Assembly: GCA_013388925.1 (NCBI GenBank)
Contig: JACAEJ010000015.1
Coordinates: 1 to 50,430 of the forward strand
Source: Nitrososphaerales archaeon
GTDB lineage: Archaea; Thermoproteota; Nitrososphaeria; Nitrososphaerales; JACAEJ01
DNA: 50,430 nucleotides
Direction: 5' to 3'
Shown: one piece after another, positions 1-50,430 of the stretch
Numbering within the stretch: the stretch's first letter is position 1
How the letters are laid out: every line of letters begins with the position of its first letter
Translations under genes and position numbers: made by a program
Notes under the pieces: generated by a model
Seen by the model: the letters and a program-made list of their open reading frames with translations, nothing else
Told to the model about the DNA's origin: nothing
Database searches by the model: none

Positions 1-470
1 TCAATGAATTTTATGTATGCTAAAAGCAGTGACATAAACAATACAGTAAATCCAATTGAAGATATGGAACCAGTCAAAAATCCAAATCCTAAATAAAAAA
101 TTATACTTCCCAAGCTCATGGGATTCCTACAGTAAGCATAAGGTCCTCTTACGATCAATTTTTTCGTTGGCATCATCGGGGCTGGTGTCCCTTTCCCAAT
201 TCTAAATTGAACTAAAACAGACCAAGCTGAAAATAATGAGCCTGGTAGGAAGAAAAATGGAGCTATAATGAAATTGAATGGTTCTGATATGAATTCTGGT
301 AAACCCAGATACACATCCAAAGAAGGCAACATTATAAGAATAAACGGAATTAATATTACGAAAAGCACACCTTGGGGAATTAATGCAATGATTCTCTGCT
401 TCTTACTATATTCTTTCTTAGCCCATTTAACAAATCTATTTTCAAGTTTCATCTTTTCACCTGACAACAT
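1..470 (-). CDS. Isoprenylcysteine carboxyl methyltransferase-like membrane methyltransferase, C-terminus cut by window edge
   Basis: Manual minus-strand translation from ATG at 470: MLSGEKMKLENRFVKW...VRGPYAYCRNPMSLGSIIFYLGFGFL...; hydrophobic helices plus an RGPYxYxRNPM motif typical of the ICMT/PEMT family; absent from the supplied ORF track because it runs off the edge. Confidence 0.7.
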   Translation of the reverse strand, partial: MLSGEKMKLENRFVKWAKKEYSKKQRIIALIPQGVLFVILIPFILIMLPSLDVYLGLPEFISEPFNFIIAPFFFLPGSLFSAWSVLVQFRIGKGTPAPMMPTKKLIVRGPYAYCRNPMSLGSIIFYLGFGFLTGSISSIGFTVLFMSLLLAYIKFI

Positions 471-473
471 TTT

Positions 474-1781
474 TTACATAGACACTTTAGTTGAATACCC
501 TTCTCTACCGAAGAAAGTCTCTACAGCTTTTTCAACTTTTGATCTGTGCTCAGGTTGTGTGTATATTCTTATTATGTCCATGTATCCTGTAATAGCTCCT
601 ACTAAAGCCAATTCCTTTATAGGGATAATTTCATGGCGCCTCCCTTCAATGGTCTTGTAAACTAGAGTTATGGAAGAGAGAGATTGGCGCGAAGATGTGT
701 AAGGCACGGATGGTGTTGTTGGGACATCAAAGAATATTGAATCAGAATCGATCCCAGCTTCCTTAGCTATCTCTATCGCTATCTTATCTCTTATACCCTT
801 CTGATTAAGAATTCTCTCTATGAACCTATCCTTCCTATGAACGATCTTCTCAAATACACACTTTATCAGTCTTCTATCCCTATAACCTATTGCGAGTCGC
901 TTTGCTTGGTCCAATTCTTTATTCTTGGGCTTTAGATCAGTCAGTTTTGCGAGGGTCAACTCATCTGTAAGGTTGAGGAATTTTTGCAGATCGTTAACAT
1001 CTGTAAGCTCCAATTCGTCATCGGCGAGGATTATCGATCGAATGAGCATAGCTTGGGCAGCTCTCACTGTCCTGTGAAAGTATACTGCCTTGAACATCTC
1101 ATAACGGGCTATGGTAAAGGCTTCGAAGGCGTATAGGGCCGCTTGATCTATCGCCAACTTCTCATCCATGATCTCAAATGAGTCTATGAGTCTGTGCACA
1201 TCAACTCTACCGTACTCCACCCCAGTAAAATAAGAGTCTCGAAGAAGGTAGTCCATTATATCTACGCTCAAGCCCCCTGCTATTATTTCATTCATGAACT
1301 TTGGCCTCTTTGAAGATAGTCCTAAAGCGAGTTCAGACATCTCCTTAGAGTCAAAACCATTTTTTTCGATAACATCCTTAATCTCTGTCTCCATAATGAT
1401 CCTTTTTGACATGTCTTCATGAGTTATGCCCCTCTTCTCTGTGAGAGCTTCTTCGAAGAGGTGAGAGAACGGACCATGTCCAACATCATGGAGTAATGCC
1501 GATAGCCTTAGCTCTTGAATATCATCGTCGGTTATACGAGTTTTTGATGCTAGAGAAGAGCCAACCAGTCCAACAAGATGCATTGCGCCCAAAGAGTGCT
1601 CGAAGCGAGTGTGTTGGGCACTAGGGTATGTCAGATTTGCCCCTGCTAATTGGCGAATTCTTCTTAGCCTTTGAAAGATGCCTGCGTCGATTATATCTCT
1701 CTCTACATCTGTTATGTGTATGTACCCATGTACAGGGTCCCTTATCTCTGCTACAAACCTCAATTCCAATCTTAATATCAC
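474..1781 (-). CDS. HD superfamily phosphohydrolase (COG1078/SAMHD1-like)
   Basis: RDPVHGYI N-terminus, HTRFEHSLG, LLHDVGHGPFSHLFE metal-binding HD motif. Confidence 0.9.
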   Translation of the reverse strand: MILRLELRFVAEIRDPVHGYIHITDVERDIIDAGIFQRLRRIRQLAGANLTYPSAQHTRFEHSLGAMHLVGLVGSSLASKTRITDDDIQELRLSALLHDVGHGPFSHLFEEALTEKRGITHEDMSKRIIMETEIKDVIEKNGFDSKEMSELALGLSSKRPKFMNEIIAGGLSVDIMDYLLRDSYFTGVEYGRVDVHRLIDSFEIMDEKLAIDQAALYAFEAFTIARYEMFKAVYFHRTVRAAQAMLIRSIILADDELELTDVNDLQKFLNLTDELTLAKLTDLKPKNKELDQAKRLAIGYRDRRLIKCVFEKIVHRKDRFIERILNQKGIRDKIAIEIAKEAGIDSDSIFFDVPTTPSVPYTSSRQSLSSITLVYKTIEGRRHEIIPIKELALVGAITGYMDIIRIYTQPEHRSKVEKAVETFFGREGYSTKVSM

Positions 1782-1828
1782 GCTGTAGCTATATATTTAT
1801 CTGAAAGTTGCTACCATAAGCGAATCAA

Positions 1829-2032
1829 ATGGGAGAGACCTTCAGACCCAAGGATGTGCAAAAGGGGAAGAAGAAGATCATGGAGGAAGCTCTTCACGAT
1901 CTGAGTCCCAGTGTAAGGGATGCTGTGATAAACATCCTCAACTCTTGGAAGGGAGAAGAGTCCAGAAAGCGCCTGATCAAGATATTGGGTAAAAAAGAAG
2001 TGGAGGAGATTCTTAAGTCGTCAGATTCCTAG
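1829..2032 (+). CDS. Small conserved-looking hypothetical protein
   Basis: 67-aa charged ORF; 3' end overlaps the convergent kinase gene by 12 nt. Confidence 0.5.
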   Translation: MGETFRPKDVQKGKKKIMEEALHDLSPSVRDAVINILNSWKGEESRKRLIKILGKKEVEEILKSSDS

Positions 2033-2863
2033 CTCTCTTAAAGAATCCAAGATCTGCTTATTCACAACATCGGGAGGATTCGTCCCATCTATTATGAATA
2101 CCTTACCGAAAGGATAATGATCTTGTAGATGGAGAAAGAGTTGCCTCACCTTCTCCAGAAAGGCTACATCCTCGTAGAAATCTTTTCTTTCCTCCGACTT
2201 TTCGGCCCTCTTGAGGGCTATATCTGCAGGCAGATCTATTATAAATGTATAATCCTGCTTTATAATGTTCTTCTCCAGATTCAGTACCCTCTTCTCATCT
2301 ATACCATGAATCTTCTGGTAGACCACATTGCTTTCTAACCACCTTCTTGATAGGGCCATGTTCTTTTTATCATCCTTCAACCATTCTAAGATGCTGTTAT
2401 TGTGCTTGGCCCTATCCAAAGACCATAAAATCCATGCATAATCTTTCGATAGCTCGCCTTTTATGACTATGTTTGATGGCTTCTTCAGATACGAGGCCAC
2501 CAGCGCTCCAAGGGTGGTATCATAAGATGGCAGAGAAACCTTTAGCACCTTGTAGGAAGAATCTCTCAGAAAATCATAGATGGGTACCACACCTTTGATT
2601 CCTTTTGGGTTAAAGCACTGTGTTTCTTTGCCCGATCTATCTATGCCAGTTACAACCAAGAACTTACCCAATACAGGCTCAGGAGGAAAAACCAGGTTTC
2701 TTGTAGCCTCTATTATGTCATCGAGAACTTCGGTTGGGAAGCTCTTGCCCTTGATTCTTATCTTCCTCTCAAGCATAATGATCGAGACTCTTTCTGATGT
2801 GATGTCTCCCTCTATCATCTTCAGTATCTCCTGAAGACCCTCTGCCGGCACTTCTATGGACAT
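2021..2863 (-). CDS. Thymidylate kinase-like P-loop kinase with N-terminal extension
   Basis: FLVVTGIDRSGKETQ P-loop, SRRWLESNVVYQ lid region, DLPADIALKRAEKSEERKDFYE dTMP-kinase-like motifs. Confidence 0.75.
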   Translation of the reverse strand: MSIEVPAEGLQEILKMIEGDITSERVSIIMLERKIRIKGKSFPTEVLDDIIEATRNLVFPPEPVLGKFLVVTGIDRSGKETQCFNPKGIKGVVPIYDFLRDSSYKVLKVSLPSYDTTLGALVASYLKKPSNIVIKGELSKDYAWILWSLDRAKHNNSILEWLKDDKKNMALSRRWLESNVVYQKIHGIDEKRVLNLEKNIIKQDYTFIIDLPADIALKRAEKSEERKDFYEDVAFLEKVRQLFLHLQDHYPFGKVFIIDGTNPPDVVNKQILDSLRELGI

Positions 2864-3066
2864 CTCTCCACCAGCCTTTTAATTAATAAGAACGGTAATA
2901 TTAAAACCATTATTAGATGTGGCGAAATTGTCTTTCATTAATACTCCCTTCTAACAAAGATTTAGAGGCTATGAAAAATTGAAGATTATGAAGCGCACCA
3001 TATCCACAGATCCTTGTGGTCTCTGATACATTCTACTGGATAGAATAGTTTATGGGAAGAGCAAAT

Positions 3067-3804
3067 CTAAGTGTTCGTTTGTTTGATGGTCTCGTATAAC
3101 CTAAAGATCGCACTGGCAAATTTCGTTTCTAGGAGCCTTTTGGGCTTGCCTATGGCTTTTTCGACATCTGCATCGAAGGGTATCCTGGCCAGTAGCTTCA
3201 CGTTCAATCTCTCCACTTTCTCTCCAAAGATCAAACCTCCTCTTACCATGTTCTCTACTACGCCAAGTACAGATGCTCCTGAGCCATTCAAGAGAGTTAT
3301 GAGCCTGAAGGCCATGTTGATAACAAGCTTTGAGGGTGTATATACCACTAGGTACTCAGCCTTTCCCACAAACCTCCTAAGGTCTAGAAGCTCTTCCTTG
3401 AGGCTTGGGGGCATGTCTATTACGAGGAAGTCTAACCCTCCCCAATGCGTATTAGCCATTATCTCCAAGACTATGTTGGATACATCGAACCCCCTAAGCT
3501 CCAAAGGACTGCCCTTTGTAAAAGGTTCTATCGACATGAACTTCACTCCAGAAGTCTCTAGGGGAATGAGGCCCTTATCCTCAACAATTCTAATTTCGTC
3601 CAAGCCATAAACTATGTGACAAGACGAGCCCGTGAAGTCGAAGTCTAGAAGCCCCACACTCAAACCTTCCTTTGCCATAGTCAAGGCAAGAACTGAAGAT
3701 ACAAGGGTCTTTCCCACTCCGCCCTTACCACTAACCACTGCTATGACTCTCCTAACAGAGTTGAGCCTCTTGTCGATGATGGACAGTCTAGCGTCGATAG
3801 ACAT
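3067..3804 (-). CDS. Mrp/MinD-family P-loop ATPase, probable archaeal-type HypB (nickel insertion)
   Basis: VVSGKGGVGKTLVSS deviant Walker A; immediately downstream of hypA (3-nt gap). Confidence 0.75.
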   Translation of the reverse strand: MSIDARLSIIDKRLNSVRRVIAVVSGKGGVGKTLVSSVLALTMAKEGLSVGLLDFDFTGSSCHIVYGLDEIRIVEDKGLIPLETSGVKFMSIEPFTKGSPLELRGFDVSNIVLEIMANTHWGGLDFLVIDMPPSLKEELLDLRRFVGKAEYLVVYTPSKLVINMAFRLITLLNGSGASVLGVVENMVRGGLIFGEKVERLNVKLLARIPFDADVEKAIGKPKRLLETKFASAIFRLYETIKQTNT

Positions 3805-3807
3805 CCT

Positions 3808-4233
3808 TTACTCTCCTTTGGGTTTTGAAGCTCTTATGCGGCTTATCCACACCTCCCTTCCCGAAACTATCTTGAAATCCCTAGACTGGCATCGGGGGCA
3901 CTTTAGGTAGACATGAGCTGTCTCGGGGATGAAGTGGATACTTTCAGCCTCCTCGGGCATCAACCTTTTGAGGGCATCCTTCAAAGACCATCTATTATGG
4001 CAGGATAGGCACTCTAACCTTGCTTTCTCCATTTTGATCCTGAACTTTACGCCTTCTTTAAAGGCTGTCTTTGATAGTTCTCTTAGAGCGTTAAGGAACA
4101 ACTGCCTATCTATCTGTCGAAGCTCGCCTAGAGTTACGAAGACCTCTAGGCTCGAGAAATCCTTTAGTTCGCGCTTGGCCCTTTCTTCTCTGGCGGCTTC
4201 TATTACTGCTTCTGCCAGAGCCCACTCATGCAT
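3808..4233 (-). CDS. hypA: Hydrogenase nickel incorporation protein HypA
   Basis: N-terminal MHEWALAEAV and two CxxC zinc motifs (CLSCHNRW...CPRCQSRDF). Confidence 0.92.
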   Translation of the reverse strand: MHEWALAEAVIEAAREERAKRELKDFSSLEVFVTLGELRQIDRQLFLNALRELSKTAFKEGVKFRIKMEKARLECLSCHNRWSLKDALKRLMPEEAESIHFIPETAHVYLKCPRCQSRDFKIVSGREVWISRIRASKPKGE

Positions 4234-4289
4234 TAGAGTCCCTATCCAAAATCCATGATAAAGTTACAGAATTCTTATTTAGATTAGAA

Positions 4290-5372
4290 CTACCTATCTC
4301 TCTTCCCCTCTATAAAATCCATGAAGGCCATCTTGGCTTCGTCGAAGGGCATCTGAACTGGGGGGTGCTTAAAACAGTAGGCCGATAAGCTGACCAAGGG
4401 CCCCTTAATACCCCTAGTCATGGCTACCTTCGTGCCTCTGATGGCGTCTATCATCACCCCAGCGCTGTTGGGAGCGTCTATGACGCTCAACTTCACATCC
4501 ATGGTAACGGGGGCATTGCCAAAGTACCTACCTCTAGTCCATATATAGCATATTTTCTCATTCTGCAAGAATCCGACGAAGTCGCTAGGCCCAATTCTGG
4601 TTGGTACTTGGTAAGGAACCATGGCTCTGACCGCACTTGTCTTGCTCTCTCTCTTGTCCTCCAAGCGCCCCTCTTCCTGCATGTTGAGGAAGTCCGTGTC
4701 CCCTCCTATGTTCAACTGATACGTTTCATCGATCTTTACGCCTCTGTCCACCAGCAACTTTATCAAGGTCTTGTGAAGCACCGTCGCTCCTATCTGACTC
4801 ATTACATCGTCTCCTGCTACCGGCAGTCCAGCCTCAGCAAATTTGGACTGCCAAATAGGATTCGATGCTATGAAGACTGGCATGGCGTTTATAAAAGCCA
4901 CACCAGCCTTTAAGGCCTGCTCCGCATAAAAGCTTGTGGCCTCTAAACTGCCTACCGGAACGTAATTTACAACTATCTCAGTACCACTATCCACTATTAC
5001 AGATGAAACATTTACTGGATCTTTATCAGAGACCCTTATGACATCGGTCATGTACTTGCCTACACCATCCATTACAGGCCCTCTCTCAACTCTAACACCG
5101 AGCCTAGGGACATCCGATATTCTAATGGTGTTGTTAGGCTTCTCGTATATGGCGTCGCTCAAATCTTTGCCCACTTTGTTTTCGTCCACATCAAAGGCAG
5201 CCACGAACTCTATGTCGTGGGGTTTTAATCCGCCCAGACTGTACCTAGTCAGGCCTATAGCCTCGTCTTGATTGAAACTCTTGTAGTAGTAGACACCTTG
5301 CACCAGAGCTGAAGCACAGTTTCCCACACCTATGATAGCCACTTTGGCTTTCATGTCGACCCATATCTCCAT
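4290..5372 (-). CDS. myo-inositol-1-phosphate synthase (archaeal type)
   Basis: KVAIIGVGNCASALVQGVYYYK Rossmann start, NIGGDTDFLNM, VGFLQNEKICYIWTRGRYFG; true start may be the internal ATG at about 5354. Confidence 0.88.
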   Translation of the reverse strand: MEIWVDMKAKVAIIGVGNCASALVQGVYYYKSFNQDEAIGLTRYSLGGLKPHDIEFVAAFDVDENKVGKDLSDAIYEKPNNTIRISDVPRLGVRVERGPVMDGVGKYMTDVIRVSDKDPVNVSSVIVDSGTEIVVNYVPVGSLEATSFYAEQALKAGVAFINAMPVFIASNPIWQSKFAEAGLPVAGDDVMSQIGATVLHKTLIKLLVDRGVKIDETYQLNIGGDTDFLNMQEEGRLEDKRESKTSAVRAMVPYQVPTRIGPSDFVGFLQNEKICYIWTRGRYFGNAPVTMDVKLSVIDAPNSAGVMIDAIRGTKVAMTRGIKGPLVSLSAYCFKHPPVQMPFDEAKMAFMDFIEGKRDR

Positions 5373-5450
5373 GCACGGATCATAATAACCTTTACTTACA
5401 AAACGGCTGTGGAATGAGGCTAAATCTTGCCTTCACGGGATGACCAATGC

Positions 5451-6353
5451 CTACTGAATGGATGTAAGGAAAGATGCGACCAAGAATCCAACGCCTAGTA
5501 AGGCTTGGGTAGCAAGTACTACTATAACGTTCGCACCAAGTGCCGGTACAATTCTTAGATCCGAGTAATTCTTTAAGGAACCATTGATAGCCTTGATGGC
5601 TATGGGGGCCGTCATCAGGCTAAGTAAGGCGGGCAGTGGTATTAACCCCATCCCAATCCATGCAACTATCCAGCAATATACGGCTATGGTTAGGATCGAA
5701 TAGACTTTGGAGGCTCTTTCTTTACCTAGCACCATTACAAGATTCTTTCTTCCACCCTTCTTGTCAGGCTCTACATCAGGGAATTCGTTCAGGAAAAGGA
5801 GATTATGAGTTAATATGAGTGGGGGGATCGAGGCAACTATCACGAGGAGAGTATAGCCTCCAGATTGAACAAAGTAGGCTCCAAGGACGGGCAAGGCTCC
5901 CATCCCTAGACCAGCAAAGAGCTCTCCAACCATGTACTTAGCGAAGTGGGTTGTATAGAAGTAGACCGATATAGCACCTATCACGATTATCGGAAGCAAG
6001 AGCAATCCTCTGACAATCGTGAAGAATGCACCTATCAAAAGCCCTGACAACAGACAGACCACTCCGAATTTGTATACCGACGAGGGTTTAAGAAGACCTG
6101 CTGGAAGAATTCCACTCCCTCCACTGAAAGGAGTCCTCTTCGTCTCCATGTCTATCCCCGACTTAAAGTCAAAGTAGTCATTCAATATATTGACGCTTAT
6201 GTGTAACAAGAGCAAGCCAACCAAGGCCAAGAAGAAGTAGGTTAGATTGAAGTAACCCTCGTAAACAGCTACAGATGTTCCTAAAAACACCAAGACAATA
6301 GAGAGCAGAAGGAACTGGGGCCTTGTTTCTAAGAACCACACCCTTAAACTCAT
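5451..6353 (-). CDS. UbiA/MenA-family prenyltransferase
   Basis: NILNDYFDFKSGID and NEFPDVEPDKKGGRKNLVMVLG Asp-rich motifs; multiple TM segments. Confidence 0.85.
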   Translation of the reverse strand: MSLRVWFLETRPQFLLLSIVLVFLGTSVAVYEGYFNLTYFFLALVGLLLLHISVNILNDYFDFKSGIDMETKRTPFSGGSGILPAGLLKPSSVYKFGVVCLLSGLLIGAFFTIVRGLLLLPIIVIGAISVYFYTTHFAKYMVGELFAGLGMGALPVLGAYFVQSGGYTLLVIVASIPPLILTHNLLFLNEFPDVEPDKKGGRKNLVMVLGKERASKVYSILTIAVYCWIVAWIGMGLIPLPALLSLMTAPIAIKAINGSLKNYSDLRIVPALGANVIVVLATQALLGVGFLVASFLTSIQ

Positions 6354-6492
6354 CTTTGGTTTCTCCTACTTCTACACAAGTTCTCTCCTTAAGAAACTTT
6401 CGGCAGAACGAATACCACCAAACATGATTTCCTTCTACGACTTTACATGACCCTTTGCACTCTTATGGAGCTGGTTAACTTAAATAAGTCTC

Positions 6493-7032
6493 TTGAGAAT
6501 ATTGTTCCATAGCGACCTCTCATTGGGAACAAAGAATTTAATGAAGACATTAGCAGAGGAATTGCGAGCCTTCAAAAGGCTGGTAGTACTTGGCATAGGA
6601 AACGAGCTCAGAGGGGATGATATAGTTGGAGTCTTGGTCGCTGAAAGGCTTAAAAAAGTTCTGAAGGACGTGAGAGACGTCCTCGTCATCAATTGTGGGA
6701 CAACCCCAGAAAACTTCCTATCGAAGGTAAAAACCTTCGACCCCTCACACGTGCTAGTCATAGACGCAGTAGACTTCAAGGGCGAGCCAGGTTCTATAGT
6801 ATTGTTCAGGGCTGAGGACAATGTGATAGATTCTATTTCGACACACAGGCTTCCAATATCCCTGATAAAGGCCTACTTCGAAGGCCTTGGTTTGAACATA
6901 AAGTTCTTCGTAATGGGAGTCCAGCCCATGAGCATTCTCTTAGGAACAAAGATAGCTCCTAGAGTTGAGGAAGCCGTTATAATGGCGACTAAGATGCTTG
7001 AAAAGGTGGTCAAAGGGTCTGCTCATCAGTAA
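6493..7032 (+). CDS. [NiFe]-hydrogenase maturation protease (HycI family)
   Basis: VVLGIGNELRGDDIVGVLVAERL, VINCGTTPENF, STHRLPISLI; start may be ATG 6541 rather than TTG 6493. Confidence 0.88.
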   Translation: MRILFHSDLSLGTKNLMKTLAEELRAFKRLVVLGIGNELRGDDIVGVLVAERLKKVLKDVRDVLVINCGTTPENFLSKVKTFDPSHVLVIDAVDFKGEPGSIVLFRAEDNVIDSISTHRLPISLIKAYFEGLGLNIKFFVMGVQPMSILLGTKIAPRVEEAVIMATKMLEKVVKGSAHQ

Positions 7033-7119
7033 CCCTTACTATGCTCTTTGAGAGATCGGGTTTGGCAAAAAAACACGCGGCTAAAAAAATATAAATTGCC
7101 TAGAAATGAAATATATTAT

Positions 7120-7147
7120 ATTTAAACTCGATTAGTAAAGTTTAAAT
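7120..7147. promoter_or_regulatory. 28-bp inverted repeat (9-10-9) in the promoter region of the hydrogenase operon
   Basis: ATTTAAACT-N10-AGTTTAAAT, perfect 9-bp arms, ending 8 bp before the first ATG (7156). Confidence 0.5.
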
Positions 7148-7155
7148 TTTTAATA

Positions 7156-7515
7156 ATGAATCTTATACTAATGTCCTCGACAAGCGTTTTAAGCACGCCG
7201 GTAATCGTTTTTGGCATAGCGCTGATCGCCTCCTCAATAATCTACCGTATAGGCGACAGGATCGCCCCCAAGTCTCAGGGTACGAAAGAGAAGTATGAAC
7301 CTTATGCTTGTGGTCAAGAGCTTCCGGCTGAGAAGTTCTCAGTTTTGATAGGCTTGTTTAATTACGCAACGGTCTTTATGGTCGTCGATGTAGTAGCCTT
7401 TGTGTTGATACTGTCTATGGGTTTCCCATTTGTAAGACCGATTAGAGAAATCTTCCTCTTATATTGTGCAATTCTTTTTGCATCCCTGTCGATTCTTTTG
7501 AGGAGACGAGAATGA
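7156..7515 (+). CDS. Complex I NuoA/FpoA-like membrane subunit
   Basis: KYEPYACGQELPAEKF and FNYATVFMVVDVVAFVL; three TM segments. Confidence 0.88.
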   Translation: MNLILMSSTSVLSTPVIVFGIALIASSIIYRIGDRIAPKSQGTKEKYEPYACGQELPAEKFSVLIGLFNYATVFMVVDVVAFVLILSMGFPFVRPIREIFLLYCAILFASLSILLRRRE

Positions 7516-7937
7516 TGAATCTAGTTAAGTGGGCGAGGTTAAGAAGTCCTTGGCTACTCCACTTCAATACGGGGGCGTGCAATGCATGTGATATCGAAGT
7601 TCTGGCCGCTCTGACCCCTAGGTATGATCTCGAGAGGTTTGGTGTCTTATTGAAGGGGAGCCCTAGGCATGCAGACGTGCTCGTGGTAACAGGGCCTGTC
7701 ACAAGGCAGGTCAGAGATAGGCTTTTGAGGGTCTACAATCAGATGCCAGATCCCAAGTTTGTCGTAGCGGTTGGGACTTGTTGCATAAGCGGAGGGGTTT
7801 TCAATGGTTGCTACAACGTCTATTCTGGGTTGGATTCCGTCATACCCGTGGATGCGTACATCTTCGGTTGTCCACCAAAGCCAGAGGCCATCATAAACGG
7901 CGTTGCGGCTCTTTTGAAGAAACTGGAGGAGTCCTAG
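7512..7937 (+). CDS. [NiFe]-hydrogenase group 4 small subunit / NuoB-like
   Basis: FNTGACNACDIEVLAALTPRYD, VGTCCISGGVF, GCPPKPEAII; ATGA overlap with the upstream gene puts the start at 7512 rather than ORF-track 7464. Confidence 0.9.
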   Translation: MMNLVKWARLRSPWLLHFNTGACNACDIEVLAALTPRYDLERFGVLLKGSPRHADVLVVTGPVTRQVRDRLLRVYNQMPDPKFVVAVGTCCISGGVFNGCYNVYSGLDSVIPVDAYIFGCPPKPEAIINGVAALLKKLEES

Positions 7938-7938
7938 A

Positions 7939-8463
7939 ATGAACGAAAACAACGTCTCTGAAGCCTTAAAGAACAAGTTTGGAGAGAAGATATCGAAGAT
8001 CATGATTCCAAAGAAGGGCGGAGAGGAAGCAAAAGATGTGATAATCCCTGAAATAATGGAGATCAAGGTTTCGAAGAGAAGGGTTTTCGTAACGGTTCCT
8101 GTTGAAGTCTACAAGGAGGTTATTCGCTATTTGGTCGAGGACCTCGGGTTCAATCATGTCCAAGCAATTACGGGGCTAGATACTGGTAAGTTTATAGAGG
8201 TTATGCCCCACCTTGGACGCGGGATAACGGTTACCGTTAGAACAAGGATTGAGAGAGATAAACCTATGTTGAGCACGATAACAGATATAGTACCAGGCGC
8301 TTCTCCCCATGAAAGGGAGCTTCATGACCTTCTAGGAGTAGTCTTCGAAGGTCATCCGAACCTGACGAGGATAACCTTACCTGAGGGCTGGCCTGAGAAT
8401 GTGTACCCGTTGAGGAAGGAGTATACTCCAGAGCAACCCAAGCCACTAAGAGAGGTGTCCTGA
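7939..8463 (+). CDS. NuoC/EchD-like hydrogenase subunit
   Basis: ITDIVPGASPHERELHDLLGVVFEGHPNLTRITLPEGWPENVYPLRKEY, a 30-kDa subunit signature. Confidence 0.9.
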   Translation: MNENNVSEALKNKFGEKISKIMIPKKGGEEAKDVIIPEIMEIKVSKRRVFVTVPVEVYKEVIRYLVEDLGFNHVQAITGLDTGKFIEVMPHLGRGITVTVRTRIERDKPMLSTITDIVPGASPHERELHDLLGVVFEGHPNLTRITLPEGWPENVYPLRKEYTPEQPKPLREVS

Positions 8464-9680
8464 TGCAAAAGGAGGAGTTTCAAAGGACTGAGAAGAAATC
8501 TGCATATGAACTATTCTTTGACATGCCTGTTGGACCGCAGCACCCTGCTTTGAAGGAGCCCGCCTTCTTCAAGTTCAAGGTGGAAGGGGAGAGGGTCATA
8601 GGCGTCGATGCCGACGTATCGTATAATCATAGGGGCATAGAGAAGGCCTTAGAGTACAGGAACTATATACAAAATATCTACCTTATAGAAAGGATCTGTG
8701 GCATATGCAATGTCGCTCATACTCTCTGCTACGCCCAAGCAGTGGAGCAACTCCATGGAAAAGAAATACCCCCCAGGGCGAATTACATAAGGCTCATGAT
8801 AGAGGAGTTGGCAAGGATTCACAGCCACGCACTGTGGCTCGGAGTCGCTGCCCACGAGATAGGCTTCGACACCCTCTTTATGTATGTCTGGAGGGACAGA
8901 GAAGTCGTCATGGATATCATCGAAATGCTTACTGGGAACAGAGTTACCACTGCCATAAACACCATAGGAGGGGTCAGGAGGGACGTAAGCGATGAAGCCA
9001 AGTACAAGGTCAAGAAGGGTATGGACATCCTTGAAGAGCGACTAAAGTACTATAGGAATGTTGCCTTGAACGATCCTACTGTAAACGCTAGGTGTAGTGA
9101 CGTAGGCATACTAAAGCCAAGAGATGCGATAAGGCTCTGCGCTGTTGGCCCCACTCTAAGGGCTTCTGGTGTTAAAAACGATGTTAGGCTGGACGATCCT
9201 TATACGCTCCATGATGAAGTCCCATTCAATATCGTAACCTGCGATACCATGGACGTCTTAGGGAGGGTTGTGGTCAGGGTCGATGAGATGCTAGAATCTG
9301 TGAACATGGTCAGGTACTGTCTGGAACACATGCCAAATGGGGATGTAAAGATAAAGTTATCATTATCTCCACCAGTGGGTGAAGCTATAAGTAGGGTCGA
9401 GGCTCCTAGGGGGGAGTTGATCCATTATGCAAGGTCCAATGGAACGAAGAATCCTGAGCGATACAAGGTCAGAACGCCGACCTTTGGGAACATACCTGCT
9501 GTATGTGACATGTTGACTTCAAAGGGCGACTACGAGGTCAACATAGCCGATATACCCATAACCTTGGCTTCTATAGATCCTTGCTTTAGCTGCACCGCTA
9601 GGATGGAGTTTAGAGACGTATCCAAGAGCAAGACTTGGGTTTGGAGCCTGGAGGAGCTAAAAGCTCACTGTAAGAAGTAG
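8463..9680 (+). CDS. [NiFe]-hydrogenase group 4 large (catalytic) subunit / NuoD-like
   Basis: MPVGPQHPALKEP; N-terminal ERICGICNVAHTLCY and C-terminal DPCFSCTARMEF: both CxxC nickel-ligand motifs intact. Confidence 0.93.
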   Translation: MQKEEFQRTEKKSAYELFFDMPVGPQHPALKEPAFFKFKVEGERVIGVDADVSYNHRGIEKALEYRNYIQNIYLIERICGICNVAHTLCYAQAVEQLHGKEIPPRANYIRLMIEELARIHSHALWLGVAAHEIGFDTLFMYVWRDREVVMDIIEMLTGNRVTTAINTIGGVRRDVSDEAKYKVKKGMDILEERLKYYRNVALNDPTVNARCSDVGILKPRDAIRLCAVGPTLRASGVKNDVRLDDPYTLHDEVPFNIVTCDTMDVLGRVVVRVDEMLESVNMVRYCLEHMPNGDVKIKLSLSPPVGEAISRVEAPRGELIHYARSNGTKNPERYKVRTPTFGNIPAVCDMLTSKGDYEVNIADIPITLASIDPCFSCTARMEFRDVSKSKTWVWSLEELKAHCKK

Positions 9681-9691
9681 GAGCTAGGCAC

Positions 9692-10660
9692 ATGGAATGG
9701 CTTTTGGAATTACTTCAGATCCTTATTTTTCCTGGCATAGTATTTGCCATAGTACTGGCCTTTGTCTATGAATGGTTCGATAGGAAAATCTACGCCAAGC
9801 TACAGAACAGGGTTGGGCCTCTCTACACAGGAAAAAGCGGAATTCTACAGCCCTTTGCCGATTTCGTAAAGCTTCTTGCAAAGGAGGACATAACTCCTGG
9901 TGAAGTAGATAAACCCCTCTTCAACGCCCTGCCAATAGTTGCGTTAACCCTCTCCTTGATGGGTTTCTTGGCACTGCCGATAACAGGATTGAGAGGTATT
10001 ATCTCATTCAACGGCGATTTGATCTTTTTAATCGCTCTGATGACCCTGATATGTATAGTTATAATTTACTCGGGTATATCCTCCTCGAATAGGTTTTCCA
10101 CAGTGGGGGCTGAAAGGGCCGCCCTTCAACTTCTAGGTTACGAAATACCTATGATGCTATCTGCGATAAGCATCGGGATATTGGCCGGCTCCATGTGGGT
10201 TTATGACATAGTCAATACCCAAGTAAGTGGCATCTGGTTCTTGGTGGGTCCCAGTATTCTTGGGTTTGCCATCTTCGTTCTATGTGGCCAAGCCGAGTTG
10301 GAGCGAATACCATTTGATATACCAGAAGCCGAGACCGAGATCGTTGCTGGCTGGTTAACGGAGTTTTCAGGGAAAAAACTCGCTTTGTTCAGGCTGACCA
10401 AGGACGTTGAACTCTTGTACCTGTCTGGATTGGCCGTTGCTCTTTTCCTCGGCGGCCCCTCCGGTCCTGTCATATCCGGTCTGGAACCTATATTATACCC
10501 TATTTACTTCTTACTGAAGACCTTGTTTGTGCTCTTCCTACTTACAACCCTCCGCGCCCTTTTTGCTAGGCTCAGAATCGACCAGATGGTCAATTTCTCT
10601 TGGAAGTACCTTGTCCCTCTTGCAATATTACAGGTTTTACTCGTTAGGGTGATCGTATAA
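9692..10660 (+). CDS. NuoH/FpoH-like membrane subunit
   Basis: AKLQNRVGPLYTGKSGILQPFADFVKLLAKED, ERIPFDIPEAETEIVAGWLTEFSG, RIDQMVNFSWKYLVPLA. Confidence 0.93.
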   Translation: MEWLLELLQILIFPGIVFAIVLAFVYEWFDRKIYAKLQNRVGPLYTGKSGILQPFADFVKLLAKEDITPGEVDKPLFNALPIVALTLSLMGFLALPITGLRGIISFNGDLIFLIALMTLICIVIIYSGISSSNRFSTVGAERAALQLLGYEIPMMLSAISIGILAGSMWVYDIVNTQVSGIWFLVGPSILGFAIFVLCGQAELERIPFDIPEAETEIVAGWLTEFSGKKLALFRLTKDVELLYLSGLAVALFLGGPSGPVISGLEPILYPIYFLLKTLFVLFLLTTLRALFARLRIDQMVNFSWKYLVPLAILQVLLVRVIV

Positions 10661-10661
10661 A

Positions 10662-11000
10662 ATGTCCATGCTGAAAGAAATTCAAAGAAGCCTCTTCAAG
10701 AAGAGGGCTACCGTTCTCTATCCTTTCAAGGAAAGGGAGAGAGTTCACATACCTGATGGTCTTAGGGGCAAGATAAGCTTCGATAGGGACAAGTGCACGG
10801 GTTGCCTTTTATGTTCTAGGTTTTGCCCGAGCGGGGCTTGCGAAATCGTTACGGATGAGAAGGGCAAAAGGCCCGTATTCCACTTGGAGCTCTGCTTGTT
10901 CTGTTCCCAATGCCAAGAAGTCTGTCCCAAAGGTGCCATCAATTTGACGGAAGAGTTCGAGTTGGCAGCCTTTGACAGAAAGGCTTTCACTATAAAGTGA
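10662..11000 (+). CDS. NuoI/EchF-like 2x[4Fe-4S] ferredoxin subunit
   Basis: CTGCLLCSRFCPSGAC and CLFCSQCQEVCPKGAIN. Confidence 0.92.
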   Translation: MSMLKEIQRSLFKKRATVLYPFKERERVHIPDGLRGKISFDRDKCTGCLLCSRFCPSGACEIVTDEKGKRPVFHLELCLFCSQCQEVCPKGAINLTEEFELAAFDRKAFTIK

Positions 11001-11536
11001 TCTTCATGGTCGACTATCTGATACACATGACCTTTCTAGCCCTCCTAATAGTCTTGGCTTTTCTTGTCATAGAGATCAAGGATCTGCTTAGGGCTCTGGC
11101 CATTTTCATAATTATGAGCTCTGTTCTAAGTGTGATCTTCTACATTTTGAGCGCGCCCTTTATAGCAGTCTTCCAACTAGCCATATACGCAGGGGCCATA
11201 GCCGTTCTATTCCTCGCCACTCTTCACACTACAAAGGGGAGGGTCTTGAGTGAAAAGTTGAACTTGACCATCGGTCTTCTTTTGGTGGGCATGCTTCTTG
11301 TAATGGTCTTGGTCTTCTCCGTAAACCTCATCGACGCCTTTAGGGTGGTCACACCTCCACAAGGCTACCCCCTCGAGGAAGCCCCCTTCTTCCTATGGAC
11401 CTATAGGGGCTTTGACATAATCGTCCAAGGCTTTCTCCTCTTGGCTACAGTTACGGCTGTGACAGCGATCTTGAGGAAGAAGGAGGGTGTTGGAGTCATC
11501 GAGGAGGCTGTAGAGGAGAGTGTTAAGAATGAATGA
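10997..11536 (+). CDS. NuoJ/FpoJ-like membrane subunit
   Basis: FQLAIYAGAIAVLFLATLHTT NuoJ-type motif; five hydrophobic segments; 3' overlap with the next gene. Confidence 0.85.
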   Translation: MIFMVDYLIHMTFLALLIVLAFLVIEIKDLLRALAIFIIMSSVLSVIFYILSAPFIAVFQLAIYAGAIAVLFLATLHTTKGRVLSEKLNLTIGLLLVGMLLVMVLVFSVNLIDAFRVVTPPQGYPLEEAPFFLWTYRGFDIIVQGFLLLATVTAVTAILRKKEGVGVIEEAVEESVKNE

Positions 11537-11840
11537 ATTACTTCAACTCTACATACCCGCATCCATCCTCTTGATAGCTATGGGGATCTACTGCATGGCC
11601 GCCAAGAGAGACCTGATAAAGATCGTACTAGGGATAGAAATAATGACCTCAGGCGTCAACCTTAACCTGATAGTAATGGGCTTGGGAAGCAATGGTGTTG
11701 ACGCCCTAGCCCAGTCCATGGCCCTGATTTCCATGACCATAGGAGCCTGCGTTGCTGCCGTTGCCTTATCGATAATCATAAACACCTTTAGGCACTATGG
11801 AACTACCGATGTCAGGAAGCTCAGAAGACTTAGATGGTAA
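11520..11840 (+). CDS. NuoK/FpoK-like membrane subunit
   Basis: LIKIVLGIEIMTSGVNLNLIVMG and AQSMALISMTIGACVAAVALSIII. Confidence 0.88.
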   Translation: MLRMNELLQLYIPASILLIAMGIYCMAAKRDLIKIVLGIEIMTSGVNLNLIVMGLGSNGVDALAQSMALISMTIGACVAAVALSIIINTFRHYGTTDVRKLRRLRW

Positions 11841-11844
11841 TCTG

Positions 11845-12399
11845 TCAGAATAGTGTTTGGAACTTTTCACTCATCCCGAAGTACTCTCTCTCAATCTTGG
11901 TAATCTCCTCCGGGCTCTTGGCAATTCTATAATCCTCGAGGGGATTCTCGTTTAGAACTAGGAAGTTGGGTCCCCATTTAAAGAAGGACATAAGCCTTCT
12001 GCTCTCATTGACATGGTCTGCAATGTAGAGCGTAGCTGCGAGGGCTTCCGCCGAACTCAGCATGGAAATCTTGCCATAGTTTATAGGGTTGGCAGCCAAC
12101 AGTAGAGGGAGCCTTCTGTTCAATCCTCCAAATCCTCTTGCGAAGGTTTCGTCTATCCTCTTCCAAGAGCAGTCTATAACTACAAGGCCATAGCTCAAAC
12201 GAGGCTTGTCTTCAGGTGAAAACACATTCGATGCCTTTGGATTTAGGGTTATACCCCTTCTAGGAATTGCTCTCTTTTGAAAGATGGGCTGGACCAAGCC
12301 CAGACGGCAGAGCTTTGCTGCGGCGCACTTCCTTCTATCATCCTGCCTCATCAGGTAGGCGTAGAGTCTCAGTTTTTGAGTTAGAGAGGCTTGGCTCAA
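11845..12399 (-). CDS. tsr3: Tsr3/DUF367-family rRNA aminocarboxypropyltransferase
   Basis: DDRRKCAAAKLCRLGL, LVVIDCSWKR, RRLPLLLAANPINYGK, SSAEALAATLYI. Confidence 0.9.
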   Translation of the reverse strand: MSQASLTQKLRLYAYLMRQDDRRKCAAAKLCRLGLVQPIFQKRAIPRRGITLNPKASNVFSPEDKPRLSYGLVVIDCSWKRIDETFARGFGGLNRRLPLLLAANPINYGKISMLSSAEALAATLYIADHVNESRRLMSFFKWGPNFLVLNENPLEDYRIAKSPEEITKIEREYFGMSEKFQTLF

Positions 12400-12565
12400 T
12401 CTATCTTAAAAGGTAAAGTTCGGGGTTAAAATGCTTGCTATCCACGCTCAAAAAGGCGTTTATTATGCCCTCTGTCTATCAATTTCTCAAGAGATGTGTA
12501 AAAGGGATGGCCCAATAATAACGTTTAATAATAAATCCGTCAAATAGAGCATAGGTTAGAAGTAC

Positions 12566-12802
12566 ATGCCAATGGCATTTGTTTTGATAAATGCAGAGCT
12601 TGGAGCAGAGGAAGAGTTGATAAAAGAGCTAAAGAAGATCGACAATGTGAGAGAGGTTTACGTAGTCTACGGTGTCTATGACATCATAGCGAAGATAGAA
12701 GCGAATTCTATGGAGAAGGTAAAGGAGACAGTAACGTGGAAGATAAGGCGCCTGGATAAAGTTCGATCTACACTAACAATGATCGTCGTAGAGGCTTCAT
12801 AA
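12566..12802 (+). CDS. Stand-alone Lrp/AsnC ligand-binding (RAM) domain protein
   Basis: AFVLINAELGAEEELIKELKKIDNVREVYVVYGVYDIIAKIEA, no HTH. Confidence 0.88.
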   Translation: MPMAFVLINAELGAEEELIKELKKIDNVREVYVVYGVYDIIAKIEANSMEKVKETVTWKIRRLDKVRSTLTMIVVEAS

Positions 12803-12922
12803 TATACTACATCAAGGGGCCCTTATCAAGTGAAGAACATAAAGATTCTGCTACTAGTTTCCCCCACTTTTTTTTGAAGACAATTAATAGAAGGATGATG
12901 ATTGATAATGATGGTTTTCACA

Positions 12923-13050
12923 CCAATGAGACGGAGGTTCGTCTATGGTCGTTCCCACTTAAATTGATGCCACAAATTGTTCGGTTGTTAAGGTCAGAAG
13001 AATCTATCAAGTCGGAACAATTTTGAGTGGCATCATGATCGCTCGTGGGA
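12923..13050. other. Structured intergenic element (putative ncRNA or inverted-repeat element)
   Basis: 12965-12982 TGATGCCACAAATTGTTC pairs with 13015-13035 GAACAATTTtgaGTGGCATCA (18 bp, one 3-nt bulge); outer TCCCAC/GTGGGA (12953-12958/13045-13050); preceding hairpin AGACG-GAGGTT-CGTCT (12929-12944). Confidence 0.5.
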
Positions 13051-13132
13051 TGTTTCTTTTTCTTGTCATGAAGTAATTAGCGACCAAATAAGATTTTAAA
13101 CATACTCTTCGAATCTCTCTTAGACGGTTTGA

Positions 13133-14428
13133 TTGGGCAAGCTTCAGGTACTTCACATAGGCCTAGATGATACGGACTCCAAGGACGGGATGTGCACAAC
13201 TTACGTTGGTGCTGTAGTCGTAGATAGACTTATTGATATTGGTGCAAAAATCATCGACTATCCCCATCTCATCAGGCTTAACCCAAATTGGATCCTGAAG
13301 ACTAGAGGGAATTGTGCCATTGCCATTAAAGTTGAAGCTAAAGACGAGCTCATACCCAGCATAAAAAAGATGGTCTTAAAGACTGTAGAGCAACTAGCAG
13401 AGCTTGATCATGAAACGACAAATCCGGGCGTGGTCTTCTTAAAGGGTGAGAATATACCTGAAGAATTAGGGGCTTTTTCAAGAAAGGTAATTCAAGATAT
13501 AGTGACCATAGACGAAGCAGAAGAATTAGCGAAGAGGATAGGGGCTGAATTCTTCAAATTTAAGATAGGAAGAGGGATCATAGGAGCTTTAGCAGCCATT
13601 GGTGAAGAATTAGAGCAAGATTTTACTTATGAATTGATAGCCTACAGACTACCTAGTAACAGGGGTAAAGAGAGGAAGATCGATAGAGAGTCTGTATTTA
13701 AAATGAATGAGTTGACCTATCCTGATACCTTTGATAACATCGACCTTAATACTGGCGAGATAAGGATAACTCCCCATACTCCTTGTCCAATCCTTTATGG
13801 AATTAGAGCTGAGAGCTCTTGGATAGCTGAGAAAGCTCACGGTATGGTGAAAGCCTTTGAGCCCATAGAGAGATGGGTCATCTATAAGGCAAATCAGGCT
13901 ACAGATGAGCATATAAAAAGCTCAAAGATATCTGAGGTGAAACCATATCGTTCTTTTGTAGTTGAGGGAGAAGTCTGTGATAAGCCAAGAATTATAGTTG
14001 GGGGGCATGTAATATTCACAATAAAGGATGATGGTGACAAGATAGACTGTGCTGCCTATGAGCCTACAAGAAAGTTCAGGGAGGTGATTATGAAGCTAGC
14101 TATTGGGGATATAGTCAAAGTCTATGGAGGGATAAAGCCAAAGCCAAATTTACCATTAACTATAAACCTTGAGAAGATAGAAGTGGTTAAGCTCAGCCCG
14201 ATATTCAAGAAGTTAAACCCTATCTGTCCTTTATGCAGAAGAAGGATGAAGTCAGCAGGTAAAGAAAAGGGCTTTGTGTGCAAAAATTGTAAGCAGAAGC
14301 TCCCAAGGGAAACAGTAATAATCGGAGAGATGCCAAGAAGTATAACAGTGGGGATTTACGAAGTCCCGCCCAGAGCTAGGAGGCACTTGGCAAAGCCTTT
14401 GGTTCGCCTTTCACCTAGGATCTGGTAG
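13133..14428 (+). CDS. tiaS: tRNA(Ile2) 2-agmatinylcytidine synthetase TiaS
   Basis: HIGLDDTDSKDGMCTTYVG, HTPCPILYGIRAES, C-terminal zinc ribbon CPLCRRRMK...CKNCKQ. Confidence 0.93.
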   Translation: MGKLQVLHIGLDDTDSKDGMCTTYVGAVVVDRLIDIGAKIIDYPHLIRLNPNWILKTRGNCAIAIKVEAKDELIPSIKKMVLKTVEQLAELDHETTNPGVVFLKGENIPEELGAFSRKVIQDIVTIDEAEELAKRIGAEFFKFKIGRGIIGALAAIGEELEQDFTYELIAYRLPSNRGKERKIDRESVFKMNELTYPDTFDNIDLNTGEIRITPHTPCPILYGIRAESSWIAEKAHGMVKAFEPIERWVIYKANQATDEHIKSSKISEVKPYRSFVVEGEVCDKPRIIVGGHVIFTIKDDGDKIDCAAYEPTRKFREVIMKLAIGDIVKVYGGIKPKPNLPLTINLEKIEVVKLSPIFKKLNPICPLCRRRMKSAGKEKGFVCKNCKQKLPRETVIIGEMPRSITVGIYEVPPRARRHLAKPLVRLSPRIW

Positions 14429-14445
14429 GAAGGGAATCGATCGCA

Positions 14446-15492
14446 ATGAAGGCTCGTAACGTCATCAAAGCCAACCAACTCTTCATACTCTTGCCCTTGG
14501 CAACTTTCATTGCGCTAGTCATTGCCGTCCATTCTTCTATCCTTGACATTTATGATAAAATGTTGCTTTACATGATAAACGGCGCTTCTGGATCAGAAGC
14601 TCTAGACATCCTAATGCTTACACTGACGGAGGTAGGTGGGGGCTTCTTTTGGTTCATGGTCATAGTAGTTTTATGGGTGTATGGCAGGACTGAAGAGAGG
14701 AACTTCGCCATTTTCTTGGCTATAACCTTTGTAGTATCGGGACTCTCCGGGCTTGTAGCAAAGACCCTCTTCTACCGACCAAGGCCCTACGAAGTTCTGT
14801 CAGGAGTAGACTTGGTTGGATCCGGGGAATATGGCTCTTCGTTCCCTTCGGCCCACTCGGCAAGGGCCTTTGCTGGTAGTACTCTGATCTTCAGAATTTA
14901 TGGAAAATTGGCCTACCCTTTATTGGTTTTGTCTTTTGCAGTCGCTCTCTCAAGGGTTTACATGTGCGTCCATTATCCTACAGACGCAGTGGCAGGGGCC
15001 TTCTTAGGTCTAGCCATTGCTAACTTCGTATACATACTTACAAAAAAGCCATCAGCACTTATGGACAGAGTCCGCAATGTCTGGGTGGATTTCTCTAACA
15101 ACCCTTGGAAAAGGATGGTCTTTCCTACGCTCTTCTGCATCGTACTGTCAATAATATCTGTAAGCATTATTCTGGTCAAAGAGCCAAACCTTCTCAATAA
15201 CCCTCAGGACATAATCTCAAGTCTACCTATCATCGTAGATCCAAGAAACATGTTTGATTATGGGATAACCTTCACTTGGCCCATGTCGGCTTTGTCTATT
15301 CTGGTTTACCCCCTTCTGTCTTTATTTATGCTATTCATGAGCACTTTCTTCTTAGTATCTGCAAAGAGGATGAAGAATCACAGTCTATTCGATTTCGCTT
15401 TGAAGACAGGCACCTTCTTTTTTGTAATATGCCTCACATTAATCGCCACTGCCTTTATCATCTTGGTCTATATCCTTTTGATAAGCATTTGA
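14446..15492 (+). CDS. PAP2-family membrane phosphatase
   Basis: KTLFYRPRPYE, SSFPSAHSARAFAG, RVYMCVHYPTDAVAGAFLG. Confidence 0.88.
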   Translation: MKARNVIKANQLFILLPLATFIALVIAVHSSILDIYDKMLLYMINGASGSEALDILMLTLTEVGGGFFWFMVIVVLWVYGRTEERNFAIFLAITFVVSGLSGLVAKTLFYRPRPYEVLSGVDLVGSGEYGSSFPSAHSARAFAGSTLIFRIYGKLAYPLLVLSFAVALSRVYMCVHYPTDAVAGAFLGLAIANFVYILTKKPSALMDRVRNVWVDFSNNPWKRMVFPTLFCIVLSIISVSIILVKEPNLLNNPQDIISSLPIIVDPRNMFDYGITFTWPMSALSILVYPLLSLFMLFMSTFFLVSAKRMKNHSLFDFALKTGTFFFVICLTLIATAFIILVYILLISI

Positions 15493-15494
15493 GA

Positions 15495-16082
15495 TCAGAC
15501 TATAAGAGAGACTATCTGCATCGTAAGGCCTGAAGCGATGGGCATGGTCAGATCGTCGTCAATGGGTAAGGGCACACTCTCGACTACAGAGCCTATCAAG
15601 GCTCCTAGAATGGCTATAGATGGGGATACAAAGGGATAGGCACCCAGCCACGAAAATAAAAAGCAGAAGAGGCTACCTTCAAGCGTCTTCTTTCTGTTGA
15701 AGGGAAGATAATTATGTCCCATCAATCTCCCAAAGAGCCCTGCAAATCCATCTCCCAAGGCGACTATCCCTATGGCTGCAAATCCTATCGAACTCCCAAA
15801 CACGATTAAGGAGATCATTATACCTGAAGAGAAGTAGACCGGCGCAGAGACGAATCTGCTTACCTCCCTATCCTTGCTTGCCAAGAGAGTTATAGTCCTT
15901 ATGACGGGCAATCCACGATCTCTGACACGAAGATACTCTGAGATTGTGTATAGTATCGTAACTATGGCTATTATGAGAAAAGTATATGGTATGCCTATCA
16001 TAGTCGCTGCAAATGGTATGAAAAAGCCCGATAGGTGTATGAAAAGCCTGAACAGGTTTATCCTCTTTACTCTTGTCATCAT
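15495..16082 (-). CDS. SEC59/dolichol-phytol kinase family membrane protein
   Basis: ALGDGFAGLFGRLMGHNYLPFNRKKTLEGSL. Confidence 0.8.
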   Translation of the reverse strand: MMTRVKRINLFRLFIHLSGFFIPFAATMIGIPYTFLIIAIVTILYTISEYLRVRDRGLPVIRTITLLASKDREVSRFVSAPVYFSSGIMISLIVFGSSIGFAAIGIVALGDGFAGLFGRLMGHNYLPFNRKKTLEGSLFCFLFSWLGAYPFVSPSIAILGALIGSVVESVPLPIDDDLTMPIASGLTMQIVSLIV

Positions 16083-16108
16083 GTCACCAAAATGAATCTT
16101 TTAGAGTT

Positions 16109-17311
16109 CTACTCCACGACATCGAGGGGAAGGTTGGCCTTTATTATAATGGGCCTCATCTCCGACCTTTCAGCCCTCGTATTCTTGAAGACCAGCTCAA
16201 AATCTTCCTTTGAACAAACCAGAACTATGTTGTCCTTGTCTGGTGAAAGAGGGAGGCCTCTTTCCACGCTTAGTTCTGGCCTTAGAGCCTGAAGATAGGG
16301 CATGGTGTTGAAGGTGATTATGTCTCCAACACAGTCACGAAGCTTATCTATGAGTTTCGATAGCGTCGCTATCTTGTCCCCCCTAACCTCAAAAGGATCG
16401 ACTGACCAAGCCACCAAAATCCTAGTCCTGCTCGCTTTCAGCCCCTCGTCTTTTATTATAGAACGGAAGCCATTCATGATGTGTTTGAAGTAACTCTCGA
16501 GACTCTTCAGTATCCCGGACAGCATGTACCACATGGGCTCTCCAGTCTTTAACGCTTCCGAGATCACTCTTATATCCAAAAGATTTTCGACCATGTCTTC
16601 CAAATATACCTCTTGTCGATCTTCGGTGAAGTCCGCAAAAGCTCCCTCGCCCAGTTTCAAACTCTTGCATAACTCGAAGTCAGTCACCAGGGAGTTATAC
16701 TTTCTTATTATATGCCTTGAATAGGCCGTCTCAGCCATGTGAAGAGGCAAAACCTTGGGCACATCCATTAGAGCGGATTTGAGGCACCCCATCGTAGCTT
16801 TCTCAATATCGGCTCTACTCGAGCCTATGACTATGGGTTTGTTCGTTCCAGGGATCAACGGCGCATATATGTAATCAAATCCAACCCCAACCTCCAATCC
16901 TGTCAGCTTTTCTATCAAGGATATGCTCTCTTTGTTACCACCGTAGCCTGTGGGCAACATATTGACAAAGACGATACCCTTTGAGATATTCTTTAATACA
17001 CTCTTCAGCTTTGAGCCCATGATTGGCCCAACTTCCATATTTTGTTCTCTTATTTTGGGGGCGAAAAATAGGCACCTTGCCTTGCCTATGGCATCTTCCA
17101 TAGGCTCAAGACCCAGTAATGGCTCGTCTTCGAGGAGGGCGGCGATCGAATCGAATTTACTAAGAATTTCCTTCTTCAACTGCATGCCAACATTCAGGTT
17201 CTCGTCCACAAGAGTCGTTTGCAGGTCGAAGGACGATAGAGAAGATGCTATCTTGTAGCCTTCTGTGCTCAAGCCGAATATTACGACTGGGGAGAGGGCG
17301 CTCTTGGGCAA
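16109..17311 (-). CDS. Divergent UDP-glucose/GDP-mannose dehydrogenase-like protein
   Basis: Rossmann-like N-terminus VVIFGLSTEGYKIASSLSSFDLQTTLVDEN; AYSRHIIRKYNSLVTDFE; C-terminal RILVAWSVDPFEVRGD resembles the UDP-binding domain; no GGSCFPKD catalytic motif. Confidence 0.55.
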   Translation of the reverse strand: MPKSALSPVVIFGLSTEGYKIASSLSSFDLQTTLVDENLNVGMQLKKEILSKFDSIAALLEDEPLLGLEPMEDAIGKARCLFFAPKIREQNMEVGPIMGSKLKSVLKNISKGIVFVNMLPTGYGGNKESISLIEKLTGLEVGVGFDYIYAPLIPGTNKPIVIGSSRADIEKATMGCLKSALMDVPKVLPLHMAETAYSRHIIRKYNSLVTDFELCKSLKLGEGAFADFTEDRQEVYLEDMVENLLDIRVISEALKTGEPMWYMLSGILKSLESYFKHIMNGFRSIIKDEGLKASRTRILVAWSVDPFEVRGDKIATLSKLIDKLRDCVGDIITFNTMPYLQALRPELSVERGLPLSPDKDNIVLVCSKEDFELVFKNTRAERSEMRPIIIKANLPLDVVE

Positions 17312-17453
17312 CCTTGGTCTAGGAACGTATGCATCCTTTAGCTAAAAGAGTTTCTTTTAATATAAAGACTATACCTTTATCCTTCCTTTATGGAGAAGTA
17401 GAGCCCATAGACACTAAGTATAATAACAGAATGGTATAGATTTTGAGAATGAC

Positions 17454-18524
17454 ATGCGTGTCTGGATAGACATTCTAACGCCTAAGCAAGCTCTATTCTT
17501 CAACCACCTAATCGAAGATTTGAAGATTAGAAGTCACGAAGTCCTACCTACATCAAGGCATTATCGTGAAGCAAATCAGTTAGCCAAGAAGATAGGTTTA
17601 GATGCTGTCATAATAGGTGAGCATGGCGGTGGCTCACTCTATGGCAAGCTCTCCACAAGTAGCAAGAGGATTGGCCTGCTCGCAGACCTGATAAACGAGT
17701 GGAAGCCTTGTTGCGCGGTATCCTTCAGCTCCCCCGAGTGCGCCAGAGTGGCCTACGGTCTTGGCATAAAACACATCTGCGTCAACGACTCCCCTCATGC
17801 TCAGAGCGTTGCTAGGCTGACTATACCTCTCTCAGAAATTCTATTGACTCCTTGGATCATTCCATATTCGGCTTGGACTCGCTACGGTATATCCCAAAAT
17901 AATATAATCAGGTACAAAGCTCTGGACCCTGCTGCTTGGCTAAAGCGAAAAAAGTTTCATGAATCAAAGAGCTTGGACCTGCCAGTAGATAGATCGAAGA
18001 AGACCTTGACGATAAGGTTGGAGGAGAGCTTTGCCTCCTACCTCTTGGAGTCAAACGAGGAATGGTCCGACAAACTACTCAAGGGCGTGGCAGATAGGTA
18101 TCAAGACAAAAACATCGTAGTTCTGTGTAGATATGAGCAACAACTCTCCAAGATTTTGGAGAGTTATGGAGATAGGTTTATAGTCCCAAGAGAGGTGGTT
18201 ATGGGCTCCGACCTTCTAAAGTATACAGATGTATTCATAGGGATGGGTGGTACTATGAATGCCGAATCAGCCTTGATGGGCATACCAACGATATCGGCAT
18301 ATCGGGGCAAAGACACATACGTGGAGAGCTATCTTATAAAGAAGGGGCTTTTGGTCAAGCCTCGTACCGTAAAGGGCGTATTGGATTGCATTGAGGACCT
18401 AATGAACGAGCGTAAAAAGTTTCAAATCACGAGGAAGGCCGAAGGTCTGTTGAACAAGATGGAGGACCCTATAAAAAAGATCGCCTCTATAGTGGAGAGA
18501 GAAGGTTCAAAGGCCAACTTATAG
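17454..18524 (+). CDS. DUF354 family (glycosyltransferase-B-like) protein
   Basis: MRVWIDILTPKQALFFNHLIEDLK start; TDVFIGMGGTMNAESALMGIPTIS motif. Confidence 0.85.
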   Translation: MRVWIDILTPKQALFFNHLIEDLKIRSHEVLPTSRHYREANQLAKKIGLDAVIIGEHGGGSLYGKLSTSSKRIGLLADLINEWKPCCAVSFSSPECARVAYGLGIKHICVNDSPHAQSVARLTIPLSEILLTPWIIPYSAWTRYGISQNNIIRYKALDPAAWLKRKKFHESKSLDLPVDRSKKTLTIRLEESFASYLLESNEEWSDKLLKGVADRYQDKNIVVLCRYEQQLSKILESYGDRFIVPREVVMGSDLLKYTDVFIGMGGTMNAESALMGIPTISAYRGKDTYVESYLIKKGLLVKPRTVKGVLDCIEDLMNERKKFQITRKAEGLLNKMEDPIKKIASIVEREGSKANL

Positions 18525-18639
18525 TAATTGAGGCGTTTAGGGCTTTACAACAGCACACTTTACAAGAACAACCTAGCCATCGTTCTAAACGGAGTCGAAA
18601 ATCCTATTGTCTGATCTTGCCAAGGATGCGAGAGATGAC

Positions 18640-18831
18640 TCATTCCTTCTTTTTGAAGAGCGTGTATCCACACTTCCCACAGGTCACTCGATCTGTATGT
18701 TCTGCTAGAAAGACCCCCTTTCCACACCTTGGACATTCCTTCCTCGACCTGACCAAGGACGAACCCTTGAGCTGGTAGAACTTCCATACCTTGGGACTCT
18801 CCTTCTTCCTAACTTTCTTTTCTTCGGACAA
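18640..18831 (-). CDS. rps27ae: 30S ribosomal protein S27ae
   Basis: [25 protein letters not shown] zinc ribbon; next to S24e. Confidence 0.92.
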
Positions 18832-19182
18832 TTAGCCCTTCTTGCCCTCCTTTGACTTCTTGACCTCTTTCTCTTTTACCTCCTTTATCGCTTTTTCCCT
18901 CTCTTCTTTTGATAGCACCCTTAGTGTTATGTGTTTGGAGAGTTGCTTCTCTGCGTCTTTAGGGTCATCGTAGATATAAAAGAGCCCAGACACATTCCTA
19001 GTGCCAGTTATGATCCTTAGAGATATTAGGTAGACACTCTTTACATCAACTTTCATCTTCTCCGCCACCATCTTCACAGCGTCTTGCCTTCTTAAGGATC
19101 CCGCCATAGAGTTAAAGGTGCAACTGACCTCCCTTCTTCCAAGAAGGTCGTTTCTAACTTCCTCCCTTGTCTGAAGACTCAA
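18832..19182 (-). CDS. rps24e: 30S ribosomal protein S24e
   Basis: RREVSCTF, VSGLFYIYDDPKDAEK; adjacent to S27ae. Confidence 0.9.
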   Translation of the reverse strand: MSLQTREEVRNDLLGRREVSCTFNSMAGSLRRQDAVKMVAEKMKVDVKSVYLISLRIITGTRNVSGLFYIYDDPKDAEKQLSKHITLRVLSKEEREKAIKEVKEKEVKKSKEGKKG

Positions 19183-19254
19183 AGCTCTGCTCCTCCTAAA
19201 CCGAGACTATTTGTAATATTAATATCTTTACGAATGCCCACTAATTTGGTCCCT

Positions 19255-19806
19255 TTAATCCCTCTTCACCATCCTACTCAAGAGCGAGATAACCGTTCTT
19301 CTAGAGTCTCTATTCACTTTTACTATGACTATTCCTTTTTTTGGTTGCCCGTAAAGGACGGATGTGCCATTTGGGAATAATGCTACAGAAGGCAGCGAAA
19401 GAAGGTCCTCCTCCCCGTCCACAATCAACCTGAAGGGCTTCTCCGCCCTTATTGCCGATGAAAGCATCATAAGAGCCTCCTTGGATATTTGTCCAGCAGG
19501 GTTGGATACTCTGACTTGGGCCTTGATTTTTGATACAGGGAGATCTCTCTTGATCCGCATCTCTCTTCCATCGACTATCTGAATAGATGGAGTAATGCCC
19601 AATCTAATCAACCTCTCAGTTGTGGCGTCCCCTACTGTTATTATCATCTTACTTTCATTTATGTGGCTTATTATCTCCTCATAAGTCAACCTGTCGTTGG
19701 GAATCAAGAGGCCCAAAGGCTCTTTGAGAAATCTTCTAAGCTCATCTGTCAACACATACTCATGCTTTGTGACATCCTTTTCTCTGAGGCTTTTGCTCTG
19801 ACACAC
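19255..19806 (-). CDS. DUF359 GTP-dependent dephospho-CoA kinase
   Basis: VGDATTERLIRLGITPSIQIVDGREMR, NPAGQIS, VDGEEDLLSLPSVALFPNGTSVLYGQPKKGIV. Confidence 0.9.
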   Translation of the reverse strand: MCQSKSLREKDVTKHEYVLTDELRRFLKEPLGLLIPNDRLTYEEIISHINESKMIITVGDATTERLIRLGITPSIQIVDGREMRIKRDLPVSKIKAQVRVSNPAGQISKEALMMLSSAIRAEKPFRLIVDGEEDLLSLPSVALFPNGTSVLYGQPKKGIVIVKVNRDSRRTVISLLSRMVKRD

Positions 19807-19822
19807 GATTTTTACCTCTACT

Positions 19823-20011
19823 TCAACTTACTTTAAGAGCGTACCTTCCAGGCTTTGTGATATTCAACGTCTTTGCTATGAGGGACGAATCTACATCGTT
19901 TACCACGACGAGTCCCGACCAATCGGGGCTCAAATCCTTGGATTTGCAGTTGGGACAGACCCGACCCAGAGTCAAAGTCTTGCACTTTCTACAGGCTAAC
20001 TCTTTTGTCAA
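19823..20011 (-). CDS. spt4: Transcription elongation factor Spt4 (RpoE'')
   Basis: ACRKCKTLTLGRVCPNCKSKDLSPDWSGLVVV. Confidence 0.93.
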   Translation of the reverse strand: MTKELACRKCKTLTLGRVCPNCKSKDLSPDWSGLVVVNDVDSSLIAKTLNITKPGRYALKVS

Positions 20012-20029
20012 TTCTTTTCACTCTTCTTT

Positions 20030-20605
20030 TTATGCCTTCTTCCCTTCAATGACCTTCGATGCCTTTTCCAAATCCTCTTCTATCCACTCTATGGCCCCCA
20101 AGAAAGGTTGCCTGCTCGTCACACCTATCTTCCCTATTGCTGTCCCCCTCCCCAAACTTACTGCGTTGATTCTAACCCTAACCCGGGACCCAACTCTGAG
20201 AGTTCTTTTGCTCTTGCTTGCCAGTATCATGCCTTGTTTAACATCACTCGTCAGAAAGTCGTCTGTGATCTGAGAGAGGTGAAGCAAAGCGTCTACAGGC
20301 CCTATCCTAACAAAGGCTCCAAAGTCCGTAATCTCGACTATCTCTCCCTCGATGACCTCTTGAATCTTTGGGTAAAAGTTGAGGACCGAGAACTTGACTT
20401 TGTGATAAGTTCCTCCGTCGCCTGGGATTATCTTCCCCACAGAACCTACAGATACATCTATGACCAAGATCATGTATCCTAGCTCTGTGCTTATCGTACT
20501 CTCGTATCTAGTCTTCAGAATCTCCAGCGCTACATCATGAAGAGGCTGACCAAACTTGCTTGGAGATATCCTTATGACATCCTCAAGTTCAACTATCTGA
20601 AACAT
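20030..20605 (-). CDS. rpoE1: DNA-directed RNA polymerase subunit E' (Rpo7)
   Basis: EDVIRISPSKFG N-terminus, S1 domain EGEIVEITDFGAFVRIGPVDALLHLSQI. Confidence 0.93.
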   Translation of the reverse strand: MFQIVELEDVIRISPSKFGQPLHDVALEILKTRYESTISTELGYMILVIDVSVGSVGKIIPGDGGTYHKVKFSVLNFYPKIQEVIEGEIVEITDFGAFVRIGPVDALLHLSQITDDFLTSDVKQGMILASKSKRTLRVGSRVRVRINAVSLGRGTAIGKIGVTSRQPFLGAIEWIEEDLEKASKVIEGKKA

Positions 20606-20670
20606 AATTCAACTTCCTGAAGAGAATACTAGTTAATTCAATCGATTTAAGAACCTTTTGGTAAGGACAC

Positions 20671-21639
20671 TCATGCAGATCGGTCGAATCGTATGGGTTT
20701 TTTGAGCTTTGACAGCAAGACTACACGGCTCTCTTCAGAGCTCCCTGTTGTGTTATATCCTGTCAACTCGGACACTCGATCGCCAAATCTTTTAATATCG
20801 TCAAAGCTAGGCATGTTGCTTCTAGCCAATCGGTTTATAGAGTAGCCAAGGTGCATGTAGGCCTTTATCTCCACATAACTACAATCAGAGAGGCTTACCA
20901 GTCTGCTAAAATTCTCTGGATCGTGCATGTTAATCCCTTTTATCGCCGTAATCCTCATGACCACTGGGCATTTGAAGCTCTTGGTAACCTCTAAGCTCTT
21001 CATCAGAGAATCCCACAGCCTTTGCGATACGGGTCGGTTGATCTTCTGATAGCTATCATAGTCAGGGGCAGTTACAGATATGTAAAGCTGAGAGGGCTCT
21101 GAATCGAGCCTCTCTAAGGCCTTTGGTAAAACGCCACTAGTCACCAAAAACACGGTAAAACCCTTCTCCCTGAATAATTCTATCATCTCCCCCAGCCTAG
21201 GGTATAGGGTAGGCTCGCCAGAGAGGCTTATGGCTACCATGTTCGGGTTGAGGGCCTCTTCATACTTTTCTTTGCTAACGATTCTCTTGATGACCTGATC
21301 CTTGTAGCCCGTGAGGATTCTGCTCTGCTCCCTAAGGCATCCATGTATTATTTCTTCAGGCTCGTCCCAGTCAAATCTAAGAGTCTCGTTCCATTTCATC
21401 CCTACATCTTCAGGCATGGCTCTCCAACAGTAGATACAGTGGGTCAAGCAGCTCAATACTGCTGGAGTCATCTGAAGGCACCTGTGGGACCTTATGCCAT
21501 AGAACTTTTCCTTATAGCATACCCTATTGTAAACAAGGCTATCATGTAACCACTTGCACTTCTTTACGCTAGAGTGCCTACCTACTAAATGGTACTTCTG
21601 CCTTCTCAAAACATCAAGTAGTAAAGGAGGGTATGCCAA
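20671..21639 (-). CDS. taw1: tRNA 4-demethylwyosine synthase (Taw1/Tyw1), radical SAM
   Basis: CLTHCIYCWR radical SAM cluster motif, LSGEPTLYPRLGEMI, YVEIKAYMHLGYS. Confidence 0.92.
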   Translation of the reverse strand: MAYPPLLLDVLRRQKYHLVGRHSSVKKCKWLHDSLVYNRVCYKEKFYGIRSHRCLQMTPAVLSCLTHCIYCWRAMPEDVGMKWNETLRFDWDEPEEIIHGCLREQSRILTGYKDQVIKRIVSKEKYEEALNPNMVAISLSGEPTLYPRLGEMIELFREKGFTVFLVTSGVLPKALERLDSEPSQLYISVTAPDYDSYQKINRPVSQRLWDSLMKSLEVTKSFKCPVVMRITAIKGINMHDPENFSRLVSLSDCSYVEIKAYMHLGYSINRLARSNMPSFDDIKRFGDRVSELTGYNTTGSSEESRVVLLSKLKKPIRFDRSA

Positions 21640-21761
21640 TTCTATTCGAATCTATTGCTAGCTCTCATAAATCTCTATCCATTTGTAATTTTGTAGACTC
21701 ATACCATGCTTCTCAGTTGGCATGGGACATTTCCATTTCTTTTGCAAATAAAAAAGGAGAG

Positions 21762-22484
21762 TTAATGTGAAATTGTTCTTTTTCTTATTACTATAGAGAA
21801 TCCAACAACTAGGAAGGTTGCCATACCTATGACCATCAATGGAAGAAATGATGACAAGTTGTTTGCAGGGGCGATTGTTCCGCCTACGGGGAATAGGCTA
21901 TAAATCACATGCCCTTCATCTGGGGCGAAGTCCTCTTCACCCATAGTTTCGGTCTTAAAGACAATGTTTAATGTGGCGGGTGGTGGGGATGACGAAATAT
22001 CCGATAAGGCAATTTCAACCTCCCAAACATTTCCACTGGTGCCGTTTTGGCACTCCTCAATCCCAACCTAAGTTCCATCCCACTCGCATAGTGAGCAACT
22101 TGGGGCAGAGAAGAGCTTGATTCTGTAATCTGCTTCTATACCATTGATTGGAAATCCTCCCGGTTTGCCGGTATCGAGATATATAATATAAGTAGCATAC
22201 ATCGATATTTCTCCAAATACATCCATTCTAAAGTATAAGTTATTGTTATCATTGGCAATATAACATGCTGAAATATCAGCATCTTGTGTTGTTATTGTGC
22301 CCTCGTCTCAATCAGTTACTATTGGAGGTATTCCAGCCCAATCGCTCGGGTTTCCATCCACAACAATAGTTCTATAATAGACACCCACTGGTGTAGCAGC
22401 CAGCAAAGCAACGATAAGGATGACGATCAAGGAAATCTTTGCAGGAGAAATTGCTAGTGTCTTTCTATTCGGCAAAGCATCCAT
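21762..22484 (-). pseudogene. Secreted/membrane-anchored surface protein, single reading frame interrupted by TGA (codon 59) and TAG (codon 139)
   Basis: Manual translation from ATG 22484: MDALPNRKTLAISPAKISLIVILIVALLAATPVGVYYRTIVVDGNPSDWAGIPPIVTD*DEGTITTQDADIS...CEWDGT*VGIEECQNG...PLMVIGMATFLVVGFSIVIRKRTISH; 723 bp = 241 codons with no frameshift; signal peptide and C-terminal TM anchor. Confidence 0.8.
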
Positions 22485-22596
22485 TTTCTTTGCACCGATT
22501 TCTCTTGTGAAAATAAATATATAAAATCTTATTCATCTCTTCAACACTTCTAAGAGAAATTCTTATATGAGAACCACTACAACACTAAGGATTCAT

Positions 22597-23139
22597 ATGC
22601 CCTATTGTAAAAAGTGTGGAATTGAGTATGTTGAGGGAGCGAGATACTGCACAAAATGTGGAACTCCTATAGAAGGATGGAGACCTCCTCGGGAAGAATG
22701 TTTTGGTGAGAGAAGGGAAGAAAGAGACCACTTGGGATTGGTCTCATTCGGCATCTTCCTCCTGATAGTTGGGTATATACTAATAACAAACCCATGGATC
22801 CCATCTGATGTTCAATCTCTATTTGAAAATCTAGGTAAAGGAGTCTTTGAACCACCATCAAAACAACTTCGTTACATCTTCGCCCTCTTCCTCGGTTTGA
22901 TAGGCGTGTCTAACTTCGCTATGGCTGGCATAAGAGCTATTTTCAGGCAACCATGGAGAAAACCTTTGGGCGATATGCTTCCAGGTGTTGGCCTAATATC
23001 ATTCGCTTACTTGGTTTACCTTAACAGTAAAGGGCTTATGACTTGGCAAATCGTTCTAGTACTAGGCGTTATAATCATTGGTATGCTAATAATCTTATAT
23101 GGCATTATTGTATCTTACTTCAAGAAGAGCCAAAAGTAA
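22597..23139 (+). CDS. Zinc-ribbon membrane protein
   Basis: MPYCKKCGIEYVEGARYCTKCGTPIE followed by four TM segments; likely start at 22597. Confidence 0.7.
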   Translation: MPYCKKCGIEYVEGARYCTKCGTPIEGWRPPREECFGERREERDHLGLVSFGIFLLIVGYILITNPWIPSDVQSLFENLGKGVFEPPSKQLRYIFALFLGLIGVSNFAMAGIRAIFRQPWRKPLGDMLPGVGLISFAYLVYLNSKGLMTWQIVLVLGVIIIGMLIILYGIIVSYFKKSQK

Positions 23140-23200
23140 AGAATTAATAATTCCTTGCATGATAAAAGATTATATATTGTACTCTGGCAAGATGATATAA

Positions 23201-23533
23201 ATGCCATACTGTAGAAAGTGTGGAGCTGAAATAGCTGAAGGAGCAGAATTTTGCCCTAAATGTGGAACCTCTGGTGCGGAGTATGGAAAGGCTGAATGGA
23301 GGGGGCCCAGGAACGAGTGTTTTGGCTGGGAACGGGGTGGAGAGTTTTGGGGAACCGTGGCTATAGGCGTATTTCTAGTAGGCCTCGCGATACTATTCTA
23401 CTTAGATAGTATAGGTGTCATAAGTTGGTGGCCTGGAATCCTCTTCTTGATAGGAATTATGATCATCATAAGCGGAATCATCTCATATGCTCGTGGAGGA
23501 CGAAGGGCGAGAAGATCCACTCCATCAGCGTAG
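23201..23533 (+). CDS. Zinc-ribbon membrane protein (paralog of preceding gene)
   Basis: MPYCRKCGAEIAEGAEFCPKCGTSG followed by two TM segments. Confidence 0.7.
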   Translation: MPYCRKCGAEIAEGAEFCPKCGTSGAEYGKAEWRGPRNECFGWERGGEFWGTVAIGVFLVGLAILFYLDSIGVISWWPGILFLIGIMIIISGIISYARGGRRARRSTPSA

Positions 23534-23571
23534 CGCAGATACAAGTTGGGGTTTAATGTTTCCCAAGTAGA

Positions 23572-25002
23572 TTGGCGATGAAGGTTCTCTTCATAGAGCC
23601 ACCTAAAGATTTTTGGTTCGTCATGGGAGAGTACCTCCCACCTCCCTACGGAATCTTACAACTTGCGGCATATCTTCAGAGTAAGAATAAAGATGTGGAG
23701 ATAGAAGTGTTAGACTGCCAGGCCGAGCGAGTAGATTGGGAGGGCTTGGAGAGACGCATCGAGTCCTTCGACCCAGATATAGTGGCTTGTGGCGGGCTAG
23801 CGACCTGCAACACTTACACCGTTGCCCAAACTTGTAGCATTGCCAAGAAGGTCAGACCTAGCGCCATGACCGTAGTGGGGGGTCAACACTTTACTGCAAC
23901 AGCCCACGATAGCCTAGAAGCTTATCCAGAGATAGACGTAATAATTCGTGGGGAAGGGGAGCAGACCCTCGTAGAGCTGGTCGGTGCGTTAGTAAGTAAG
24001 ACATCTTTCTCAGATATAAGAGGTATCTCATTCAGGCATGATGGGGAAATTCTACACAATCCCGATAGGCCCTTGATCGAGAACCTCGACGACCTGCCTC
24101 TTCCTGGTTATCACTTTGTCGAGGACTTGGTTCATAGATACCACTTCACTATGATGGCTGGACCCAAAACCAGATACGCTCTGATAGAGGGTTCAAGGGG
24201 ATGTCCCCATCGTTGCACCTTTTGCACTCAATGGAGGCACTGGAATGGTAGACGGAGGGGCAAATCCGCCAAACGAATCGCAGACGAAATGGAGTTTTGC
24301 TACCAGAACTACGGTTGTAGGTTCCTTTGGCTGACGGATGACAACTTCGGCTTGGGAAAGGGTATGATTGATCTGTGCGACGAAATCGTTCGAAGAGGCT
24401 TCTCTGATGATATGATGTGGTTCTTCCAAGCCAAATGTGATGATATTGCGAGGCATCCAAAAATTCTACCCAAAATGAGAAAAGCGGGAAACCGTTGGAT
24501 ACTTTTTGGGGCAGAAAGTCATAGCAAATCGACCCTTGAAGCCTTTAAGAAAAAGATAGACCCTGAAGACACCAAAAGAGCAGTAAGGTTGCTGAAAGAG
24601 AACGACATATTTGCCCAGGCAACCTTTATCATCGGAGAGAGAAAAGATTCAGCAGAATCTTTAGCTCAGATGAGGGAATTTGCGAATGGAATAGATCCTG
24701 ACCTTGCTATCTTTATGATACTTACACCCTTTCCAGGGACAGAAGTATATGAAAGGGCTAAAACAAACGGATGGATAGAGGATCGTAATTGGTCAAACTA
24801 TGACATGGTTCATGCTATAATGCCTACAGAGTATCTTTCGAGGGAGGAAGTGCAGGAAGAGCTTTACGAGTGCTATCGTAGCTTCTACGGGTCCTTCGGC
24901 AGAAGGTTGAAGGGTATATTTTCAAAGAACAAACTGAAGAGGCGGACCTATAGATACCTGGCAGGTCAGAGCGTCTTGAATCAGTTGAAGAACCTTTTCT
25001 GA
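23572..25002 (+). CDS. B12-binding-domain radical SAM protein
   Basis: Cobalamin-binding-like N-terminus with PPPYGILQLAAYLQ; radical SAM GSRGCPHRCTFCTQW. Confidence 0.9.
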   Translation: MAMKVLFIEPPKDFWFVMGEYLPPPYGILQLAAYLQSKNKDVEIEVLDCQAERVDWEGLERRIESFDPDIVACGGLATCNTYTVAQTCSIAKKVRPSAMTVVGGQHFTATAHDSLEAYPEIDVIIRGEGEQTLVELVGALVSKTSFSDIRGISFRHDGEILHNPDRPLIENLDDLPLPGYHFVEDLVHRYHFTMMAGPKTRYALIEGSRGCPHRCTFCTQWRHWNGRRRGKSAKRIADEMEFCYQNYGCRFLWLTDDNFGLGKGMIDLCDEIVRRGFSDDMMWFFQAKCDDIARHPKILPKMRKAGNRWILFGAESHSKSTLEAFKKKIDPEDTKRAVRLLKENDIFAQATFIIGERKDSAESLAQMREFANGIDPDLAIFMILTPFPGTEVYERAKTNGWIEDRNWSNYDMVHAIMPTEYLSREEVQEELYECYRSFYGSFGRRLKGIFSKNKLKRRTYRYLAGQSVLNQLKNLF

Positions 25003-25013
25003 GGCGATATTTC

Positions 25014-25757
25014 TTGCCTGAGAATATATATCGCCACTTCGATCTCCTCTTGATAATTTATCTGTCATTCTTCGGGCTCTTTATCGTTGTCATGCTTGCT
25101 ATAACTTCACCAACAACTCCAGATTATCTTTCTATTCGGAAACCACTTGTTGGTTCAGTATTTGCATCGATTTGCATCTTGGGAATGGTGGCTACATTTT
25201 CACCAAGAAAATGCTCACGGATATTCTATCGTGGAAAAGAATATGATTTCCAAGAAGGATCTACAAATGCAAAAAGTACTTCCCTCATTCTCGGTTTGAA
25301 GATGGTGCATGGTCACCACCCCGATTGTGAAGGCTTTTCTTCCCACGAATTTCGAATCGGGGGTAAGACCTTTTGCACGGGCTGCATAGGACTGTTTTTT
25401 GGAGCACTTATCAGCATCTTCGGAACCATTGCCTATTTCTCTAGAGATATGTATGTCCCACCCTCCTTTACTGCTTTTGGGCTCTTTGGGGTTACCATTG
25501 GCTTGCTTGCTCCCATGTTAAACCTTCAAATTATACTTCGCTTCTCTCTTAACGTCCTATTCATTCTCGGAATGTTTTTGATCCTGATCAGAGCCGATGC
25601 TCTCATTCAAAGCTTATCTGTCGATCTTCTTCTGATTTCATTATGTGTCTTTTGGCTCTTTGCTCGGATATCGCTCTCGCAGTGGAACCATCGAAGAATA
25701 TGCCTTGGGTGCACAAAAAAGTGCGGATATGGTCAAGATGTACCTGGACGTCTTTGA
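25014..25757 (+). CDS. Cysteine-rich polytopic membrane protein (possibly DUF2085-like)
   Basis: GHHPDCEGF, GGKTFCTGCIGLFFG, CLGCTKKCGYG with at least five TM segments. Confidence 0.55.
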   Translation: MPENIYRHFDLLLIIYLSFFGLFIVVMLAITSPTTPDYLSIRKPLVGSVFASICILGMVATFSPRKCSRIFYRGKEYDFQEGSTNAKSTSLILGLKMVHGHHPDCEGFSSHEFRIGGKTFCTGCIGLFFGALISIFGTIAYFSRDMYVPPSFTAFGLFGVTIGLLAPMLNLQIILRFSLNVLFILGMFLILIRADALIQSLSVDLLLISLCVFWLFARISLSQWNHRRICLGCTKKCGYGQDVPGRL

Positions 25758-25799
25758 CTGATCGCTTTAAATATTTCTCTGATCTATTATCGGGGTTAG

Positions 25800-26438
25800 A
25801 TGGACCCTATTGATGTAGCCATAGGTTTGGGGGTGGGCTTCGTTATAGGCTCTTTAATGCTCTACTTTTCATCAAAGATCACCTCGAAAAGACCTAAAGA
25901 TGAAGTCGAAGCCCCCACTGAAAAATCCTTGCCCCCTATCGCCCAAGAGAAGCTCGTTCAAACCCCTGAACTCGAAAAGGCTCGAAAGGAGCTGAATGCT
26001 CTGTTGCTTGAGAAAGAACTGCTTTCAGGAGCCCTTACCCGCGTGTATGAGGCAGAAGTTCAGAACAAGATAACGAAGGAGGAGAGGGAACAACTCTCCA
26101 ACAAGTACCGTGAGCAACTAAAGGTCGTAGAGGAGAAGCTGAGCAACGCAGAGCTACTGATAGAAGTCGGAGAACTTGAGAACCTCCGGAACGAGCTTTT
26201 AGGTTTGTTCGAGAGGAAGATAGGGCAGATAGAGAGTAGGCTGAATAGAGCCAAAACTAGGCTCGAAGAAGTCAGAGCCCCTATTCCAAAGCCTCCTACC
26301 CCCGTCAGAGCAGAGCAGAGGGAGGAGAAGCCCAAAACGAAAGCAGAGGAGGCAAAGGTCGAAGACAAGGTCAAGGCTCTGAGGGACGAGGTTCTACAAG
26401 CCTTGGATCGACTAGAGCAGATGGACATCGAAGGGTGA
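25800..26438 (+). CDS. Hypothetical membrane-anchored coiled-coil protein
   Basis: N-terminal TM then Glu/Lys/Leu-rich heptad-like region. Confidence 0.7.
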   Translation: MDPIDVAIGLGVGFVIGSLMLYFSSKITSKRPKDEVEAPTEKSLPPIAQEKLVQTPELEKARKELNALLLEKELLSGALTRVYEAEVQNKITKEEREQLSNKYREQLKVVEEKLSNAELLIEVGELENLRNELLGLFERKIGQIESRLNRAKTRLEEVRAPIPKPPTPVRAEQREEKPKTKAEEAKVEDKVKALRDEVLQALDRLEQMDIEG

Positions 26439-26469
26439 TCAGTAACTCTTTTATTACCTCTTTAGAAGA

Positions 26470-26739
26470 ATGGCTTTAAGATCAGCATTGGATATGTTTG
26501 AAGCCATAATGTCAAGGCGAAGCGTAAGGAAATATAAGCCAATGGGGATAGAAGAGGTCAGGCTGATGGGAGTGCTTGAGGCCGAGCATCTTGCACCCTC
26601 TGCCGCCAATAGGCAACCGTGGCACTTTGTTATAGTAACAGAACCTAAGACAAAGGAGAGGTTTAGGACAGAAAACCCATCGAAGAAACAATACACTTTA
26701 AGCACTGGTAGAATAAATGCTATAGGTAGACAAGAATGA
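26470..26739 (+). pseudogene. Truncated nitroreductase-family remnant
   Basis: FEAIMSRRSVRKYKPMGIEEVRLMGVLEAEHLAPSAANRQPWHFVIVTEP is the FMN-binding N-terminus; remaining ~100 residues absent, next gene starts 14 bp later. Confidence 0.7.
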
Positions 26740-26753
26740 TAGTTTGAGGATGG

Positions 26754-27443
26754 TTGAAGATGGAGTCTGAAGAGATAGTGGATAAGATGGCTGAAGAAGC
26801 CCTTGAGAATGCAAAAGATGGCATGACGATTGGTTTGGGTAGTGGCTTCGCAGCTTCAAGGTTCGTCTACTTTTTGGGTAGATTCGCGATAAAGAATCAC
26901 TATAAGGTCTTGGTCGTACCTTCATCTCTACAGATACAGACCTTTGCCGAGAGTTGCGGGTTGGAGATTGCCCCATCCAGTCTGATCCCTTCCATCGATC
27001 TAGTAGTAGATGGTCTAGATCAGATAGACAAGGCCTTCAACATGATAAAGGGAGGAGGTGGTGCCCTTCTTAGGGAGAAGGTCTTGATGAGGGCTGCAAA
27101 GAAGGTTGTGATGTTAGCGAATGAAGATAAATTCGTAGAAGTTCTGAACAGAAAGGTGCCCATAGAAGTACTGCCCTTTGCCCGAAGCTTTGTCACGAAA
27201 GAGTTGGAAAAGATAGATGGAAAGCCCAAGCTAAGGGTGTTGAAGAAGGGCTATCCTATATTTACTGAGAATGGCAACATAATTCTAGATACAGACTTCG
27301 GGCTCATCCACAACCCTCTAAAGCAGTTGAACAAAATCAAGGGCATTCCAGGAGCCATCGAGGCAGGGATATTTACGGAAAAGATTCACAAGGTCTATAA
27401 GGCCTGTAAGGATGGCAGTGTAAAAAAGATAACTTCTAAGTAA
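26754..27443 (+). CDS. rpiA: Ribose-5-phosphate isomerase A
   Basis: GMTIGLGSGFAASRFV, DLVVDGLDQIDKAFNMIKGGGGALLREK. Confidence 0.92.
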   Translation: MKMESEEIVDKMAEEALENAKDGMTIGLGSGFAASRFVYFLGRFAIKNHYKVLVVPSSLQIQTFAESCGLEIAPSSLIPSIDLVVDGLDQIDKAFNMIKGGGGALLREKVLMRAAKKVVMLANEDKFVEVLNRKVPIEVLPFARSFVTKELEKIDGKPKLRVLKKGYPIFTENGNIILDTDFGLIHNPLKQLNKIKGIPGAIEAGIFTEKIHKVYKACKDGSVKKITSK

Positions 27444-27478
27444 CATTAATCTACTCTTATTGAGAATACTTTGAGATC

Positions 27479-28036
27479 ATGAGGATAGTCGTTGCTATAA
27501 CGGGCTCAAGTGGGGTAGTATATGGCAAGCGCCTTCTTGAAGTCCTCTCGGATAAGCATGTTGAGACTCATTTGATCGTGAGCAAAGGGGCAGAAGAGAT
27601 AATTGCCTTCGAACTGCCGTCCAAGAAGGGCGATATAGAGAAGTTGGCAACCCGCGCCTATAGGGTGAACGATCTCTCATCACCATTGGCGAGCGGCTCT
27701 TTCATCACAGACGGCATGATAGTGGCACCATGTAGCGCCAAGACCCTTGCTGGGATAGCAAATGGCTACTCGGACAACCTTGTCCTGAGAGCTGCGGAAG
27801 TAACCATAAAACAGGGGAGAAAGTTAATCCTCGTCCCAAGGGAGACGCCTTTGAGCGCTATTCATCTAGAAAACATGCTAAAGTTGGCAAGGTTGGGGGT
27901 TGTAGTACTTCCAGCCATGCCTGCCTTTTACCACCATCCCGAGAGCATGGATCAACTTATAGACTTCGTAGTTGGGAAGATCTTGGATAGCCTTGGCATT
28001 GAGCACGATCTATTCGAGAGATGGTCCGGCAGATAG
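27479..28036 (+). CDS. ubiX: UbiX-family flavin prenyltransferase
   Basis: MRIVVAITGSSGVVYGKRLLEVL, LVPRETPLSAIHLENMLKLARLG, PAMPAFYHHP. Confidence 0.92.
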   Translation: MRIVVAITGSSGVVYGKRLLEVLSDKHVETHLIVSKGAEEIIAFELPSKKGDIEKLATRAYRVNDLSSPLASGSFITDGMIVAPCSAKTLAGIANGYSDNLVLRAAEVTIKQGRKLILVPRETPLSAIHLENMLKLARLGVVVLPAMPAFYHHPESMDQLIDFVVGKILDSLGIEHDLFERWSGR

Positions 28037-28095
28037 GAATCTACTATAATATGAGACCATAAATGAAAAATTAAAAAAGACAGGACAACTCATTA

Positions 28096-29349
28096 GTGAA
28101 CGAAGAGGCCAATCGAATGGCTGTGATAGACCTGAGGCAGAGTATAATCGATCTCTACAAGAACAATAGACTCGATCCAGACCTTGGAGAAATATTGCAA
28201 AAGAGCCTCGAAGGGAAAGAAATAACCAAAAAAGAGGCCTATCGTCTGATAAGGTGTAATTATAGGAATCTTGGTGTGTTGATGTCTGTAGCCAGCATCG
28301 TTCGGAATATGAGTAAAGGCAGGCGCATAACATACTCGAGAAAGGTGTTCATTCCCCTGACAAATATGTGCAGGAATAGGTGTGGCTATTGCGACTTCAG
28401 AAGAGAGCCCAACGATCCTGGTGCTGAGGTTATGAGCCCTAGCAAAATCCTATCAATAGCAGAAGCCGGCAAAAGGGCATACTGCACAGAAGCCCTCTTT
28501 ACCCTTGGAGAAAAGCCCGAGGAAAGGTATTCTGAAGCCAAAGAAGAGCTCAAGCAAATGGGTTACAATGGCACATTGGACTATCTCAGGGACGCCTGTG
28601 AGATGGTGATAAAGAAGACAGAGCTTCTACCCCACTCCAACGCAGGTATCATGACGAAGGATGAATTGGCCGATCTAAAGGAAGTGAACGCTAGCATGGG
28701 TCTGATGCTCGAGAATGTTAGCGATAGGCTCTGTAACAAGGGAGGGCCTCACGAATTATCTTTGGGCAAGAGGCCCAAGCTAAGACTTGCCACTATCGAG
28801 AGTGCCGGTCAGCTCAGGATACCATTCACTACTGGCTTACTGATAGGCATAGGGGAGCTCCCCGAAGAGATCGTCGACTCTCTTTACGCCATAAAAGCGC
28901 TTGATAAGAATTACGGCCATATCCAGGAGGTCATAATTCAGAACTTCAGAGCCAAGCCCAGCACTCCTATGGCTCGTCATAAAGAGCCCAGTGTAAGGGA
29001 GATAGCCAAAGTCATCGCTGTAGCAAGGCTCGTCTTCAAGGATGGGATGAACGTACAGGTACCGCCAAACCTCAGCCCCAACGAATATGACTTCTATCTA
29101 TCGGCAGGGATAAACGACTGGGGAGGGGTATCTCCCGTTACGAAGGACTTCGTGAACCCTGAAGCGCCTTGGCCAGAAATAAAGACCCTCAAATTTGTAA
29201 CCGAAAAGAGAGGATTTGAGCTAAAGGCGAGGTTGCCCGTCTATCCCGAGTTCATACTGAACAAACCCGATCTCTTGCCAGAGTCCCTTAAGAGTTATAT
29301 AACTCCCCTTGTTGATAGTGAGGGCTTTGTCAAAGGAGGAATCTTTTAG
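28096..29349 (+). CDS. cofG: FO synthase subunit 1 (CofG)
   Basis: FIPLTNMCRNRCGYCDFRREP radical SAM motif; adjacent to cofH. Confidence 0.93.
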   Translation: MNEEANRMAVIDLRQSIIDLYKNNRLDPDLGEILQKSLEGKEITKKEAYRLIRCNYRNLGVLMSVASIVRNMSKGRRITYSRKVFIPLTNMCRNRCGYCDFRREPNDPGAEVMSPSKILSIAEAGKRAYCTEALFTLGEKPEERYSEAKEELKQMGYNGTLDYLRDACEMVIKKTELLPHSNAGIMTKDELADLKEVNASMGLMLENVSDRLCNKGGPHELSLGKRPKLRLATIESAGQLRIPFTTGLLIGIGELPEEIVDSLYAIKALDKNYGHIQEVIIQNFRAKPSTPMARHKEPSVREIAKVIAVARLVFKDGMNVQVPPNLSPNEYDFYLSAGINDWGGVSPVTKDFVNPEAPWPEIKTLKFVTEKRGFELKARLPVYPEFILNKPDLLPESLKSYITPLVDSEGFVKGGIF

Positions 29350-30591
29350 TTGAATCTTATTGTGCCCAGACCGGATAATGATAGACTTCGTTCTTCTTTT
29401 GAAGGCTTGTTCCAAATTATAGATCCCGTAATAGCCTCGATTCTCAACAAGGCGATGGACGGCAAAGATGTGTCGTTGAAGGAAGGCTTTGAGCTCTTCG
29501 AAGCAAGGGGTATGGATATGACGGCCTTGGCCATGGTGGCCGATGAGTTGAGGAGAAGGACTGTAGGGAGCATTGTCACCTATGTCGTGAATCGCAACAT
29601 CAACTTCACGAACATATGCATAAAGAGGTGTGGTTTTTGTGCCTTCAGTAGAGGGCATAGGGACGAGGAGGGCTACTTTCTACCGATAGAAGAAGTGGTC
29701 AGAAAGACAAGAGAAGCATGGGAGTTGGGGGCGACAGAAGTCTGCATTCAGGCTGGCATAGCTCCACATATGGATGGCCATCTCTATATAGACATCTGCA
29801 GAGCCATAAAGAAGGAGTTACCCGACATTCATATCCATGCCTTCTCCCCCGAAGAGATAGTTTATGGGGCTCTAAGGTCCAAGACGACCGTGGAGGACTA
29901 CTTAAGGATGCTAAAGGAGGCTGGAATCGGTAGCCTTCCTGGCACATCGGCAGAGATCTTGGATGATGAAATAAGAAGAATCATATCCCCAGGAAGGATA
30001 AAGACCAAGGACTGGATATACGTCATCAAGACGGCTCATAGGCTCGGTATTCCGACAACCTCGACGATAATGTATGGGCATGTAGAGAATTCGTGGCACA
30101 AGGCAAAGCACATAGCCATAGTAAGAGACATACAGAAGGAAACTCACGGGATAACAGAGTTCGTCCCGCTGAGCTTTGTCCACTACGAAGCTCCCATGTA
30201 CAACAAAGGCTTGGTCAAAGGCATCAGGCCTGGTGCAACGGGGGCGGAGGTAGTAAAGATGCACGCGGTGTCCAGAATTATGTTGAACAATCACATAAAG
30301 AACATACAGGTATCCTGGGTCAAGGAAGGGACAAAGCTTGCGCAACTCTGCCTGAATGTTGGTGCCAACGACTTTAGTGGTACGCTGATAGACGAGAACA
30401 TATCGAAGGCTGCTGGTGCAACTCACGGTCAGCTATTGCGCCCGAGGGATTTCAGGAGGCTCATTAGAGATATTGGCAGAACTCCTGCCCAGAGGTCTAC
30501 CACCTACGATATACTGAAGGTCTTCTGTGATAAAGAGGGCGATGACGTGCCCGATAAGTTCGACGAGAGATTGGTTTCCATAAGAGTTTGA
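29350..30591 (+). CDS. cofH: FO synthase subunit 2 (CofH)
   Basis: NRNINFTNICIKRCGFCAFSRG; CIQAGIAPHMDGHLYIDICRAIKKELPDIHIHAFSPEEI. Confidence 0.93.
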   Translation: MNLIVPRPDNDRLRSSFEGLFQIIDPVIASILNKAMDGKDVSLKEGFELFEARGMDMTALAMVADELRRRTVGSIVTYVVNRNINFTNICIKRCGFCAFSRGHRDEEGYFLPIEEVVRKTREAWELGATEVCIQAGIAPHMDGHLYIDICRAIKKELPDIHIHAFSPEEIVYGALRSKTTVEDYLRMLKEAGIGSLPGTSAEILDDEIRRIISPGRIKTKDWIYVIKTAHRLGIPTTSTIMYGHVENSWHKAKHIAIVRDIQKETHGITEFVPLSFVHYEAPMYNKGLVKGIRPGATGAEVVKMHAVSRIMLNNHIKNIQVSWVKEGTKLAQLCLNVGANDFSGTLIDENISKAAGATHGQLLRPRDFRRLIRDIGRTPAQRSTTYDILKVFCDKEGDDVPDKFDERLVSIRV

Positions 30592-30599
30592 CAGACTCA

Positions 30600-31343
30600 T
30601 CAAAGGTTTCTTATAATTTCTGTGACTCTATCGGTGAGGTAATTTAGCAGTAGTCTTCCCTTCTCTAAAGAAGCCTTGCTAGGCTTGCCTATGACCCCTG
30701 ATTTGCTTATCTCCTTCGTCTTCCAGGCAAATGATACCTCTTTGTCAGAACCCTCGAAAGTGAGATGGGGTTTGAGCTTAGGAGACTCGTCTATGAACTT
30801 ATCCTTTCTTACCTTCTCAGAATGTATTGTGAGCATCAGGGATGTCTCAACCTCGTCTGCATGGCCTATTTCCCCTCTTGGAGATTCTCTCACCTTTCCG
30901 AAGGCCTTTTGTACTATGTCCAGTAGCGTGAAGGAGTATAGAGAAATATCCAACTCGTTCTTGATGGATTGAATGGCGCTTTCTATAGTTGCCTTATTGC
31001 CCCCATGGCTGTTTATTATGAAGATTTTCTTGAATCCATGCCTGGCAAGGCTCGAGCAAAGATCCCTTAAGAATGCCATCAGTGTCGTGGGCTCCAAGGA
31101 TAAGGTTCCTGGGAAGTCCATATGCTCGATAGAGAACCCTATGGTAATGGGAGGGGCCAAGGCAATATTCTTCAACCTCTTCGCTACTCTCTTAGCTACT
31201 TCAAAGGCTATCATGGTGTCTGTGGATAGGGGCAGATGGGGACCATGCTGCTCCAGACTCCCTATCGGGATGAGGACTTTGTTCGTCTTCTTTCTCAATT
31301 CGTCTACTTCTTGCCAAGTTAAATCTGGTAGATAGTTCTTCAA
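30600..31343 (-). CDS. arfB: Creatininase-family ArfB-type formamide hydrolase
   Basis: VLIPIGSLEQHGPHLPLSTDT, INSHGGNKATI, GEIGHADEVETSLML; operon context with riboflavin genes. Confidence 0.85.
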   Translation of the reverse strand: MKNYLPDLTWQEVDELRKKTNKVLIPIGSLEQHGPHLPLSTDTMIAFEVAKRVAKRLKNIALAPPITIGFSIEHMDFPGTLSLEPTTLMAFLRDLCSSLARHGFKKIFIINSHGGNKATIESAIQSIKNELDISLYSFTLLDIVQKAFGKVRESPRGEIGHADEVETSLMLTIHSEKVRKDKFIDESPKLKPHLTFEGSDKEVSFAWKTKEISKSGVIGKPSKASLEKGRLLLNYLTDRVTEIIRNL

Positions 31344-31347
31344 AGCC

Positions 31348-32022
31348 TCACCTCGATGCTTTATACATCAAGACCACCTCATCCTCTTTTTGCTTCACTT
31401 TGCTAAGCTTCATTCGAACCCCTTCGGCCATCTTTTCCATGCCATCTCCCTCGACCAAGGTTATGCCATCTCTGCCCCCTACTACAAAAGACCCTATAGT
31501 AACCTGAAGCTCATCGAACAGACCTTGGCTTATCATGCCCCAGTTGATATTGCCTCCACCTTCAACAAGAACTTTCTTTACACCCATCTCTTTGAGAACC
31601 TTGAGTAGGATAATTAAATCCACCTTATCGCCATCTCCACACACTATGACCTTTGCTCCAGCCTCCCTTAGCCTATCCACTCTATCTCTTGGTGTCTTAC
31701 TAGTTACTGCAATGATGGTCGGAACATCCTTGTCTAATAGAACCCTCGATTCGATAGGAGTCCTTGCCTTGCTATCAACGATTACTCTGATGGGACTCTT
31801 CCCTTTGCAGTATTTGACTTTCAAGGATGGATCGTCGATAAGGACAGTATTTATTCCCACCATTATCGCATCCACAGAGGCTCTTAACCTATGAACTCTC
31901 ACAAGGTCCTTCCTGCTAGATATCTTTGAGTCTCCTGTCTTGGTCGCTATCTTACCGTCTATGGTCATGGCGGCGTTCAGTATCACATAAGGTCTATCAT
32001 GCAAGTCTTGGGATGGAGCCAT
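31348..32022 (-). CDS. arfC: 2,5-diamino-6-ribosylaminopyrimidinone 5'-phosphate reductase (RibD reductase domain/ArfC)
   Basis: VILNAAMTIDGKIATKTGDSKISS, VLVEGGGNINWGMI; no CMP-type deaminase domain. Confidence 0.9.
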   Translation of the reverse strand: MAPSQDLHDRPYVILNAAMTIDGKIATKTGDSKISSRKDLVRVHRLRASVDAIMVGINTVLIDDPSLKVKYCKGKSPIRVIVDSKARTPIESRVLLDKDVPTIIAVTSKTPRDRVDRLREAGAKVIVCGDGDKVDLIILLKVLKEMGVKKVLVEGGGNINWGMISQGLFDELQVTIGSFVVGGRDGITLVEGDGMEKMAEGVRMKLSKVKQKEDEVVLMYKASR

Positions 32023-33238
32023 AGACTATCTCTCCTCCTATGATAACTGCTCGAATATCATCAGGCCTAGCCCTATGCACTATGGCATTGAGAGGATCCT
32101 TTATGGGATCAAGGTTCTTCGTATTCATGTCTATAAAGACGACATCGGCCCTCTTGCCTTCTTCTATTGAGCCTATCTCCTTATCCAACTTCAGGGCTCT
32201 TGCAGAGTTTATGGTAACCATCTTCATTATATCCTTTGAAGATACCGCCGATGAGTCCCTCTCTAAGGCCCTAATCATCCTAGACGTGTACTCCATCTCA
32301 CGAAACAGGTCAGTAGAGTTGAGCATAACGTTGTCCGTGCCAAGGGCTACCGTCATTCCGTCTCTCGCCATCTTGGCCATAGGTGGGAGGCCCGATCCCA
32401 TTACCGAATTGGCCCTTGGACAGCACACGACTGGAGTACCTGCCTTTGAAGCCAAACCCAAATCTTCATCAGTTGCTTGTGTCATATGCACAATAAAGTC
32501 TGGTTCTAAGTTTTCAAGGGCCCTCTCAACCTCACTTCGATCGAAGTTCCTTAGAGAGAAATCCACGGAGTGGCTGTCCTCGCCGGCGTGTATGGCACAC
32601 ATCTTCCCCCTTCTTTTGACCAATTCTGAGAGTTCCCTCATAGCCCTATCCGTATACTCGTTGGGACCGCTAAGCCCTATACCATCACACACCCCCAATA
32701 CCTCTTCTGCCTCTGCAATCTTCTCTTCTGGCATGCCGTCATTCTTTATGACCTCTTCTTCGCCGAAATAATAATCGGGTCTTCCCAGAACTATGGCTCT
32801 TATCTTCATGCCTGCCATAGCCTTCCTCAGGAGCATGGCACCCTTCCTCCCTCCCTCACGAAAGTCAGCAAAGGTCGTGGTTCCGCACCTTATCATATCC
32901 GAGATAGAGTTCCTCATGAACTTGATCATGGAACCTTTGGGCACTGAATTTAGTAGCTTGTGCTTTAGGCCTGTTATTGGTCTAAAGAGTTCGTTGAGAC
33001 TTCTTCCTATCCATAGGTCTTTGGCAAAGGAGTCGCCGATGTGAGTGTGGGCGTTTATCAGTCCTGGTATCATGAGTAAACCCCTGCCCCTATACCTGAC
33101 GCATTCTTGGGGATGGGGGTTCTTCTCTCCGACATATTCAAAGTGGCCTCTGTCCATCCATACAAAAGCCCTCTTTAGTACATCGAGGCCCTCTCCTACT
33201 ATCACTGTTACTTCTTCAATTATCGCCTTTTTGATCAT
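31997..33238 (-). CDS. Amidohydrolase (TrzA/MtaD/SAH deaminase-like), candidate pathway deaminase
   Basis: GLINAHTHIGDSF (HxH), AIHAGED, FIVHMTQ, VALGTDNVMLNSTDLF metal-site motifs; inside the riboflavin operon. Confidence 0.85.
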   Translation of the reverse strand: MIKKAIIEEVTVIVGEGLDVLKRAFVWMDRGHFEYVGEKNPHPQECVRYRGRGLLMIPGLINAHTHIGDSFAKDLWIGRSLNELFRPITGLKHKLLNSVPKGSMIKFMRNSISDMIRCGTTTFADFREGGRKGAMLLRKAMAGMKIRAIVLGRPDYYFGEEEVIKNDGMPEEKIAEAEEVLGVCDGIGLSGPNEYTDRAMRELSELVKRRGKMCAIHAGEDSHSVDFSLRNFDRSEVERALENLEPDFIVHMTQATDEDLGLASKAGTPVVCCPRANSVMGSGLPPMAKMARDGMTVALGTDNVMLNSTDLFREMEYTSRMIRALERDSSAVSSKDIMKMVTINSARALKLDKEIGSIEEGKRADVVFIDMNTKNLDPIKDPLNAIVHRARPDDIRAVIIGGEIVYGSIPRLA

Positions 33239-33240
33239 AG

Positions 33241-33996
33241 CTATCGATCATAGAGCCTATGGACGGGCCCTTCTACACTACCATTTCTGATTAAGTCCAG
33301 CCCCTTTGTAGCCAGCTCTATGGCCTTACGAGCACTCTTAGCAACACCTATCCCTGCCTTTAGTGTGAGGCTGAAATCCTCTCCCACCCCTGCAAGAATC
33401 CTCTTGATCTCAGTCTCTGGGACACCGTTCGCTACAGTCATGAAGTTATCCCCACCACAGAAGAATGTGAGTGCTTCATGGTCTAGAAATAATTCGCTTA
33501 GCCTTAGATTCAGCTTGTTGATCATAAAAGCTGTATCGTAAGCTGACAGCTTGTTTGTGAACTTGGTTACATCGTTTACGTCTATGTGGACTATCTGAAC
33601 ACTGCCCTCAAATGGCCCATTCCATTCGCCTCTTATTGTCCCCCTTGAATCTCTTGTCTCAGCGGATTCTTGCAAAATCCTTGTAGCCTTTTTCAAGGCA
33701 TCATGGGGCGTTTCTGCAAGACCAACTCCCATGCTTATAGTGAAAGGATAACTGCGAGATATCTCATTTAAAATCTCTTGGTGATCTTTTGGGGAGACTC
33801 CGTTACTTATGGCCACCATCTCATCAAAGCGGTTGTAGAATACAGCCCCCCCTCTCTCGGCAAAGAGTCTCTGTAGATGAGCATAGAGCTGAGATTGAAG
33901 TATCTGAAGTTGGTACTCCCTATCACTGCCAAGCTTAAGAGTCCATGGACCGTAGTTGTCTATCCTAATCAGAGTCATCTGTACTCTTCCACTCAT
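33241..33996 (-). CDS. arfA: GTP cyclohydrolase III (ArfA)
   Basis: MTLIRIDNYGPWTLKLGSDREYQLQ; two cyclase-like repeats (GGAVFYNRFDEMVAISNG; FFCGGDNFMTVANG). Confidence 0.92.
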   Translation of the reverse strand: MSGRVQMTLIRIDNYGPWTLKLGSDREYQLQILQSQLYAHLQRLFAERGGAVFYNRFDEMVAISNGVSPKDHQEILNEISRSYPFTISMGVGLAETPHDALKKATRILQESAETRDSRGTIRGEWNGPFEGSVQIVHIDVNDVTKFTNKLSAYDTAFMINKLNLRLSELFLDHEALTFFCGGDNFMTVANGVPETEIKRILAGVGEDFSLTLKAGIGVAKSARKAIELATKGLDLIRNGSVEGPVHRLYDR

Positions 33997-33998
33997 GG

Positions 33999-34451
33999 CT
34001 ACTCCACCATGGCCGGGTACTGTGTTACCTGAATCTCTCCCAGTATTTTGGCCCGCCTTACCATCTTTACGGCCGATTCTACGGCCCTCTTTGCATACTC
34101 GTCTATGCGCTCTATCCCTTGGAGCCTCGTCATCCCTGGCCCTGACACTCCTAGAGATACGGGCTTTCTGTACTGGACAGATAGATCGGCTATCTTTCTT
34201 GCCACGTGCTGGGCTATCATCTCGTCGTGCTTTGTGTCTCCCTCAACTATGGCTCCTAGAGTTACAACGGCATCAACATCCTTCTTCTCCAGCAAAGACT
34301 GAATAAGCAGTGGCATATCGAAGGACCCTGGAGCCTTGCATACATATGTTATTTGAGCGCCCAAGAATGTTGCGTGCTCCTTGGCCCTCTCGAGCATAAG
34401 GTAGGATATATCGAAGTTGAATTCAGAAACGACCAGAGCCAATTGTACCAT
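33999..34451 (-). CDS. ribH: 6,7-dimethyl-8-ribityllumazine synthase
   Basis: LALVVSEFNFDISYLM, APGSFDMPLLIQSLLEKKDVDAVVTLGAIVEGDTKHDE. Confidence 0.92.
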   Translation of the reverse strand: MVQLALVVSEFNFDISYLMLERAKEHATFLGAQITYVCKAPGSFDMPLLIQSLLEKKDVDAVVTLGAIVEGDTKHDEMIAQHVARKIADLSVQYRKPVSLGVSGPGMTRLQGIERIDEYAKRAVESAVKMVRRAKILGEIQVTQYPAMVE

Positions 34452-34465
34452 AATTTACTCACCTC

Positions 34466-35667
<1,202 letters not shown>

Positions 35668-35757
35668 AACCGAAATCTTACTTGGGCAAGTCTATTTAAG
35701 GGTTACCAATAAATTACCTTTTACCATAAAAGTTGTAGTCAATCTTGAGTCTAGGAG

Positions 35758-36651
35758 CTAGCTCTCTTTGGGGACTGCTCTTCTCACCTGAGGCTCCAAT
35801 CTACTTTTTGCAAGATAGTGCCTTATCTCATGTAGAGCCTGATCGATGGTCAAGGGGAGGGGCTTTACAGCATCAAATCCAGTAAATCTGTTCAGAAGGT
35901 CAAAGAGTTTGGTCAAAGTGGGTGGCTCCAGACCACTTTCCTCCATTACTTTAGAGTCGGAGAATACGTCCTCCAAAGCGCCTTCGGCTACTACGTGCCC
36001 TCTGTTCAGAACATATGCCCTATCTGCAACCATGGGGATAAAATCTAGATCATGTGTTGCAACTACAAGTGTGATCCTCTGCCTTCTGTGCAAGTTGTTG
36101 ATAAGCCCTATCAACTCTATCCTGCTCTTCGAATCTAGATTTGCCGTTGGCTCATCCAAAACTAGTACCTCAGGATTCATAGCCAAGACAGATGCTATCG
36201 TTGCCTTCTTCTTCTCCCCCGCGCTCAGATGATGTGGCGCTTTGTCCTTTAGACCATACAAGCCAACAGCCTTTAGGGCATCCTCAGCCCTCCTTGTCAC
36301 TTCTTCCTCGTCCAAACCCATGTTCAAAGGTCCAAAGGCTACGTCCTCCCATAGGGTCGGGCAGAAAAGCTGATCGTTTGGATCCTGAAAGACGAGCCCA
36401 ACTTTCATCCTAACTTTGTGAGTATTCCCATTGGTGGGCATGCCCAAGACATGAACGGAACCCTTTGATGGCCTGTACAGTCCATCGATGAGCATCAGTA
36501 ATGTAGACTTGCCTGCTCCATTTGGACCAAGAATGGCTACTCTCTCGCCCCTTACGACCCTTATATCGACACTATCCAAAGCTACGCATCCATCAGGATA
36601 AACATACTTTACGTCTTTCACATCTACTGCCAAATCTGACATTCTATACAA
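35758..36651 (-). CDS. cbiO: ECF-type nickel/cobalt ABC transporter ATPase CbiO
   Basis: LGPNGAGKSTLLMLIDGL, HHLSAGEKKKATIASVLAMNPEVLVLDEPTANLD. Confidence 0.92.
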   Translation of the reverse strand: MYRMSDLAVDVKDVKYVYPDGCVALDSVDIRVVRGERVAILGPNGAGKSTLLMLIDGLYRPSKGSVHVLGMPTNGNTHKVRMKVGLVFQDPNDQLFCPTLWEDVAFGPLNMGLDEEEVTRRAEDALKAVGLYGLKDKAPHHLSAGEKKKATIASVLAMNPEVLVLDEPTANLDSKSRIELIGLINNLHRRQRITLVVATHDLDFIPMVADRAYVLNRGHVVAEGALEDVFSDSKVMEESGLEPPTLTKLFDLLNRFTGFDAVKPLPLTIDQALHEIRHYLAKSRLEPQVRRAVPKES

Positions 36652-37456
36652 CCCCTATGTGCAAGTACTCTAAAGAAATTATCATCATGCACATCGCTAT
36701 TGCAAAGAACCCAAAGATCATGTCTCTGCCATTTATACTCATCCTTGTGATGGATCTAATGTTTCCTTCATAACCTCTGGCCATCATGGCAAGATAGACC
36801 CTTTCGCCCCTCTCGTAAGACCTAATGAAGAGGGTGCTCATCATACTTGCCAGCGCCTTCGTAGCCCTTAAACAGCTCTCTCCCCTGACGGTCCTTGATT
36901 CTCTCGCCAGTATCATTCTATACGCTTCATCAATGAACAGAAATATGAACCTGTAAGTAACGGACATCATGTTTGTAAAGACTCTCGGGACCCTGAACCT
37001 CTCCAAAGAGTGGATCAGGCTGGAAAACCTTGTGGTCAATGTTAAGAGAATAAGAGGGGTAATACAGGCCCAGACTCTTAGCACGAATTGCAGAGCCTTG
37101 AAGAGTCCTTCACTCGTAATACTGATCAGATAGCCATTATTTCCTATGGTGGCTATTGGTGAGCCCGGGGTTACGAAAGGCAATGGTAGAGCGATTAAGG
37201 CAACAAAAATCAGAGCAAAGGCAGTTCTGAGTGTGAAGAACCTTAAAGGAATCTTTGATGCGATTGAGAAGATAAAGGTCATAGTCACCAGGGTTATCAA
37301 GGGCAAGATGCTCTTTGACACAATCGCTACTAGTATGAAGGCTGTGAAAGAGAAGACCTTTACTCTAGGGTCTATGCTTTGAAGGAAACCGTTCGATAAG
37401 GAGAATCTCTCGTTATAAACGATCTCCTTAGACGCCTTCAAGAAGCTACTTAGCAT
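36644..37456 (-). CDS. cbiQ: ECF transporter transmembrane protein CbiQ
   Basis: IDPRVKVFSFTAFIL, ARESRTVRGESC; CbiMNQO context. Confidence 0.9.
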   Translation of the reverse strand: MLSSFLKASKEIVYNERFSLSNGFLQSIDPRVKVFSFTAFILVAIVSKSILPLITLVTMTFIFSIASKIPLRFFTLRTAFALIFVALIALPLPFVTPGSPIATIGNNGYLISITSEGLFKALQFVLRVWACITPLILLTLTTRFSSLIHSLERFRVPRVFTNMMSVTYRFIFLFIDEAYRMILARESRTVRGESCLRATKALASMMSTLFIRSYERGERVYLAMMARGYEGNIRSITRMSINGRDMIFGFFAIAMCMMIISLEYLHIGVV

Positions 37457-37473
37457 ATTGGGCCCTCAAAGCA

Positions 37474-37758
37474 TCATCTTTCAGCCTTCAACGCCTTGCC
37501 CACAAGAAGAGTGAATCCCAGTATCAAAAGCGTGAACGTTATTCCTATGGTCATATTGGCGATTATGTTACCTTCAAACCCGGGTAGCTCATAACCTGGA
37601 ACAAGAGGAATCCAAAAAGGGCGTTCTGATACACCGTAATGCTCAGCTATCATATCCAAGGTCTCTGCAGAGGATGAGAGCCAAACACATCCAATCATGA
37701 CAAATATCGCTGATACGATTACGCCAAAAATGAGCAATCTTTTGTTTCTGGCCATCAT
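37474..37758 (-). CDS. cbiN: CbiN/PDGLE-like small membrane subunit
   Basis: Two TM segments, SSSAETLDMIAEHYGV PDGLE-like region; between cbiM and cbiQ. Confidence 0.75.
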   Translation of the reverse strand: MMARNKRLLIFGVIVSAIFVMIGCVWLSSSAETLDMIAEHYGVSERPFWIPLVPGYELPGFEGNIIANMTIGITFTLLILGFTLLVGKALKAER

Positions 37759-38438
37759 AGTTCCTCAAACCCTATAGAAGACAACCATAGAGGAGCCACC
37801 CTTGGTAGCTTTAACAGATCCGCTCTTTGTCTTAGTAGAAACAAGATGATCATGGCCGTTACAATTCCTTCACCTAACCCTATGAAGAAATGATGGACCC
37901 CCATGGCCGTTATGGCTATTTGGACGCTATATGGAAAAGTAAAAACTGAGAGTCCCAGCTCTAAACCAGCAAAGATGGCTGCAAAGACATCTCCCAATAA
38001 GGCTCCAAGGAAGGCTCCAACCATCATCCCATTCCTGTTCTTCATGACCTTCATAAAGAGCAAGAACATGAGGTATGGGACGAAGACGCCTACCACCCCC
38101 ATATTCCACGCATTTGCACCAAATGTAATTACTCCACCATCCCCAAAGAAGAAAGCTTGAATGAGCAGGATTATGGTCATGGATATCAAACCAGCATAGG
38201 GCCCTAATGTTATGGCCAGTATGGGCCCGCCTAGAAGATGGGCAGTAGTTCCTCCAATGATTGGGTAGTTCATCATCTGGGCGGCAAAGAACATGGCTGT
38301 TAGGGTAGCCATAAAAGGAACTTGCTTATCACTCAAAACCCTCTTCATACCCCTAAGGGCAAAGATCCAAAGGGGTATGACTAAGAGGTACATCATCGCG
38401 CAGATCGATAGATCCAAAAAGCCATCGGGTATGTGCAT
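37755..38438 (-). CDS. cbiM: Nickel/cobalt ECF transporter substrate-binding subunit CbiM
   Basis: N-terminal metal-binding MHIPDGFLD; IGGTTAHLLGGPILAITLGPYAGLI; MGVHHFFIGLGEGIVTA. Confidence 0.93.
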   Translation of the reverse strand: MHIPDGFLDLSICAMMYLLVIPLWIFALRGMKRVLSDKQVPFMATLTAMFFAAQMMNYPIIGGTTAHLLGGPILAITLGPYAGLISMTIILLIQAFFFGDGGVITFGANAWNMGVVGVFVPYLMFLLFMKVMKNRNGMMVGAFLGALLGDVFAAIFAGLELGLSVFTFPYSVQIAITAMGVHHFFIGLGEGIVTAMIILFLLRQRADLLKLPRVAPLWLSSIGFEEL

Positions 38439-38447
38439 ACTCCATCA

Positions 38448-38475
38448 GTAATACTTATCTTAAGTAAAGTATTAC
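38448..38475. promoter_or_regulatory. Predicted NikR operator, 28-bp palindrome between cbiM and nikR
   Basis: GTAATACTT-N10-AAGTATTAC, perfect 9-bp arms, i.e. GTAATA-N16-TATTAC. Confidence 0.8.
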
Positions 38476-38523
38476 TATAAAAAGCTTTTCTACCGATGGA
38501 TGATAATAAGATGAGGATAAGTT

Positions 38524-38934
38524 ATGGCCAAGAAGGGAGTCTCTAGAATCAGTGTCTCACTGCCCCCTGATCTCCTTGATGAGTTCGATAGCACCATCAA
38601 GCAGATCGGCTACGATAGGTCCAAAGCCATTCAGGTCTCTATAAGAAATTTCTTGACGGAAAACAGCTTGATGCGTGGAGCGAAGGGAGTGGTTACCGGG
38701 GTTCTGGTCATGATATACGACCATGAAGTCAAGGGTCTAGAAGAGTCTCTGACAGACGCCCAGCATGTTCATGGTGAGACAATAGGTTCATCCATGCACA
38801 TACACCTTGATGAGAGAAACTGCCTTGAAATAATAGCAGTCAAGGGAGAGGCCAATTCCATCCAAAGCCTTGCTAGAGAGCTGATGAGCAAAAGGGGAGT
38901 AAAACAGGTCAAGCTGGCCATAGTCAAATCATAG
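38524..38934 (+). CDS. nikR: Nickel-responsive regulator NikR
   Basis: RHH N-terminus RISVSLPPDLLDEFD; nickel-site QHVHGETIGSSMHIHLDERNCLE. Confidence 0.94.
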   Translation: MAKKGVSRISVSLPPDLLDEFDSTIKQIGYDRSKAIQVSIRNFLTENSLMRGAKGVVTGVLVMIYDHEVKGLEESLTDAQHVHGETIGSSMHIHLDERNCLEIIAVKGEANSIQSLARELMSKRGVKQVKLAIVKS

Positions 38935-38942
38935 AAATAGAC

Positions 38943-40640
38943 TTGATCTTCTGTCTATCTGGCGGTGAAGGCTTGCATCGATCGGCCCCTCTCTTCAAGT
39001 TCTTCTCAGACATATGCGAGAGTATCAGGGATACGAGCAAGAAGTTGGTGAAGGTCGAAATTCTTTCCACCTATCTTCGAACTCTTGATGAGGATACTCT
39101 GCCTATAGTCTCTAGGTTCCTCTCTGGCATTGTTTTCCCAAGGGGGAGCAAAAAAGAGGTCTACATTGGGTACTCCACACTTGTAGATGTGATCTTGGAG
39201 ATTTCAGGCACAAACTCAAGAAGGTTTAGAGATACTTACCTGAAATACGGAGACCTCGGCTCTACGGCAGAAGAGTTGCTTGGCAAAAAAGCTTTTGTCT
39301 CCCTTATCAAGAGAGATCTGACTATAAGGGACGTCTATCAAGAGTTTGAGAAGGCGGCATCCATAATGGGTGCAAGGGCGGTAGAAGGCAGGAAGGGCAT
39401 TCTGAGAGGTCTTTTCTTGGACGCAAGCCCAATCGAAGCGAAGTACTTGATAAAGATACTTACAGGAGAGTTGCGCATAGGTCTTACTCAAGGCCTTGTA
39501 GAGGAGGCTATAGCTAGGGCCTTCGATTACAGTATAAAAGAAATCAAGAAGGCTCAATTGGTCATCGGCGACATAGGCACCACGGCCCTTTTGGCATTTC
39601 AACGCAAGCTTCAAGAGGCCGAGCCAAGGCTGATGCAACCCTTGAGCTATATGCTGGCCGATACAATGCAAAGTGCTAAAGAGATAGAACAGTATTACAA
39701 AAGGGAGCTCTATGCCGAGTTCAAGTATGACGGAATCAGGGTCCAAGTTCACAAGCGTGATAATGATGTAGCCATCTACTCGAGAAATCTGGAGGAAATA
39801 ACCAGCGATTTCCCTGAAATTGTAGAAGGACTCAGAAGGATTCCTCACAAATTCATCTTTGATGGCGAGATAGTCCCTTTCAGGAAAAATACACCCTTAC
39901 ACTTTCAAGAGCTTCAGCGAAGGCTAAGAAGAAAGAAGTTGGGCCCCGAAATATTGGGTGAAGTTCCTGTAGTTCTGTTCGTCTATGACTTGCTCTACCT
40001 GAATGGGAGGGCTCTTTTCGATGGACCTTTTCATGAGAGGAGAAGACACCTCGAATCCCTAAGGCTCAATGGTCTGATAAGAACCTCGTACATAAGAAGG
40101 GTCAGGAACGTTGATGAGATAGAGGAGCTATTCGAACTGAGTAGGAGGCTGGGCCATGAGGGGCTGGTGTTAAAGGACCCGTCTTCACCATACACGCCAG
40201 GAAAAAGGGGCAAGAAGTGGGTGAAGCTGAAAAAAGAGCTTGACACTCTTGACGCGGTGATTGTAATGGCTGAGTATGGTCATGGGAAGAGGGCTGGCCT
40301 CTACTCCGATTATACCTTTGCTGTCAGAGATGGCCAGACGCTAAGGGTCATAGGCAAGGCCTATTCTGGCTTGACTGATGAAGAGATTCTTGAAATGACG
40401 AATAAGCTAAGGACCTTGGCCCTAGAGGGCCGAGATTCCCTACTCGTAGTGAATCCAGAGATAGTGTTAGAGGTAGCCTTCGATAGCGTTCAAAGGAGCG
40501 ATAGGCACGACAGTGGATACGCCCTGCGCTTTCCTAGGATTAAAAGGATTCGTTACGACAAGGGGCTCATGGACATTGATAGTCTAGCTAAGGTAAAGAG
40601 CATATACCTAAAGAAGCATATCAATGAGACCAGAATCTAA
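38943..40640 (+). CDS. lig: ATP-dependent DNA ligase
   Basis: ELYAEFKYDGIRVQVH active-site KYDG; FDGEIVPF; EGLVLKDP; KKWVKLKKE. Confidence 0.94.
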   Translation: MIFCLSGGEGLHRSAPLFKFFSDICESIRDTSKKLVKVEILSTYLRTLDEDTLPIVSRFLSGIVFPRGSKKEVYIGYSTLVDVILEISGTNSRRFRDTYLKYGDLGSTAEELLGKKAFVSLIKRDLTIRDVYQEFEKAASIMGARAVEGRKGILRGLFLDASPIEAKYLIKILTGELRIGLTQGLVEEAIARAFDYSIKEIKKAQLVIGDIGTTALLAFQRKLQEAEPRLMQPLSYMLADTMQSAKEIEQYYKRELYAEFKYDGIRVQVHKRDNDVAIYSRNLEEITSDFPEIVEGLRRIPHKFIFDGEIVPFRKNTPLHFQELQRRLRRKKLGPEILGEVPVVLFVYDLLYLNGRALFDGPFHERRRHLESLRLNGLIRTSYIRRVRNVDEIEELFELSRRLGHEGLVLKDPSSPYTPGKRGKKWVKLKKELDTLDAVIVMAEYGHGKRAGLYSDYTFAVRDGQTLRVIGKAYSGLTDEEILEMTNKLRTLALEGRDSLLVVNPEIVLEVAFDSVQRSDRHDSGYALRFPRIKRIRYDKGLMDIDSLAKVKSIYLKKHINETRI

Positions 40641-41106
40641 GAAGGGAAAAAATAAAAAAGAGTTAGAAAATAGCGTTCTACTCGATCTTGGACAGAGCCT
40701 CGGTTATTTCATCATAGATGATAAAGGCAGAATCAGACACATATATTCAAAAGTAAAGACGGGCTCCCATGCCAAAGAAATCTTGGCCAAATTGAAAGAG
40801 CTCAACGGAATGGCAAAGAGAATTAAAGGAAAAATTCTGACAGCTTTGCATTCTTGGCAAGAAATGGGAGTTTGGACTTCGTTCTTTGACTACTCTCGAA
40901 CTAGGAATCGTATACGAGAGAGGAAGAATATGGCTATACCCTCTACCAGCGCTATGAGTGCCAAGATTATGATGATCAGATACTGGAAGATGGTCATTTC
41001 AGAGAGTCTGTCTGTCAATATATGGCTTATCACGAAACCAGAAGTGGCCGAGCCTGTAGCATCGATCGTTGAATTTATGATCTGTGCATCGAATACCACA
41101 AGATAA
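40624..41106 (+). CDS. Hypothetical protein; C-terminal half antisense to the sialidase-like gene and doubtful
   Basis: 17-nt overlap with lig; protein-like N-terminal ~90 aa; last 217 nt overlap the convergent gene. Confidence 0.4.
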   Translation: MRPESKKGKNKKELENSVLLDLGQSLGYFIIDDKGRIRHIYSKVKTGSHAKEILAKLKELNGMAKRIKGKILTALHSWQEMGVWTSFFDYSRTRNRIRERKNMAIPSTSAMSAKIMMIRYWKMVISESLSVNIWLITKPEVAEPVASIVEFMICASNTTR

Positions 41107-43034
41107 GTGCCGAAGGGTGCGTCTCCGGGGATGGGGTAACTCGCCATGTAAAGACCGTCATCTATCTGTTGTATCATCAGATTTGCGCTGGAGTCATCAG
41201 GAAGGTAGATTCTGGCGGAGAGGCTAGTTGCATTGATCGGTTGACCATGCAAAGATGTCTTTGCATATATGCTGGCCGTCTCTCCTCGAAAGAGGTTCGA
41301 GCCCGATTCTACGTCTATGAGTATGGGGGTATCGTCCACCATGGTGAAAGGCTCCTCGACCCATACGTTGCCATCGGTTGCCTTGATGATGTGGGCGCCA
41401 TACTCAGATAAGGACACCGTAAACCTGACTTCCGCCATGCCTACAGCGTCTGTCGTAACAAATCCAATAGTCTCGTCATCGAACATTATCAGAACCTCTG
41501 AAAAGGGATCGAAGCCCGCCACAGTACTTTCTACACTAGTACCTATAGCCCCTGAATCTGGCTCTATTTCCATGCTTACGAGCTCCGTCGCTATTGTGGA
41601 GAAGTAGACAGTATCATCAAGCCCAAAGGCCAATGTCGGGTCTCCTGTCAAGTATATACTCTCCACCCCTGGCAAAGGGCCTTCTACCCATGTGCTACCA
41701 CCATCGACGCTAGTATAGTACCATGCTTCGACAAATCGGTTGCGATAGTCATGCGCTCCTACAACTATGTTGGTTGGGTCTTCTGGGTTCACCGCTATGG
41801 TTGGCTCGTTCTGTATCGATAAGCCCAACCTTGTTATGGCATCTTGGTTAATGCGTATGTTGTCAAAGTCAGGGCTCCCAGCCATGTAAATATCTTGGTC
41901 CCCATCGTTTCTCATATCCGTCCAGACGGCAAAGACTTCATCATCACTCGTTTGGGCCAAATCGAAGTAATCGCCCATAAAGTAAATGTCCTGGATTGTT
42001 GGGTCGGAGGACACGGTAGTAATGAGCTCATCGGTTCCAAGCCCATCTACAAAGGGACCCGTGAAGGGTACGCTGTCATAGTATACGTTGTAAAGATAGT
42101 TGTCGGGGTCATCTCTTCTATCACCCCAAATCATGTGAATTCTTCCATCTGGTGTTACCGCAATGTTAGGGAAGAACTGAGAGTTAGGAGTATCATCATC
42201 GTTCACGAGTACGGGCGAGTCCCATGTTTCTCCTCCATCATCAGACCTAGTGAGGTAGATGTCTTCTACGAAAATAGGATCGTAGGCTGCAAAGACGGCA
42301 TAGACATAATCGGAATCGATGGAGTCTACGGCTATCATCGGGAACATAGAAGCCCATGCCCTAAAGAACGTGGGTGGTAGATCATAGCCTATCTCTGGCA
42401 TGGTGGCCATGACTACAGGAATGCTAAAAGTTTCCCCTCCATCGGTAGACTTTACCATCATCAAAGAGAAGTCTCCCAACAGCCAACCATCGTCAAGGCT
42501 GTCATAATACGCTACGTAAACGGTTCCATCGGGTCCTACGGCAGGCATAGACCCTTGCACGAGGCGAGAAAGGCTATCGAACTTTGGGCTGATCGAAATA
42601 GGATCCGACCATGTCTGACCCCCATCCGTTGATCTTGAGAGGACTATCTCAGTATATTCCGTGCCTTTTCCAAAGGTTAACCTCGTCCAGCTCACATACA
42701 CATTGCCTTCATAGTCGCTATCTAAGCTTGAGTCCACCGTTATCCAAGGCTTGTCATGAAAGACGCTTCTGGAGCCTTCTGCGACAACTACCGATGCATC
42801 AAACGTTAGGCCACCATCAGTTGACTTCCAGACCCTTATGTCCAATGACTGTGTGGTTATATCTGGGCTAAAACCTCTTGTACTGAAAAAGTGCCCAACA
42901 ACTCCTGAAAAATGTTTGAGAGCATCATCAGAACTAGATAGAGCCTGAGGGGCGATTGGTACTATCATCATTGTCAAGATCATAAGAGTAGTTAAGAACA
43001 CGAATCTAGCCTTATACTTGCTAGGCATGACCAT
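40890..43034 (-). CDS. Secreted BNR/Asp-box (sialidase-fold-like) beta-propeller protein with C-terminal TM anchor
   Basis: Five Asp-box motifs (STDGGLTF, STDGGQTW, STDGGETF, SDDGGETW, SVDGGSTW); signal peptide; terminal TM plus basic tail. Confidence 0.85.
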   Translation of the reverse strand: MVMPSKYKARFVFLTTLMILTMMIVPIAPQALSSSDDALKHFSGVVGHFFSTRGFSPDITTQSLDIRVWKSTDGGLTFDASVVVAEGSRSVFHDKPWITVDSSLDSDYEGNVYVSWTRLTFGKGTEYTEIVLSRSTDGGQTWSDPISISPKFDSLSRLVQGSMPAVGPDGTVYVAYYDSLDDGWLLGDFSLMMVKSTDGGETFSIPVVMATMPEIGYDLPPTFFRAWASMFPMIAVDSIDSDYVYAVFAAYDPIFVEDIYLTRSDDGGETWDSPVLVNDDDTPNSQFFPNIAVTPDGRIHMIWGDRRDDPDNYLYNVYYDSVPFTGPFVDGLGTDELITTVSSDPTIQDIYFMGDYFDLAQTSDDEVFAVWTDMRNDGDQDIYMAGSPDFDNIRINQDAITRLGLSIQNEPTIAVNPEDPTNIVVGAHDYRNRFVEAWYYTSVDGGSTWVEGPLPGVESIYLTGDPTLAFGLDDTVYFSTIATELVSMEIEPDSGAIGTSVESTVAGFDPFSEVLIMFDDETIGFVTTDAVGMAEVRFTVSLSEYGAHIIKATDGNVWVEEPFTMVDDTPILIDVESGSNLFRGETASIYAKTSLHGQPINATSLSARIYLPDDSSANLMIQQIDDGLYMASYPIPGDAPFGTYLVVFDAQIINSTIDATGSATSGFVISHILTDRLSEMTIFQYLIIIILALIALVEGIAIFFLSRIRFLVRE

Positions 43035-43074
43035 GATATCTTAAATTAGCTTATATAAGTCTATCATGTTCATT

Positions 43075-44115
43075 TCATGGGGTTAGCACCGCTCTGCCCT
43101 CTATCTCACTGTGCTTTAGCCTCCTCAAGATTTCATTGGCTTCTTCAAGCCCATGCCTCTCAACTAAGATGCGAATTCCCCCGTCCTTCGCTATCTTGAT
43201 GACTTCCCGCATATCCTTCCTTGTGCCTATGAGTGTCCCCTTGACAATCTTCTCCTCATAGTATGGAAACTCTTTGATTGATCCTGAAATGCCCAGTACT
43301 ACAATCCCTCCAGGCTTCGTGGCCTTTAACGCCTCTTCTATGGCTCTATCATAGGGGGCGAAGACTATGGAAGAGTCTGCGTAGTTCGTCCTCCTGAAGT
43401 ATTTTACAATGTCCTCTTCCTCTGGTGAAACCACAGAGTGTGCACCGAGCTCAGAGGAGACTTTGAGATGCTTCTTGCTTCTGCTTACAGCAACGACCTT
43501 AGCACCCCGAAGCTTGGCCATCTGTAGAGCGACCTGTCCCACTCCTCCCATCCCAAAGATTGCAACGGTCTTGCCAAGAGAAGCATCGCTATACTCGACG
43601 GCTTTGTAGGCCGTAACACCGGGGCAAAAGAGTGGGGTCGCCTCAAGATCATCTAAATTGTCTGGCACCTTGTAAACAAAGCGATACGGGGCTTTGATAT
43701 ATTCAGCATAGCCTCCATCGACAGACTGACCTGTCAACACTTTTCTTTTGCAAAGATTCTCCCTCCCACCAAGACAATAATCGCAGACACCACAGGCGTG
43801 GTACAGAGGTTGTATGCCAACTCTCTCTCCAACTTCCAAACCCTCTACACCTCTACTTATAGAGTCGATTGTGCCGACTATTTCGTGGCCTGGAATGATA
43901 GGTAGCTTAGTTGGAAAGCCACGCTTTACCCACTCCCCCTCTATCATATGCAGATTTGAGCGGCATACACCACAAGCTCTGATTTTCACCAAGACTTCTT
44001 CTTCACTTAAAGAAGGAACATCTACGGAGGCCACTCTCAAGGGCCTACTCTCTATGGGCGCGGTTTTGTCAAGAAGGACGGCCTTCAAGGTCTCTCGAGA
44101 CTTTTTTAAAGGCAA
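43075..44115 (-). CDS. Zinc-dependent alcohol dehydrogenase (MDR family)
   Basis: IRACGVCRSNLHMIEGEW, PGHEIVGTI, structural-zinc CGVCDYCLGGRENLC, FGMGGVGQVALQ. Confidence 0.92.
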   Translation of the reverse strand: MPLKKSRETLKAVLLDKTAPIESRPLRVASVDVPSLSEEEVLVKIRACGVCRSNLHMIEGEWVKRGFPTKLPIIPGHEIVGTIDSISRGVEGLEVGERVGIQPLYHACGVCDYCLGGRENLCKRKVLTGQSVDGGYAEYIKAPYRFVYKVPDNLDDLEATPLFCPGVTAYKAVEYSDASLGKTVAIFGMGGVGQVALQMAKLRGAKVVAVSRSKKHLKVSSELGAHSVVSPEEEDIVKYFRRTNYADSSIVFAPYDRAIEEALKATKPGGIVVLGISGSIKEFPYYEEKIVKGTLIGTRKDMREVIKIAKDGGIRILVERHGLEEANEILRRLKHSEIEGRAVLTP

Positions 44116-44192
44116 GATTGGTGATAAGTTTTACGCATTCTTGAGCGCTAAAAGGTTAATAAAGCAAGTTACTCTATATACAAGGACTAGGG

Positions 44193-44357
44193 TTGGCAGA
44201 AGTCGCCGATGAGACATACATAAAGCGCTGTGCAAAATGTGGCAAGAAGATAATCAAGCCCGTTCTATATCATGGTTACGTCTTCTGTTCGGATGATTGC
44301 AAGAAGGAATTTATGTCTTCCAAAAAGCCTCTTGGAACAAAACGAAGGAAAGCATAA
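44193..44357 (+). CDS. Small (54 aa) zinc-finger protein, TTG start, missing from ORF track
   Basis: Manual translation (M)AEVADETYIKRCAKCGKKIIKPVLYHGYVFCSDDCKKEFMSSKKPLGTKRRKA*; CxxC...CxxxC TRASH/MYM-like zinc-knuckle pattern. Confidence 0.7.
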   Translation: MAEVADETYIKRCAKCGKKIIKPVLYHGYVFCSDDCKKEFMSSKKPLGTKRRKA

Positions 44358-44390
44358 ATAACTATCCCATTATCTAATCAACGTCTAACC

Positions 44391-44537
44391 ATGCAACAGA
44401 TGGATACTTCAAAGAACTTCGTTAAGGAAGGTTTTGGAAGTATTATTGTTAGAGATTCGTATAGGATTTCTAACGATCCATCTATGAAGGCTGTTAGGGA
44501 TTATTTTCTCATTCACTGCTTTTTCCGAAGAGAATAG
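44391..44537 (+). CDS. Small hypothetical ORF (48 aa)
   Basis: MQQMDTSKNFVKEGFGSIIVRDSYRISNDPSMKAVRDYFLIHCFFRRE*; TATA-like ATAAATA ~31 nt upstream. Confidence 0.3.
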   Translation: MQQMDTSKNFVKEGFGSIIVRDSYRISNDPSMKAVRDYFLIHCFFRRE

Positions 44538-44552
44538 TACAAGATTGTCTCG

Positions 44553-45161
44553 ATGGTAGAGAAGGCAAGCAACCATTTTGGAAAAGGCTTGAAAATGTCA
44601 ATCAAGACAAATCCCCTAAGAAGATACGAAGAGTACGCCTATGTTCTAGACTTTATTCCTCATGGCAAATCCTCGACTGTAAGAGAGAGGGAGGGACCCT
44701 TGGTCCAGGCCATAGGAGAAGAATGGCTGACCCTGCTGGAGGTACTGGCCATGAACAGGGTGACCTTCGAGTTTGGAGAGAGGATCTGCATAGCAAGGGA
44801 GGGAAGGACGAAGGTGGTGAGCGTTCTTGGGAAGCTCGAATACAAGGATCTGACGAACGAAGCAAAGAATGAGCTACCCGTAGTATGTGAGAAGATGGTG
44901 AGGGAGAACGAGAAGAAGTACGTAGCCTACTTTAACGAACTACAACCCGTAACTCCAAGACTTCATGCCCTTGAGTTGATACCCGGAATAGGCAAGACCT
45001 TCATGAAACAGATACTTAATGGGCGAGAGAAGAAACCCTTCGAGAGCTTCGATGACATTCAATCAAGGATAGGGTTTAGGGATCCAGCAAAGCAGATAGC
45101 AAAGCGCTTGGTTGATGAGATATCAGGAAGTGCTAGGATAACCATATTTGTGAGGAAATGA
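44553..45161 (+). CDS. DUF655 RNA-binding-like protein
   Basis: YEEYAYVLDFIPHGKS, LHALELIPGIGKTFMKQILNGREKKPFESFDDIQSR; just upstream of ksgA as is common in archaea. Confidence 0.9.
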   Translation: MVEKASNHFGKGLKMSIKTNPLRRYEEYAYVLDFIPHGKSSTVREREGPLVQAIGEEWLTLLEVLAMNRVTFEFGERICIAREGRTKVVSVLGKLEYKDLTNEAKNELPVVCEKMVRENEKKYVAYFNELQPVTPRLHALELIPGIGKTFMKQILNGREKKPFESFDDIQSRIGFRDPAKQIAKRLVDEISGSARITIFVRK

Positions 45162-45180
45162 AGGTGCGAGTTCGAAGTCA

Positions 45181-45987
45181 TTGTATTTAGAAAAATCTTC
45201 CAGTAGATCTGAAAAAAGGGCATACAACAGACGGATGAAGAGAAGAAGACTAGGGCAGCATTGGCTTGTAGATGATGAGTTGCTCAAAGGAATGGTAAAG
45301 TCTGCGAACGTGTCCAAGAACGACATAGTCTTTGAGATGGGCTCTGGAACTGGCAACCTCACAGAGATTCTATGTAAAAGAGCAAAGAAGGTGTTCTCAT
45401 ACGAGATAGACAAATCTCTTTTTAGCATCGCCAAATCAAGACTGATTAGATTTAAGAATCTAAAGCTAATTAATGGGGATGCCCTCGAGTCTGGGTATAA
45501 GTTCAATAAATTGATCTCGAACATACCTTACTCCAAATCGGGTAAGTTCATAGAATGGTTGAGTAAGAAGGATTTTGATAAGGCTATAGTAACCGTTCAA
45601 AAAGAATTTGCAGATAAGCTACTCTCCCAAACAGGCTCCAAGTACTATAGGGCCATCACCATCATAGCAAGGTCGAGCTTCGAAATAGAGCCATTGAAGT
45701 TGGTTGGCAGAGAAGCCTTTGAGCCTAGACCGAGGGTAACTTCTTTGATTCTCTTGTTGAAGCCAAAGCAAGACAGGATGGATGACTCCGTTATTCTTTA
45801 CACAAAACTACTCTTTTCTTTTCGTGGTAAAAAGGTTGTAAACGCCATAAAGACTATCTGTGAAAAGTATGGCAAAGACTATGATGCCATGCTAAAGAAA
45901 CTAGATTCTGAAACCCAACAGAAGAGGGTAGAGCATTTGGAGGTTGAAGAATCGGTAAGAATGGCTAAAGAATTATCGAGCCTTTGA
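45181..45987 (+). CDS. ksgA: rRNA adenine dimethyltransferase KsgA/Dim1 (RsmA)
   Basis: LGQHWLVDDELL, VFEMGSGTGNLTEIL, LISNIPYSKSGKFIEWL. Confidence 0.93.
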   Translation: MYLEKSSSRSEKRAYNRRMKRRRLGQHWLVDDELLKGMVKSANVSKNDIVFEMGSGTGNLTEILCKRAKKVFSYEIDKSLFSIAKSRLIRFKNLKLINGDALESGYKFNKLISNIPYSKSGKFIEWLSKKDFDKAIVTVQKEFADKLLSQTGSKYYRAITIIARSSFEIEPLKLVGREAFEPRPRVTSLILLLKPKQDRMDDSVILYTKLLFSFRGKKVVNAIKTICEKYGKDYDAMLKKLDSETQQKRVEHLEVEESVRMAKELSSL

Positions 45988-46536
45988 TGCTTCCATCACA
46001 AAGATATCTTCAAAGAACATTTTGCGTGATCCTATCTTTCTAACCCTGAACCCCCTCTCCTTTAGCATCTCTATAGCTTTATCATAGCTCGATATGATTG
46101 ACGAGACAAATACCATCTTCCCTGAATTTGATATCGATCTTAATGAGTGGACTATGAATTTCACCATAACCTCTATACCCTCTTTGCCCCCGTCCACTGC
46201 TATGTCAACGATCTTCTTAGAAGGAAGGTAGGGAGGGTTGAATACGATAAGGTCAAAGCATCCTTCACGAAAGGGGCTTGCTCCGTCACAGCAGATGAGC
46301 TCAACGTTACTACACTTAAAAGATTTCAACCTCTCTTTTGCATCTCTTAAAGCCCTTCTGCTTATATCCGTCCCTGCCACAAAGAGGCTTCTTTTGGAGA
46401 GCTCTGCTGTTACAAAGCCTGAGCCCACCCCTATCTCTAGCACATTTTTGCCACAGTATCTTCTGACAGCATCGGTAAGCAGGAAGGTATCCTCTGCTGG
46501 TTCGTAGGAACCATGTCTCACGCTTTTGAATAACAA
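45973..46536 (-). CDS. HemK/PrmC-family N5-glutamine methyltransferase
   Basis: VLEIGVGSGFVTAELSK, FDLIVFNPPYLPS (NPPY motif). Confidence 0.9.
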   Translation of the reverse strand: MLFKSVRHGSYEPAEDTFLLTDAVRRYCGKNVLEIGVGSGFVTAELSKRSLFVAGTDISRRALRDAKERLKSFKCSNVELICCDGASPFREGCFDLIVFNPPYLPSKKIVDIAVDGGKEGIEVMVKFIVHSLRSISNSGKMVFVSSIISSYDKAIEMLKERGFRVRKIGSRKMFFEDIFVMEASKAR

Positions 46537-46783
46537 GAATGACTAATTTAACTTAACCTTGCATTTTCGTTATGGTGATCGACCGATGCCCTGAGCAAGG
46601 AGGAGGACGTAGAAAAGCAGGAAATTAGCAATACCTTAAGAAAAAGACTTAAATTCTTAATTCTCTTTGTTTCATGGTTGATTGTGCCTATCTTAGTCTG
46701 CATAACCGTATCCATGGCCTTCTTCGCCAGAAGCGTGGCTAACCAAATCAAACATCAAGTCTTGAGCATGTTTGTTTTACGAA

Positions 46784-47038
46784 CTAATACTTCTTGAGGA
46801 ACCAAGTTTTATCGAATTCTTTGATCTGCTTGACTGTAGTTTCAGGCTTCCAGACTACACGCATTGCTATGTCCTTCTCCATGTTTATGCCCTTGTAGAG
46901 TTCCAGCCAGATGAAGGCAGGTATTGTATAGACAGCTATGGCGAGCTTACCAGCATCAGTTACGAACTCTTTATACCTCTCCTTTCTTATGATATAGACG
47001 CTGTCAAAGGTTGTTTCCAACGTTTCACCTTTAAGCAT
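46784..47038 (-). CDS. Hypothetical small protein
   Basis: 84-aa ORF with one hydrophobic stretch; no recognised motif. Confidence 0.5.
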   Translation of the reverse strand: MLKGETLETTFDSVYIIRKERYKEFVTDAGKLAIAVYTIPAFIWLELYKGINMEKDIAMRVVWKPETTVKQIKEFDKTWFLKKY

Positions 47039-47108
47039 GAAGAGTGAACCGTTACATAAGTTTTACGTTGATTAGGACGTATTCTAATAGAACTGAGATG
47101 GGATTTTG

Positions 47109-48266
47109 TTAACTAGCGTCCAGACGACCTCTAATCTCTATCATATCCCCATCCTTTAGCTCAAAGCCTTTACCAACCCTTATCCCATCTAGTTCATCCT
47201 TCCTCCAGACCCTAGCATATTGAAAGAACTTAACCAAATCCTTATGAATCTTCTCAGCGACTTCAACAACCCTTGCTCCTCTCCTCATTATTAGGGGTCT
47301 TCTTTCTGGCTCCTTCCCTATCCCTTTCGTATGTATTCGAATGAGTCCGAGCCCTCCTAGAATGTGTGATGCGAGGGCATCTGAACTGGTGGACGAATCA
47401 AGAACTATTACGTTGGGAGTTAGAGCCTTCAATTGTTCAGACTGATCCTTTCTTAAAGTGACAAAGAAGGCCTTCTTCATTATTCTCCCGAATAGCGATG
47501 ACTCAACGTCATCAAGGGTGGCGTCTCTAGCTATCTTGACTATTGCATTTCTAACTTTATAGCCAGACATGAAGTCTACTATATCTCTGTCATTACAGAA
47601 ATCCGATGATCCTGCCACCCTTATCCCCCCACTTGGTGTTGATACTATCTCTACCCGTGGATAGTTCAATTGAATGTCTATGTTATGGCCTTCAAACCAG
47701 TCTATGACGTCTTTTGCATAATTCGGGGGCTCGTAACCCAAGGCTACAAGTATGCCATCGGCGTTTCTGATCAGGCTCATAAAGCGCTCCAACTTTTCTT
47801 CACTCATCCTCTTGTCAAAAGGTGCAACTATAAGCTGGAATTGGACACCGAGTCCTTTGAATACTCCCAGTACGGGTTTCGTCAGCGTCTCATGGTACTT
47901 TATGTGAGTTCCTGCTAGAAGATTGAAGAAAGAAGTGGCTGTCTCTAAGCTCCCAACAATAGCCATCTGGATGAACTCTTCCTTCTTGATTGCCCACTCT
48001 GATCGGGATGAGCCTTTGCGTCTTGCTTTAATTTTCTCTAATTCCTCCTCCAAGGATGCCATCTGCCTTTTGATGGAGACTTCGAGTTTTTCAGTTCCTT
48101 TGTGCTTGTGGAAGCTGGAGTAGAATTCTTTTAATAGACGAAGCTTGGTGGCTGGATCTCTAGCAGCTTTAGCCTCCGCCCACTTCGCCTTCGCCTTCTC
48201 TGGTAGGTTTGTGACCATCATGCTCAAATATGTAGGGAAAGAGTAAAAGATTTTGGTTATTCCCAT
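47109..48266 (-). CDS. DRG/Obg-related TGS-domain protein with degenerate GTPase domain
   Basis: C-terminal TGS GLIRIHTKGIGKEPERRPLIMRRGARVVEVAEKIHKDLVKFFQYARVW...GKGFELKDGDMIEIRG; G1 region reads IVGSLETATSFFNLLAG (no GKS). Confidence 0.8.
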   Translation of the reverse strand: MGITKIFYSFPTYLSMMVTNLPEKAKAKWAEAKAARDPATKLRLLKEFYSSFHKHKGTEKLEVSIKRQMASLEEELEKIKARRKGSSRSEWAIKKEEFIQMAIVGSLETATSFFNLLAGTHIKYHETLTKPVLGVFKGLGVQFQLIVAPFDKRMSEEKLERFMSLIRNADGILVALGYEPPNYAKDVIDWFEGHNIDIQLNYPRVEIVSTPSGGIRVAGSSDFCNDRDIVDFMSGYKVRNAIVKIARDATLDDVESSLFGRIMKKAFFVTLRKDQSEQLKALTPNVIVLDSSTSSDALASHILGGLGLIRIHTKGIGKEPERRPLIMRRGARVVEVAEKIHKDLVKFFQYARVWRKDELDGIRVGKGFELKDGDMIEIRGRLDAS

Positions 48267-48969
48267 GAGAAGCCTTTCGATAGCTCTTGTCGAGCCTTTC
48301 TATGAAGTGAACGTGGGGCACGTTGCAAGGGTCATGAAGAACTTTGGAATAGACGAGCTGTTATTGATCAAGCCAAGAGTCGATCTGAGTAAGGCAAGGA
48401 AGTTCGCATCTCACGGTGTAGACATACTCGAAAAGTCGAAGGAGACGAACTTCAACCATATGGTAAAGAACTTCGATATGATCGTCGGTACCACTGCAAT
48501 AGTGAGCAAGAAACCATCTAACATCGCGAGGAAGGCATCGACGCCAGAAGATCTTGCCAAGAATCTGGGAGGTTTTGTGGGGAGTGTATGCCTAGTCTTT
48601 GGGCGTGAGGCGACAGGTCTAAACAACAAAGAGCTGAAGCTCTGTGATCTGGTAGTGAGCATACCCACTGGTACCGACTATAGAACCTTGAACATATCCC
48701 ACTCTGTAGCCATAATACTATACGAAATATCGAAGCAAGGAGTGGAGAGCATCGAGGAGAGGGCATCAAGAGAGGATAGAGAGAGGGTGATTAAATATTC
48801 GATGAAACTGGCTAAAATATGCTCTTACAAGGAGCACAAGATACCCTTGCTGAGAAACGCCATGAAAAGGTTACTTGCAGAGAGCAGGATCAGCCCAAGA
48901 GAGGCCTATCTTGCCATGGGCCTTTTTAGGAAGGCAGTTCTAGCTTTAGAAAAGGAGAAAAAAGGCTAA
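48253..48969 (+). CDS. trmJ: SPOUT-family tRNA/rRNA methyltransferase (TrmJ-like)
   Basis: IALVEPFYEVNVGHVARVMKNFGIDELLLI, LVFGREATGLNNKELKLCDLVVSIPTGTDYRTLNISHSVAIILYEI. Confidence 0.9.
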   Translation: MVIPMRSLSIALVEPFYEVNVGHVARVMKNFGIDELLLIKPRVDLSKARKFASHGVDILEKSKETNFNHMVKNFDMIVGTTAIVSKKPSNIARKASTPEDLAKNLGGFVGSVCLVFGREATGLNNKELKLCDLVVSIPTGTDYRTLNISHSVAIILYEISKQGVESIEERASREDRERVIKYSMKLAKICSYKEHKIPLLRNAMKRLLAESRISPREAYLAMGLFRKAVLALEKEKKG

Positions 48970-49163
48970 GTCCTTCGCCCATGCAAACGAATCGCGATAG
49001 ACAACATTCGAATCGATTTCTTTCCATATATCCTACTCCTAAATACTGTCGATTGATAGTCGAATCCAAGAGCAACTTATTCTCTTACTTGGTTCAAGTC
49101 CACAAAGCTAAATGACAACAGACCGATACAGTGAATGCTAGCCCTAGGCTCGATGTAGATCAT

Positions 49164-49424
49164 CTAGAGGTACGGATCCACATCGTCGTGAACCTCTATC
49201 TCTTCCTGCTCTTTTGTATCGTCCCCTTCCACCTTGAACAAGGTCTCCTGTGAGTGGCGGATGGCCGCCCTTTTCCTCTGGAACCAAGTGCCATAGAGCT
49301 TGCCACACGCCTTGCACCTTACGCCAAAGTCAGAGTAGAACAGCACCTCTCCTCCGCAGGTGCATTTTCCGTAGGTACCACGCTCCTCGAGTACTTGAAT
49401 CGTTCGGACCGTTCTTTGCCTCAA
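49164..49424 (-). CDS. Small zinc-ribbon protein, likely TTG start at 49424
   Basis: CTCGGEVLFYSDFGVRCKACGKLYGTW; purine-rich RBS-like GAGGGGGAGAC before TTG; the 49496 ATG of the ORF track would read through the promoter palindrome. Confidence 0.65.
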   Translation of the reverse strand: MRQRTVRTIQVLEERGTYGKCTCGGEVLFYSDFGVRCKACGKLYGTWFQRKRAAIRHSQETLFKVEGDDTKEQEEIEVHDDVDPYL

Positions 49425-49437
49425 GTCTCCCCCTCTA

Positions 49438-49457
49438 ATTATAACATATGTTATAAT
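49438..49457. promoter_or_regulatory. 20-bp perfect palindrome at the promoter of the zinc-ribbon gene
   Basis: ATTATAACATATGTTATAAT, fully self-complementary, adjacent to a TATA-like tract. Confidence 0.6.
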
Positions 49458-49668
49458 ATAAACCTTTAGGCTGCCTTTCTGAAAAAGTCTGGCCATCTAA
49501 ATCATGCTTTAGAAAGATCTATGTTTTGGAATTTTTCAAATCATCAAATGTTATGCTCTACAATGACCTTTGGCAAGAGCATCTGTTGGGCTTATGGTGC
49601 ATACCTATGAATGGGCATGACCATAAGGTTTAAAATTGAACAAATATAAGCCCGAAGGTGGATAGAAA

Positions 49669-49983
49669 ATGCCTATAGATCCAAACTTCAAGAGCAACAG
49701 GAAGTTAGAAGGCAAGCACGAAGGTCACGACATTTGGGGTCCAGTCAATCCACCCAAAGTACTGGGAATACATGGTAGTGTAGTAGCATTAGACTTAGAT
49801 ATTTGCACAGGTGAAGGTACCTGCATAGATGTCTGTCCTGTGGCTGTATTCGATTGGCTGAATTCTCCTGGTCATCCAACCTCTGAAAAGAAGTCAGACC
49901 CTATAAGAGAACCCGATTGCATATATTGCATGGCTTGTGAGACTCAATGCCCAGAACAAGCCATTAAGATAATTCAGCCCTAA
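49669..49983 (+). CDS. Zinc-containing-type dicluster ferredoxin
   Basis: N-terminal His-containing extension plus CTGEGTCIDVCP and CIYCMACETQCP cluster motifs. Confidence 0.88.
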   Translation: MPIDPNFKSNRKLEGKHEGHDIWGPVNPPKVLGIHGSVVALDLDICTGEGTCIDVCPVAVFDWLNSPGHPTSEKKSDPIREPDCIYCMACETQCPEQAIKIIQP

Positions 49984-50109
49984 TCAAATCACATCAATCT
50001 AGCAGGCCAAAAGGCCGCCACACCATCTAGTACATCTTGACTCTCCTAGTGTGTCGCTTGTCCCATTTTTGCCTACACATACTTAATTATGGTGAACTGA
50101 TAGGTTACA

Positions 50110-50430
50110 ATGATGGACCTAGGACAGGCATTTGTAGTCCATGATCTGATTAAGCCGAATACTCTGGAGTTTAGAAGGTACCAGATGGATCTGGCTCTTG
50201 AATGCATTAATCAGAGCCTCTTGGTAGTAATCCCAACTGGTCTGGGCAAGACGGTCATTGCGTCGCTGGCAATAGCAGAACATCTTAGGCTTTTCCCAGA
50301 TAGGAAGTGTCTGATTCTTGCTCCGACAAGGGTCCTCGCCCACCAACATCACGGTTTTCTCACAAAACATCTTAGCATCGATGAGAAGGATATTGTGGCT
50401 ATAACGGGCGAAGACGATCCTGATTTGAGA
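50110..50430 (+). CDS. Hef/FANCM-type SF2 helicase, N-terminal fragment cut by window edge
   Basis: Manual translation MMDLGQAFVVHDLIKPNTLEFRRYQMDLALECINQSLLVVIPTGLGKTVIASLAIAEHLRLFPDRKCLILAPTRVLAHQHHGFL; Q-motif and Walker A. Confidence 0.8.
   Translation, partial: MMDLGQAFVVHDLIKPNTLEFRRYQMDLALECINQSLLVVIPTGLGKTVIASLAIAEHLRLFPDRKCLILAPTRVLAHQHHGFLTKHLSIDEKDIVAITGEDDPDLR

Follow-up and report, generated by a model that had tools for sequence, protein, structure and literature searches.

The locus examined here raises the question of how a hydrogenase built like complex I may work when its operon stops short of the antiporter-like pump subunits. The window is a 50,430 nt stretch from an uncultured Nitrososphaerales archaeon (contig JACAEJ010000015.1), and the operon at positions 7156-11840 carries eight genes in one direction, in the order A-B-C-D-H-I-J-K (please see Table 1). 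The original prediction described eight co-directional, nearly contiguous genes with a HycI-type protease directly upstream and an opposite-strand tsr3 gene at the end. Gene calls and curated models confirmed this layout, with the protease gene 123 nt upstream of the operon and the Tsr3 gene, identified by its Pfam match, beginning 5 nt past K. Spacings between genes as called range from -52 to +11 nt, and the true start of B is the ATG at 7512, which overlaps the stop codon of A. Curated models recognise each of B, C, D, H, I, J and K, and A alone falls under the Pfam cut-off (20.6 versus 23.3 bits). The identity of A is weak from the single sequence and clear as a family profile: PF00507 is matched by 10 of the 12 A homologues from such operons, and a profile built from these twelve hits ND3/NuoA chains of solved complex I structures (E 2e-8). 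The same eight genes were found in three further genomes at 72-98% identity, and wherever dS could be estimated among the four carrier genomes, dN/dS of the operon genes was 0.007-0.18. Because of this recurrence and the low dN/dS values, chance can be excluded as the origin of the operon. The carriers are hot-spring archaea related to ammonia oxidisers.

Table 1 Coordinates of the operon genes, the maturation genes and the bordering gene in the window.
Feature	Position	Strand	Remarks
HypB, ATPase type (Mrp/MinD family), adjoins HypA	3067..3804	-	E 1e-58 to 3vx3/5aun
HypA nickel chaperone	3808..4233	-	Above PRK03824 cut-off
HycI-type hydrogenase maturation protease	6493..7032	+	Curated models
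A subunit (NuoA/ND3-like)	7156..7515	+	3 predicted TM segments; 0/8 conserved columns broken
B subunit (NuoB / hydrogenase small subunit)	7512..7937	+	Cluster cysteines present
C subunit (NuoC, 30 kDa)	7939..8463	+	Curated models
D subunit, [NiFe] catalytic large subunit	8463..9680	+	Both CxxC motifs; 26-aa C-terminal tail
H subunit (NuoH/ND1/MbhM-like membrane anchor)	9692..10660	+	83/84 conserved columns kept
I subunit	10662..11000	+	Two [4Fe-4S] ferredoxin-like motifs
J subunit, unsplit	10997..11536	+	Curated models
K subunit (NuoK/MbhG-like), last gene of the operon	11520..11840	+	Curated models
Tsr3 family gene, outside the system, marks operon end	11845..12399	-	PF04034 match

The large subunit had been read as a hydrogenase rather than as NuoD/FpoD, and both its motifs and its phylogeny bear this out. 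All four nickel-ligand cysteines of D (RICGICNVAH and DPCFSCTAR) are conserved across the four carrier genomes, and the C-terminal tail of D is as expected for a HycI substrate. The HycI gene also lies directly upstream of the operon in three related genomes. HypD is encoded elsewhere in the genome and, among seven genomes of the family, occurs in 4/4 of those with the operon and 0/3 of those without it. One of the structures matched by HypB, 5aun, is the Thermococcus HypA-HypB complex. The nearest solved chain to D is the alpha subunit of P. furiosus MBH (6cfw_L, E 6e-86), followed by HycE of E. coli FHL. In the D tree the large subunit groups with hydrogenases and not with NuoD/FpoD (support 100), and in the B+D+H tree the hydrogenase clade, which is widespread in the phylum, is split from Ni-less complex I at 100/100. 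The operon has an intact catalytic arm (B, C, D, I) as well as an intact proximal membrane arm (A, H, J, K). By its sequence, the operon product is a complex I-like group 4 [NiFe] hydrogenase, for which H2 activity is predicted. Among the features that define group 4, the NuoH-type membrane anchor and the ferredoxin-like I subunit are present, and the usual antiporter-like (NuoL/M/N) subunit, of which at least one is expected, is missing from the operon in four genomes. Complex I/Fpo does not fit, with NiFe ligands in a D subunit that lies outside the NuoD/FpoD clade and no L/M/N in the locus. Because the operon has no antiporter-like subunit and the sole set lies beside another complex, only its descent and its catalytic subunit place the enzyme in group 4, where it is treated as a variant, its composition falling short of full membership.

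We searched the operon for an antiporter-like (N/L/M) gene and found none in any of the four carrier genomes. The whole genome holds just three full-length antiporter-like genes, all on another contig (C76) beside a second, Ni-less complex I, and each of the four carrier genomes has exactly three, i.e. one N-L-M set. The dedicated L/M/N genes are thus missing as originally claimed: nowhere does the genome hold a separate N-L-M set to form the distal antiporter-like arm of this enzyme. This loss is common to four genomes of two genera with differing gene neighbourhoods. Two further candidates without a PF00361 match were rejected as cases lacking L/M/N. In G433 the operon begins 314 bases from a contig end, and relatives carry divergent J-K-N genes where that contig ends; in G437 a contig end cuts the membrane locus.

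The trees indicate how this subunit set came about. The hydrogenase is nested among the complex I-like hydrogenases, a large clade whose members mostly have A together with J-K-N-L-M. Its sister lineage (f31) has the subunits including N-L-M, spread over two loci, and the complex is likewise encoded at two separate loci in G440/G588. A first D tree had given f18, of the same class, as sister; wider sampling gave f31 instead. An origin of J and K from the cell's own complex I was also rejected, as the J+K tree places the f31 hydrogenase as their sister (support 99). Given the nesting among N-L-M-bearing hydrogenases, and with N-L-M present at a second locus in the sister lineage, the absence of N-L-M in this lineage is, on this phylogeny, a derived loss. 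The original prediction had offered an evolutionary intermediate between hydrogenase and complex I, preceding the addition of N-L-M. Although the A-K subunit set with an active NiFe site resembles such a hypothetical intermediate, the same nesting and sister lineage contradict this reading, which is barely credible. The NuoA homologue, which had been taken as a hallmark of complex I/Fpo, is not exclusive to them and is normal among these hydrogenases of the phylum.

The complex on C76 is itself unusual. Its B/D/H belong with complex I (100/100; AU p 2.5e-7 for the reverse constraint), whereas C76-type N-L-M lie deep inside the hydrogenase N-L-M clade (100/100), and grouping them with other complex I gave AU p 3.8e-63. 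Phylogenetically, then, it is a mosaic of complex I-type B/D/H and a hydrogenase-descended N-L-M pump arm. A transfer of these N-L-M from this very hydrogenase is unsupported. They group with N-L-M of similar complexes in G419 and G595 and of the split hydrogenases in G440/G588, and because of this grouping the mosaic complex was probably acquired as one unit. It carries J and K of its own, with J split, and the sister genus g3 retains a C76-type complex without any hydrogenase; its N-L-M therefore do not need the hydrogenase. The original prediction would have been refuted by L/M/N genes located elsewhere with an ordinary complex. Such genes were indeed found with another complex; however, because the pump arm of this mosaic is itself of hydrogenase type, the finding stays out of the ordinary.

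In the hydrogenase, J and K show no sign of a lost partner at the sequence level. K keeps 15/15 conserved columns and J 18/19, and broken columns are no more numerous than in most N-L-M-bearing lineages. The J+K stem length is 0.54 versus 0.52 in the N-L-M-bearing sister lineage, i.e. without acceleration, and dN/dS of J and K is about 0.07-0.13. Our preferred reading, to which we give an about even chance, is that the hydrogenase completes itself in trans with the hydrogenase-type N-L-M of the C76 locus; recruitment of L/M/N was one of the options in the original prediction. The electron donor would be a low-potential carrier, most likely reduced ferredoxin judging from the I subunit and relatives, and its electrons would reach the NiFe site of D by way of the clusters in I and B. 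There they would reduce protons to H2, with the reverse reaction possible. As in MBH and complex I, the subunits H, A, J and K would carry the conformational or charge coupling, and J and K would still offer the face that normally holds N. The hydrogenase-descended N-L-M would be added there in trans, while the same set also serves the Ni-less complex I-like enzyme. It is because J and K appear to present this face still that completion in trans seems plausible. In its favour are the single N-L-M set in 4/4 carriers, hydrogenase-type by descent, and the precedent for physical splitting in the two-locus complexes of f31 and G440/G588. However, cross-docking is not assured, because the K subunits of the two complexes are only 40% identical, the C76 complex has its own J and K and does without the hydrogenase in g3, and the constraint on J and K is also expected if they function without N.

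The latter case corresponds to a stand-alone enzyme in which A, H, J and K suffice, either moving ions through the H/A/J/K channel region or acting as a membrane-anchored, uncoupled redox valve. We regard this main rival as possible, on the doubtful side. The operon lacks N-L-M across both genera whatever the neighbourhood, Methanocellales Drh hydrogenases are reported without antiporter subunit (PMC9723716), and the unsplit J could fit a rebuilt membrane end, J being split (Jn+Jc) in the sister lineage, many related hydrogenases and the C76 complex. On the other hand, J and K retain the traits of N-bearing lineages, and structurally known H-bearing relatives (FHL, MBH, complex I) all have at least one antiporter-like subunit (PMC9474812). 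The more specific claim of a working, NiFe-driven ion pump of H, A, J and K alone is improbable. That a dedicated N-L-M set exists and fell outside the assemblies is very improbable. The four carrier genomes are drafts of 30-90 contigs, 94-96% complete, and G005 carries one antiporter-like fragment of 91 codons where a contig ends; however, four independent genomes show the same absence with three full antiporter genes each, and the fragment is at most 40% identical to every sampled N/L/M, is truncated by unrelated sequence and finds no match in the remaining three carrier genomes. A separate reading concerns only the direction of the reaction and overlaps either view of the membrane arm: the enzyme would chiefly oxidise H2, feeding F420 or ferredoxin. 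An FrhB/FpoF-like gene adjoins the operon in 3/3 genomes of genus g2 and the membrane locus in f31. Nevertheless, in g2 this gene is tail-to-tail with K and hence not co-transcribed, and none lies beside the operon of the window, so that we find this direction rather unlikely. In three relatives, the presence of such a gene next to the operon is also a hint that F420 may take the place of ferredoxin.

If the N-L-M of C76 are borrowed, a single pump arm would serve two redox heads, and we know of no other such case in the superfamily. If they are not borrowed, the enzyme tests whether H/A/J/K pump alone; a pump of this kind, if true, would be a natural enzyme isolating the fourth proton route proposed for complex I. 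Module exchange is usually assumed in evolutionary models of complex I, and the mosaic complex, with its hydrogenase-descended pump arm on a complex I head, provides direct phylogenetic evidence of it. A catalytic core with NuoH and one antiporter-like subunit has been proposed, in the title of Batista 2013 as listed in PMC9474812, as the universal adaptor shared by complex I and the group 4 hydrogenases. The operon has everything through K, yet is without the antiporter-like part of this adaptor.

The enzyme class is already known, although we did not find a description of this subunit set or of the mosaic partner complex in the literature. Group 4g Nuo-like hydrogenases of Korarchaeia and Bathyarchaeia (PMC10667645; HydDB, PMC5037454) likewise combine a NiFe large subunit with Nuo-type neighbours and are predicted, as here, to perform ferredoxin-linked H2 evolution, a likeness drawn from the literature. 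The reported Korarchaeia clusters have NuoL/M-like subunits, whereas this operon has none, and group 4g is a loose group of unknown function that has been called polyphyletic (PMC11291895). The group 4d MBH of Pyrococcus furiosus shares H, J/K-like and B/C/D/I homologues; unlike it, the present operon lacks Mrp-type subunits and the MbhH antiporter, and follows complex I both in its gene order and in the type of its separate A subunit. Archaeal Fpo and 11-subunit complex I (C76-type, AOA Nuo) have the same gene order and subunits up to K, and the operon differs from them in the NiFe ligands of D, in the lack of L/M/N and in having B/D/H that do not join the complex I clade (100/100). E. coli formate hydrogenlyase (group 4a) has HycI-type processing in common, but keeps the antiporter-like HycC and has no separate J/K, the reverse of the situation here. 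The group 4-related Drh resembles our case in its reported lack of an antiporter subunit (PMC9723716), but is linked to HdrB, whereas the operon has no Hdr gene. An Asgard complex I-like group 4 hydrogenase also joins a Nuo-like membrane module to a NiFe hydrogenase, with two antiporter subunits and a position in a different, Asgard clade as reported in PMC11291895.

The operon under study comprises eight co-directional genes in complex I order, as originally predicted. Curated models recognise B, C, D, H, I, J and K; the single A sequence scores under the Pfam cut-off, PF00507 is matched by 10 of 12 A homologues from equivalent operons, and a family profile of these 12 matches NuoA/ND3 among solved chains (E 2e-8). 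D has both nickel motifs and a 26-residue C-terminal tail. Its nearest PDB chains are the alpha subunit of the Pyrococcus furiosus membrane-bound hydrogenase and then HycE of formate hydrogenlyase, with all complex I 49-kDa subunits ranking lower. Since NiFe-bearing and Ni-less sequences are also separated with support of 100 in the D tree and 100/100 in the B+D+H tree, the enzyme is a hydrogenase, unlike NuoD/FpoD, as had been proposed. HypD is present in exactly four of the seven family genomes, namely those with the operon, and this co-occurrence supports a matured NiFe enzyme. The anticipated HycI-type protease gene was found upstream. Further upstream, the MinD-family ATPase beside HypA matches 3vx3/5aun (1e-58), which we take to be the ATPase-type HypB of Thermococcus, so that both are read as maturation genes. 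Such a pair also adjoins a B-C-D-I hydrogenase in the stretches L199 and L190. Operons of the form HycI-A-B-C-D-H-I-J-K-L-N occur in L063-L066, with similar ones in L097-L102; HypD was undetected in the genomes of the former (G037, G045, G054, G058) despite HycI and a D with all four cysteines.

Coordinates of the features (window unless a stretch is named)
Feature	Location	Strand	Remarks
HypA and MinD-family ATPase genes	3067-4233	opposite to operon	about 2-3 kb upstream of HycI
UbiA prenyltransferase gene	5451-6353		adjoins hydrogenase genes
HycI protease gene			123 nt upstream of operon
A-B-C-D-H-I-J-K operon	7156-11840	+	tightly packed
Two adjacent radical-SAM genes	28096-30591		putative CofH/CofG (F420 synthesis), likeness by eye
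Mosaic complex I locus	L005 (G000:C76) 4482-14601	divergent	I-H-D-C-B-A on one strand, Jn-Jc-K-N-L-M on the other
FrhB/FpoF-like gene	L067 7245-8408		adjoins hydrogenase locus
FrhB/FpoF-like gene	L068 13441-14619		adjoins hydrogenase locus
FrhB/FpoF-like gene	L069 215-1393		adjoins hydrogenase locus
FrhB/FpoF-like gene	L216 13603-14664		adjoins hydrogenase locus
FrhB/FpoF-like gene	L062 1011-2087		adjoins hydrogenase locus
Incomplete group 4-like cluster of another type	L231 (G004:C46) 1-3832		ferredoxin-type, 849-aa fused antiporter-like and NuoC-like proteins
Antiporter-like fragment, 91 codons	L230 (G005:C25) 1-274		contig end

The operon lacks antiporter-like L, M and N, in agreement with the original prediction: it ends at K in all four carriers, at two or more different genomic sites, and in the window a Tsr3 gene marks its end, as expected. 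A genome search for NuoL/M/N and a second complex locus found three full-length Proton_antipo_M genes in the window's assembly (94% complete, 89 contigs), all on contig C76 with a Ni-less complex I-like enzyme. The absence of N-L-M from the operon is a real, derived condition. The fragment in L230 has 40% identity or less to all sampled N/L/M and is listed as a contaminant or relic.

Homologous hydrogenases (E below 1e-85) were found in 173 of 398 sampled genomes of the phylum, and the majority of the examined relative operons read A-B-C-D-H-I-J-K-N-L-M, with J often split in two. In the sister lineage f31, one locus carries B-C-D-I with HycI and a second carries A-H-Jn-Jc-K-N-L-M; in G409 and G430 NuoH is confined to this second locus; G440 and G588 are split similarly, but with C placed among the membrane genes. 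Separation of catalytic and membrane loci therefore arose several times, with the full gene complement kept. Split loci are L176-L179 with L216, L217, L220 and L221, L183 with L218, and L185 with L219. Unlike these relatives, the window lineage keeps A, H, J and K beside the catalytic genes and has no N-L-M. As it is sister to f31 (99/99 for B+D+H, 99 for J+K) and nested among full-set hydrogenases, loss of N-L-M is the simplest account, and the idea of a hydrogenase/complex I intermediate was not borne out.

Korarchaeia Nuo-like group 4g hydrogenases are described with NuoL/M-like subunits (PMC10667645) and an Asgard complex I-like hydrogenase carries two antiporters (PMC11291895), whereas the window operon has none; in HydDB, 4g is loosely defined and has no known function (PMC5037454). 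Drh of Methanocellales is likewise reported without an antiporter subunit (PMC9723716). Within the open-access literature searched, neither a hydrogenase that has A/H/J/K but lacks antiporter-like subunits nor a complex I head joined to a hydrogenase-type arm was described.

The C76 complex is of the latter kind. Its D lacks nickel ligands, two geranylgeranyl-reductase-like flavoprotein genes adjoin its locus, and the layout is identical in the other three carriers (G001, G003, G005); the complex also occurs in G419 (L137) and G595 (L138). When N, L and M are concatenated, the C76-type sequences nest in the hydrogenase clade along with their G419 and G595 counterparts (enclosing node 100/100, inner 99/99), while their B+D+H group with complex I (100/100). 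Constraining N-L-M with those of other complex I (AU p 3.8e-63) or B+D+H with hydrogenases (p 2.5e-7) was rejected, where the groups were picked after earlier trees and the p-values are strong rather than exact. Judging from these sequences, the enzyme is a mosaic of a complex I head (A-B-C-D-H-I, typed by B, D and H) and a hydrogenase-type N-L-M arm; J-K, on the hydrogenase side of the tree (support 93), is probably of hydrogenase type as well. The two best-founded surprises are that N-L-M were lost while J/K was wholly retained, and that the cell's only pump arm, hydrogenase-derived, is held by a mosaic complex I.

The window hydrogenase breaks none of 15 conserved columns in K, 1 of 19 in J (Y to F) and 1 of 84 in H; in lineages with N-L-M the broken columns number 1-5 (K) and 0-5 (J). 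The J+K stem length is 0.54 versus 0.52 in f31, and dN/dS is low across all eight operon genes wherever estimable. J and K bear no trace of partner loss. The enzyme may stand alone, with A/H/J/K working without any antiporter-like subunit, which we consider possible though short of probable. We prefer, at about an even chance, that the C76 N-L-M would be supplied in trans, because N-docking parts seem to be kept on hydrogenase J/K, hydrogenase-type N-L-M is in the same cell, and the modules were repeatedly separated elsewhere. However, the C76 complex comes with a J and K of its own, this K is only 40% identical to that of the hydrogenase, and the sister genus g3 keeps a C76-type complex without any hydrogenase.

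The electron donor would be ferredoxin, as the I subunit suggests. F420 is a possible alternative, from the FrhB/FpoF-like neighbour genes in the genus of the other three carriers (tail-to-tail with K) and in f31 (head-to-head with A); the family match was tested in L067, L068, L216 and L062, and no such gene adjoins the operon in the window. A search for heme-copper oxidase genes in the seven family genomes gave none. In G001 and G003 (L045/L046), a relative of the window's UbiA is flanked on both sides by geranylgeranyl-reductase-like genes within the complex I locus, and this placement suggests a lipid or quinone role. The isolate labels JZ2 and DRTY6 of two relative MAGs match names of Tengchong hot-spring pools (PMC11094006), which suggests a link to these springs.
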